In this document: piece by piece, positions 1 through 36,438 of the stretch
Layout: each line of letters starts with the position of its first letter
Numbering within the stretch: position 1 is the stretch's first letter
Origin: an uncultured Lentisphaerota bacterium
GTDB lineage: Bacteria; Verrucomicrobiota; Lentisphaeria; Victivallales; UBA1829
NCBI GenBank assembly: GCA_900320095.1
Contig: ONQZ01000023.1
Coordinates: 1-36,438 of the forward strand
Direction of reading: 5' to 3'
Length of the DNA: 36,438 nt
Made by a program: the position numbers and the translations under genes
Notes under the pieces: model-generated
What the model was told of the DNA's origin: nothing
Databases searched by the model: none
Seen by the model: only the letters and a program-made list of their open reading frames with translations

Positions 1-267
1 ATTTTGAGTTCAAAAGGACGAAAAGAATATCCGTTGCACCCCGATTCCCCGCCCCGGCGACGACGTGAACTGGACCCGCCACCCGTTCGCACGGAATCAT
101 TCAAAGAGGTCTTGAATAATACAGGATGAATCCCCGTTCGATCTTTCTTTGTCAGGCTATTTTGTACTGAAGATTGTTGAAGGCGAAAAGACAAAACAAA
201 AAACGAATAAGTCCGTTGCACGGTCTGTCAAAAAAACACATCTTATGTTCAAAGAACAATTTGACTT

Positions 268-358
268 GCGCGTCTCGCGGTCACCAAAAATCTGAATGAG
301 CGAAGTGAGTATTATTCCGAGGCTTGCGAAAGCAAGCCCCCCGGACGCGAATGCGTCC
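268..358 (+). repeat. Hairpin repeat element, copy A
   Basis: This element has a GC-rich head (CGCGTCTCGCGGTCACC), a GAGCGAAGTGAGTATT-like block and two adjacent perfect stem-loops. The first is GGCTTGC-GAAA-GCAAGCC (321-338), the second GGACGC-GAAT-GCGTCC (343-358). The same order of blocks occurs in copies C, D and E, with changed loops but kept stems, so the structure rather than the exact sequence seems conserved. It resembles REP/BIME-type extragenic palindromic repeats. No terminal inverted repeats or target duplication are evident. Confidence 0.75.
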
Positions 359-453
359 TTATTTGATCTGAATTAGGGCAGGGGATAGATTATGGATTCG
401 CTGTCCGCTCCATTTTGAAATCCCCGCCCCTGGTTCTTTTATCTACTTAGCAT

Positions 454-472
454 TTCGCGTCTCGCGGTCACC
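454..472 (+). repeat. Partial copy (head block only) of the hairpin repeat
   Basis: The 19-base block TTCGCGTCTCGCGGTCACC matches the head of copies A and C almost exactly, but the two stem-loops do not follow. It may be a truncated copy, or the head block may be an independent repeat unit. Confidence 0.55.
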
Positions 473-534
473 TGTAATCCTTCATTGCTTTCTTATATCT
501 TGTGAGAAGAAATGTTTAACTTTTAAATTTACCG

Positions 535-628
535 TTCGCGTCTCGCGGTAATAGGAAAAATAGATTCGTGCATCAGGCACACTTACCGAGGCTTGCGAAT
601 GCAAGCCCCTCCGGACGCGAACGCGGCC
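535..628 (+). repeat. Hairpin repeat element, copy C
   Basis: Same block order as copy A: head TTCGCGTCTCGCGGTA, a diverged middle, hairpin GGCTTGC-GAAT-GCAAGCC (590-607), then GGACGC-GAAC-GCGGCC (613-628). One mismatch weakens the second stem. The middle block (GATTCGTGCATCAGGCAC) differs from the GAGCGAAGTGAG block of copy A. Confidence 0.7.
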
Positions 629-992
629 AAAAAGAATGTTCGAAATACAAGTAATAACTTTTCCTGGAGACATAAAACAGAAATTAAAGAAAAGAAACTA
701 TTTATTTATCCATTCTTCCTGCCAGGAGATAAAAGGCGCGTTTTGTATCTGTATGTCTTGTTTTTAATAGGGCAGGGGAGCAACGTGAGCTCAAAACATC
801 AAACTATAATCCTCTTCAGCACCCTATTTCGAAAGAAAGAATCCCATTTAATACACAAGATATCTTGGAAAAAACGGAATTGATTCAGAGCCAAATGCGA
901 ACTTAAATCATAAAAATCGAACAAGGTCGAATTCGGAATAAAAGGCTCCGATCCCCTAAAAAAAATCTCATCGTACAATCCAATATAATATG

Positions 993-1008
993 CCCCTCGG
1001 GCGAGGGG
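993..1008. repeat. Short GC palindrome (hairpin)
   Basis: CCCCTCGGGCGAGGGG forms a tight stem-loop inside otherwise AT-rich sequence, just after a TATAAT-like string at 984-989. No clear T-tract follows on either strand, so a terminator call is weak. It could be part of a small RNA or a decayed terminator. Confidence 0.35.
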
Positions 1009-1383
1009 TTGAACACGCCTTTTATCCATGCCCTGCCCGCGAAAACAGCCCCATTTCAGATTTTTCGCGACGAAAAAAGTCCTTTCTCGTTCCGGCAATA
1101 CAGGCGGGCCCGATTCCCGAGCATTATCTAAATCTTTCCGCATCTATGATGTTGAAAACAAATCTATCAAGTTCCTTCGACCATCAACCGTGATGTTTTT
1201 GCCCGACTCGAAACCGTCCAGGAAACCGATGGTCGTTTTTCCGGGGCTGTAATCCAAAATGATTCGAATCGTCAAAAGTTGTTGAAAAGTTATTGACAAT
1301 CGCATTGTATACACGACGTAATCCAATTATTTATAGGACAATACAAGCGTCTTGGTTTGCTCTTTTGGGTGTGCGCAATTTAA

Positions 1384-1399
1384 CATAATATATATTATG
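1384..1399. repeat. Perfect 16 bp AT palindrome
   Basis: CATAATATATATTATG is a perfect inverted repeat lying between the forward-oriented (A, C) and reverse-oriented (D, E) repeat copies. It could be a protein-binding site or an AT-rich unwinding site. No gene start lies nearby. Confidence 0.45.
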
Positions 1400-1626
1400 C
1401 GACGTTACAAATACGGCGCGCACGCATTTTGAGACGGGGATAAGATTCAAACGATCAGACGCCTGTTCCGGTTATTATCATCCGCTTAAAACGCCTGGGA
1501 TGAATCAAAGTTTTTCAGGGATGAAAGAATAAAGGAAAGCCCCTGCCCTGAGAATATAATACTCTCCCTCTCCTCTGGTGATCGATCGTTCTCTCGACAT
1601 AAAAAAAAGACAAAGTGTTGTATATT

Positions 1627-1716
1627 GGACGCGTTCGCGTCCGGGGGCTTTGCTTCCGCAAACCTCGGAATACTCGCTGCTCTCGACATAATTTTATTGA
1701 CTGCGATGCGCGAGAG
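1627..1716 (-). repeat. Hairpin repeat element, copy D (reverse)
   Basis: Read on the minus strand this has the same block order as copy A: a CTCGCGCATCGCAGTCA head, CGAGAGCAGCGAGTATTCC, a GG-TTTGC/GCAAA-G-CC stem around a GGAA loop, and the perfect hairpin GGACGC-GAAC-GCGTCC (1627-1642). The first stem has changed on both arms and stays paired except for one bulged G, which supports selection on structure. Confidence 0.7.
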
Positions 1717-1773
1717 TCAAAGATGGTTGTATTGTAGGGCTGAATTGCTTTTTTGAAATCCCTACCTTTTTTT

Positions 1774-1857
1774 GGACGCGATGCGTCCGGGGGCTTGCAT
1801 CCGCAAGCCTTGGATACTCGCTGCGCTCGACGGTTTATTCATACCGCGTGACGCGCG
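1774..1857 (-). repeat. Hairpin repeat element, copy E (reverse)
   Basis: On the minus strand: head CGCGCGTCACGCGGTA, block CGAGCGCAGCGAGTATCC, hairpin GGCTTGC-GGAT-GCAAGCC (1792-1809) and hairpin GGACGC-ATC-GCGTCC (1774-1788). Both stems are perfect and both loops differ from the other copies. Confidence 0.72.
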
Positions 1858-1960
1858 TTTCAAAAGTTTTGATTGAATAATCCCCAGTTTTCCTGTCCTA
1901 GATGGTATCCCAGCCTCCCTGCCCTGTTGGTAGAGAATGTTATTCTGCAGAGCGATACAT

Positions 1961-2287
1961 TCAATTCGTTTCGCGTGAAACGTATCTGCGGAATAAATAT
2001 AATCCTGTTCCGGCGATCACGGAATAGAGCATAACCGTCAGGAGAAACATCAATAAACCGAGTACGTTATCGCCACAGAACGGGTCATCGAAAAGCAGAT
2101 TCCCGAGCCATGAAACCGCCCCGGCGTACAGGAATTGACCGATAGGGTTCAGATTGATAAAATTACCGAGAAAAAACAGCCAGAAAACGAACAGAATCTG
2201 CACGGTCAGGACAAACACACAGCTGACGCCCCATCGCGACAGCTCCCGGAAGATTTTGCCGTTCGTTTTCGATGGATTCACGTTCAC
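1961..2287 (-). CDS. Small membrane protein, paralogous to the N-terminal module of its upstream neighbour
   Basis: A 108-residue protein with two strongly hydrophobic segments (about residues 20-42 and 80-100), predicted to lie in the inner membrane. No known family is recognised. The start is GTG, and its first three bases overlap the stop codon of the upstream gene (GTGA, 2284-2287), so translation is probably coupled. By eye it aligns with residues about 20-110 of that neighbour: an initial WG, a hydrophobic helix with an LFxLG-type end, an F/LFxD/GDExxLGxxPLGxGLLL-like centre, and a final helix ending in YL.GR/YLFRR. The pair therefore looks like a duplication of one two-helix module. 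Function is unknown; a complex with the SUMF1-like partner is inferred from coupling and homology. Confidence 0.72.
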   Translation of the reverse strand: MNVNPSKTNGKIFRELSRWGVSCVFVLTVQILFVFWLFFLGNFINLNPIGQFLYAGAVSWLGNLLFDDPFCGDNVLGLLMFLLTVMLYSVIAGTGLYLFRRYVSRETN

Positions 2288-3858
2288 GGTTCACCCCCGT
2301 TTTGCTGCTTTTCGTTCACAGGATATCCAAAGACCTCACGGTCGCCCGATCCGGCGTTCTGTTCCAACGTCTTTTCACTACTCCCCTGCCCGGCCGCATC
2401 TGCCACAGGATGAACAGGCGTTCCGCCTTTAACCGTTTCCACAGCAGTCATTCCAATCGGCACCAGCGCCAGACGGAACCCGATACAGGATTCTTTCCAT
2501 CCGACCACATGATGCCCGGTAACCTTGTCGTAGACAGGTTCCGGGTGTGCGTAGTCATAATACGGATGCCAGCAGCTGTTTGCAGGGCTGATGACCGAGT
2601 CGGGATCCCACCATGATCCGCCATGCGTGATCGTCTCGTCCGTTTGCTTTTCATAATAATCGTTTCCGGGCGGCAGGTCGCCGGTGACCTCGTTTGCCGC
2701 ATTCTGCATCGGTCCGCCGTATCCGCCGGAATACGTGTGCCGCTCCCGGCAGAGTTCCGCGACATTCCCGATCATATCATAGAATCCCCAGGCGTTCGGC
2801 GGATATTTCCGGACTTCGCTCGTCTTACGGAATGCATGACGGTTTCTTGAACTGGTTTCCAACTTTACGGCGGAAAAGAGAGTTTTCGCGGCGTTCGTGA
2901 ATGTAACATCCTCACTCAGATCGTCGATGCTTTTTTCGAATTCCCCCATGGCGATCAGATTCGCAGCCTCCGGGTTGAAATCATCGCCCCATGGCATCCG
3001 CGTGGTCGTCCCGGCGCGGCATGCGATCTCCCAGCGGACCGGATCCGGCAGATCGAACCGGTATCCTTCCGGCAGACGATCCGCGCAAAGATCGTTAATC
3101 TTTTCAATGAAACGGTTGATGTCGTTCCGGGTCACGGCATCGACCGGACGCTTTCCCCCTTTGTATAAGGATGGGTTGCTCAGGTCGAATCCGTCGGGAC
3201 GTTTTTCTCCGCTCATGACGGCTTCCCATTGTTCCTGCGTGACCTCGTATTTGCCCAGCCAGTACGGAGCGGACACGGTTACCTCGCGCCGGTCGATGTC
3301 CGAACGCCACAAAGGATCCGCCCGGGGCACTCCGACCGTATAGGTGCCGGGCTGCACCCGGATCATTTCGAGCTCGATGCCGTCCTTCAGCGTGAAAACG
3401 ATGGAATCGGCTTTCGTCTCAGAGGTCTTTGGCGTTTCCTGCTTGCTTTTTCCGCAGGCGGCAAGCAGGAGCAGACCGAGCGTGGAACAGAAAAAGAACA
3501 GAGATTGTTTTCTGCCGGAAAGCGCGGACGACAGCCTGCCGATCAGATAAATGACCGTGCCGCCGAGGAAGGCGTAGAGAATGACGATCAGGAGCAGCAA
3601 CCCCATTCCGAGCGGAACGTTCCCCAGATGATTCTCATCTCCAAATAAGACCGGGACGAGCCACACAACGGGGCGCACGTATGCAAATTCAATAAACTTG
3701 GTGAATAAACTCACATTCGCCCGGATACCGAAGAGCGCAAAAAGTGTGAGGATCACCAGTTGTGAAAACAGGAGAAGGATAACATACAGATACCAATGCA
3801 GCAGCTCCCCCCCCCAATCAGGGGATTTTCCGCTATGGCTCGATGCTGACGTGTCCAT
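2284..3858 (-). CDS. Membrane-anchored SUMF1/FGE-fold protein with an internal lipobox, probably non-catalytic
   Basis: The 524-residue reading starts at the ATG at 3858. An ATG at 3954 would lie upstream of the predicted promoter, and GGAG sits about 9 bases before the chosen start. Residues 22-44 and 84-107 are hydrophobic helices. Residues 117-135 then look like a lipoprotein signal (basic RKQ, hydrophobic core, LLAAC, Cys135), although no start codon is visible there. From about residue 160 onward is a sulfatase-modifying-factor (SUMF1/FGE) domain with the family marks WLGKYEVTQEQW, WEIACRAGT, NAWGFYDMIGNVAEL, GGSWWDPDS and IGFRLA. The two cysteines that follow GGS in true formylglycine-generating enzymes are absent; the equivalent stretch reads WWDPDSVIS. 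I therefore infer a binding or structural role rather than sulfatase activation. Its tail overlaps the next gene. Confidence 0.82.
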   Translation of the reverse strand: MDTSASSHSGKSPDWGGELLHWYLYVILLLFSQLVILTLFALFGIRANVSLFTKFIEFAYVRPVVWLVPVLFGDENHLGNVPLGMGLLLLIVILYAFLGGTVIYLIGRLSSALSGRKQSLFFFCSTLGLLLLAACGKSKQETPKTSETKADSIVFTLKDGIELEMIRVQPGTYTVGVPRADPLWRSDIDRREVTVSAPYWLGKYEVTQEQWEAVMSGEKRPDGFDLSNPSLYKGGKRPVDAVTRNDINRFIEKINDLCADRLPEGYRFDLPDPVRWEIACRAGTTTRMPWGDDFNPEAANLIAMGEFEKSIDDLSEDVTFTNAAKTLFSAVKLETSSRNRHAFRKTSEVRKYPPNAWGFYDMIGNVAELCRERHTYSGGYGGPMQNAANEVTGDLPPGNDYYEKQTDETITHGGSWWDPDSVISPANSCWHPYYDYAHPEPVYDKVTGHHVVGWKESCIGFRLALVPIGMTAVETVKGGTPVHPVADAAGQGSSEKTLEQNAGSGDREVFGYPVNEKQQNGGEP

Positions 3859-3901
3859 GGCATGTTTCTCCGTGTCGGTTGCGGATCGATCGTTTGCAGT
3901 T

Positions 3902-3929
3902 ACTATAGCAGATTTCGGGCGGATGTCAA
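3902..3929 (-). promoter_or_regulatory. Promoter for the SUMF1-like gene pair
   Basis: On the minus strand TTGACA (3924-3929) and TATAGT (3902-3907) are separated by 16 bp. Transcription would start near 3895, downstream of the ATG at 3954, which supports 3858 as the true start. Confidence 0.75.
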
Positions 3930-4049
3930 GCACGAGTCCGGAGAAATCCTGCAATTATGAGCATCCCGATCAGTTTATTGATGACAGAAGTATTCCCCCT
4001 GCCCTTTTCACTTTTTCCTTTCTTTTGCCCGATCGGACGGCAAATCCGG

Positions 4050-4082
4050 TTGAAAAACGCAAACATGATGCTATTGTATAAT
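4050..4082 (+). promoter_or_regulatory. Weak candidate promoter for the 4154 epimerase
   Basis: A perfect TATAAT lies at 4077-4082, about 70 bp before the start codon. The only -35-like string, TTGAAA (4050-4055), is 21 bp away, longer than usual, so the -10 box is better supported than the -35 box. Confidence 0.4.
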
Positions 4083-4153
4083 AAAAATACTCCTCACGGA
4101 CACGTCCAACAACATGCGCCGCGCATCAACAACCGAACGGAAAGAGGCAGCAG

Positions 4154-5155
4154 ATGAAGATTCTTGTAACGGGTACAGCGGGGTTTATCGGGTTCCATAC
4201 GTTTCTGGCGCTGCGTGCGGCCGGACACGACGTCCTCGGCATCGACAACCTCAACGCCTACAACGACGTGCGTCTGAAGCTCTTCCGCCTCAAGCAGAGC
4301 GGATTCGACATCGACGAGATCCTGCTGGACCGGGTCATCGAGAGCAAACAGGGCGGACGTTTCGCGAAATTCGACCTCGCCGACCGCGATGAACTCATTA
4401 AGATCTTCGAAAACGAGAAATTCGACGCCGTGTGCCATCTGGCTGCGCAGCCGGGCGTGCGCTACAGCCTCGAAAATCCGTACGCCTACATCGACTCCAA
4501 CATCGTGGCGTTCCTGAACGTGCTGGAATGCTGCCGCCACTACGGGGTTCCGCACCTCGTCTACGCCTCCAGCTCCAGCGTGTACGGCAACACCAAACGC
4601 GTGCCGTTCTCCGTCGACGACCCGGTGAACGAGCCGATCAGCCTCTACGCCGCGACCAAGAAGAGCGACGAGCTGATGGCGTACTGCTACGGGCACCTTT
4701 ACCGGTTCGCCACGACCGGGCTTCGTTTCTTCACCGTCTACGGCCCGTGGGGACGCGTCGACATGGCGATGTTCAAGTTCACGAAGGCGATCCTCGAAGG
4801 AAAGCCCATCGACGTCTACAACCACGGCAACCTCTCCCGCGACTTCACCTATATCGATGATATCGTGGAGGGCGTCCGCCGCGTCGTCACGAAGCCGCCG
4901 GAGAAGCCCGAATACCGCCTCTACAACATCGGGCACGGCAGCCCGGTCCAGCTCATGGATTTCATCCGCGCCATCGAAAAGGTCACCGGCAAAAAGGCGA
5001 TCCTGAACATGAAGGAGATGCAGAAGGGCGACGTCGTGACGACCTGGGCGGATACGACCGCGCTGGAACGCGATTACGGCTACTGCCCGAAAGTCGGCAT
5101 CGAGGAAGGCGTCGAAAAGTTCGTGAAGTGGTACCGCGAGTTTTATTCCTGCTGA
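4154..5155 (+). CDS. NAD-dependent epimerase, probably UDP-glucuronate 4-epimerase
   Basis: A 333-residue extended SDR enzyme, the usual length for this family. The N-terminal Rossmann motif is TGTAGFIG (NAD binding), followed by the acidic LGIDNLN. The catalytic YxxxK is YAATK at Tyr165/Lys169, after a serine-rich VYASSSSVYG. CHLAAQPGVRYSLENPYAY, GLRFFTVYGPWGRVDMA and RDFTYIDDI are typical of UDP-glucuronate 4-epimerases (CapI/LspL/WbpP side of the family) rather than GalE. It would interconvert UDP-GlcA and UDP-GalA in the cytoplasm for capsule, LPS or exopolysaccharide synthesis. AAAGAGG precedes the ATG by six bases. It stands alone between two minus-strand units. A UDP-GlcNAc or dTDP-glucose-type SDR is the main alternative. 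Confidence 0.85.
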   Translation: MKILVTGTAGFIGFHTFLALRAAGHDVLGIDNLNAYNDVRLKLFRLKQSGFDIDEILLDRVIESKQGGRFAKFDLADRDELIKIFENEKFDAVCHLAAQPGVRYSLENPYAYIDSNIVAFLNVLECCRHYGVPHLVYASSSSVYGNTKRVPFSVDDPVNEPISLYAATKKSDELMAYCYGHLYRFATTGLRFFTVYGPWGRVDMAMFKFTKAILEGKPIDVYNHGNLSRDFTYIDDIVEGVRRVVTKPPEKPEYRLYNIGHGSPVQLMDFIRAIEKVTGKKAILNMKEMQKGDVVTTWADTTALERDYGYCPKVGIEEGVEKFVKWYREFYSC

Positions 5156-5262
5156 ACGCAATACGGGAGGGCGTTGTCCTGTTCCCGCTTCATCCCGTCT
5201 GGGTCCTGCTCATGCGTGCAATGGCCGGATAGAGCCTTGATTCCCCACATTATTTTTTTGCC

Positions 5263-5317
5263 TTTCTGCACAATCTTTTTCTCTTTCTGCACAATCCGAC
5301 TTGAAAATTGTGCAGAA
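5263..5317. repeat. Direct and inverted copies of TTTCTGCACAAT
   Basis: TTTCTGCACAAT occurs at 5263-5274 and 5284-5295. Its complement ATTGTGCAGAA follows at 5307-5317. The last two form a perfect 11 bp stem with an 11-base loop (5285-5317). It lies between convergent genes (ends at 5155 and 5352), so a bidirectional transcription stop is plausible, but there is no strong T-tract. It could also bind a protein. Confidence 0.5.
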
Positions 5318-5351
5318 CCGAGTAAAGGCAATCACAAAAAGGATACGCGCA

Positions 5352-6248
5352 TCAACTCTTTTTCGTTTCGATCATCCTGTCGAAATCGCGAATGCGCCAT
5401 TTCAGGTCCCGCGCCACACAGACCGCGCGGCATTCCTCCAGCTCCGCGACCGGGCATGATCCCGACAGAATCTTGTCCGTCCGGGCATAAAACGGAGAAT
5501 CGTCGTCCGGATCGTTCGGGTCGCTGTATCGGCGGTCGTATTCGCGCACGATCTCAGGCAGGGACGCCGCGCCGCTTTTCGGCAGCGCGTCAAGCGCCTC
5601 ATCCGTCATGGATTTGAAGACGTCATGGAAGAACTGAAACAGGCCGTTTCTCATCAGATACAGCACGTATTCCGCCTGCGACAGCTCGTCCGGCACGGTC
5701 TTCCCGAGCAGGAACCGGAATTCCTGAAGTTTATCCGGCACTGACCGGATCAGTTCCTCAACGGCAATCAGGTCGTTGTAAAACTGTTCCGCGCGCTCAT
5801 ATTCCTCAAAGATAAACACGCTCGGCGTGATGGTGCGGAGCACATCGGGGACGAGCTCGAAACGTTTCCGCCGGAGGAGATAATCAATGTATTCTTCCCG
5901 TTCGTCGAAATGCGGCATGTCATCAGGATTTGTTTCTTCATGCTGCTGCAATAACTGATACGCGGTCGCCGCAGCCTGAAACGCCTTGTCCGGTTCTCCG
6001 GCCGCATCGTACAGACGCCGGAGCAGTCTGTGACTGTCCCGGAGCCGATACCGGACATTCTCCGCAAGAGATTTGTTCCTGCGAGGCTGCTCCAGGTAGT
6101 TTCGATAGGATTCGGCGATCTCAGAAAAAGCGGCGATCTCTTCCTCCAGTTTCGCACTGTCAAACGATTCGTAGGAACAGAAATCATCGAACAGACGATC
6201 TTCGTCCTGTTCAAGTCGTGTCCGGGAGATTCTGGATTTCTTATTCAC
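5352..6248 (-). CDS. Unrecognised helical cytoplasmic protein
   Basis: A 298-residue protein without a signal peptide or membrane segment. It is rich in charged and aromatic residues and appears almost wholly alpha-helical. Repeated helix pairs, such as RLLRRLYDAAGEPDKAFQAA near residues 75-95, suggest TPR-like packing, but I cannot assign a family. The start is GTG at 6248. No strong Shine-Dalgarno sequence is visible, and only 7 bases separate it from the upstream gene, so it is probably translated from the same message by coupling. The pair shares one promoter (7231-7259). Function is unknown. Confidence 0.68.
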   Translation of the reverse strand: MNKKSRISRTRLEQDEDRLFDDFCSYESFDSAKLEEEIAAFSEIAESYRNYLEQPRRNKSLAENVRYRLRDSHRLLRRLYDAAGEPDKAFQAAATAYQLLQQHEETNPDDMPHFDEREEYIDYLLRRKRFELVPDVLRTITPSVFIFEEYERAEQFYNDLIAVEELIRSVPDKLQEFRFLLGKTVPDELSQAEYVLYLMRNGLFQFFHDVFKSMTDEALDALPKSGAASLPEIVREYDRRYSDPNDPDDDSPFYARTDKILSGSCPVAELEECRAVCVARDLKWRIRDFDRMIETKKS

Positions 6249-6255
6249 AGAAGAA

Positions 6256-7182
6256 TTACTTTTTCTTCAGCGAGTCCAGGAAATCCTCGTCATCCGCCTT
6301 GCGCAGGAATCCGAAGAGGTCGGTCCCGATCGGGATCAGATCGGATTCTCCACCGTCGTGTTCCGTCAGGAAATACAGCGAGTCCTGCATCGCCGGATCG
6401 GAGGACGCCAGAATATAGGATTCGAAGGTGGAGGATATTTCATTCCCCACGCGCGCCACGAGATACCACGCGGTCTCGCAGGGCGCCAGCGGGATGATCT
6501 GCATTTCATCGCAGTACCCGTAAACATCGAGGGCGCCGTGATAGGACGCATGGGAGAAATGCCTGCTGAATTCCTGCCAGTCATCAGGGAGTTTCGTGTG
6601 GATCAGACGGGCGAATTCCTCCCGTATCTCCGGCGGCAGGGCGGGAGCGTAGGTCTGCTTGCCGTAATCTTCTTCCGGATCGTCGATCTCCACCGGCGGG
6701 AGCTCGCGGTCCCAATCCGCGCCGAGGATCGAGACAAGCTTTTCGGAGATGCGGAACGGCTTTTCCTGTTTCGGGGCGTCAAGACGCTGCGCGTTGAAAA
6801 GATTCGGGAAGAAGTCCACGCCGAGCACGTCGAAGCCGTTTTCCGCCAGGGTATGCTGCGTGAACTGGATCAATCCGATCGCGCCGTCCGGGGAGACGTT
6901 GATGTCCGCGAAAAACTCCTTGCCGTCTTTGCTCAGGCGGACGGATGCGAACGGGACTTCCAGGACTTGCGGATGCTTCGGCATGATGCGTGCGTCATCG
7001 GGCAGAGACTTGAAGGAAACCGTGAGCGCGGAATCCTCGTTGGCGCGTTTCGCCTTCTTCATCAGGTCACACTGCATGAGAATCTTCTGTTTCCAGTCGT
7101 CCGGCGCGGCATCGGCGAGGGAGGTGAAAAGTTTCTGCGCGATGTCGTAGTATTTGTCTTTTTTGGGGCCGAAGAAGAACAT
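6256..7182 (-). CDS. Unrecognised cytoplasmic protein, first gene of a two-gene unit
   Basis: A 308-residue protein with no signal peptide or membrane helices. The N-terminal part (residues 1-45) is basic and helical. The middle is beta-rich, with LEVPFASVRLSKDGKEFFADINVS. The C-terminal part has LPPEIREEFARLIHTKLPDDW followed by beta strands and a final SDLIPIGTDLFGF, faintly like the end of SMI1/KNR4-type (SUKH) domains; that likeness is too weak for an assignment. GGAAAGGA lies nine bases before the ATG. It is followed closely by the 5352-6248 gene. Without a toxin or secretion gene beside it, an immunity role is only speculation. Confidence 0.7.
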   Translation of the reverse strand: MFFFGPKKDKYYDIAQKLFTSLADAAPDDWKQKILMQCDLMKKAKRANEDSALTVSFKSLPDDARIMPKHPQVLEVPFASVRLSKDGKEFFADINVSPDGAIGLIQFTQHTLAENGFDVLGVDFFPNLFNAQRLDAPKQEKPFRISEKLVSILGADWDRELPPVEIDDPEEDYGKQTYAPALPPEIREEFARLIHTKLPDDWQEFSRHFSHASYHGALDVYGYCDEMQIIPLAPCETAWYLVARVGNEISSTFESYILASSDPAMQDSLYFLTEHDGGESDLIPIGTDLFGFLRKADDEDFLDSLKKK

Positions 7183-7230
7183 GTTGAAATCCTTTCCGTT
7201 CGGGGCATGGTGAAATGTATTCCGCCAAAC

Positions 7231-7259
7231 AACATATCACGCGGAAGAGGAAAATACAA
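7231..7259 (-). promoter_or_regulatory. Promoter for the 7182-5352 gene pair
   Basis: On the minus strand TTGTAT (7254-7259) and TATGTT (7231-7236) are 17 bp apart, about 50 bases ahead of the ATG at 7182. It shares the 268 bp divergent spacer with the promoter at 7385-7412. Confidence 0.6.
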
Positions 7260-7384
7260 GCTGGAAAGCAAAAAACTTAAGAAAAAAAGCAGTAGTTTGC
7301 ATCGGTGCGTTTTTGCCCTCGGATGATCGTGGACCGTTCCGGAAAAACGGGGCCCGGAATGCGATGCAAATTTCCGTTTCCCGC

Positions 7385-7412
7385 TTGATATTTCCGCGCA
7401 CGGTGCTATATT
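7385..7412 (+). promoter_or_regulatory. Promoter for the Kdo/WaaP-type kinase gene
   Basis: TTGATA (7385-7390) and TATATT (7407-7412) with a 16 bp spacer, about 35 bases before the start codon at 7451. Confidence 0.65.
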
Positions 7413-7450
7413 TGTAGAAAGCAACAATCCAATTACCGAAAGCCCCCGCG

Positions 7451-8653
7451 ATGAGCTCCAAATCTCCCCTCCCCGCCAATCTCCTCAAAAACAAACACTG
7501 GAAATGGCATATCCCGTCCGAAAAGACCGCGGAAACCGTCCGCGGCCTGGTCCTGTCCGCGCCGCACCTCGTGAAAAGCACGCCGGTCCGCGCGGTATAC
7601 CATTGCGAGGATTTCTACCTGAAATTCGACCGTTCGCCGAATCTCTGGTCGGCGTTCCGGAAAAGCATCTATCCGAAGTCGCGCGTGGAATACGGGATCG
7701 GGCGGAATCTGGCGGCGGCGGGCATCCCCTCGGTGGAATGCCTCGGCTGGGGCAAGCTGGGCGGCACCAACGTGCTGATCACGCGCGCCATGCCCGGATT
7801 CGAGCCGATGGAGGGCGTCTTCTACCGGGAGATCGTCTATGGCGGCGGGAATCCGGACGGCATCCTGTCGGAGATCACGGCGTTCCTGAAGAAGTTCTTC
7901 GACGCCGGATTCTACCACGGCGACCTGCATTTCGGCAACATCCTGTACAACCCCGGCACGCACGAGCTCGCGTGGGTCGACCTGATCGCGATCGGGCATC
8001 CCGGCACCATCGAACCCGCCGCCCGCCGGTTCATGAGCCGGTGCATCGTCACGCTCCGCGAAGGTCTGAACCGCGCCCGGATGCTCCGCACGATCCGCGA
8101 GGTCGGCGCCGCGGAGACCGACGCCGAGGCAGAGACGTTCTACTTCACCGAGGTCCGGCACTCTGCGCTGCACCTCCTCGAGACCTGGGAAAAACGCAGC
8201 GGCCAAGCGCTGAGCGGCTATCCGAAGTTCGCCGACGCCGTCCCCTGCCCCGGTGCGCCCGGACGCACGATGCTCCTGCGGAAAGACTGGCTCGAACGCC
8301 CGCTTCTCACGAAGGAAGACGCAGCGAACGGGATGCCAGCCGGATACGAACTGCTCCGCGTAGACAATGAAGCCGAGGCGGAAACCATCTATCTGCGGAG
8401 TATCTATCTGCAGACGCTCCGGGTCAGACACCGCCGCGTCGCGGCGTTCACGCGTCCGAACGAGCTCTGGCTGGAGCCCCTGCCCGCCGGATTCGAGGGG
8501 TCCTTCCCCCACAACGATCCCGAAGCGGCCTTCTTCTGGCGCACGCTGGACGAACAGATGATCGAAGCGCCCGCGAGCAGCGCCGGGCGTCTGCCGGACG
8601 GCTCGTTCTACCTGACCGACCTGACGCAGATCCGCGCCGGCTTCGAGGAGTAA
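7451..8653 (+). CDS. Lipopolysaccharide kinase (Kdo/WaaP)-like protein
   Basis: A 400-residue cytoplasmic protein with the minimal kinase core of the WaaP/Kdo-kinase/RIO-like group. It has an N-lobe lysine region (YLKFDRSP), a helix EYGIGRNLAAAGIPSVE, and the catalytic loop HGDLHFGN with Asp158 as catalytic base and Asn163 for metal binding. The metal-binding DLI follows at Asp177. It probably phosphorylates a sugar of the LPS inner core at the inner face of the membrane, strengthening the outer leaflet. The last ~130 residues do not match a domain I know. It is a single-gene unit with its own promoter and a hairpin terminator at 8678. An alternative is an aminoglycoside- or choline-kinase-like enzyme; the HGDLHxGN spacing is shared. 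Confidence 0.75.
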   Translation: MSSKSPLPANLLKNKHWKWHIPSEKTAETVRGLVLSAPHLVKSTPVRAVYHCEDFYLKFDRSPNLWSAFRKSIYPKSRVEYGIGRNLAAAGIPSVECLGWGKLGGTNVLITRAMPGFEPMEGVFYREIVYGGGNPDGILSEITAFLKKFFDAGFYHGDLHFGNILYNPGTHELAWVDLIAIGHPGTIEPAARRFMSRCIVTLREGLNRARMLRTIREVGAAETDAEAETFYFTEVRHSALHLLETWEKRSGQALSGYPKFADAVPCPGAPGRTMLLRKDWLERPLLTKEDAANGMPAGYELLRVDNEAEAETIYLRSIYLQTLRVRHRRVAAFTRPNELWLEPLPAGFEGSFPHNDPEAAFFWRTLDEQMIEAPASSAGRLPDGSFYLTDLTQIRAGFEE

Positions 8654-8677
8654 AACCGACTCATCAAACACGAAAAA

Positions 8678-8726
8678 GCCCGTCTGCCGGAGAGAAAGGT
8701 TCTCGTCCGCGGACGGGCAATGTTTT
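8678..8726. terminator. Bidirectional terminator between convergent genes
   Basis: GCCCGTC (8678-8684) pairs with GACGGGC (8712-8718), with an inner GAGA/TCTC pairing. It is followed by TTTTT (8722-8726) on the plus strand and preceded by AAAAA, which gives a T-tract on the minus strand. It can serve both the kinase gene and the GH2 gene. Confidence 0.75.
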
Positions 8727-8743
8727 TATCTGTGAATTGATTC

Positions 8744-11700
8744 TTATTCCGGCTTGCGGAAATCCAGCGTACAGCTCCATGCGTACCGGTTCGGGCGGAG
8801 CACGTATTCCGGATGGACGCTGACCGACCAGCCGTCATCGCCGCCGACGCCCATGTGGAAGCCGTCGAGGATCAGCCATGTCTTTTTGCTTTGTTTGAGT
8901 TCCCAGCTGTGGTCCGCGGACATCAGGTCCTTCGGTGAGACATGCAGCGCGGAGAACCGGAACGGCTTGTCGCCGATCTCAAATGCGCCGAGATGCAGGC
9001 CGTTTTCTCCGGTCAGATCAAGTTCGCGCACATCGCCGCGGCTGCCGCATTCGGACGGCACGAGGTAGTTTTCGAGCATGTCGGAAATCCTGTTTTCCCA
9101 ACGGCCGACGAGGGAGGCGACGAAACGGTCGGGGTAGTTCTCGTACGGACCGCGTCCGAAATACTTCGCGGTCTCGAAGCCTTCAACCAGCGGGAACATC
9201 ATGCCGACGCGCGCCACGGAGTGGATGTCTTCGTTGCGGAAGGAGGCATTCTGGCGGAAGTTCAGGAACTGCGCCTTCGCGGGATCGACGATCCAGGTGA
9301 TCTGCGAATTGATCACGCCGCCGACACGGGCGGAGACGGTGACTTCATACTTCCCATCCGTCTTCTTCCAGTTGAATTTGACGTTTTCGCGTTTCGCGTC
9401 GAAGAGCGGCGGCCAGTCCTTCGCGAACGAGCCGTCGGCATCCAACATCCGGTCGTTGCAGGTGGGAGCGCGGTAATAAATCTCCTCGACGGGAGCCGCA
9501 AGAAGTTCCTTGCCTTCGGGCTTCATGGAGACGAGTTCTCCGGTCTTTTTCGACCAGGTCAGGAACCCGATGGCGAGCGTGTCTTCGGTTTCCTTCACGT
9601 CGGACTCCGCGATGGTTATGTCGCCGGATTGCATGGGATGTCTGGAAAAGATCAGCCGGTTGCCGGAGACGACGGGAGAGCGAAGTTCGAACTGCTGACG
9701 GGTGATCTCGTGTTTCGGACCGTCGCAGTAGACGTTCAGGTAGTACACGCCGGTTGGTTCGGGTGTCACGACCGGCACGTCGACGACCGTGGATTCGAAG
9801 CATTCGATCACGGGAACATCCAGTACGCCGGACTTTATCACGTCGCCGTTGCAAGTCTCCTCCCAGCGGAATTTCAGTCCGGCGGTGGAGGCATTGTTGC
9901 GTTCATTGATGATCGTGAGCTTGTTCGGGACGAACTGATTGATGGGACGCGGGGTGTCGGACGCCCCGAGGTCCATATCAAGCTTGAAGCGGATCGGCGA
10001 CTGGCAGACGCGGACTTCCTGCGCGCCAGGATGCGGCTTCACGGAGGCGTCTACGATGCCGTTCAGGACCTGCGTGCGGTGCTGCCCCATGAACGTATAA
10101 TCATAGTTCTCGCCGAAGTCGTTGCCGTACCCATAGTTGACCTCGCCCGTCTTTGCGATCACGTTCAGGAGCGCCTTGTCCGCCCAGTCCCAGACGAATC
10201 CGCCGTGGAATCCCTTGTTCTCATGCACGAGGTCCCAGTATTTGAAAAAGTCGCCCGTGGCGTTTCCTTTCGCATAGGCGTATTCGCACATGATGTACGG
10301 CCGTTTCTCGTTCGGATTGTTCATCACGCGCCGGATCTGCTCGACGCGCGGATACATGGGGCAGAAAATATCGCTGACGTCCGGGCCGGGGTTGCCGCTC
10401 TCGTACTGCACGGGACGGGTCGGGTCGGCGAACCGGATCCATGCAGTCATGGCGGCGTGGCTCGCGCCGATGCCGGATTCGTTGCCGAGCGACCAGAACC
10501 CGATGCACGGGTGGTTGCGGTCGCGGAGCACCATGCGCTGGGCGCGTTCGATGAGAACCGGGGTCCAGGCGGGATCGCGCGTGAGTTGAGCGCCCATGCC
10601 GTGCGTCTCGATGTTGGTCTCGTCGACGACCATCAGACCGTATTCGTCGCACAGCTCGTACCAGCGGTCGCTGTTCGGGTAGTGGCATGTGCGGACGGCG
10701 TTGAAGTTGAGCTTTTTCATCGTTTCGATATCGAGCCGCATGTCCTCCTCGGTCACGGCAAACGCGTGTTTCGCGCTGAAATCGTGGCGGTTTACGCCGC
10801 GCACGATGAGACGCTGGCCGTTCAGCAGGACGTCCCTGCCCCGAATCTCGATCTGACGGAATCCGACCGGCACATATTGCACCTCCAGCGTTTTTCCGGC
10901 GTCGTCCACGAGGTGGAGAAACAGCTTATAAAGGTAAGGTGTTTCCGGGGACCACTGTTCGGGAGCGGCGATCTTCATGGATAGTTCGGCCGCGCCGCGT
11001 TCGGTCTGACGTCCGTACATGCTGGTCTGTCCGCAGAACTTCGCCGGTTCGCTCTCCGCGACGAGTTTTCCGTCCGCGTCGACCAGGCGCGCCTTCACGC
11101 GGACGCCGGGATACCAGCTGGACCCGGAGTTCCCGATCTGCTGGGGCGGCAGGGCGCGCGTTTCCAAATAAGCCATGATGTCCAGATTTGCATCGGATTT
11201 GCCGTGGCGCTCGTTCTTCGCCGGGTCGGTGAACGTGGTCTTCACCGACCAGTCGCGCAGGTGAACAGGGGACAGCGCCATCAGGCGGACGCCCCGGTAG
11301 ATGCCGCTCATGTGCCAGACATCCTGACACTCCATGAACGTCCCGGTGGAGAAGCGGTACACCTTCACGGCGAGCGTGTTTTTGCCGGGCTTCAGCAGCT
11401 TCGCGATCGCGAATTCGGACGGAAGACGGCTGTCCTCCGCATATCCCGCGTAATGCCCGTTCACCCAGAAATCGTACGCGCTGTCCACGCCGTCGAACAC
11501 GATCCGCACGTCGCGTTCCAGCCAGTCCGCCGGGACCTCGAACGTGCGCCGGTAGCATCCGGTCGGATTCGCGTCCGGCAGCAGCGGCGGGTTCGCTTCC
11601 TTCTGAAACAAATAAACATCGCGCGTGTAAATGCCGCGGTCCGGGACACGCATGTCGTTCTGCCAGTTCGAGGGGACGTTCATGTCGAACCATTCCGCGT

Positions 11701-12001
11701 CCTCGAAATCCGGCTTGATGACCTCGTCAGGCACCTCGTCCGGCTTGCCGAACAGCTGGAATTTCCAGGTGCCTTTCAGGTCGAGCGTGTACTTCGACGG
11801 TGTTTTCCTGTATGCCGCGGCGGACGCTTCATCGTAGAACGTCCCGTAGATCGGGGCATGGCTGAGTTCGCGGTTGACGCCGGTCGTCCGCATATCCGCG
11901 AAATGGTGAGGCTTTGTAATCAGCTGAGGTTCGTCGGCGGCCGCCCCTGCCATCGCGCCCGCGACGGCAAAAGCGAAAAGCGTGCGGAGAACAAGTTTCA
12001 T
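8744..12001 (-). CDS. Secreted LacZ-type beta-galactosidase (GH2)
   Basis: About 1085 residues. The start is placed at 12001 (MKLVLRTLF...), where AAAGGA lies upstream and a clean signal peptide of ~25 residues (cut near GAAADEP) follows. The codon at 12013 would overlap that ribosome site. Domain order is typical of large GH2 enzymes: sugar-binding jelly roll (WKFQLFG, VPSNWQ, GIY), two Ig-like domains, TIM barrel, and the C-terminal beta-sandwich of LacZ (small chain). The acid/base Glu508 is in WSLGNESG and the nucleophile Glu573 in MCEYAYAKGN; FGRGPYENYPDR is a LacZ C-terminal signature. It would remove beta-galactose in the periplasm or outside the cell. It has its own promoter and is not in an operon. 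Specificity beyond galactosides cannot be read from sequence. Confidence 0.9.
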   Translation of the reverse strand: MKLVLRTLFAFAVAGAMAGAAADEPQLITKPHHFADMRTTGVNRELSHAPIYGTFYDEASAAAYRKTPSKYTLDLKGTWKFQLFGKPDEVPDEVIKPDFEDAEWFDMNVPSNWQNDMRVPDRGIYTRDVYLFQKEANPPLLPDANPTGCYRRTFEVPADWLERDVRIVFDGVDSAYDFWVNGHYAGYAEDSRLPSEFAIAKLLKPGKNTLAVKVYRFSTGTFMECQDVWHMSGIYRGVRLMALSPVHLRDWSVKTTFTDPAKNERHGKSDANLDIMAYLETRALPPQQIGNSGSSWYPGVRVKARLVDADGKLVAESEPAKFCGQTSMYGRQTERGAAELSMKIAAPEQWSPETPYLYKLFLHLVDDAGKTLEVQYVPVGFRQIEIRGRDVLLNGQRLIVRGVNRHDFSAKHAFAVTEEDMRLDIETMKKLNFNAVRTCHYPNSDRWYELCDEYGLMVVDETNIETHGMGAQLTRDPAWTPVLIERAQRMVLRDRNHPCIGFWSLGNESGIGASHAAMTAWIRFADPTRPVQYESGNPGPDVSDIFCPMYPRVEQIRRVMNNPNEKRPYIMCEYAYAKGNATGDFFKYWDLVHENKGFHGGFVWDWADKALLNVIAKTGEVNYGYGNDFGENYDYTFMGQHRTQVLNGIVDASVKPHPGAQEVRVCQSPIRFKLDMDLGASDTPRPINQFVPNKLTIINERNNASTAGLKFRWEETCNGDVIKSGVLDVPVIECFESTVVDVPVVTPEPTGVYYLNVYCDGPKHEITRQQFELRSPVVSGNRLIFSRHPMQSGDITIAESDVKETEDTLAIGFLTWSKKTGELVSMKPEGKELLAAPVEEIYYRAPTCNDRMLDADGSFAKDWPPLFDAKRENVKFNWKKTDGKYEVTVSARVGGVINSQITWIVDPAKAQFLNFRQNASFRNEDIHSVARVGMMFPLVEGFETAKYFGRGPYENYPDRFVASLVGRWENRISDMLENYLVPSECGSRGDVRELDLTGENGLHLGAFEIGDKPFRFSALHVSPKDLMSADHSWELKQSKKTWLILDGFHMGVGGDDGWSVSVHPEYVLRPNRYAWSCTLDFRKPE

Positions 12002-12054
12002 GGAACAATCCATTCCTTTGCTGTTTTTTGTAGATTATAATCTGAACATTCGAT

Positions 12055-12082
12055 AATATATGCGCCAATGGGGATAATACAA
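12055..12082 (-). promoter_or_regulatory. Promoter for the LacZ-type GH2 gene
   Basis: On the minus strand TTGTAT (12077-12082) and TATATT (12055-12060) have a 16 bp spacer. A second perfect TATAAT lies closer to the gene without a matching -35 box. Confidence 0.5.
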
Positions 12083-12140
12083 CTTCATAACACGTTTTAA
12101 CGCAATCTTAACGTATGGAAAACTCGCGCATACAACGATT

Positions 12141-12175
12141 CGAGCGTGGCCGTCCGAAGGAATCAGCCACGCTCG
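12141..12175 (-). terminator. Hairpin after the hybrid kinase gene
   Basis: CGAGCGTGGC (12141-12150) and GCCACGCTCG (12166-12175) form a perfect 10 bp stem about 30 bases after the kinase stop codon. The minus-strand continuation is only weakly T-rich, so termination efficiency is uncertain. Confidence 0.5.
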
Positions 12176-12207
12176 CAGTGCAGTGCCGGAAAAAGCGCTG
12201 TTGTCTT

Positions 12208-15021
12208 TCAGTTGAAGAGTCTGGAAAGTTTGTCGATGGTGACGGGTTTCAGCAGGATCCCCGTGAACCCGTGCTCCACGAATTGCTTCTGTTCCTCGAT
12301 GTCGGCGGTGACGGCATAGACCGGAAGCTCGGCGAACCGTTCGTCCGCGCGGATCTTCGTGACCAAGTCCTTGCCGTCCATCTTCGGCATCCACATGTCG
12401 GTCAGGATCAGGTCGAACGGGATGTCCGATTTCGAGATCTTTTCCCACGCGTCCTGCCCGTCGACGGCGGTCGCGACGTTGCGCAGTCCGATCCTTGTGA
12501 GGAGCGCTTTCAGGACGGCGAGATTCAGCGGGACATCGTCCGCAATCAGGATGCGGTATTCGCCGATCTCTTTTTGCGTGCCGGAAATCCTGATCCTGGC
12601 GCTCGTGTCGTCGCCGTTGATCCGTTGATTGAGGAGTTCCTGCCCGTCGGCGGCCTTTTTGTCCGCGTCCGGCGAATGCTCGGTAAACTTCACCTCGCGG
12701 AGTTCCAGCGTGAACGTGGAGCCTTTTCCGAGTTCGGAGACGAACGTCAGGTTGCCGCCCATGCGCATGGCAAGCTGTTTGCAGATGGCGAGACCGAGGC
12801 CGGTCCCCTTTGTCTTCGCTTTCGTGCCCACCTGCACATACGGAGTCATGAGTTTTTCCTTTTCCCCGTCCGCGATGCCGCATCCCGTATCCGAGACGGA
12901 CAGCGTGAACACGCCGTTCCCGTTGCTGATGTTGTTCCGGAACGACGCTTTGACGCGGATTTCGCCGTGTTCCGTGAACTTGACGGCGTTGCCGATGAGG
13001 TTGAACAGGATCTGCCGGATGCGCTGCGGGTCGATCTCGAGCAGCGGCAGCGGACCGTATTCCTCCTTCAGCTTGACGTCGCTGTTCATGGTGGTCACGT
13101 CGAAGGAATGGAGCACGGACGAGACGATCTCGCGGACGTCGGTGAGTTCCGGCTTGATGTCCATCTTGCCGGATTCGAGCTTGGAGAGGTCCAGCACGTC
13201 GTTGATGAGCTGGAGCAGCGTGTGCCCGCTGGTGGAGATGGCGGACAGCGCCTTTTCACGTTCCTTCATGTCGTCGATGCCGCCGATCAGGAGCTCGGTG
13301 TAGCCGATGATGGCGTTGAGCGGCGTGCGGATGTCATGCGACACGGAGGAGAAGAAATAGCTCTTCGCCCGTTCGGCTTCGATCTCCTTGTCCAGCGCGG
13401 TGTGCAGTTCGTCGTTGGCGCGCTTGCGTTCCAGTGCGTTCTCCAGCACCTTCACGCTCATCTGGATGAATTCTTTTTCGATCGCGGAAAGCGTCCGTTT
13501 CCCGGTATAGCCGATGACGATGTCGCCGAAGCGTTTGCCGGCCAATGTGACGGGCATGGAATAAGAAGTCGACGGCCTCCATGTTCTGGTCTCGGTTTCA
13601 AAAACGCCGTATGTATGGATGAGGGACTGTGGCGCATTCCGGTCGATCACGAAAGGCTCCATCGGCACGATGTCTTTCGTGCAGTAGCGAAAATCGTCCA
13701 GATCGGCGACCAGGCGTTCGCAGGGGGCCTCGTGGATGCGGTGCGCGTGGCAGTCCGGTTCGACGATCGCCTTCCCCAGTGTTTCGTCGCAGCGGATCAG
13801 GTGGCAGAAATCCGCGCCGAGACGTCTGCGGATGACCTCGATCACTTTCTGCGGATGGGACACCGCGTCGTAGGACTGAAGCGCGAGCAGGGCTTCGCCG
13901 ATCGCCTCGCTGTTGCGGTGGGTCTCCATCGCCTCCGTCACGTCCTGCGACATGCCGAAAAGACAGGTGTTGCCGTCCAGGTCCGTGAGTTTGAGTTTGG
14001 TCGTCAGGAAACTGTACGGTTTTCCATGTGCGTCCAGCGCAGTTTCAAAAAAGGAATTGGGTTCATTGCCGGAAAGCGCCTTGCGGTCCTTCGCCACGAA
14101 ATCAGTTGCCGTGGCATTGTCGAAGAGTTCGGCGTCGGAATACCCGATCGTTTCGGCGACCGAGGGCTTGCACGCAAAACGTGAAAACGCCATATTGCAG
14201 TCCACATAGCGCTCCGTTTTCGCGTCCTTGATGAAGAACATGATCGGAATGTTGTCCAGAACGCTGCGCAGGAATTTGTTCGCACGTCCGCGCAGACGCA
14301 GCAGGAACAGCGTAAAAAGCACGAGAAGCGGGGCGAACGCGGTCAGCGCGATCATGTGATAGGTGTAGTAACGGTGATACCGGTCGAGGACGTCTTTTCG
14401 ATGCGACGAATAGTACAGGATCGCGTTTCCGAGGTTTCTGTCGATCGCGTTGTATATCTGGTCTTTATAGAGGGAGTAGTCTTTCCCGAATACGATCGCG
14501 ATCGCCATTTCGCGGCGCTGTTCCGGCGATGCCGCCAGTTCCGCTTCCGTGAGAGGATAATCGTGCACTTCTTTCGGACAGGACGGATCGGCCAGATCAT
14601 GATCGGAATCGACCAGCCTCATGGCATGGAATTCCAGCTGCATCAGGTTGACCGAGTGCTTCATGCCGTTCACGAGGATCTTTTCGAGCTTTTCTCCGTT
14701 CGGAAGGAGGGCGGCTTCCTCGATGCCGGCCTCGCGATGCTTGTCCACGTATGCTTCTTTGAAATACGCGTCGCGGTATTCCATGTTACCCGAGACGACA
14801 TAATTCCGCACGGCGTTTGTCAGAATGTCCGAACCGGTCTGGAGAAGGTCGCCCGCCTGATTGCATTGCATAAGGTACTCGTCCGTCATCCCCGTCTCGA
14901 TGGTGATGCGGTTCAGGCGAATCGTGTTGAAAACAAGAAAACCGAGCAGGATCAGAGTCAGCAGACTGAAAATCAGGATATATAATTTCGCCCGGTGCGC
15001 AACGGTGATTCTGTGATCCAA
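12208..15021 (-). CDS. Hybrid sensor histidine kinase (TM-PAS-GAF-HisKA-HATPase-REC)
   Basis: 937 residues. The start codon is TTG at 15021, with AAAGGGG six bases ahead. A first membrane helix (about 12-32), a ~190-residue extracytoplasmic segment and a second helix (about 222-243) are followed by a PAS domain (~250-365, NIPIMFFIKDAKTERYVDCN) and a GAF-like domain (~380-535). After a coiled linker comes HisKA with SHDIRTP and phospho-acceptor His562, then HATPase with NLIGNAVKFTEHG, DTGCGIADGE and GTGLGLAICKQLA. The C-terminal receiver (RILIADD...LILTDMWMPKMDG) has phospho-acceptor Asp875 and ends at the stop, so output must pass to a separate phosphotransfer protein or regulator not seen here. 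It follows a solute-binding-domain gene but has its own promoter. Confidence 0.92.
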   Translation of the reverse strand: MDHRITVAHRAKLYILIFSLLTLILLGFLVFNTIRLNRITIETGMTDEYLMQCNQAGDLLQTGSDILTNAVRNYVVSGNMEYRDAYFKEAYVDKHREAGIEEAALLPNGEKLEKILVNGMKHSVNLMQLEFHAMRLVDSDHDLADPSCPKEVHDYPLTEAELAASPEQRREMAIAIVFGKDYSLYKDQIYNAIDRNLGNAILYYSSHRKDVLDRYHRYYTYHMIALTAFAPLLVLFTLFLLRLRGRANKFLRSVLDNIPIMFFIKDAKTERYVDCNMAFSRFACKPSVAETIGYSDAELFDNATATDFVAKDRKALSGNEPNSFFETALDAHGKPYSFLTTKLKLTDLDGNTCLFGMSQDVTEAMETHRNSEAIGEALLALQSYDAVSHPQKVIEVIRRRLGADFCHLIRCDETLGKAIVEPDCHAHRIHEAPCERLVADLDDFRYCTKDIVPMEPFVIDRNAPQSLIHTYGVFETETRTWRPSTSYSMPVTLAGKRFGDIVIGYTGKRTLSAIEKEFIQMSVKVLENALERKRANDELHTALDKEIEAERAKSYFFSSVSHDIRTPLNAIIGYTELLIGGIDDMKEREKALSAISTSGHTLLQLINDVLDLSKLESGKMDIKPELTDVREIVSSVLHSFDVTTMNSDVKLKEEYGPLPLLEIDPQRIRQILFNLIGNAVKFTEHGEIRVKASFRNNISNGNGVFTLSVSDTGCGIADGEKEKLMTPYVQVGTKAKTKGTGLGLAICKQLAMRMGGNLTFVSELGKGSTFTLELREVKFTEHSPDADKKAADGQELLNQRINGDDTSARIRISGTQKEIGEYRILIADDVPLNLAVLKALLTRIGLRNVATAVDGQDAWEKISKSDIPFDLILTDMWMPKMDGKDLVTKIRADERFAELPVYAVTADIEEQKQFVEHGFTGILLKPVTIDKLSRLFN

Positions 15022-15071
15022 AAGAGACCCCTTTCCGATATAATATTAATTAGATTGTTGTTTTTCTCGGG

Positions 15072-15100
15072 AATATAGCACAACTTTTGGGATTTGTCAA
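15072..15100 (-). promoter_or_regulatory. Strong promoter for the hybrid kinase gene
   Basis: On the minus strand a consensus TTGACA (15095-15100) and TATATT (15072-15077) are 17 bp apart, about 45 bases upstream of the TTG start codon. Confidence 0.78.
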
Positions 15101-15158
15101 GGAAAAACAAGTCGCAAAAGCCCAAAAAGACGTTTTTTCATCACTTATTGCACGTTTT

Positions 15159-15194
15159 AAAATAGAAAAGCCCAGTTCCTTGCGGAAACCGGGC
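15159..15194 (-). terminator. Rho-independent terminator after the solute-binding sensor gene
   Basis: On the minus strand GCCCGGTTTCC-GCAA-GGAACTGGGC (15170-15194) forms a stem with one mismatch and a tetraloop, followed by TTTTCTATTTT. It separates the sensor gene from the kinase transcript. Confidence 0.8.
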
Positions 15195-15225
15195 GACATG
15201 TCTGCGATAAAAAAATGGAGGCTTG

Positions 15226-16215
15226 TCAGGCATCCGATTTGCTGTTCTCTGACTCGGTAGCGCGGTTGCGGATCAGAGCGTATCCCGTCACGCAAATCCC
15301 CGCCAGAACAAGCAGGTCAAGAACCACAAGAAGGATAACAAGATGCTTCCGGGAAGAACCGGCATCCGATGGATCGGTTTCAAACGGTTCGATCCATTTC
15401 TGCTGCAGGCGTCCCAGCGTGCCGTCGGCGCGCATTTCAGTCAGAGCATCATCGACCTTCGTGAGAAACTCGGAATTCTTTTCCGCGATCCCCAGGCACA
15501 TTTGCCCGGTTGCGATGTCCATGCGTCCGCGGAAACGTTCCACATCGCGACCGAACGATCGAAGCGCGACTTCTCCGATGGTGGCATGTGCAATGAAGCA
15601 ATCGCGTTCTCCCCGCAGGACGGCATCGACGCAGTCCGTGACGGTTTCATATTCGAAACAGTTGCGCCAGAGATGCTGGCGGATCATCGTCTCCTTCAGG
15701 CCGCAGCCTTCGATGAGCGCGATCCTTTTGTTGTAAAGATCGTTGAACGATTCGCTCTGTTTCAGCTCGAACGCGACGAATTTCTCCTCGAACGTCGGGA
15801 TCGTGAACGCGCAGTCCATGACCGAGGAGTCCTGTTTGTCGCACCCCATGATCAGGTCGGCCTCGCCTTCCTTGATCATGGCGACGGCTTCGACCCAGCT
15901 CGTGAGCTGATACTTCAGATTGTACTCCAGACGGTTGGCAAGTTCGGCGACAAGCTCAATGTCATATCCGCGCGGGACGAAATCGCCGTGAGCGTAGGAG
16001 AAAGGCTTGTAATCGATGTCCCCGACGACGCGGAGTGTCTTGTCGAACGCGTTTTTGGGGAGAATGGTCATCTCCGGCTCGCCCCATTGGTCCTCCTTGG
16101 AATGACGTGTCGGCAGGGCGGTCACCAGGATCGCACACGTGATGATCAGGAGAAGGACGGCCAGCCAGAAGATCAAAGCTCCGGGCTTCCGGATTCGTGA
16201 AATAGAACCGTTCAT
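15226..16215 (-). CDS. Membrane-tethered amino-acid-type solute-binding protein (SBP_bac_3)
   Basis: 329 residues. A basic N-terminus and a hydrophobic helix at about 12-34 are followed by a complete family-3 periplasmic binding domain: LRVVGDIDYKPFSY near the start, GYDIELVAELANRL, EADLIMGC, then a second lobe with GQMCLGIAEKNSEFL and LTEMRADGTLGRLQQKW. A second membrane helix (~288-312) closes the protein, leaving a short cytoplasmic tail. A transporter receptor would normally be a secreted or lipid-anchored protein with an ABC permease and ATPase beside it; none is present. Residues usual for amino-acid contacts cannot be checked by eye. The neighbouring downstream gene is a hybrid histidine kinase, so a sensory role is inferred. 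Confidence 0.82.
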   Translation of the reverse strand: MNGSISRIRKPGALIFWLAVLLLIITCAILVTALPTRHSKEDQWGEPEMTILPKNAFDKTLRVVGDIDYKPFSYAHGDFVPRGYDIELVAELANRLEYNLKYQLTSWVEAVAMIKEGEADLIMGCDKQDSSVMDCAFTIPTFEEKFVAFELKQSESFNDLYNKRIALIEGCGLKETMIRQHLWRNCFEYETVTDCVDAVLRGERDCFIAHATIGEVALRSFGRDVERFRGRMDIATGQMCLGIAEKNSEFLTKVDDALTEMRADGTLGRLQQKWIEPFETDPSDAGSSRKHLVILLVVLDLLVLAGICVTGYALIRNRATESENSKSDA

Positions 16216-16258
16216 TTTGTTCGGAGTGGTAACGTTGTAAATGGATGCGTGTTTGCAT

Positions 16259-16286
16259 AATATATTTCATCCGGCAGAAAAATCAA
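16259..16286 (-). promoter_or_regulatory. Promoter for the solute-binding sensor gene
   Basis: On the minus strand TTGATT (16281-16286) and TATATT (16259-16264) with a 16 bp spacer, about 45 bases ahead of the ATG at 16215. Confidence 0.6.
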
Positions 16287-16421
16287 GCGGAAACTTCAGT
16301 TTTGCAGCAAAAAACAGGAATATAGCATCCGGTTTCGAACAGATGAAAAACAATCCGCTTTCAGTCGTTGTTCTGATTCGGCAATCTGTTTGCATAATCG
16401 AAGAAAATAAACGCGCCATGC

Positions 16422-16450
16422 TTGCATTTTTCAGGTCAGCGGAGTATATT
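16422..16450 (+). promoter_or_regulatory. Promoter for tRNA-Val and probably aspS
   Basis: TTGCAT (16422-16427) and TATATT (16445-16450) with a 17 bp spacer, about 20 bases before the tRNA. No second promoter is apparent between the tRNA and aspS. Confidence 0.65.
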
Positions 16451-16469
16451 ATAAGATATATTATGTTAT

Positions 16470-16543
16470 GGGCGATTAGCTCAGCTGGTTAGAGCGTCAT
16501 GCTTACACCGTGAATGTCGGCGGTTCGAACCCGTCATCGCCCA
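16470..16543 (+). tRNA. tRNA-Val: tRNA-Val (anticodon TAC)
   Basis: The 74-base cloverleaf folds completely. The acceptor GGGCGAT pairs with ATCGCCC, the D stem is GCTC/GAGC, and the anticodon stem TCATG/CGTGA surrounds loop CTTACAC with anticodon TAC (16504-16506). The T arm is GGCGG-TTCGAAC-CCGTC. The discriminator base is A, and the 3' CCA is not encoded. A T-rich stretch follows, and aspS starts 48 bases later. Confidence 0.95.
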
Positions 16544-16591
16544 TGTTTTTCCGATTTTTTCAACCCATTCAGATACAACGGAGAATCAATC

Positions 16592-18481
16592 ATGCATGAG
16601 TTCAGAACGCATACCTGCGGCGAACTGAGAAAAAGCGATGTCGGAATCACTGCGCGCCTGTCCGGCTGGATCCACAGCGTGCGCGACCACGGCGGAATCA
16701 TCTTCATCGACCTGCGCGACCACTACGGCAAGACGCAGGTCGTGATCGACCCGACCAAGGATTTCTACCAGGAACTCGAACGCTGGCGCGTCGAGACGGT
16801 CGTGTGCTTCACGGGCAAAGTCGTGGCGCGCACCCCCGAGACCGTGAACCCGAAGATCGCGACCGGCGAGATCGAACTCGTGGCCGACGAGATGACCGTG
16901 CTCGGCGAGACCGAACAGCTCCCGTTCCTCGTGGCGAAAGACGAGGACGCGCCGGAAGCGCTCCGCCTCAAATACCGTTTCCTGGATCTCCGCCGCGATG
17001 AGCTCCACAACCACATCGTGATGCGCGCCAAGCTCATCGAAGCACTGCGCCGCAAGATGTGGGACCTCGGGTTCACCGAATACCAGACCCCGATCCTCAC
17101 CAGCAGCTCTCCGGAAGGCGCCCGCGACTACCTCGTCCCGAGCCGCGTCCATCCCGGCAAGTTCTACGCCCTGCCCCAGGCTCCGCAGCAGTTCAAACAG
17201 CTGCTGATGGTCGCCGGATTCGACCGCTATTTCCAGATCGCGCCGTGCTTCCGCGACGAAGACGCGCGCGCCGACCGTTCCCCGGGCGAATTCTACCAGC
17301 TCGACATCGAGATGAGCTACGCCACGCAGGACGACATTTTCGCGATCCTGGAAGACCTCCTCACGGACATCTTCCCGAAGTTCACCAGCAAGCAGATCAG
17401 CCCCGCCCCCTTCCCGCGCATCCCGTTCCGCGAATCCATGGAACGCTTCGGCACGGACAAGCCCGACCTCCGCAACCCGCTTGAAATGATCGACGTCACC
17501 GACATCTTCAAGGACAGCGGATTCCAGGCGTTCTCGAAGACCGTCGCCGCGGGCGGCGTCGTGAAGGCGATCAAGGTCAGCGGCATCGCGAAGGCGGACA
17601 ATCCGCAGCCGCGCCGTTTCTACGACGAAATGATCGCGTTCGCGCAGGAATGCGGCGCGAAGGGCATGGCCTACATCATTTGGAGCGCGGGCGAAACCAA
17701 GAGCCCGATCGTGAAGTTCCTCACCGGCAACGAACTGCCCTCCCTCGCCGAAAAAGCCGGCATCCAGGACGGCGACGTGCTGTTCTTCCTCGCCGACAAG
17801 CGCGCCCTCGTGAATTCCGTGGGCGGCAAGGTGATCGGCGAACTCGGACGCCGCCTCGGCCTCATCGACCCGAACGTCTTCAAATTCTGCTGGATCGTCG
17901 ATTTCCCGATGTTCGAGACCGACGAGGAGACCGGCGCGCTGATCTTCTGCCACAACCCCTTCTCCATGCCGCAGGGCGGGATGAAGGCGGTCGAGACGCA
18001 GAACCCGCTGGACATCGTGGCGTACCAGTACGACATCGTGTGCAACGGCATCGAACTCTCCTCCGGCGCGATCCGCAACCACCAGCCCGAACTCATGTAC
18101 AAGCTCTTCGAGATGTGCGGCTACTCCCGCGAGGTCGTCGACGACAAGTTCGGCGGCATGATCCGCGCGTTCAAGCTCGGCGCGCCGCCGCACGGAGGCA
18201 TCGCCCCCGGCGTCGACCGCATGGCAATGCTCCTCGCCGACGCCCCGAACATCCGCGAAGTCATCGCCTTCCCGTTCAATCAGCAGGCCGAAGACCTGAT
18301 GATGAACGCCCCGGCGGCAGTCGATATGAAACAGCTTCGCGAACTCCGCGTGATCCCCGTCCCGCAGGAGCTCAAATACGAAGAGACCTTCAAGAAACTT
18401 CTGGCCGAGGCCGAACGCATCCGCGCCGCGGAAGCCGCGGCGGCGGCCATGAACGCATCCGCGGCTCCGGAGCAGAACTAA
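16592..18481 (+). CDS. aspS: Aspartyl-tRNA synthetase
   Basis: 629 residues, slightly longer than the usual ~590. The ATG at 16592 is chosen because MHEFRTHTCGEL matches the family N-terminus and GGAG lies eight bases ahead; the frame opens earlier but overlaps the tRNA. An N-terminal OB-fold anticodon-binding domain (SGWIHSVRDHGGIIFIDLRD) is followed by the class II core. Motif 2 is FRDEDARADRSPGEFYQLD with Arg221, and motif 3 is GGIAPGVDRMAMLL with Arg543. The bacterial insertion (GAD) domain lies between. The enzyme charges tRNA-Asp with aspartate in the cytoplasm. An alanine-rich tail (AEAAAAAMNASAAPEQN) is unusual. The next gene follows after 43 bases, suggesting an operon with cell-wall genes. 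Confidence 0.97.
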   Translation: MHEFRTHTCGELRKSDVGITARLSGWIHSVRDHGGIIFIDLRDHYGKTQVVIDPTKDFYQELERWRVETVVCFTGKVVARTPETVNPKIATGEIELVADEMTVLGETEQLPFLVAKDEDAPEALRLKYRFLDLRRDELHNHIVMRAKLIEALRRKMWDLGFTEYQTPILTSSSPEGARDYLVPSRVHPGKFYALPQAPQQFKQLLMVAGFDRYFQIAPCFRDEDARADRSPGEFYQLDIEMSYATQDDIFAILEDLLTDIFPKFTSKQISPAPFPRIPFRESMERFGTDKPDLRNPLEMIDVTDIFKDSGFQAFSKTVAAGGVVKAIKVSGIAKADNPQPRRFYDEMIAFAQECGAKGMAYIIWSAGETKSPIVKFLTGNELPSLAEKAGIQDGDVLFFLADKRALVNSVGGKVIGELGRRLGLIDPNVFKFCWIVDFPMFETDEETGALIFCHNPFSMPQGGMKAVETQNPLDIVAYQYDIVCNGIELSSGAIRNHQPELMYKLFEMCGYSREVVDDKFGGMIRAFKLGAPPHGGIAPGVDRMAMLLADAPNIREVIAFPFNQQAEDLMMNAPAAVDMKQLRELRVIPVPQELKYEETFKKLLAEAERIRAAEAAAAAMNASAAPEQN

Positions 18482-18524
18482 AAGCGCTCCGGACCGCCCT
18501 GCCCCGCCGCATCGGAGGACCGGC

Positions 18525-19208
18525 ATGCCAGCCAAACGGACAAAACAGACCATCAAGCGGAAAAACGCCGGAAAGAAATCCGGAAAGACGGGTCCGCAGC
18601 GCGGTTCGCTGCAGATATCCGTTCACCGGACGCAGGCGGTCTTCCTGCTTCTGCTGTTCGCGATCATCGGCATCCTGATGGGCGTCGGCGTATGGAAGGC
18701 CGGAACGTCCATCATGAGCTACATGGACCGTTCGTCACGCTACGACAAAATGATCGTGGCGGCCGGACGGCGCAACGGCGTCTATCCGCCGCTTCTGAAG
18801 GCCGTGATCTGGAAGGAAAGCCGGTTCGACGCCTCGGCGCGCGGCAGCAAGGGCGAGATCGGCCTCATGCAGGTCATGCCCTCGACCGCCGTCAAGGACT
18901 GGGAACGGACGTTCCAGCGTCAGGTGCCGTCCGACGGCGCCCTGATGGACCCCGCGCTCAACATCGAGATCGGGTCGTGGTTCCTCGGCCGCGCGCTCGA
19001 ACGCTGGAAGGACTACAACGACGCCGAAGCGCTCGCGCTCTGCGAGTACAACGCCGGCATCCAGCGCGCCGACGCCTGGAAGCCGCTCCTCCACGACGGC
19101 AAGGTCATGCCGAACATCGACATCGAATCCACGCGCAAATACGTCCGGGACATCCTCGAACGGCGCGAACAATATGAACACGAATGGAAATGGGAGAAAC
19201 TCAAATGA
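18525..19208 (+). CDS. Membrane-anchored lytic transglycosylase (SLT domain)
   Basis: 227 residues. A very basic N-terminus (KRTKQTIKRKNAGKKSGK) precedes one membrane helix (~38-58), so the C-terminal domain should face the periplasm. The catalytic domain has the SLT signatures: Glu98 in WKESRFDASARG, then GEIGLMQVMPSTA and ALCEYNAG. Such enzymes cleave the MurNAc-GlcNAc bond of peptidoglycan, forming anhydro-MurNAc. The domain is short, like MltE or the catalytic core of Slt70, without the large helical ring. Its stop overlaps the next start codon (ATGA at 19205), so it is translationally coupled to the DUF3047 gene. The promoter is probably shared with aspS. Confidence 0.9.
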   Translation: MPAKRTKQTIKRKNAGKKSGKTGPQRGSLQISVHRTQAVFLLLLFAIIGILMGVGVWKAGTSIMSYMDRSSRYDKMIVAAGRRNGVYPPLLKAVIWKESRFDASARGSKGEIGLMQVMPSTAVKDWERTFQRQVPSDGALMDPALNIEIGSWFLGRALERWKDYNDAEALALCEYNAGIQRADAWKPLLHDGKVMPNIDIESTRKYVRDILERREQYEHEWKWEKLK

Positions 19209-19960
19209 ACAGACGTTTCCGCCTCATGAAAACCGCCGCCCTGACCGCCGCCCTCCTCGCTCCCTGCGCCTTCCTCTCCCTCGGATTGGGCGCGAAGGAC
19301 AAGGAACCCGTGCGCCACTGGGACTTCCAGACCTCGAAACTCAACAGCGACAAGGCCCCGGAAGGCTGGAGCTACCGCGGCAAGCCCGGCACACCCGACG
19401 TGAAGTACGAGATCGTCGAGGACAAGGAACTGAAGCACAAAGTCCTGCACATCACCTCCGACAAGGCGTCCGGCGTCATCATGGTCGACTGCTCCGACGT
19501 CGACCTGAAGAAATACCCGATCATGCGCTGGCGCTGGAAAGCCGTCACGCTCCCGACCGGCGCGGACGCCACGGTCAAGTCCAAGGACGACCAGGGCATC
19601 GCCATTTACGTCGGCTACGGCAAGCTCACACAGAGCAGCATCTCCTACAACTGGCAGACCGAGACCCCGAAAGGAAAATCCGGCAGCTCCACCTACAACT
19701 GGGTCGTCGACGTCGACTGGTTCACCCTGCGCGACAAGAACGACAAGATGGACACCTGGTTCGAGGAGGAAGTGAATGTCTACGACGACATGATGAAGAT
19801 CTTCAAGAAGATCCCGTCCGGCTGGGCGCTCAGCATCTCCTCGAACAGCCAGTACACCGCCTCGAAAGCCGACGTCTATCTGGACTACGTCGAGTTCGTC
19901 GAAAAGAAGTCCGCCGAGGCGAAGAAGGACGAGAAGAAGGACGAAAAGAAGGATAAGTGA
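19205..19960 (+). CDS. DUF3047-family secreted protein
   Basis: 251 residues from the ATG at 19205, which overlaps the preceding stop codon and has GGGAG eight bases ahead; the frame is open further upstream. A signal peptide of about 35 residues ends near LGLGAKD. The mature part is a single beta-rich domain with marks of DUF3047: HWDFQTSKL, MRWRWKAVTLPTGAD, KSKDDQGIAIYVGYG, SISYNW and WALSISSNSQYTASKADVYLDYVEF. It resembles a jelly-roll binding fold and is probably periplasmic or outer-membrane associated. The C-terminus is a low-complexity KKDEKKDEKKDK tail. Molecular function is unknown. Coupling to a lytic transglycosylase hints at a cell-envelope role. Confidence 0.8.
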   Translation: MNRRFRLMKTAALTAALLAPCAFLSLGLGAKDKEPVRHWDFQTSKLNSDKAPEGWSYRGKPGTPDVKYEIVEDKELKHKVLHITSDKASGVIMVDCSDVDLKKYPIMRWRWKAVTLPTGADATVKSKDDQGIAIYVGYGKLTQSSISYNWQTETPKGKSGSSTYNWVVDVDWFTLRDKNDKMDTWFEEEVNVYDDMMKIFKKIPSGWALSISSNSQYTASKADVYLDYVEFVEKKSAEAKKDEKKDEKKDK

Positions 19961-19994
19961 CCCCGTCTTCTTCTCCATGTTGTTACCAATTCTC

Positions 19995-20029
19995 CGGGCT
20001 GACGGATCCCCCATCCGCCGGCCCGTTTT
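19995..20029 (+). terminator. Terminator of the aspS operon
   Basis: CGGGC (19995-19999) pairs with GCCCG (20021-20025), and the inner CGGAT pairs with ATCCG. TTTT follows directly. Confidence 0.7.
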
Positions 20030-20150
20030 CTGTCTCCGGGACCCATCATCCGACGCGCACAAAAACGCAAAACACCGGGAAACCGTATTATTTGTAAGCT
20101 CAAATTACTCACTTTTTCGGATTATTTTCGCATTTTTTTTGTTTTTGAGC

Positions 20151-20179
20151 TTGCATTTTCGGTCGAGATGAAGTATAAT
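20151..20179 (+). promoter_or_regulatory. Strong promoter of the six-gene envelope operon
   Basis: TTGCAT (20151-20156) and a perfect TATAAT (20174-20179) with a 17 bp spacer. The same TTGCAT box occurs at 16422 and 35882. Confidence 0.8.
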
Positions 20180-20317
20180 ATGTTAGGACGTGCGAGCAAT
20201 ACATGCCGCACTCCGGCAAAGTTTACGCACCGGACGCCGCGGATGGACCATTTTCCCGGCGGACGGCTTCCGAAGACAACATGCAGGCACCCGAACGCAA
20301 AGGAGGCTTGAAACATC

Positions 20318-21484
20318 ATGAAGAAACTGTATTTCACCGCATTGACGGCGGCCGTGCTGGCGCTCGTCGCGGCGTCGGATTTCGCCGCCGAGGGAACGGT
20401 CACGACGGAGAACGAAAAGAAAACGACCACGACCACGACGACCACGACGACCGTGATCACGGAAACGGTCAGGACAAAGGAGAAGGAAAAGCCCGCGTGG
20501 AAGCCGTTCAAGGTCTGCGTGCTGGACTTCACCTCGATCGACACAGCCGGACAGGTCCGTTTCCTTGATGGCAAGAACAACCCGATCGTGATCCCGCCGC
20601 AGAACACGCTGAACGACGCCGACCACCGGACCATCAACTCCATCATGCAGGGTTATGTCCGCATGATCGACGCGTGGGACAACAGCTGGACGAACTCGGC
20701 GAACCGCGAGGCGCAGATCGACGACAACGTCTTCACGCGCAAGAAGGCGATCGACCTGTACAACACGATCGTGAAGGGCGAGCCGCGTCCGATGGTGATC
20801 GGCGCCGAGTACCTGAGCGCGTACCTGGGCAAGCACAACGACGTCTTCGGGACCATGGACGTCTCGCAAGTCGCCGTCGCGATGCAGAAGCTCCAGAAAC
20901 AAGACGATTTCCCGCGCAATTTCATGCTCCGCATCGCGAAGGAGACCGGAGCCACACACCTGATCTACGGCACGGTCGGAGACATCCACAGCAGGACCCG
21001 TTCGTTCTCCGGCTATGGCATCAACACCAGCACCACCACGTACGAACTGGACGTCACGATCAAGATGATCGACCTCGCGGCGCAGCACAGCGTGTACAGC
21101 AACGTCTACACGGGCAGCTATCGCGAACAGCGTCCGGTCAGCAATGACGCGTTCGACAACAACATCTTCCTGTCGCTCATGAAGTCCGCCCTGGAACAGG
21201 CCGCCGAGGACCTCTACGACGTCTGCAAGGAAGGCCGCAAGAACAAAGTGACCGTCACGCCCATGCCGTACATGATCACGGTCACGCCGACCGCCGGAGA
21301 CGATTTCAAGGCTTCGCAGGCCGTTGTCTATGCCGACGGCATCGTGGTCGGCGCGGGCGGCGAGGCGTTCCCCCTCCCCGAGGGCGCGCACAAGATCGAG
21401 ATCAAGGCCGACGGCTATCAGACCAAAACGCTTACGCTGGACGTGAAGAGCGACCAGACCGTCACCACCACACTGGAACACTAA
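20318..21484 (+). CDS. Secreted PEGA-domain protein with a polythreonine linker
   Basis: 388 residues. A signal peptide of ~24 residues (cut near DFAAEG) is followed by a short acidic region and a run of ten threonines (~36-45). A domain of about 280 residues then starts with KVCVLDFTSID, has HLIYGTVGDI and YELDVTIKMIDL, and resembles CsgG/LpoB-type folds in its beta-strand pattern. The C-terminus is a PEGA domain, with VYADGIVVGAGGEAFPLPEG, HKIEIKADGY and a final TTTLE. PEGA domains occur in envelope proteins, where they probably bind surface polymers. AAGGAGG lies 12 bases before the ATG. It is the first gene of the operon. Function is unknown; an outer-membrane-linked assembly factor is inferred. 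Confidence 0.8.
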   Translation: MKKLYFTALTAAVLALVAASDFAAEGTVTTENEKKTTTTTTTTTTVITETVRTKEKEKPAWKPFKVCVLDFTSIDTAGQVRFLDGKNNPIVIPPQNTLNDADHRTINSIMQGYVRMIDAWDNSWTNSANREAQIDDNVFTRKKAIDLYNTIVKGEPRPMVIGAEYLSAYLGKHNDVFGTMDVSQVAVAMQKLQKQDDFPRNFMLRIAKETGATHLIYGTVGDIHSRTRSFSGYGINTSTTTYELDVTIKMIDLAAQHSVYSNVYTGSYREQRPVSNDAFDNNIFLSLMKSALEQAAEDLYDVCKEGRKNKVTVTPMPYMITVTPTAGDDFKASQAVVYADGIVVGAGGEAFPLPEGAHKIEIKADGYQTKTLTLDVKSDQTVTTTLEH

Positions 21485-21503
21485 TCCGGAAAGGATGACT
21501 GCA

Positions 21504-22667
21504 ATGAACTTCAAAAAACTCATCACCGCGCTTGCATGCGTCGTTCTGTCCGCCGGCGTTTTCGCCGCCGATAAGCTCGCCGTCGCCGAACCCGTCGGAA
21601 AGGGCGGCGTGCCAGCGTCCGACATCGAAGCATTCTGGGGCATCCTGGAATCCTCGATCCAGTCCGATGAATACGCGCTCGTCTCCCGCGGCGCGCTGAA
21701 ACAGATGCTCACCGAAATCGGCCTTACGACCAGTTCCGATCTCGTGAGCCTGAACTCCACGCAGAAAGCGAAGCTCGGCGAAGTCGAGGGCGTGAAATAC
21801 ATCCTCGTCTCCGAGATCAGCAAGTTCGGCACACGCCTGAACTGCACCATGCGCATCCTGGACGCCACTACGGGCGAGATCGACCAGGCGCGCACGGCGA
21901 ACCTGCGCGTGAAGGACCTCGACGAACTCGCCGACGAGATTGAAGCCGCCCTGCAGAAACTCCTGTCCGACGACAAGGCGCTTCACCGTTCCGCGATCCT
22001 CGCGCCGGTCATCAAGGTCTCCGCGCCCGGCTACCTCGCCGACGATTTCAACGTCCGCCTCGAAAACGAGATGCTCGACAAGGGCCTGCGCCTCCAGAAT
22101 CTCCAGTCCGTCGCGAAGATTCTGAAGAAGAACGACATGGACAACCTGAACGAGCTGGAACCGAAGATGTACGTCAAGGCGGGCAAGCTCCTCGAGGTCG
22201 AAATGCTCATCCAGGCCACGATCACGCGCTTCGAGATCGAAAAGATCGCCTACAACGTCGCCGAGACCGGAGCCAGCGGATTCCGCTACATCGGCAACAT
22301 CGAGGGCAGCGTCCGCATCATCTCCGCGCAGACCGGCGAAACGCTCGGCAGCGTCCCGTTCGACGAGCGCGTCGACTTCCGCAGCATCCCGATCTCGACC
22401 CGGCGCGACTGGACCGTCGACGATTACGGCAAGCACCTCATCCGGACCGTCATCCCGCAGAAGGTCATCCCCGGCATCATGAAGTCTCCGGCGTTTAAGG
22501 ACAAAGCCGAAACGAAAGTCGAAGAACAGAAGGCCGACGCGGAAAAGTCCGCCGAACTCAAAGCGCCGCCCGTGAGGCCCTCCGGGATCATCGGCGTGGA
22601 CCGGCTCCTGAAGAGTGCTTCCGAGGGGTCCAAGTCAACGCTGGAACTCGAAAGCGTCGTAGAGTAA
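21504..22667 (+). CDS. CsgG-like periplasmic protein
   Basis: 387 residues from the ATG at 21504; GGAAAGGA is eight bases ahead of it but directly abuts the ATG at 21495. The signal peptide ends near AGVFAADK. The N-terminal domain (KLAVAEPVGKGGV, ALVSRGALKQMLTEIGL, GVKYILVSEISKF, TMRILDATTGEI) has the order of the CsgG/FlgO fold: strand, helix, a Q-helix, then a strand pair that reports whether the component is known. A second, similar half begins near residue 160 (SAILAPVIKVSAPGYLADDF, RLENEMLDKGL, MLIQATITRFE, SVRIISAQTGETLGSVPF), so the protein looks like a tandem of two related domains. There is no lipobox. The C-terminal ~60 residues are charged and disordered. A scaffold or activator role in the envelope is inferred. 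Confidence 0.75.
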   Translation: MNFKKLITALACVVLSAGVFAADKLAVAEPVGKGGVPASDIEAFWGILESSIQSDEYALVSRGALKQMLTEIGLTTSSDLVSLNSTQKAKLGEVEGVKYILVSEISKFGTRLNCTMRILDATTGEIDQARTANLRVKDLDELADEIEAALQKLLSDDKALHRSAILAPVIKVSAPGYLADDFNVRLENEMLDKGLRLQNLQSVAKILKKNDMDNLNELEPKMYVKAGKLLEVEMLIQATITRFEIEKIAYNVAETGASGFRYIGNIEGSVRIISAQTGETLGSVPFDERVDFRSIPISTRRDWTVDDYGKHLIRTVIPQKVIPGIMKSPAFKDKAETKVEEQKADAEKSAELKAPPVRPSGIIGVDRLLKSASEGSKSTLELESVVE

Positions 22668-22671
22668 CACC

Positions 22672-24210
22672 ATGACGATCCGCCGTTTCCTCTCCATCTG
22701 CTCACGCAACATTCTCCCCGCTGCGGCGGCCGGCATCCTCTTTGCCGGCTGCTCCAGCGTCGTGAACTCGCATACGCAGAAAGAGGATATGATGGCGGAT
22801 TATCTGAAGGGCGACAACGCGGGCGCGCTGGACGAGATCGAATACAAACTCCGCGAGCCCGCCTGGTACAACACCTCGGTCGTCGGCACCGGCGACGAGC
22901 TTGTGTGGCGGCTTGAAGCCGGCAGCATGAATTTCCACGTCGGAAACTTCGAGGAAAGCATCGACCAGCTCAAGATCGCCGAAGAACTGATCGAACGCTA
23001 CGACGAACGCGCCGAGGTCAGCGCGCGCGACATCGGAGCCGAGGCCGGAGCCGCCCTCACCAACCTCAACGCCCTGCCCTACCGCGGCTACTGCCGCGAC
23101 CGCATCGCGATCGCCGTCTACAAGGCGCTCGCCTACCTCGGCACAGGCAACGAGGAGGCGTTCCACGCCCAGATACGCCGTCTGCGCAACGAACAGAAGA
23201 AGGTCCAGGACGACTACAGCAAGTTCTTCGAGCAGGAAAAAGCGCGTCTCGACGCGGAAAAGGCGAAGAATCCCGAAGAGGCGAAAAAAGCCGATGCCCT
23301 GGGAAGCATAGAGAAGCTTTCCGGAAGCAAGGACAACGCCGCATTCAAGACCAACATGGACAAGGTCAAGAAGGTCGCGAACAAAGGGTACGGAAACTTC
23401 CTCAACCCAGTGGCGATCTTCCTCTCCGGGCTCGGGTCCGTCCGCGACGGCGAATACGACAATGCTCGCATCGACTTCCAGCACCTCAGCGAGGCCATGC
23501 CGAACAATCCGCTGTTCCGCCAGTATTACGTCACGGTTCTGAAGAACGCTGACCGCGAGATTCCTGAAAACCTCGCCGACGTCCAGCCGTTCGATTTCCC
23601 GCTGGACCGGGACTGCGTTTTCGTGGTCTTTGCGAACGGACGGAGCGCGGCGTTGGAGGAGAATTCCATCTACTTCCCCGTCATGGCTGCCTGGCCCTCG
23701 TGCGAATTCTACGACGCGCCGTTCCAGAATCTGGAAGCCGAAGCCGGGGGAAAGAAATACAGCTCGCTGATCCTCGCCGACATGGACGGCATCCTCGCGC
23801 AGGAGTTCGAGGAACGCCTCCCCGGCATCATCACGAGGATTGTTCTCGGCACACTCATCAAGGAGGCCGCCTACTACGCCGGAATCGCCGTGATCGCCGC
23901 GCAGAAGGACATGGATCCGGCAATCCAGGCCGCCGCGCTTGCGACAGTCGCCGTCGGAGGCGCCGCCTACCGTGCTGCCGTGAACACCGCCGACACGCGC
24001 GGCTGGGAGATACTGCCGAAGGAATTCCAGCTCACGCAGTTCCCGATGCCGGGAAACCGGCAGGTCGACCTCAAACTCAATCTGAACGGAGGGATGACAG
24101 TTTCCAAATCCCTGCAGCTCCCCGCGGACTGCAAATCCGCCATCATCTTTGTCGATGCACCCAGCGTGCAGAACGTGGCGTTCCACGTCCTGCCGATCAA
24201 ATCTAAATAA
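22672..24210 (+). CDS. COG3014-like lipoprotein
   Basis: 512 residues with a lipoprotein signal; the lipobox LFAGC puts the lipidated cysteine at residue 27, followed by SS, which favours the outer membrane. The N-terminal half is helical and TPR-like: a GDNAGALDEIEYKL repeat-type helix, FHVGNFEESIDQLKIAEEL, and a long charged coiled segment at ~165-215. The C-terminal half has a hydrophobic region, including AAYYAGIAVIAAQKD, and beta-rich sequence ending with LPADCKSAIIFVDAP. This matches my memory of the COG3014 lipoproteins found beside LpoB and YcfL genes in Vibrio and Shewanella. It starts four bases after the previous stop with a poor ribosome site, so it is probably coupled. The exact function is not established. 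Confidence 0.75.
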   Translation: MTIRRFLSICSRNILPAAAAGILFAGCSSVVNSHTQKEDMMADYLKGDNAGALDEIEYKLREPAWYNTSVVGTGDELVWRLEAGSMNFHVGNFEESIDQLKIAEELIERYDERAEVSARDIGAEAGAALTNLNALPYRGYCRDRIAIAVYKALAYLGTGNEEAFHAQIRRLRNEQKKVQDDYSKFFEQEKARLDAEKAKNPEEAKKADALGSIEKLSGSKDNAAFKTNMDKVKKVANKGYGNFLNPVAIFLSGLGSVRDGEYDNARIDFQHLSEAMPNNPLFRQYYVTVLKNADREIPENLADVQPFDFPLDRDCVFVVFANGRSAALEENSIYFPVMAAWPSCEFYDAPFQNLEAEAGGKKYSSLILADMDGILAQEFEERLPGIITRIVLGTLIKEAAYYAGIAVIAAQKDMDPAIQAAALATVAVGGAAYRAAVNTADTRGWEILPKEFQLTQFPMPGNRQVDLKLNLNGGMTVSKSLQLPADCKSAIIFVDAPSVQNVAFHVLPIKSK

Positions 24211-24221
24211 GGAGAACAACC

Positions 24222-24680
24222 ATGAAGAAAATATGCATGATCGGATGGTTCGCCGCCGTCGTGATGCTGGCCGCGTGCCAGAACTCCGTGAACACCATCG
24301 AAAACGCGGACAAGACCATGACGCCGAACTATGTCAACGACTCCCGTTTCGTGACCGACGGCTTCCTGAAACGCCGTCTCGCGCTCCAGAGCCTCACGCT
24401 GGGCCAGACCGCCGACGGCTACAAGCGCGCGCAGGTCGAAGTCACGAACGTACGTACCGGCGTCGCTGCGCAGTTCTGGAGTTCCATCACGCGCGAGAAC
24501 CCGTACCACATCCGCTACCGTTTCACCTGGTTCACCGAGGACGGCATGGCGGTCAACCACACGGTCCTCGCCGACTGGCAGGACGCCGTCATCATCCCCG
24601 GCGAGACGCTCTTCCTCCAGTCCGTCGCCCCGAACAAGAATTGCAGCGATTTCAAAATCAGCCTCAGAGAGGCAGACTAA
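24222..24680 (+). CDS. ycfL: YcfL-like lipoprotein (DUF1425)
   Basis: 152 residues; AAGGAG is seven bases ahead of the start. The lipobox MLAAC places the acylated cysteine at residue 19. The mature domain is a single small beta-rich fold (RLALQSLTLGQTADGYKRAQVEVTN, YRFTWFTEDGMAV, ETLFLQSVAPNKNCSDFKISLRE) typical of YcfL/DUF1425. In Escherichia coli the gene sits next to lpoB. Periplasmic, probably outer-membrane anchored. Its position between COG3014-like and LpoB-like genes is the main support for the assignment. Molecular role unknown. Confidence 0.8.
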   Translation: MKKICMIGWFAAVVMLAACQNSVNTIENADKTMTPNYVNDSRFVTDGFLKRRLALQSLTLGQTADGYKRAQVEVTNVRTGVAAQFWSSITRENPYHIRYRFTWFTEDGMAVNHTVLADWQDAVIIPGETLFLQSVAPNKNCSDFKISLREAD

Positions 24681-24696
24681 CAGAAAGGATATGCAC

Positions 24697-25344
24697 ATGA
24701 ACGCACGTTTTCTGATCCTCGGTCTTTCCGCCGCCGGAGCCCTCGCGCTCGCCGCGTGTGAAAGCAATAACACCGTCATCTACGACCCCGCCACCACCAA
24801 GACCGGGCTCCGCGCCACCAAAACGGTCTCCAGCGAGGAAATGCGCGAAGTCACCGTCGCCGCCGTCCAGGAGGCCATGACCAACGCCAAATTCACCTCA
24901 TTCTTGAGAAAGTACAGGGAGGAAGTCGGCGATCCGGACGCCTGCCCCATTCTGAAGCTCGACAAGACCATCAACAACACCGACGATCCCGACCTGAACA
25001 CCTCCGAGATCACCGACATGCTCTTCGAAGAGCTCCTGAACGCCGGCAAAGTCGAGGTCACTCTGGCCGAGGGCGCTGGCCGCACACAGGCTATCGCCGC
25101 CTCCCGCGACCTCGAATACGATGAGAACTTCGACCAGAGCACAGTCGCGAAACGCGGCACACTCCAGGCCGCCCGCCTCGTGCTCCGTCCGAAAGTCACC
25201 TCCAACTCCGTGCGCGACGGCGGCACGCAGGCCGTGACCCGCACCTTCGTGCTGGAAATGGCTGACGTGCAGACCGGCCTGGTCATGTGGCGCTTCACCA
25301 AACAGCTCGCATTCATGAAGAAAAGAAGCTCCGTCGGCTGGTGA
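24697..25344 (+). CDS. lpoB: LpoB-like penicillin-binding-protein activator lipoprotein
   Basis: 215 residues from the ATG at 24697; AAAGGA is seven bases ahead, while the ATG at 24691 is too close to it. The lipobox LAAC gives acylated Cys21. The mature domain has the LpoB/CsgG-like strand-helix order: EMREVTVAAVQEAM, ILKLDKTINNTDDPDLNTSEITDMLFEELLNAGKVEVTL, a helix, AARLVLRPKVTSN, and the C-terminal strand pair FVLEMADVQTGLVMW. In gammaproteobacteria LpoB reaches through the peptidoglycan layer to stimulate the bifunctional synthase PBP1b. No PBP gene is in this window. The C-terminus (FMKKRSSVGW) agrees with the usual end of the family. The activator function is inferred by homology. Confidence 0.78.
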   Translation: MNARFLILGLSAAGALALAACESNNTVIYDPATTKTGLRATKTVSSEEMREVTVAAVQEAMTNAKFTSFLRKYREEVGDPDACPILKLDKTINNTDDPDLNTSEITDMLFEELLNAGKVEVTLAEGAGRTQAIAASRDLEYDENFDQSTVAKRGTLQAARLVLRPKVTSNSVRDGGTQAVTRTFVLEMADVQTGLVMWRFTKQLAFMKKRSSVGW

Positions 25345-25389
25345 TCCGGCTCCCGGTCCATTGTCGCATTGACTGATCCGCCCTCCCCT

Positions 25390-25416
25390 CTCCCGCGCCA
25401 CATCGTGCGGCGGGAG
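25390..25416 (+). repeat. Stem-loop before the last gene of the envelope operon
   Basis: CTCCCGC (25390-25396) pairs with GCGGGAG (25410-25416) within a 117-base gap between the LpoB-like gene and the next lipoprotein gene. There is no T-tract, so partial attenuation or RNA protection is more likely than full termination. Confidence 0.45.
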
Positions 25417-25461
25417 CGCGGCGGCATCGGAATTACTCTCATCGAAAAGGAGATCCCTCCC

Positions 25462-26220
25462 ATGCGCAACTTCATCCTTTCCGCGGCATTCGCCGCAGCG
25501 GCGCTCGTCCTGAGCGCCTGCACCAACATCGCCAAGTTCGACTACGGCGCCGCCCCCGGCACGCTCGCGAAACTCCGCGAACCCGGATCCGCCACGAAAT
25601 CCGTCGCCGTGATGCCCTTCATGGACCAGCGCGGCGTGGGGATTATCGACCCCGGCCAGGCCCCGGCCCACGATGTCGGCGACCACGGCTCCTTCTTCCT
25701 CGGCTTCATCCCGCTCATGCCCTTCGGGTATGTCGAGAAGACCCAGCCCGAGAACAGCGAGGACTTCGTTTCCCTCGGGCGCTTCCACTTCGACGTGCAG
25801 AACGACCTGGCCGCCGCCTCGATCGCGAGTCTGAAGAGCTCCGGCCTCTTCAAGAACGTCACTAAGGCAAACAACGCCGCGCAGGCAGCGAACGCCGATT
25901 ACATCTGGCGCGGCTCCGTGACCAGCACGTTCTACCGCGGCCGCATGTTCTCCTACGGCATCACATACTGCTTCTCGCATATCCTGTGGATCGTGGGGGT
26001 TCCGTACGGCAGCTCCACCAACGAACTCGGCGTGAAGTTCGAGCTGGTCGACCGCGCCAGCGGAAACGTCGTCTGGGAGTACAACTACCTCAACAGCGAC
26101 TACCTCAACCACTGGATCTATGCCCGCGTCGGCAAGGACGTCAGCATCTATCCGCGGCTGATGAAGGAAGCCATGAACAGTGCGCTGTACAAGCTCTCGC
26201 AGGAGATGCCCGACCTGTAA
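25462..26220 (+). CDS. Envelope lipoprotein of unknown function
   Basis: 252 residues from the ATG at 25462, with AAGGAG nine bases ahead; the frame is open upstream but lacks signals. The lipobox LSAC gives acylated Cys20. Visible marks are KSVAVMPFMDQRG, a hydrophobic insertion (GSFFLGFIPLMPFGYV), SLKSSGLFKNVTKA, ADYIWRGSVTSTFYRG and KFELVDRASGNVVWEY. This resembles the strand order of LpoB/CsgG-type and related lipoproteins, in which a prompt for a favourite partner, the variable component and a read-out strand follow in order. I do not recognise the exact family. It is the last gene of the operon and is followed by the terminator at 26255. An outer-membrane complex role with its neighbours is inferred. 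Confidence 0.72.
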   Translation: MRNFILSAAFAAAALVLSACTNIAKFDYGAAPGTLAKLREPGSATKSVAVMPFMDQRGVGIIDPGQAPAHDVGDHGSFFLGFIPLMPFGYVEKTQPENSEDFVSLGRFHFDVQNDLAAASIASLKSSGLFKNVTKANNAAQAANADYIWRGSVTSTFYRGRMFSYGITYCFSHILWIVGVPYGSSTNELGVKFELVDRASGNVVWEYNYLNSDYLNHWIYARVGKDVSIYPRLMKEAMNSALYKLSQEMPDL

Positions 26221-26254
26221 GCGTTTTTGAACAGCCTGTTTGAACGAAAAGAAT

Positions 26255-26291
26255 CGCCCCCGGTCCCGTTGAAGGATTCCGGGGGCGTTTT
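26255..26291. terminator. Strong bidirectional terminator
   Basis: CGCCCCCGG (26255-26263) and CCGGGGGCG (26279-26287) form a perfect 9 bp stem, followed by TTTT on the plus strand. On the minus strand the sequence continues ATTCTTTTCG. It closes the envelope operon and probably the convergent adhesin gene. Confidence 0.85.
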
Positions 26292-26316
26292 GTATCTTCG
26301 TTTTTTATGTTGGCGC

Positions 26317-29300
26317 TTACAGCGAGGCGAGGATGCCTTTCGTGCGCATGGCTTCCGTCTCGAATACCGCTTCCGCCGTACTTTCGAGGAACGCGCCAAG
26401 TGCGACATATTCTTTGAACTTCTCGGAACCGTCGTCGCCGAACTTGAGCGTGATCTGATCCGCCGCGACGCCGGAAACTTTGACGCTGTTTCCGCCGTCG
26501 GTGTAGGTGAGCGTCGACGCATCCCACTTGGAAAGATCGCCCGACTCGAACCACAGCGTGACCGTGCCGGTCGCGGCCTGGGAAACAACGTCGCTGCCCC
26601 AGTTGCCGCCGAACGAGAAGATGTCGTTTCCGCCGCCGCCCGCGAGCGTGTCGTCGCCCGCGCCGCCCGCGATCAGGTCGTCGCCGGTCCTGCCGACGAT
26701 CCAGTCGTTTCCGGCGTCGCCGAACAGCGAATTGCCGCCCGCCGCGCCCCAGATCACGTCGTCGCCCGCGCCGCCGCGCACGGTCATCCCGGCGAGCTCG
26801 GCGGTGTAGCGTTCGCTGGTCATGTCGACCACGTCGTCGCCCGCCCCCGCGCGGACTTCGCGGATCACGTTAAGACGCGCGGCGTCGCCGAATTCGGAGT
26901 AGATGTCATCCATGAAGAGCGCGTCGCCGTTAGCCGTGTCGGAGAGATACAGGATGTTCGCGTCGGAGCCCGTGAACGTGTCGCGGATGCGGTTCTTGCC
27001 CGCGATGCTCGCGGTTTCGCCCGTCACGGTGTTCTTCGCCTGATAAAGTGCGCTCCATTTATCCGAATCCGAAACGGTCGCAAAGAAGATGTCCGCGCGG
27101 CCGTTGCCGTTGGATACGACCTGTCGCGGCGCACTTTCGGCGGACGTCCACGAAGCGGATGCATGCGTGAACTCGCTCCCCGCCTCCGTCACCTGGCAGG
27201 AATACGCGCCCGTCGCGGAGACGACGTCGAACGCCTTGCCGTCCGTGGCGATGCGGATCGCGTTGTCGAACGAATCGCCCTGCGCGATCTCGGTCCAGAA
27301 GCCCGAGCCGGAAGTGTCGCCGGACCAAGCGATGATCGACCCGTCCTTCGAAACGGCGGGAACAAGGTCCTGCAGGATCTGATGCACGACAGTCAGCACG
27401 CCGTCATCCGCCTGGTTCAGACGCAGCAGCATGCCGTTCCCGATGAGTGCGATGTCGTTTCCGAGAAGACCGTCCTTCAGCGTGAAGACGTCGGACAGGT
27501 CTTTGTTATCAAGTTTGACGGACAGACTGCCGGAGAACGTCCCGGCGGTCGCGGCAAACGTCGCGATGGCAGGTCCGCCATCCAGCGGACTCGTGCATTT
27601 CATAAGATAGGAACCGCTCCCGCTGAACGCGCCGAGATTGTTGACCAGGGCATCGTATCCAAGACCGAGACTGAACGTGATCTTGCCGTCGTTCACAACC
27701 GAGGCGCCGAGCGTATTTACGCCCGCGAACGCCAGCGATCCACTGTTATAGACGGTGTCGGACGCGGTCGCGAGGACCACGTTTTCGAGCTTCATGTTTC
27801 CGGCGTTCCAGACCGCGCCGCCCGCCTTGGCGGTATTGCCGCTGAATGTGCAACCGGAGATCGTGACGACGCCCGTGGAGTTCGCGTCGTTCCAGACCGC
27901 GCCGCCCTGATCCGTCGTTTCGCCGCCGTTGCCGGTGAATGTGCAATCATTGACCGTGAGCGCTGCGGACGCCCAAGTGTGCGAGATCGCGCCGCCGTAG
28001 AGCGCGGTATTGGAATCGAACGTCGCCCCGGAGATGCCGGACGCGGTATTGCCGGAATCCCACACTGCGATCGCGCCGCCGTCGTTGCCCGCGCTGTTCG
28101 TACTGAACGTACCGCCTGTCACAGTCAGAGGTCCGAAGCACTGGCAGATCGCTCCGCCGCCGTAGCTCGCCGTGTTGCCGGAGAAATCTGTGCCGGAGAC
28201 AGTCGTCAAATCCGTCATTCCGGTCTGGATATAGATGCCGCCGCCGTAGGCCGCCGCATTATCGTTGAATTCTGCACCGTTCACAGTCAGATTGGCGGTG
28301 TCGCTGCTGCCGTAGGCGATGAACGTGGCAATCGCGCCGCCCTGCACCGCGCTGTTCGCGCTGAACGTGCCGCCTGTGACGGCCATGACGCCGTTTTGCG
28401 TGTTGGCGACCGCGCCGCCGAACGACGTGTAACTGTACGTATCCGGGTCGGAGACTTGGTTCCCCGTGAAAACCGAGTCCGTCACGGTCAGCGTCGCATA
28501 ATTGTAAATCGCGCCGCCCTGATAGTTGGCGGTGTTCGCGTCAAACACGCATCCGTTGACCGTGGCCGCACTCACTGCGGTGTTGTATGTGTCGTTATAG
28601 ATCGCGCCGCCGTTGCGGGATGCGTTCGTGCTGAACGTGCTGCCCGAGATCGAAGCGGTCGCGCCGTTGTGGATCTCGATCGCGCCGCCGCCCGGTGCAT
28701 ATTCCTGGGTCGGGTCGCCCGCGGTCGTATTGCCGGAGAACATCGCCCCGGTCACAGTCATGTTGCCCGCGTTCTGCTGGATCGCGCCGCCGAAATACGC
28801 AGTATTGCCGGAGAACGTGCCGCCCGTGATCCTGTTGTTCGAGTACATCAGCGCCATAGCACCGCCCGCCGCGCCGGTCCCGTTCGCGCTGTTGCCCGCA
28901 AAAACGGTATCCTCTACGGAAAGCGTGCCGCCGTAGGTCTCGATCGCGCCGCCGTGCCCGGTGTAGCCGTTCAGGGGATTCACAGCGCAGCCGGAGAACG
29001 TGCCGCCCGTGAGGAGAATCGCGCCCGGACCGTTCTGCGTGTAGTCTGCGGATGAAAGGCAGATGCCCGCGCCATACCAGCCGGAGGCATTGACGCAAAT
29101 CGGAGCGCCGGAGAAGGTGCCGCCCGTGATATTGATATTGGCGGTCTTTCCGCCTTCATCGACAAAAACCTGCCCGTCGGCGTACACTTCGATTCCGGTA
29201 AACGTCGCGTCTTTTCCGACGAACGCGGTGTTATAATCGCATTTCTGGACTTCTTCGTCCTCGTAGTCGATGTACGTGCCGATGTTCACGCCGCTGATCT

Positions 29301-29379
29301 CGGTCTTTTCCAGTTTGAACGTGTCGTCCAGATACAACTGCACGAAGCCGTCTTTGAATTCTTTTGTGACAACTGCCAT
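26317..29379 (-). CDS. Large Pmp-like repeat adhesin with C-terminal RTX repeats
   Basis: 1020 residues. The start is set at 29379 (MAVVTKEFKDG), with AAAGGA nine bases ahead; the open frame extends upstream but reads as random basic sequence. There is no N-terminal signal peptide. Residues ~60-560 contain many beta-helix repeats of the chlamydial polymorphic-outer-membrane-protein type, with recurring GGAI and FSGN/FxxN motifs. Around residues 830-920 there are RTX calcium-binding nonapeptides (GGAGDDVIWG, GDAGNDWI, GGAGDDTLAG, GGGGNDIF). The last ~100 residues are beta-rich and acidic. No signal peptide plus C-terminal RTX repeats is the pattern of type I secretion substrates; no type I secretion genes are in this window. 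It is probably a surface or secreted adhesin. Confidence 0.85.
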   Translation of the reverse strand: MAVVTKEFKDGFVQLYLDDTFKLEKTEISGVNIGTYIDYEDEEVQKCDYNTAFVGKDATFTGIEVYADGQVFVDEGGKTANINITGGTFSGAPICVNASGWYGAGICLSSADYTQNGPGAILLTGGTFSGCAVNPLNGYTGHGGAIETYGGTLSVEDTVFAGNSANGTGAAGGAMALMYSNNRITGGTFSGNTAYFGGAIQQNAGNMTVTGAMFSGNTTAGDPTQEYAPGGGAIEIHNGATASISGSTFSTNASRNGGAIYNDTYNTAVSAATVNGCVFDANTANYQGGAIYNYATLTVTDSVFTGNQVSDPDTYSYTSFGGAVANTQNGVMAVTGGTFSANSAVQGGAIATFIAYGSSDTANLTVNGAEFNDNAAAYGGGIYIQTGMTDLTTVSGTDFSGNTASYGGGAICQCFGPLTVTGGTFSTNSAGNDGGAIAVWDSGNTASGISGATFDSNTALYGGAISHTWASAALTVNDCTFTGNGGETTDQGGAVWNDANSTGVVTISGCTFSGNTAKAGGAVWNAGNMKLENVVLATASDTVYNSGSLAFAGVNTLGASVVNDGKITFSLGLGYDALVNNLGAFSGSGSYLMKCTSPLDGGPAIATFAATAGTFSGSLSVKLDNKDLSDVFTLKDGLLGNDIALIGNGMLLRLNQADDGVLTVVHQILQDLVPAVSKDGSIIAWSGDTSGSGFWTEIAQGDSFDNAIRIATDGKAFDVVSATGAYSCQVTEAGSEFTHASASWTSAESAPRQVVSNGNGRADIFFATVSDSDKWSALYQAKNTVTGETASIAGKNRIRDTFTGSDANILYLSDTANGDALFMDDIYSEFGDAARLNVIREVRAGAGDDVVDMTSERYTAELAGMTVRGGAGDDVIWGAAGGNSLFGDAGNDWIVGRTGDDLIAGGAGDDTLAGGGGNDIFSFGGNWGSDVVSQAATGTVTLWFESGDLSKWDASTLTYTDGGNSVKVSGVAADQITLKFGDDGSEKFKEYVALGAFLESTAEAVFETEAMRTKGILASL

Positions 29380-29644
29380 AGCTGCGGTCCTTTCTTTTGT
29401 TTTTGTGCAGGAACGCAGGCACGGCGGACGATGCGGCACGCAGCCCGGCCGCCATGCGGCGGCGAACGGACTGTCCGCGATGCTTCCCCGTCTTGTGTTC
29501 CGGGCACAATTCCGCGTTTTGCGGAGGGAACTTGAACGGAGCGGGGATCTGGCTCGCCGCACCATGCGGCTCACAGTTGCGCGACAGTCCGTGAATTTCA
29601 CACGGTTCACCCGGATTCCGTCCGATTGAATGTTGTTGCAGATT

Positions 29645-29673
29645 AATATACCATAGGACTGTTTTTTTTTCAA
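29645..29673 (-). promoter_or_regulatory. Promoter of the repeat adhesin gene
   Basis: On the minus strand TTGAAA (29668-29673) and TATATT (29645-29650) with a 17 bp spacer that includes a run of A residues. Transcription would start near 29638, about 260 bases before the start codon. Confidence 0.65.
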
Positions 29674-29765
29674 GCGGATCCGTCATCGTTTCCCGTTTTC
29701 CGTTCGGGATACCCCTCCGCGTTTCGCCGGCGCGGAAAAACACGGCAAATATTCCGCCGGACCGT

Positions 29766-29793
29766 TTGAAAACGGCTTCCCGCGCGCTATATT
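29766..29793 (+). promoter_or_regulatory. Promoter of the GH2 gene at 29856
   Basis: TTGAAA (29766-29771) and TATATT (29788-29793) with a 16 bp spacer, about 60 bases before the start codon. Confidence 0.65.
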
Positions 29794-29855
29794 ATAGATG
29801 TGTCCGGAAAGTATCAACCGATTCGCCTCGAAACGAGGTCAGAAAGGATTTTGTC

Positions 29856-32039
29856 ATGAACTCACATTTCTTCCGCCGCGGACTCTCCGCCTTCGCCCTC
29901 CTCGGCACGGCCGCCGTGCTCGCCGGAGCCATGAACCAGGGATGCGTCAGCGATAACATCGAAGACGCCGCTGCGCCTCAAATCGAACCCGTCACGGCAT
30001 CCGTGCAGGAGATCAAAACGCTCGACTTCAAGCGCCGGAACGATCCCGACTACGCGCAGGTCACACTCCCCCACACCATGAACGCCACGAACGGCACCGG
30101 CACGATCCCGCTCGAACGCGGCGACGCCTATTACCGCTACGCACTCGACCTGAAGGAATCCGACCTCGAAAAAGACTACATCATCCAGTTCGAGCAGGTC
30201 GGCCAGACCGCCGAAATCTCCCTGAACGGCAATCTCCTCCACACAAACCGCTGCGGCTACACCCCGTTCGCCGTGAAGCTCGACGGCCTCAAAGCCGGCG
30301 AAAACGAGGTCACGATCCACACGAACAACCGCATCGACAACAACATGATCCCGAACAGCGGCGACTTCAATTTCTGCAACGGCGTCTACGGCCGCGCCTA
30401 CCTGCTCAGCGGAAACGTCTATTTCGACCCGCAGGTGTACGGCATCGACAAGATGCACGTGATCCCGCTCTCCATTAAACAGGACCAGGTCCGCTTCGGC
30501 ATCGCGACCTCCGTCTTCAGCAAGGAGATCAAAAGCGCCGCGCTCGTCACCACCACGCTGAAGGACAAGGACGGAGGCGTGGTCCTCTCCGAGATTTCCC
30601 CGCTCGCAATCGGGCCCGGCGGCAACGAATTCTACCGCGAATACACGTTCAAGAATCCGATCCTCTGGCAGGGCAAGGAGAACCCGTACCTCTACACGGT
30701 CGAGGTGACGCTGAACATGGACGGCGAGGACATCGACCGCATCAGCATCCCCTACGGATTCCGTGACATCCGGCTGCCCTACAGCGCCAAGGACAACCTC
30801 CTCCGCCTCAACGGCAAGAAGGTCAGCCTCCGCGGCGTCTCCTACCACCAGGACGCCCCCGGCGTCGCCGTCGCCATGACCGACGAGGACCGCAAACGCG
30901 ACCAGGAGATCATGCTCGAGCTCGGATTCAACTGGCTCCGCTGCGCCCACTATCCGCACAACGTGCGCGAGTTCGCCGACTACGACCGCATCGGCATGAT
31001 GTGCCAGACCGAGATCCCGTGGGTCAACGGCTTCACGAACACCCCCGCCTTCGAGCAGAACGTGATGCAGTTCACGCGCGACATGATCGTGAACCTCTAC
31101 AACCACCCCAGCATCATCCTCTGGGGACTCTCCAACGAGATCTTCTACTCCTGGAGCGGCGAGGAGTGCGTCCGCGTCCATAACGACGCCTACACCCTCG
31201 CCCGCCGCCTCGACCCTTACCGACCCGTCGGACACGTCGAGCGCGAACAGGAAGTCCGCAACGGCGCGAGCAACGGCCTCATCTCAGACTGGTTCGGCAA
31301 CAACACCTATCCCGGCTGGTACTCCCCCACCGACTTCGAGCACACCAAGGACGGCGTGACCGACACCCAGGTCCTCGCCAAGTTCTACCTCCACGGCATC
31401 ACCGAGTACGGCTACGGCGGAAACCCCTTCCAGCACAACTCCGACTTCATGACGCTCCACCCGAAGAGCAAGAACAACAAGACCGGAACCAGCAACGACA
31501 CCGGCGGCTGGCTCCACCCCGAGGAATACCAGACCCTCGGCCACATCTACTCCTGGAACAAGATCGCCGGCACGCCCGAGGGACGCCGCCTCACCTTCAC
31601 CTCGCTCTGGATCCTCTTCGACTTCGCCGTCGGCAGCCGCAACGAAGGCGACACCCCCGGCATCAACGACAAGGGCCTCGTGACGCGCGACCGCCAGACC
31701 AAGAAGGACGCGTACTATTTCTACAAGTGTGTCTGGAACCCCGAAAACGAGGTCCATATCATGTCCACGCGCTGGGAAAAGCGCGACACGAAGGACATCG
31801 CGATCACCGTCTTCTCCAACGCCGAAAAGGTCGAGCTCTACCAGAACAAGAGGCTCGTCCAGACACTCGACAAGCCCACCGACACCATCAACAACGTCGT
31901 CTGGAAGTTCGACCCCGTGCAGTTCAGCGACAAGGTCCTCGAGGACGGCGCTTACGACGAGTTCTCCGCGGTCGGCTACCGCAACGGCAAGAAGACCGGC
32001 CAGCACAACGCCCTCTTCACCTCCACCGCGAGAAACTGA
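29856..32039 (+). CDS. Secreted GH2 glycoside hydrolase
   Basis: 727 residues from the ATG at 29856, with AAAGGA seven bases ahead; the upstream part of the frame overlaps the promoter. An N-terminal signal sequence is present (FALLGTAAVLAGA); a cysteine follows in MNQGC, so a lipoprotein is possible although the lipobox is poor. Domains run in GH2 order: sugar-binding jelly roll (VTLPHTMNA, YYRYALDL, EISLNGNLLHTN), Ig-like domain, TIM barrel. Acid/base Glu428 is in GLSNEI and nucleophile Glu517 in ITEYGYGG. NWLRCAHYPHN is the GH2 signature of the barrel. It is shorter than LacZ and lacks the small-chain domain, nearer to the BgaB/beta-galactosidase-glucuronidase subgroup. Substrate uncertain. 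It is followed by galE. Confidence 0.88.
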   Translation: MNSHFFRRGLSAFALLGTAAVLAGAMNQGCVSDNIEDAAAPQIEPVTASVQEIKTLDFKRRNDPDYAQVTLPHTMNATNGTGTIPLERGDAYYRYALDLKESDLEKDYIIQFEQVGQTAEISLNGNLLHTNRCGYTPFAVKLDGLKAGENEVTIHTNNRIDNNMIPNSGDFNFCNGVYGRAYLLSGNVYFDPQVYGIDKMHVIPLSIKQDQVRFGIATSVFSKEIKSAALVTTTLKDKDGGVVLSEISPLAIGPGGNEFYREYTFKNPILWQGKENPYLYTVEVTLNMDGEDIDRISIPYGFRDIRLPYSAKDNLLRLNGKKVSLRGVSYHQDAPGVAVAMTDEDRKRDQEIMLELGFNWLRCAHYPHNVREFADYDRIGMMCQTEIPWVNGFTNTPAFEQNVMQFTRDMIVNLYNHPSIILWGLSNEIFYSWSGEECVRVHNDAYTLARRLDPYRPVGHVEREQEVRNGASNGLISDWFGNNTYPGWYSPTDFEHTKDGVTDTQVLAKFYLHGITEYGYGGNPFQHNSDFMTLHPKSKNNKTGTSNDTGGWLHPEEYQTLGHIYSWNKIAGTPEGRRLTFTSLWILFDFAVGSRNEGDTPGINDKGLVTRDRQTKKDAYYFYKCVWNPENEVHIMSTRWEKRDTKDIAITVFSNAEKVELYQNKRLVQTLDKPTDTINNVVWKFDPVQFSDKVLEDGAYDEFSAVGYRNGKKTGQHNALFTSTARN

Positions 32040-32059
32040 CACAACTCAAACAATACACC

Positions 32060-32093
32060 GCCCCGCGCCGGGCAAAACCGACGGGGCTTTCTT
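32060..32093 (+). terminator. Terminator between GH2 and galE
   Basis: GCCCCG (32060-32065) and CGGGGC (32082-32087) form a short stem followed by TTTCTT. galE begins 22 bases later with no evident promoter, so read-through is probably partial. Confidence 0.6.
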
Positions 32094-32114
32094 AAACAAA
32101 AAGGACACCTGAAT

Positions 32115-33131
32115 ATGAAGATCTTAGTCACCGGCGGCGCCGGATACATCGGAAGCCACACCTGCGTCGAACTCCTCAACAAGGGCATGGACGTGGTCGT
32201 CATCGACAACCTCGACAACTCCAACGCGGAATCCCTGAACCGCGTCGAAAAGATCACCGGGAAGAAAGTCGTGTTCTACGAGGCGGACGTCCGCGACCGC
32301 GCCGCGCTCGAACGCATCTTCACCGAGCACAAGATCGACTGCACCATCCATTTCGCCGGACTGAAGGCGGTCGGCGAATCCGTCGCGAAGCCGCTGGAAT
32401 ACTACGACAATAACCTGAACTCCACGATCACGCTCGCCGAGACGCTCCGCAAGTTCAATTCCAAGAAGATCGTGTTCTCCTCCTCCGCCACGGTCTACAA
32501 TGGCGCGAACAAGATGCCGCTCGCCGAGGACAGCATCACCGGCGGCTGCACCAACCCCTACGGCTGGACCAAGTACATGTCCGAACAGATCCTCCGCGAC
32601 CTTGCCAAGGCCGATCCCGAGTTCACCGTGGTCCTGCTCCGCTACTTCAACCCCGTCGGCGCGCACGCCAGCGGCCTCATCGGCGAAGACCCGCGCGGCA
32701 TCCCGAACAACCTCATGCCGTTCATCTCTCAGGTCGCCGTCGGCCGCCGCGACCACCTGAACGTCTTCGGCAGCGACTACGACACCCCGGACGGGACGGG
32801 AGTGCGCGACTACATCCACGTGGTCGACCTCGCGCGCGGACACGTCGCCGCCATCGACTTTATGCAGGAAAACAAGGGCGAATTCGTGTTCAACCTCGGC
32901 ACAGGCGTCGGCTACAGCGTGCTCGACATGGTGAAGGCGTTCGAGAAAGCCAACGGCATCAAGATCCCCTACGAGCTCGTCGACCGCCGTCCCGGCGACC
33001 TCGCCACCTGCTACTCCACCCCCGCAAAGAGCGAAAAGGTCCTCGGCTGGAAGGCGGAATTCGGGCTGGAGGACATGTGCCGCGACTCCTGGAACTGGCA
33101 GAAGAACAACCCAAACGGATTCAACAAGTAA
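32115..33131 (+). CDS. galE: UDP-glucose 4-epimerase
   Basis: 338 residues, the standard GalE length. The N-terminal Rossmann motif is [10 protein letters not shown], followed by [33 protein letters not shown] is the GalE signature, the serine is in FSSSATVY, and the catalytic YxxxK is YGWTK with Tyr149 and Lys153. [20 protein letters not shown] and [14 protein letters not shown] are further GalE-specific marks. It interconverts UDP-galactose and UDP-glucose in the cytoplasm, the last step of the Leloir pathway and a source of UDP-galactose for surface sugars. AAGGA lies about ten bases ahead. It lies between two GH2 genes, so galactose released by these enzymes is its likely input; galK and galT are not in the window. 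Confidence 0.95.
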
Positions 33132-33243
33132 TCCGCCTGCCGCACCCTCCCCGGCCGGAACCGGACGTTTTCCGCACCTCCGGTCGTGGAATTATGATCC
33201 GCAATGCAAAGATATTGGATCAGAACGAATTATAAGGTAATCC

Positions 33244-33268
33244 AGTTGTCAAGAATTACTTGATAACT
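33244..33268 (+). promoter_or_regulatory. Operator-like inverted repeat upstream of the second GH2 gene
   Basis: AGTTGTCAAG (33244-33253) and CTTGATAACT (33259-33268) form a near-perfect inverted repeat with a 5-base spacer and one mismatch in ten. A -10-like TATAAG lies just upstream (33231-33236) without a clear -35 box, so the repeat would cover the start of transcription. It looks like a repressor site for a dimeric regulator. Confidence 0.5.
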
Positions 33269-33339
33269 GAACAGCATCAAGAAGATTTCCGCCCAAACCT
33301 TTCCCCTCTCTCGACCGCACCACCCCACGGAGAAATAAC

Positions 33340-35838
<2,499 letters not shown>

Positions 35839-35881
35839 CGTCATTTTTTCACGAACGATGTTTTTTTTGTCGTCTTCGTCC

Positions 35882-35909
35882 TTGCATTCATGCCGCGCAA
35901 AGGTATAGT
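35882..35909 (+). promoter_or_regulatory. Promoter of the GH29 gene
   Basis: TTGCAT (35882-35887) and TATAGT (35904-35909) with a 16 bp spacer, about 95 bases before the start codon. Confidence 0.68.
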
Positions 35910-36009
35910 ATTGTCCGGGAACGCCGGAGAACCCGATCCATTTTCCGGCATTCCGGTCCGCAATTCACGCTCAGTCAGACAACACCCCCGTCAAATGGAG
36001 TACAAAAAT

Positions 36010-36438
36010 ATGTTCCCGAGACTCAAACACACCGCCGCGCTCCTCGCGCTCGCCGCACCGATCCTTTTCTCCGCCGCGCTTGCGGCCGATGCGCAGTTCA
36101 TGCACCCGGACGCCGAAGTTCAGAAACACTTCCCGATCCTCTCCAAATTCAACGCCGGGCGCGCGCCCTCCGAACGCATCCTGAAGCGCGGCGACCACGA
36201 CATCTACGCGATCCTGCACTTCGGTCCGAACACGTTCTACGACAAGGAATGGGGCTACGGCGACGAGGACCCGCAGAGGTTCGCGCCGACCGAGTTCGAC
36301 GCCGAGCAGATCGTGAAGGCATGCAAGGACGGCGGCATCACCGGCATCATCATCGTCTGCAAGCACCACGACGGCCTGTGCCTGTGGCCGACCAAGACCA
36401 CCGAGCACAACATCACGAAGACCAAATTCCGCGACGGC
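36010..36438 (+). CDS. GH29 alpha-L-fucosidase, N-terminal part (cut by the window edge)
   Basis: 143 codons are visible, and the frame is open to the end of the window. The ATG at 36010 has GGAG nine bases ahead. A signal peptide of ~25 residues ends near ALAADA. The rest is the beginning of a GH29 TIM barrel: HFGPNTFYDKEWGYG, FDAEQIVKACKDGG and ITGIIIVCKHHDGLC, followed by LWPTKTTEHN, the family's substrate-pocket region with the paired histidines that bind fucose. The catalytic aspartate lies beyond the window. It would release alpha-L-fucose from host-type glycans outside the cell. It has its own promoter and follows a terminator. Confidence 0.92.
   Translation, partial: MFPRLKHTAALLALAAPILFSAALAADAQFMHPDAEVQKHFPILSKFNAGRAPSERILKRGDHDIYAILHFGPNTFYDKEWGYGDEDPQRFAPTEFDAEQIVKACKDGGITGIIIVCKHHDGLCLWPTKTTEHNITKTKFRDG

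Follow-up and report, generated by a model that had tools for sequence, protein, structure and literature searches.

The locus and its genes

The window, i.e. the whole stretch of 36,438 nucleotides that was analysed, carries a gene for a family-3 solute-binding protein (SBP) between tRNA-Val and the gene of the hybrid histidine kinase HK937. The features of the region are:

16469..16544, plus strand, tRNA-Val
16257..16286, minus strand, promoter-like site of the SBP gene (TTGATT, TATATT), kept in all four SBP-bearing genomes
15226..16215, minus strand, SBP gene: family-3 solute-binding protein of 329 aa, kinase-less and membrane-anchored (ORF and Pfam)
16123..16179, minus strand, SBP protein, first membrane helix (TM1), residues 13-31 (hydropathy)
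15388..16035, minus strand, SBP_bac_3 domain, residues 61-276 (Pfam)
15286..15342, minus strand, SBP protein, second membrane helix (TM2), residues 292-310 (hydropathy)
15170..15194, minus strand, intrinsic terminator between the SBP gene and HK937, stem-loop and T-run, identical in three of the four SBP-bearing genomes and degraded in G006
15072..15100, minus strand, HK937 promoter TTGACA-17-TATATT, kept in 8/8 genomes
12208..15021, minus strand, HK937 hybrid histidine kinase, 937 aa, TTG start, upstream GGAAAGG kept in 8/8 genomes
14299..14355, minus strand, HK937 TM2, residues 223-241 (hydropathy)
13168..13368, minus strand, HK937 HisKA, residues 552-618 (Pfam)
12694..13032, minus strand, HK937 HATPase_c, residues 664-776 (Pfam)
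12223..12552, minus strand, HK937 receiver domain (Response_reg), residues 824-933 (Pfam)
8744..12013, minus strand, GH2 beta-galactosidase downstream of HK937, on the same strand in 7/8 HK937 genomes, frame-interrupted in G011

The match of the SBP protein to SBP_bac_3 (PF00497) covered profile positions 1-131 of 132 (E 5.3e-21; 75.2 bits vs a gathering score of 26.4). Pfam and the hydropathy peaks agreed on a domain held between two membrane helices, and the ORFs placed the gene upstream of a hybrid histidine kinase on the same strand; both features had been proposed in the first-pass annotation. A K/R-rich N-terminus suggests an N-in orientation. The ORF closes after TM2, so that SBP domain and kinase do not share one polypeptide as they do in BvgS-type proteins. 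The predicted structure of the SBP protein was poor (pLDDT 55). The usual amino-acid ligand motif of SBP_bac_3 consists of an Arg of lobe 1 and an Asp of lobe 2. In the profile alignment the Arg column was S131, with S, T or A in 10/10 sequences, and the Asp column was H210, with H in 10/10; these alterations bear on the ligand and not on family membership. Judged by these columns the ligand is unlikely to be an ordinary alpha-amino acid, or else its binding is unusual.

HK937 owns a complete sensor, a periplasmic helical domain anchored by two helices, plus a PAS_4 domain at residues 255-364 (Pfam). The first hydropathy peak was at about 13-31, overlapping one at 7-25. A Pfam scan of HK937 gave no SBP match.

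The SBP gene was directly upstream of HK937 in 4/4 SBP-bearing genomes (G000, G004, G006, G009), and the orthologues in G004, G006 and G009 were 82-92% identical. A separate SBP gene adjoining a kinase gene, conserved in this way, is the arrangement of a three-component system. The converse did not hold: four of the eight genomes of the genus with HK937 lacked the SBP gene, and no gene was found between tRNA-Val and HK937 in G011, G005 and G001. Thus adjacency stood the synteny check from the side of the SBP gene, but not from the side of HK937.

Separate promoters and an intervening terminator had also been proposed. The signals are present and conserved, except that the terminator of G006 is degraded. 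Because terminator-like sites in the region were not above expectation (6 vs a shuffled mean of 5.4) while promoter-like sites were (6 vs 2.4), conservation is the better evidence for these signals.

Relatives of the SBP gene and of HK937

The closest relatives of the SBP protein (45-53% identity) were the N-terminal halves of one-piece kinases of 697-706 aa from rumen Victivallales/Lentisphaeria with the order TM-SBP-TM-HisKA-HATPase-REC. Domain content was confirmed by scan in four of the six, and these four have SBP and kinase together. The short tail past TM2 of the SBP protein corresponds to the position where the one-piece proteins continue into the kinase. Because its closest relatives are such N-terminal halves, the SBP gene looks like the kinase-stripped sensor half of a one-piece kinase, a direction of change that we infer; the SBP tree leaves the order of the kinase-less and the one-piece form unsettled. 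Both forms were found in G004 and G009. G000 and G006, draft genomes of about 92% completeness, yielded only the kinase-less form.

The kinase cores of HK937 and of the one-piece SBP kinases formed separate clades inside one larger family. The HK937 core grouped with two other kinases of G006, apart from the one-piece clades, the order among clades not being settled. These data bear on the suggestion of a split sensor kinase. A separate membrane-anchored SBP, the 4/4 synteny, closest relatives that are kinases rather than transport proteins, a contig free of ABC matches and signals for separate transcription speak for it in part. Yet the data do not support the two genes as halves of one kinase: HK937 has a complete sensor, occurs without the SBP gene in 4/8 genomes and belongs to a different kinase clade. 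A better fit than a split kinase is an accessory sensor that derives from a different kinase. SBP/kinase pairs of this general kind are already known, while an origin from a stripped kinase looks unusual. Titles and opening lines of abstracts on kinase loss and gene fission held no such case, which is not proof of its being unpublished. Among titles and abstract openings on rumen Victivallales or Lentisphaerae with kinase or solute-binding terms, only CO dehydrogenases turned up.

The HK937 ectodomain with and without the SBP gene

Residues 2-252 of HK937 were compared between the SBP-bearing genomes, the four SBP-less orthologues and seven paralogues. Despite recombination, the SBP-bearing genomes had five private residues in common, all of them at 138-168. 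They lie in a candidate docking site:

14518..14631, minus strand, HK937 ectodomain segment aa 131-168, allele common to the four SBP-bearing genomes

G009 has the SBP-type segment although its DNA for aa 41-80 and 201-240 is identical to that of the SBP-less G001. On the other hand, G000, G004, G006 and G010 shared six private residues at 203-228, exceeding the five of the SBP-bearing group, and the strain grouping with the next best gap reached 0.125 vs 0.133 and 9 vs 10 diagnostic columns for the SBP-bearing group. Within the SBP-bearing genomes pS was 0.104 at aa 131-168 vs 0.316 in the rest of the ectodomain. Because synonymous sites are alike there too, shared recent ancestry may suffice to explain the common segment. 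Constraint at aa 131-168 had been considered because of low nonsynonymous change and was dropped, synonymous change being low as well.

In the gene trees of HK937 and aspS the SBP-bearing genomes formed no clade, many branches being weak. The joined tree placed G009 with the SBP-less G011, G005 and G001 with a support of 100. Since the trees do not unite the SBP-bearing genomes, both a single gain followed by exchange and a history of losses are possible. A protein tree of HK937 with a paralogue outgroup was dropped because of an unusable long branch.

The ectodomain model of HK937 (pLDDT 62) was aligned by VIA-align with LytS of XylFII-LytS (5xsd; Z 11.5, 3.1 A, 120 residues aligned) and with TorS of TorS-TorT (3o1h; Z 10.0). 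The fold is a common one, and Z of 10-12.7 in the ectodomain alignments is in the range that helical bundles reach by common arrangement. Foldseek gave no match of the ectodomain at E <= 0.001.

Possible roles of the SBP protein

With middling confidence we regard the SBP as an accessory sensor that docks on HK937 in the manner of XylFII-LytS, TorT-TorS and CuaD-CuaS. The TM-SBP-TM half of a one-piece hybrid kinase would have shed its kinase half and come to stand by a different hybrid kinase. The anchored SBP would bind its ligand in the periplasm and dock on the helical bundle of HK937, probably around aa 131-168; docking would shift the conformation of the bundle and thereby alter autophosphorylation of HK937 and relay to its receiver domain. 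The output is possibly the adjacent GH2 gene, a candidate target guessed from the neighbourhood. Because HK937 is found without the SBP in other strains, the SBP would add to or tune an existing sensor.

A more far-reaching version we put forward only tentatively. The membrane-anchored sensor of a kinase-stripped one-piece protein may have been taken over by a related kinase, itself equipped with a full sensor, to serve as its dedicated co-receptor; five residues in one ectodomain segment of the receiving kinase would have changed to accept it. SBP gene and segment would travel together despite recombination, a capture in progress within one genus. If true, this would show a route to separate binding-protein/kinase pairs, by docking of a stripped one-piece sensor on another kinase, and the close relatives with and without the SBP gene would be natural controls for its docking site on a helical-bundle sensor.

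It appears unlikely that the SBP instead pairs or competes with other sensors, for instance the one-piece paralogue or the neighbouring kinase HK610, as a modulator or ligand sink, with HK937 as a mere neighbour. The presence of both SBP forms in G004 and G009 would suit such a role, as would HK610, encoded downstream of HK937 in G009 and G006. However, HK610 is absent from this locus in the window and in G004, the drafts of G000 and G006 yielded no one-piece partner, and the kinase-less gene was found only beside HK937.

Could the SBP gene be what is left of a one-piece SBP kinase in decay, retaining little function? The kinase half is gone, and in the four kinase-less genes the tail, which is the kinase linker in the one-piece proteins, was nearly free of constraint, as was TM2 (pN/pS 0.78). 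For the tail, where sites are few and the alignment of G006 is uncertain, pN/pS was 0.80 vs 0.36 in six one-piece genes and 0.15 in three of those six; by eye the tail of G006 is still like the kinase linker. On the other hand, the ORF is open in 4/4 genomes, the promoter-like site is kept and the SBP core of the kinase-less genes is constrained with a pN/pS of 0.17. The core ratio of the one-piece genes themselves was 0.40-0.41, synonymous change being near-saturated in the set of six. dN/dS of the whole SBP gene was 0.20-0.35 over six pairs. We consider decay improbable.

SBP_bac_3 proteins commonly serve ABC transporters, and all eight BPD_transp_1 matches of the genome lie on contigs other than that of the window, including one in a permease of the polar amino-acid type. 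That the SBP is the unpartnered binding component of an ABC transporter whose other genes lie elsewhere is nevertheless very improbable: the permease in question already carries three fused SBP domains, the closest relatives of the SBP are kinases, and its two membrane helices are not the lipoprotein or signal-peptide form. In agreement with the first-pass annotation, none of the genome-wide matches (0/8 BPD_transp_1, 0/41 ABC_tran) was on the 36-kb contig of the window, no ABC parts were seen by Pfam among 19 further ORFs that cover part of the window, and co-occurrence of the SBP with transport genes elsewhere, which would have spoken against a sensor, was not seen. That SBP and HK937 are two halves of one ancestral kinase broken in place is hardly credible, for adjacency, strand, right order and kinase cores of one family are outweighed by HK937's own sensor, the SBP-less genomes and the kinase-core grouping.

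Among known systems, XylFII-LytS is a clostridial D-xylose sensor. Like the accessory sensor favored here, it combines a separate SBP with a kinase whose helical-bundle ectodomain aligns with the HK937 model. To our knowledge LytS is no hybrid kinase and XylFII is not kinase-derived, whereas HK937 is hybrid and the window SBP is family 3 and kinase-related. TorT-TorS and CuaD-CuaS share with our proposal an accessory SBP that modulates a kinase, and the sensor fold of TorS was aligned with the HK937 model; the window SBP differs in being of family 3, in having a pair of membrane helices and in its relation to one-piece kinases. An SBP fold as kinase sensor is found in BvgS/EvgS and HK29S types, whose general architecture is shared by the one-piece relatives. 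Third among the profile matches of the window SBP was 3h7m, the solved SBP domain of a 'Sensor protein' that we take to be Geobacter HK29S.

Excerpts of the literature add to these comparisons. SBP-activated kinases are often encoded beside the SBP gene (PMC11113362). CuaD, a predicted lipoprotein resembling SBP family 1, is a binding partner of CuaS; sensing by CuaSR persists when CuaD is missing but is less efficient (PMC10384115). HK937 also occurs without the SBP. BvgS and EvgS each carry a tandem pair of SBP domains (PMC8534201), unlike the single domain of the window protein, which is without any kinase domain. XylFII contacts helices H3/H4 of LytS, as told in PMC9769921, where XylFII is called 'at most distantly related' to GlnH, an SBP of family 3. 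According to the same excerpt, GlnH of Corynebacterium is a lipoprotein and GlnX is a protein of four TM helices that lacks a kinase domain, unlike the two-helix-anchored SBP and the kinase HK937. Yet the GlnH-GlnX pair resembles ours in that a family-3 SBP is proposed to signal via a helical-bundle membrane protein, by a contact that is putative there too (PMC9769921).

The SBP gene and the adjacent kinase

The two genes were encoded on C50, one of the 80 contigs of the draft genome; the window is this contig in its entirety:

15226-16215, minus strand: SBP gene, 329 aa, transcribed ahead of HK937
12208-15021, minus strand: HK937, 937 aa, second in transcription order

Pfam assigned residues 61-276 of the SBP protein to the family-3 solute-binding domain (PF00497, E 5.3e-21), and hydropathy showed flanking hydrophobic helices at residues 13-31 and 292-310, as expected for the domain held between two membrane helices described in the first-pass annotation. 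HK937 had TM helices near residues 13-31 and 223-241 (hydropathy) and PAS_4, HisKA, HATPase and receiver domains (Pfam) and is a hybrid histidine kinase. The noted lack of ABC transporter genes nearby was borne out: in genome-wide searches 0 of 8 BPD_transp_1 and 0 of 41 ABC_tran matches were located on the window contig, and a Pfam scan of 19 further ORFs, covering part of the window, revealed no ABC transporter part. The sole TIGR01726 match in the window's genome (L059:6706-10017) was a fusion of three family-3 binding domains and one ABC permease domain.

HK937 orthologues with 88-96% identity to the window copy were present in 8 of the 13 genomes of the genus including the window's own, seven of them intact and that of G001 as two contig ends. 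The SBP gene was immediately upstream in four of the eight, i.e. wherever it was found, and no SBP gene away from HK937 was detected in searches of relatives, contigs and the order. HK937 thus often stands alone (4/8). G011, G005 and G001 lacked the SBP gene, and the start of aspS was separated from that of HK937 by only 344-425 bp, including tRNA-Val; HK937 of G010 had a different gene context. In gene trees the SBP-bearing genomes did not form a clade, HK937 was a recombination mosaic across genomes, and in an HK937 plus aspS tree SBP-bearing G009 grouped with G011, G005 and G001. Residues 201-240 and other blocks of HK937 were near-identical between otherwise diverged congeners, which suggests that homologous exchange occurs in the genus.

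The 204-bp gap between the genes contained a stem-loop with a T-run and a near-consensus promoter. Alignment of the gap from the four SBP-bearing genomes with the HK937 upstream region from the four SBP-less genomes showed that the HK937 promoter was conserved in all eight and a promoter-like site of the SBP gene in 4/4 SBP-bearing genomes. The terminator was identical in three of these four, with stem and tail degraded in G006; terminator-like matches, taken as a class, were not more frequent than in shuffled sequence. These signals fit the proposed separate promoters and intervening terminator, and two transcription units are the fair reading.

Relation to one-piece SBP kinases

Among 148 genomes selected as relatives, matches of at least 45% identity were few. 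G004, G006 and G009 each had an orthologue of the short gene, and longer open frames of 700-708 codons were present in G120, G004, G009 and, twice, in G002. A sixth long protein (RGIG3456, 697 aa) came from a pattern-based scan of genome contigs, in which the SBP relatives belonged to MAGs labelled Victivallales or Lentisphaeria except for two labelled only 'uncultured bacterium'; MAG titles naming a source gave sheep or goat rumen. Pfam scans of four of these six long proteins all showed an SBP_bac_3-HisKA-HATPase-receiver architecture, while the TM peaks of all six were at the same two places as in the short proteins. At E <= 1e-25, matches were obtained in 4 of 387 genomes taken from the phylum, namely G307, with an SBP-kinase of 1005 aa, and three members of the genus; within the order it was 6 of 137 genomes at E <= 1e-20. 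Contigs C46, C32 and C18 of the window's genome, and many congeners, carried open frames of about 500 aa that each encode two family-3 binding domains; SBP-matching frames of this size were also seen in other families of the order.

Short and long proteins aligned from the first residue through TM2, ending where the long proteins enter the kinase linker. By eye the G006 tail is still linker-like; the other three short genes have a different, common tail. A well supported branch separated the short from the long proteins in the SBP tree, with the root position not fixed. Because G307 is likewise one-piece and the G006 tail appears to be a linker remnant, the one-piece form would be the ancestral state.

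The short genes had a whole-gene dN/dS of 0.20-0.35 and a core pN/pS of 0.17 (four genes). The core ratio of one-piece proteins was 0.40 in six, with synonymous change near saturation, and 0.41 in three close ones. The tail ratio, from few sites and with an uncertain alignment across G006, was 0.80 in short genes versus 0.36 in the six one-piece genes and 0.15 in three of those; for TM2 the values were 0.78 versus 0.55 and 0.36. Such a loose tail beside a constrained core is expected if the tail no longer drives a kinase but the binding domain is still important.

The first-pass annotation raised the possibility that SBP and HK937 are one split kinase. A tree of 25 kinase cores placed those of HK937 with two other G006 kinases (96/98), separate from two one-piece SBP kinase clades and the clade of HK610, a neighbouring 610-aa kinase; all these clades fell within one supported family, their branching order not being fixed. 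The split kinase was thus dismissed, and HK937 appears to be a relative of the SBP's former kinase rather than its other half. Another kinase core, closely related to that of HK937, was fused to AA_permease_2 (L066:10440-13346, with HisKA-HATPase-receiver).

Amino-acid binding proteins have characteristic Arg and Asp ligand columns. Located by profile alignment, the Arg column was S/T/A and the Asp column His in 10/10 members. Positions 125 and 171 were Cys/Cys in seven members and jointly Phe/Phe in three, speculatively a cleft disulfide or packing pair.

The HK937 ectodomain and a candidate docking segment

The ectodomain model, built with four close sequences, was a helical bundle (pLDDT 62). 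Among the highest VIA-align ranks were HK9 (3va9, Z 12.7), chemoreceptor bundles and LytS from the XylFII-LytS complex (5xsd, Z 11.5, 3.1 A, 120 aligned); TorS with TorT (3o1h, Z 10.0) was at rank 15. The LytS and TorS ectodomains were solved with an SBP, yet the fold is common and the Z-scores are in the range that helical bundles reach through their shared arrangement. Seven genomes had paralogues with a related ectodomain, and in G006, the one genome whose surroundings were read, the paralogue had no kinase-less SBP alongside. Ectodomains of this type are thus not tailored to the SBP.

In a scan of 180 windows of 120 bp, SBP-bearing and SBP-less genomes were most strongly separated at residues 131-175. 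When all 70 possible quartets of genomes were compared, the SBP-bearing quartet ranked first, narrowly by gap (0.133 versus 0.125 for the next quartet) and with a clearer lead in mean difference (0.235 versus 0.167). D138, H153, P156, A160 and Q168 were common to these four and missing in the four SBP-less orthologues and seven paralogues, the only such residues within 2-252; other quartets had private residues too (six at 203-228 in one, five in a third). G009 had the SBP-type segment, yet its DNA for residues 41-80 and 201-240 was identical to that of SBP-less G001. Because synonymous similarity among SBP-bearing genomes was also high there, the segment is a pointer to a putative docking site rather than proof.

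Possible function and downstream gene

Accessory SBPs acting on kinases encoded next door are already known. Two reports describe that CuaD binds CuaS and that cellobiose sensing by CuaSR is weaker without CuaD (PMC10384115), and that SBP and kinase genes are commonly adjacent (PMC11113362). By analogy, the likeliest function of the SBP protein, to which we give an even chance, would be to assist HK937 as a membrane-held co-sensor that some strains have and others lack. The unusual point is its probable origin from a one-piece sensor kinase that lost the kinase half.

The nearest gene that HK937 might control is located downstream:

8744-12013, minus strand (as HK937): GH2 beta-galactosidase

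It was found downstream on the same strand in 7/8 HK937 genomes, the frame being interrupted in G011. Because the gap to HK937 is only about 45 bp in G001, GH2 is possibly a co-transcribed target. Three genomes had HK610, a hybrid kinase (HisKA-HATPase-receiver, checked in the G009 copy), between HK937 and GH2; it was in neither the window nor G004:

L048:4337-6169: HK610 of G009
L050:4015-5847: HK610 of G006
L062:6263-8095: HK610 of G005

At L067:8113-9057 the window's genome has a shortened kinase that combines an HK610-like N-terminus with a C-terminal ATPase/receiver part and looks like the product of an internal deletion.

Follow-up and report, generated by a model that had tools for sequence, protein, structure and literature searches.

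In E. coli, LpoB is the activator of PBP1B, which carries the UB2H docking domain, and is encoded beside YcfL in the gene order hinT-ycfL-lpoB-thiK. Aeromonas displays a longer version of this neighborhood, hinT-C3014-YcfL-LpoB-thiK, with a further lipoprotein gene between hinT and ycfL, whereas in Azospirillum the order is C3014-YcfL-LpoB-DUF6844, followed by a weakly LpoB-like protein. The literature that we searched mentions YcfL beside LpoB only in passing and yielded no mention of COG3014.

Here we analyze a more elaborate relative of these clusters in a stretch of 36,438 nucleotides from an uncultured Lentisphaerota bacterium (hereinafter the window). It shares with E. coli the combination of an LpoB-family protein (PF13036) and a neighboring YcfL, and differs in possessing C3014, which is missing from the E. 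coli cluster. With Aeromonas and Azospirillum it shares the entire trio in the same order. Unlike the window, both of these clusters lack the upstream pair of genes for a PEGA protein and CsgG2, as well as the terminal Lip8, and profile comparisons of the Azospirillum downstream proteins with CsgG2 and the PEGA protein gave no match.

Organization and conservation of the locus

The original prediction listed eight genes, from a lytic transglycosylase to a terminal lipoprotein; the open reading frames and translations agree with this, the genes being genuine, their positions right and all eight on the + strand. Its inclusion of the transglycosylase did not survive comparison across genomes. The genes for the SLT lytic transglycosylase (18525-19208, +; Pfam SLT, 4e-20) and a secreted DUF3047 protein (19184-19960, +; Pfam, 2e-20) overlap each other, are separated by 357 bases from the rest and adjoin it in close relatives only; we therefore reject an operon uniting the transglycosylase with the lipoproteins. 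The conserved unit comprises six + strand genes (20318-26220), coding for the PEGA protein (20318-21484), CsgG2 (21495-22667), C3014 (22672-24210), YcfL (DUF1425; 24222-24680), an LpoB-family protein (24691-25344) and Lip8 (25462-26220, most likely starting at the ATG at 25462 rather than at 25369). The intergenic gaps from the PEGA gene through to that of LpoB measure 4 to 11 bases, and an intrinsic terminator at about 26255-26305 (+; hairpin with an RNA fold of -26 kcal/mol, z -3.3, followed by a U-run) marks the operon end.

Four of the six products are lipoproteins, namely C3014 (lipobox FAGC), YcfL (LAAC), LpoB (LAAC) and Lip8 (LSAC); the other two, the PEGA protein and CsgG2, bear signal peptides. 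In E. coli a residue other than Asp at the +2 position leads to outer-membrane sorting. The lipoboxes of the operon all have a non-Asp +2 residue, and the four lipoproteins would be sorted likewise under this E. coli rule.

The genes are kept together across many genomes: of 28 related Lentisphaeria loci, 24 have the first five genes collinear and on the same strand, and 18 the exact six-gene set, with Lip8 found in most of the six-gene loci. A five-gene form (PEGA, CsgG-like, C3014, YcfL and LpoB) extends to distant Verrucomicrobiota across the phylum. The trio, earlier linked mainly to gammaproteobacteria, is more widespread, its order on one strand being common to the window, the gammaproteobacterium Aeromonas, the alphaproteobacterium Azospirillum and most Verrucomicrobiota loci examined. 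The proposed kinship of the window trio, extended by three secreted proteins, with the gammaproteobacterial one is borne out by homology to the Aeromonas trio. Likewise, the suggestion of an undescribed assembly agrees with the literature searched, where we found no description of the six-gene system.

Domains of the encoded proteins

A CsgG-like strand order had been claimed for at least two of the additional proteins. This stands for CsgG2, and is weakly supported for the PEGA protein and Lip8. CsgG2 is a periplasmic protein with a Sec signal and no conserved lipobox. A profile search of the window proteins matched it to Pfam CsgG (9e-5), but a genome-wide scan with the CsgG family did not recover it at E 0.1; the sequence match is therefore weak and the fold evidence carries the assignment. 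Its AlphaFold2 model (pLDDT 76, pTM 0.50) contains two tandem domains of the TolB-N/LpoB/FlgT/GNA1162 type, the second with a long strand pair (residues 237-277), and Foldseek matched the model to GNA1162, FlgT, the C-terminal domain of LpoB, PelC and CsgG. While sharing their fold with CsgG, PelC, FlgT, the TolB N-terminal domain and GNA1162, the CsgG2 domains differ in forming a tandem within one protein, in their low sequence identity to these (7-23%) and in having no known substrate or partner genes.

The periplasmic PEGA protein combines a Sec signal peptide with a middle region weakly resembling CsgG/FlgT_M and a C-terminal PEGA domain, which is sub-threshold in the window protein (Pfam, 9e-4) and reaches 1e-10 to 1e-13 in its homologs. 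It has an invariant FxGYGIxT insert, which we take to lie near the position of the CsgG membrane hairpin. Lip8 is distantly LpoB-like: hhalign against the LpoB family gives a probability of 83% (E 8.5e-6), with a poor alignment that partly covers the signal peptide. Sequence-based comparison of Lip8 and the PEGA protein with solved structures gave no useful match, and usable signal was absent from profile comparisons between LpoB and CsgG2, LpoB and the PEGA protein, and CsgG2 and the PEGA protein.

Within the trio, C3014 is termed COG3014-like by virtue of its homology to the Aeromonas lipoprotein encoded between hinT and ycfL. Its predicted fold (pTM 0.80) is helical and TPR-like in the N-terminal half, followed by a beta domain at the C-terminus; fold searches returned only partial, TPR-like matches, none at E <= 0.001, and no solved relative spanning the entire protein. 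The beta domain bears an ADxRxWxxLP motif, which reads NTADTRGWEILPKEF in the window, ADTRSWLTLP in Aeromonas and ADTRSWTSLP in Azospirillum. YcfL is recognized by Pfam DUF1425 (4e-13) and profile matches to PDB 4gio and 3o0l. LpoB is recovered by Pfam (5e-23) and by NCBIfam TIGR02722 (2e-26), the latter with a score of 93.2 bits, below the equivalog cut-off of 110.55; its profile also weakly matches the structures of E. coli and Salmonella LpoB.

The window LpoB and its E. coli namesake differ at both ends. When aligned with the E. coli, Aeromonas and Azospirillum proteins, the window LpoB has a short linker in lieu of the long Pro-rich tether that joins folded domain and lipid anchor. In E. 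coli this tether spans roughly 60 residues; its length has been described as ~145 A (PMC6220978). Conversely, C3014-linked LpoBs have a conserved C-terminal GW tail (GW in the window and Aeromonas, SW in Azospirillum). Neither the E. coli protein nor one divergent type of LpoB has this tail, which varies between GW, GY, GF, GD, GL and GM; related genomes are non-independent, such that tail counts exceed the number of evolutionary events. Plasmid records added few further gammaproteobacterial tails.

Class A PBPs and alternative functions

The LpoB family matches and the presence of one class A PBP in the window's genus could suggest that the module activates a class A PBP in the manner of the E. 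coli LpoB-PBP1B pair, with extra subunits; a peptidoglycan-synthase activator was one of two options raised in the original prediction. The distribution of potential partners makes this most improbable. Within the order, 71 genomes have C3014 and LpoB linked, and in 53 of these, including two single-contig ones, no protein with PF00912, the mark of class A PBPs and monofunctional transglycosylases, was found; nor was one found in any of the 17 distant genomes whose loci were examined. Owing to the relatedness of the genomes, these counts exceed the number of evolutionary events. Conversely, just 2 of 56 genomes with at least two PF00912 proteins have C3014. Where present and examined, the class A PBPs of carriers are PbpC-like and usually adjoin an alpha-2-macroglobulin gene, as does the only one in the window genome (92.7% complete). 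A PBP1-type synthase with a matching docking domain was not found in that genome: its two best UB2H matches were verified as Mfd and UvrB, and matches across the order are mostly frames of ~660-750 or 1,070-1,150 aa, the usual sizes of these two proteins. The lack of the long tether in the window LpoB also speaks against such a role. Since the majority of carriers lack class A PBPs, the set probably does something else, and PBP activation as its general role is largely refuted. Peptidoglycan synthesis might instead be regulated via SEDS-class B PBP pairs (RodA-PBP2 or FtsW-FtsI), independently of class A PBPs. The kinship with LpoB favors this, and SEDS proteins, found in all 137 genomes of the order, offer a synthase to members devoid of class A PBPs; yet, this very universality renders the co-occurrence uninformative, and neither a docking domain nor gene linkage was found. 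We consider this unlikely, albeit the better placed of the alternatives.

About as unlikely is the other option of the original prediction, secretion across the outer membrane, whether through an export channel resembling CsgG or with the operon products as a periplasmic collar resembling PelC. The Foldseek matches of CsgG2 to CsgG, PelC and GNA1162, its long strand pair and the invariant insert of the PEGA protein are consistent with such a structure. Subunits of CsgG-type channels are lipidated and have two transmembrane hairpins; the CsgG2 model displays one extended strand pair, from which a pore-forming hairpin was not evident. On the other hand, the signal peptides of the CsgG-like proteins in the operon are of the ordinary kind, with no conserved lipobox. 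Moreover, beyond the module the loci have no recurrent neighbors save occasional Tad and kinase genes, and curli or polysaccharide substrate genes do not recur next to the operon. The Tad genes in question (CpaB/RcpC, secretin, FHA-T2SSE and T2SSF) adjoin the module in two loci (L128 and L057), with related ORFs nearby in two others (L127 and L129), raising the idea that the operon serves the Tad/Flp pilus as an accessory. We dropped this idea as very improbable: RcpC is widespread, being found in 103 of the order's 137 genomes, and lies on a separate contig in the window genome; most module loci lack adjacent Tad genes, and some module-bearing genomes (e.g. G065, G080 and G093) have no RcpC match.

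A proposed outer-membrane assembly

We favor, at a probability of roughly 55%, the reading that the operon encodes a periplasmic assembly tethered to the outer membrane, which would serve some client outside the class A PBPs. This draws on the tandem CsgG/LpoB/TolB-N-type domains of CsgG2, the membership of LpoB in the same family, the TPR-like character of C3014 and the retention of the genes together. By analogy to PelC, FlgT and CsgG, the CsgG-fold subunits may form a ring or patch, for which C3014 might act as the scaffold. LpoB could dock via its conserved GW tail, perhaps, as a guess, on C3014 itself. The complex would then support or regulate the outer membrane-peptidoglycan layer through its client. 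On this view, the LpoB of E. coli, long-tethered and partnered with UB2H, might have branched off as a derived form after its genome lost C3014. More tentatively, and at somewhat less than even odds, the trio and its CsgG-fold partners constitute an undescribed outer-membrane complex with an ancestral role unrelated to class A PBPs, the activation of PBP1B in E. coli being a late recruitment following the loss of C3014; the name 'penicillin-binding protein activator LpoB' would then be misleading for much of the family.

LpoB-family proteins are automatically annotated as PBP activators. As linked LpoBs are retained in many genomes with no detected class A PBP, this label here predicts a partner that seemingly does not exist in them. 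This makes testable the roles of YcfL and the COG3014-like proteins, and also the function that LpoB had prior to the activation of PBP1B.

Organization of the operon and its conservation across genomes

Following the aspartyl-tRNA synthetase gene, the window shows eight genes in a row on the plus strand, coding for an SLT transglycosylase (18525-19208), a DUF3047 protein (19184-19960), a PEGA protein (20318-21484), a tandem CsgG-like protein, CsgG2 (21495-22667), a COG3014-like TPR lipoprotein, C3014 (22672-24210), YcfL (24222-24680), LpoB (24691-25344) and a last lipoprotein, Lip8 (25462-26220, ATG start). From PEGA to LpoB the intergenic gaps are 4 to 11 bases each, with 357 bases upstream of the PEGA gene and 117 upstream of Lip8, and a hairpin with a U-run lies 3' of Lip8. 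No sigma-70-like promoter was seen for the operon, an absence that says little in this phylum. Convergent to the operon is a gene (26317-29673, minus strand) for a large secreted protein carrying Chlamydia PMP repeats along with calcium-binding repeats of the RTX type, and the flanks hold two NAD-dependent sugar epimerase genes (4154-5155 and 32115-33131) as well as three genes for family 2 glycoside hydrolases (8744-12013, 29766-32039 and 33340-35838). The source genome (2.75 Mb, 80 contigs, 92.7% complete) has rumen Lentisphaeria/Victivallales assemblies as its nearest named relatives.

We compared gene order at 28 loci from named genomes, with C3014 mostly 45-89% identical to the window query. 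The exact six-gene order from PEGA to Lip8 (20318-26220 in the window; hereafter the module) recurs in 18 of them; another two have extra LpoB copies ahead of Lip8, and four are missing only Lip8. SLT, DUF3047 and aspS adjoin the module at only four loci, all from near relatives. Whole-genome searches found C3014 in 83 of the 137 genomes from the window's order, Victivallales, and in 154 of the 388 in the sample from the phylum Verrucomicrobiota, where distant members display the same order of PEGA protein, a ~300-residue protein (with a CsgG match in several), C3014, YcfL and LpoB, with diverged sequences. LpoB-like genes are tandemly multiplied to three copies within the operon at L059 (5727-7652), L053 (9107-10931) and L055 (9046-10989). 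In some relatives the module is adjoined by Tad/Flp pilus genes, or likewise by a T2SSE ATPase and a Ser/Thr kinase (L128 10123-16011; L057 4060-6731; L044 10191-14374).

The C3014-YcfL-LpoB trio, whose first lipoprotein we take to be COG3014, was originally described as known mainly from gammaproteobacteria. The trio is real and not confined to that class: it is found across Verrucomicrobiota, it occurs in Aeromonas as hinT-C3014-YcfL-LpoB-thiK, and an Azospirillum plasmid carries it ahead of the genes for DUF6844 and for a protein that weakly resembles LpoB. E. coli, in contrast, has hinT-ycfL-lpoB-thiK, lacking C3014.

Domains, anchors and the LpoB tail

C3014, YcfL, LpoB and Lip8 have lipoboxes in which the +2 residue is never Asp (the +2 sorting rule is established in E. 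coli), and the PEGA protein and CsgG2 have ordinary signal peptides. The C-terminal domain of the window PEGA protein gives a sub-threshold PEGA match (9e-4), which is clear in homologues. The CsgG2 model (16 input sequences, pLDDT 76, pTM 0.50) shows a tandem of two alpha/beta domains resembling those in GNA1162, FlgT, LpoB, TolB-N, PelC and CsgG. Profile comparison suggests a weak resemblance of Lip8 to the LpoB family (83% probability), in a poor alignment that takes in signal peptides. The C3014 model (pTM 0.80) combines a TPR-like helical half with a C-terminal beta half interrupted by a long helical pair, and an ADxRxWxxLP motif is common to C3014 from Aeromonas through the window. Structure searches recovered no solved relatives other than partial TPR matches; the beta domain (residues 315-512), predicted with fair to good confidence, had no match among solved structures and may represent an uncharacterised fold.

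In E. coli LpoB, a long stretch rich in Pro separates the anchor from the domain and forms the tether, ~145 A long (PMC6220978), that reaches PBP1B; LpoB of the window, Aeromonas, Azospirillum and two other Verrucomicrobiota lack such a stretch. Instead, C3014-adjacent LpoB usually ends in the form K..(R/K)..(S/T).GW: among 83 distinct LpoB-type sequences from C3014-containing loci, the last two residues are GW in 52 and a different G-x pair (GY, GF, GD, GL, GM, GK) in a further 20. Neither E. coli LpoB nor a divergent LpoB type (L073-L079) has a GW-type tail. We infer that the tail is a docking peptide, possibly for C3014.

Class A PBPs in module-bearing genomes

The operon had been proposed as a possible peptidoglycan-synthase activator or outer-membrane secretion assembly. 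We scanned for PF00912, which takes in class A PBPs and monofunctional transglycosylases, and found it in 27 of the 137 genomes of the order and, by the identical scan, in 10 of 14 control genomes; class A PBP loss is apparently frequent in the order. The 110 genomes without any PF00912 protein stand against SEDS proteins in all 137. Of 71 module-bearing genomes (C3014 and a strong LpoB within 7 kb), 53 lack PF00912, 28 of these belonging to a high-quality subset, with G023 and G135 as single-contig genomes among them. Module and enzyme show no association (Fisher p 0.09 with the window's genus, 0.41 without it). Among related, hence not independent, genomes, PF00912 is absent from 109 of the 154 C3014-bearing members of the phylum sample and from all of the 17 genomes outside Lentisphaeria in which we read the loci, and only two of 56 genomes with at least two PF00912 proteins have C3014.

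All PF00912 proteins in the 12 loci read from the order and class are homologues of the PbpC-like protein encoded in the window's genome (NCBIfam PBP_1c 1.8e-137, slightly below cut-off), and nine adjoin an alpha-2-macroglobulin gene. No other class A PBP was found in the window's genome, where the gene for this PbpC-like protein overlaps one for alpha-2-macroglobulin (contig C66, L066 711-2900 and 2897-4906), and the pair recurs in most related loci having a class A PBP. The top two matches in this genome for UB2H, the PBP1B docking domain, are Mfd and UvrB. A general role as class A PBP activator is therefore very unlikely, since most module-bearing genomes lack such an enzyme. With stringent cut-offs, LpoB and UB2H were described as strongly conserved only in enterobacteria (Typas et al., PMC3060616), in line with LpoB having another role in other bacteria.

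A putative outer-membrane-tethered assembly

We favour the view that the module produces an outer-membrane-tethered periplasmic assembly, in which the CsgG-fold domains would oligomerise, the TPR protein would act as scaffold and the lipoproteins would provide the anchor to the outer membrane. Such an assembly is a candidate for serving a SEDS-linked synthase, for linking outer membrane and peptidoglycan in general, or for acting as an export channel. A Tad pilus link, seen in a few loci, fails to hold generally.

In the literature searched we found no mention of COG3014, and YcfL is mentioned alongside LpoB only in passing. The component families of the operon are already known; the operon itself, its spread in Verrucomicrobiota, the GW tail and the clash with the label of PBP activator seem not to have been described in that literature.
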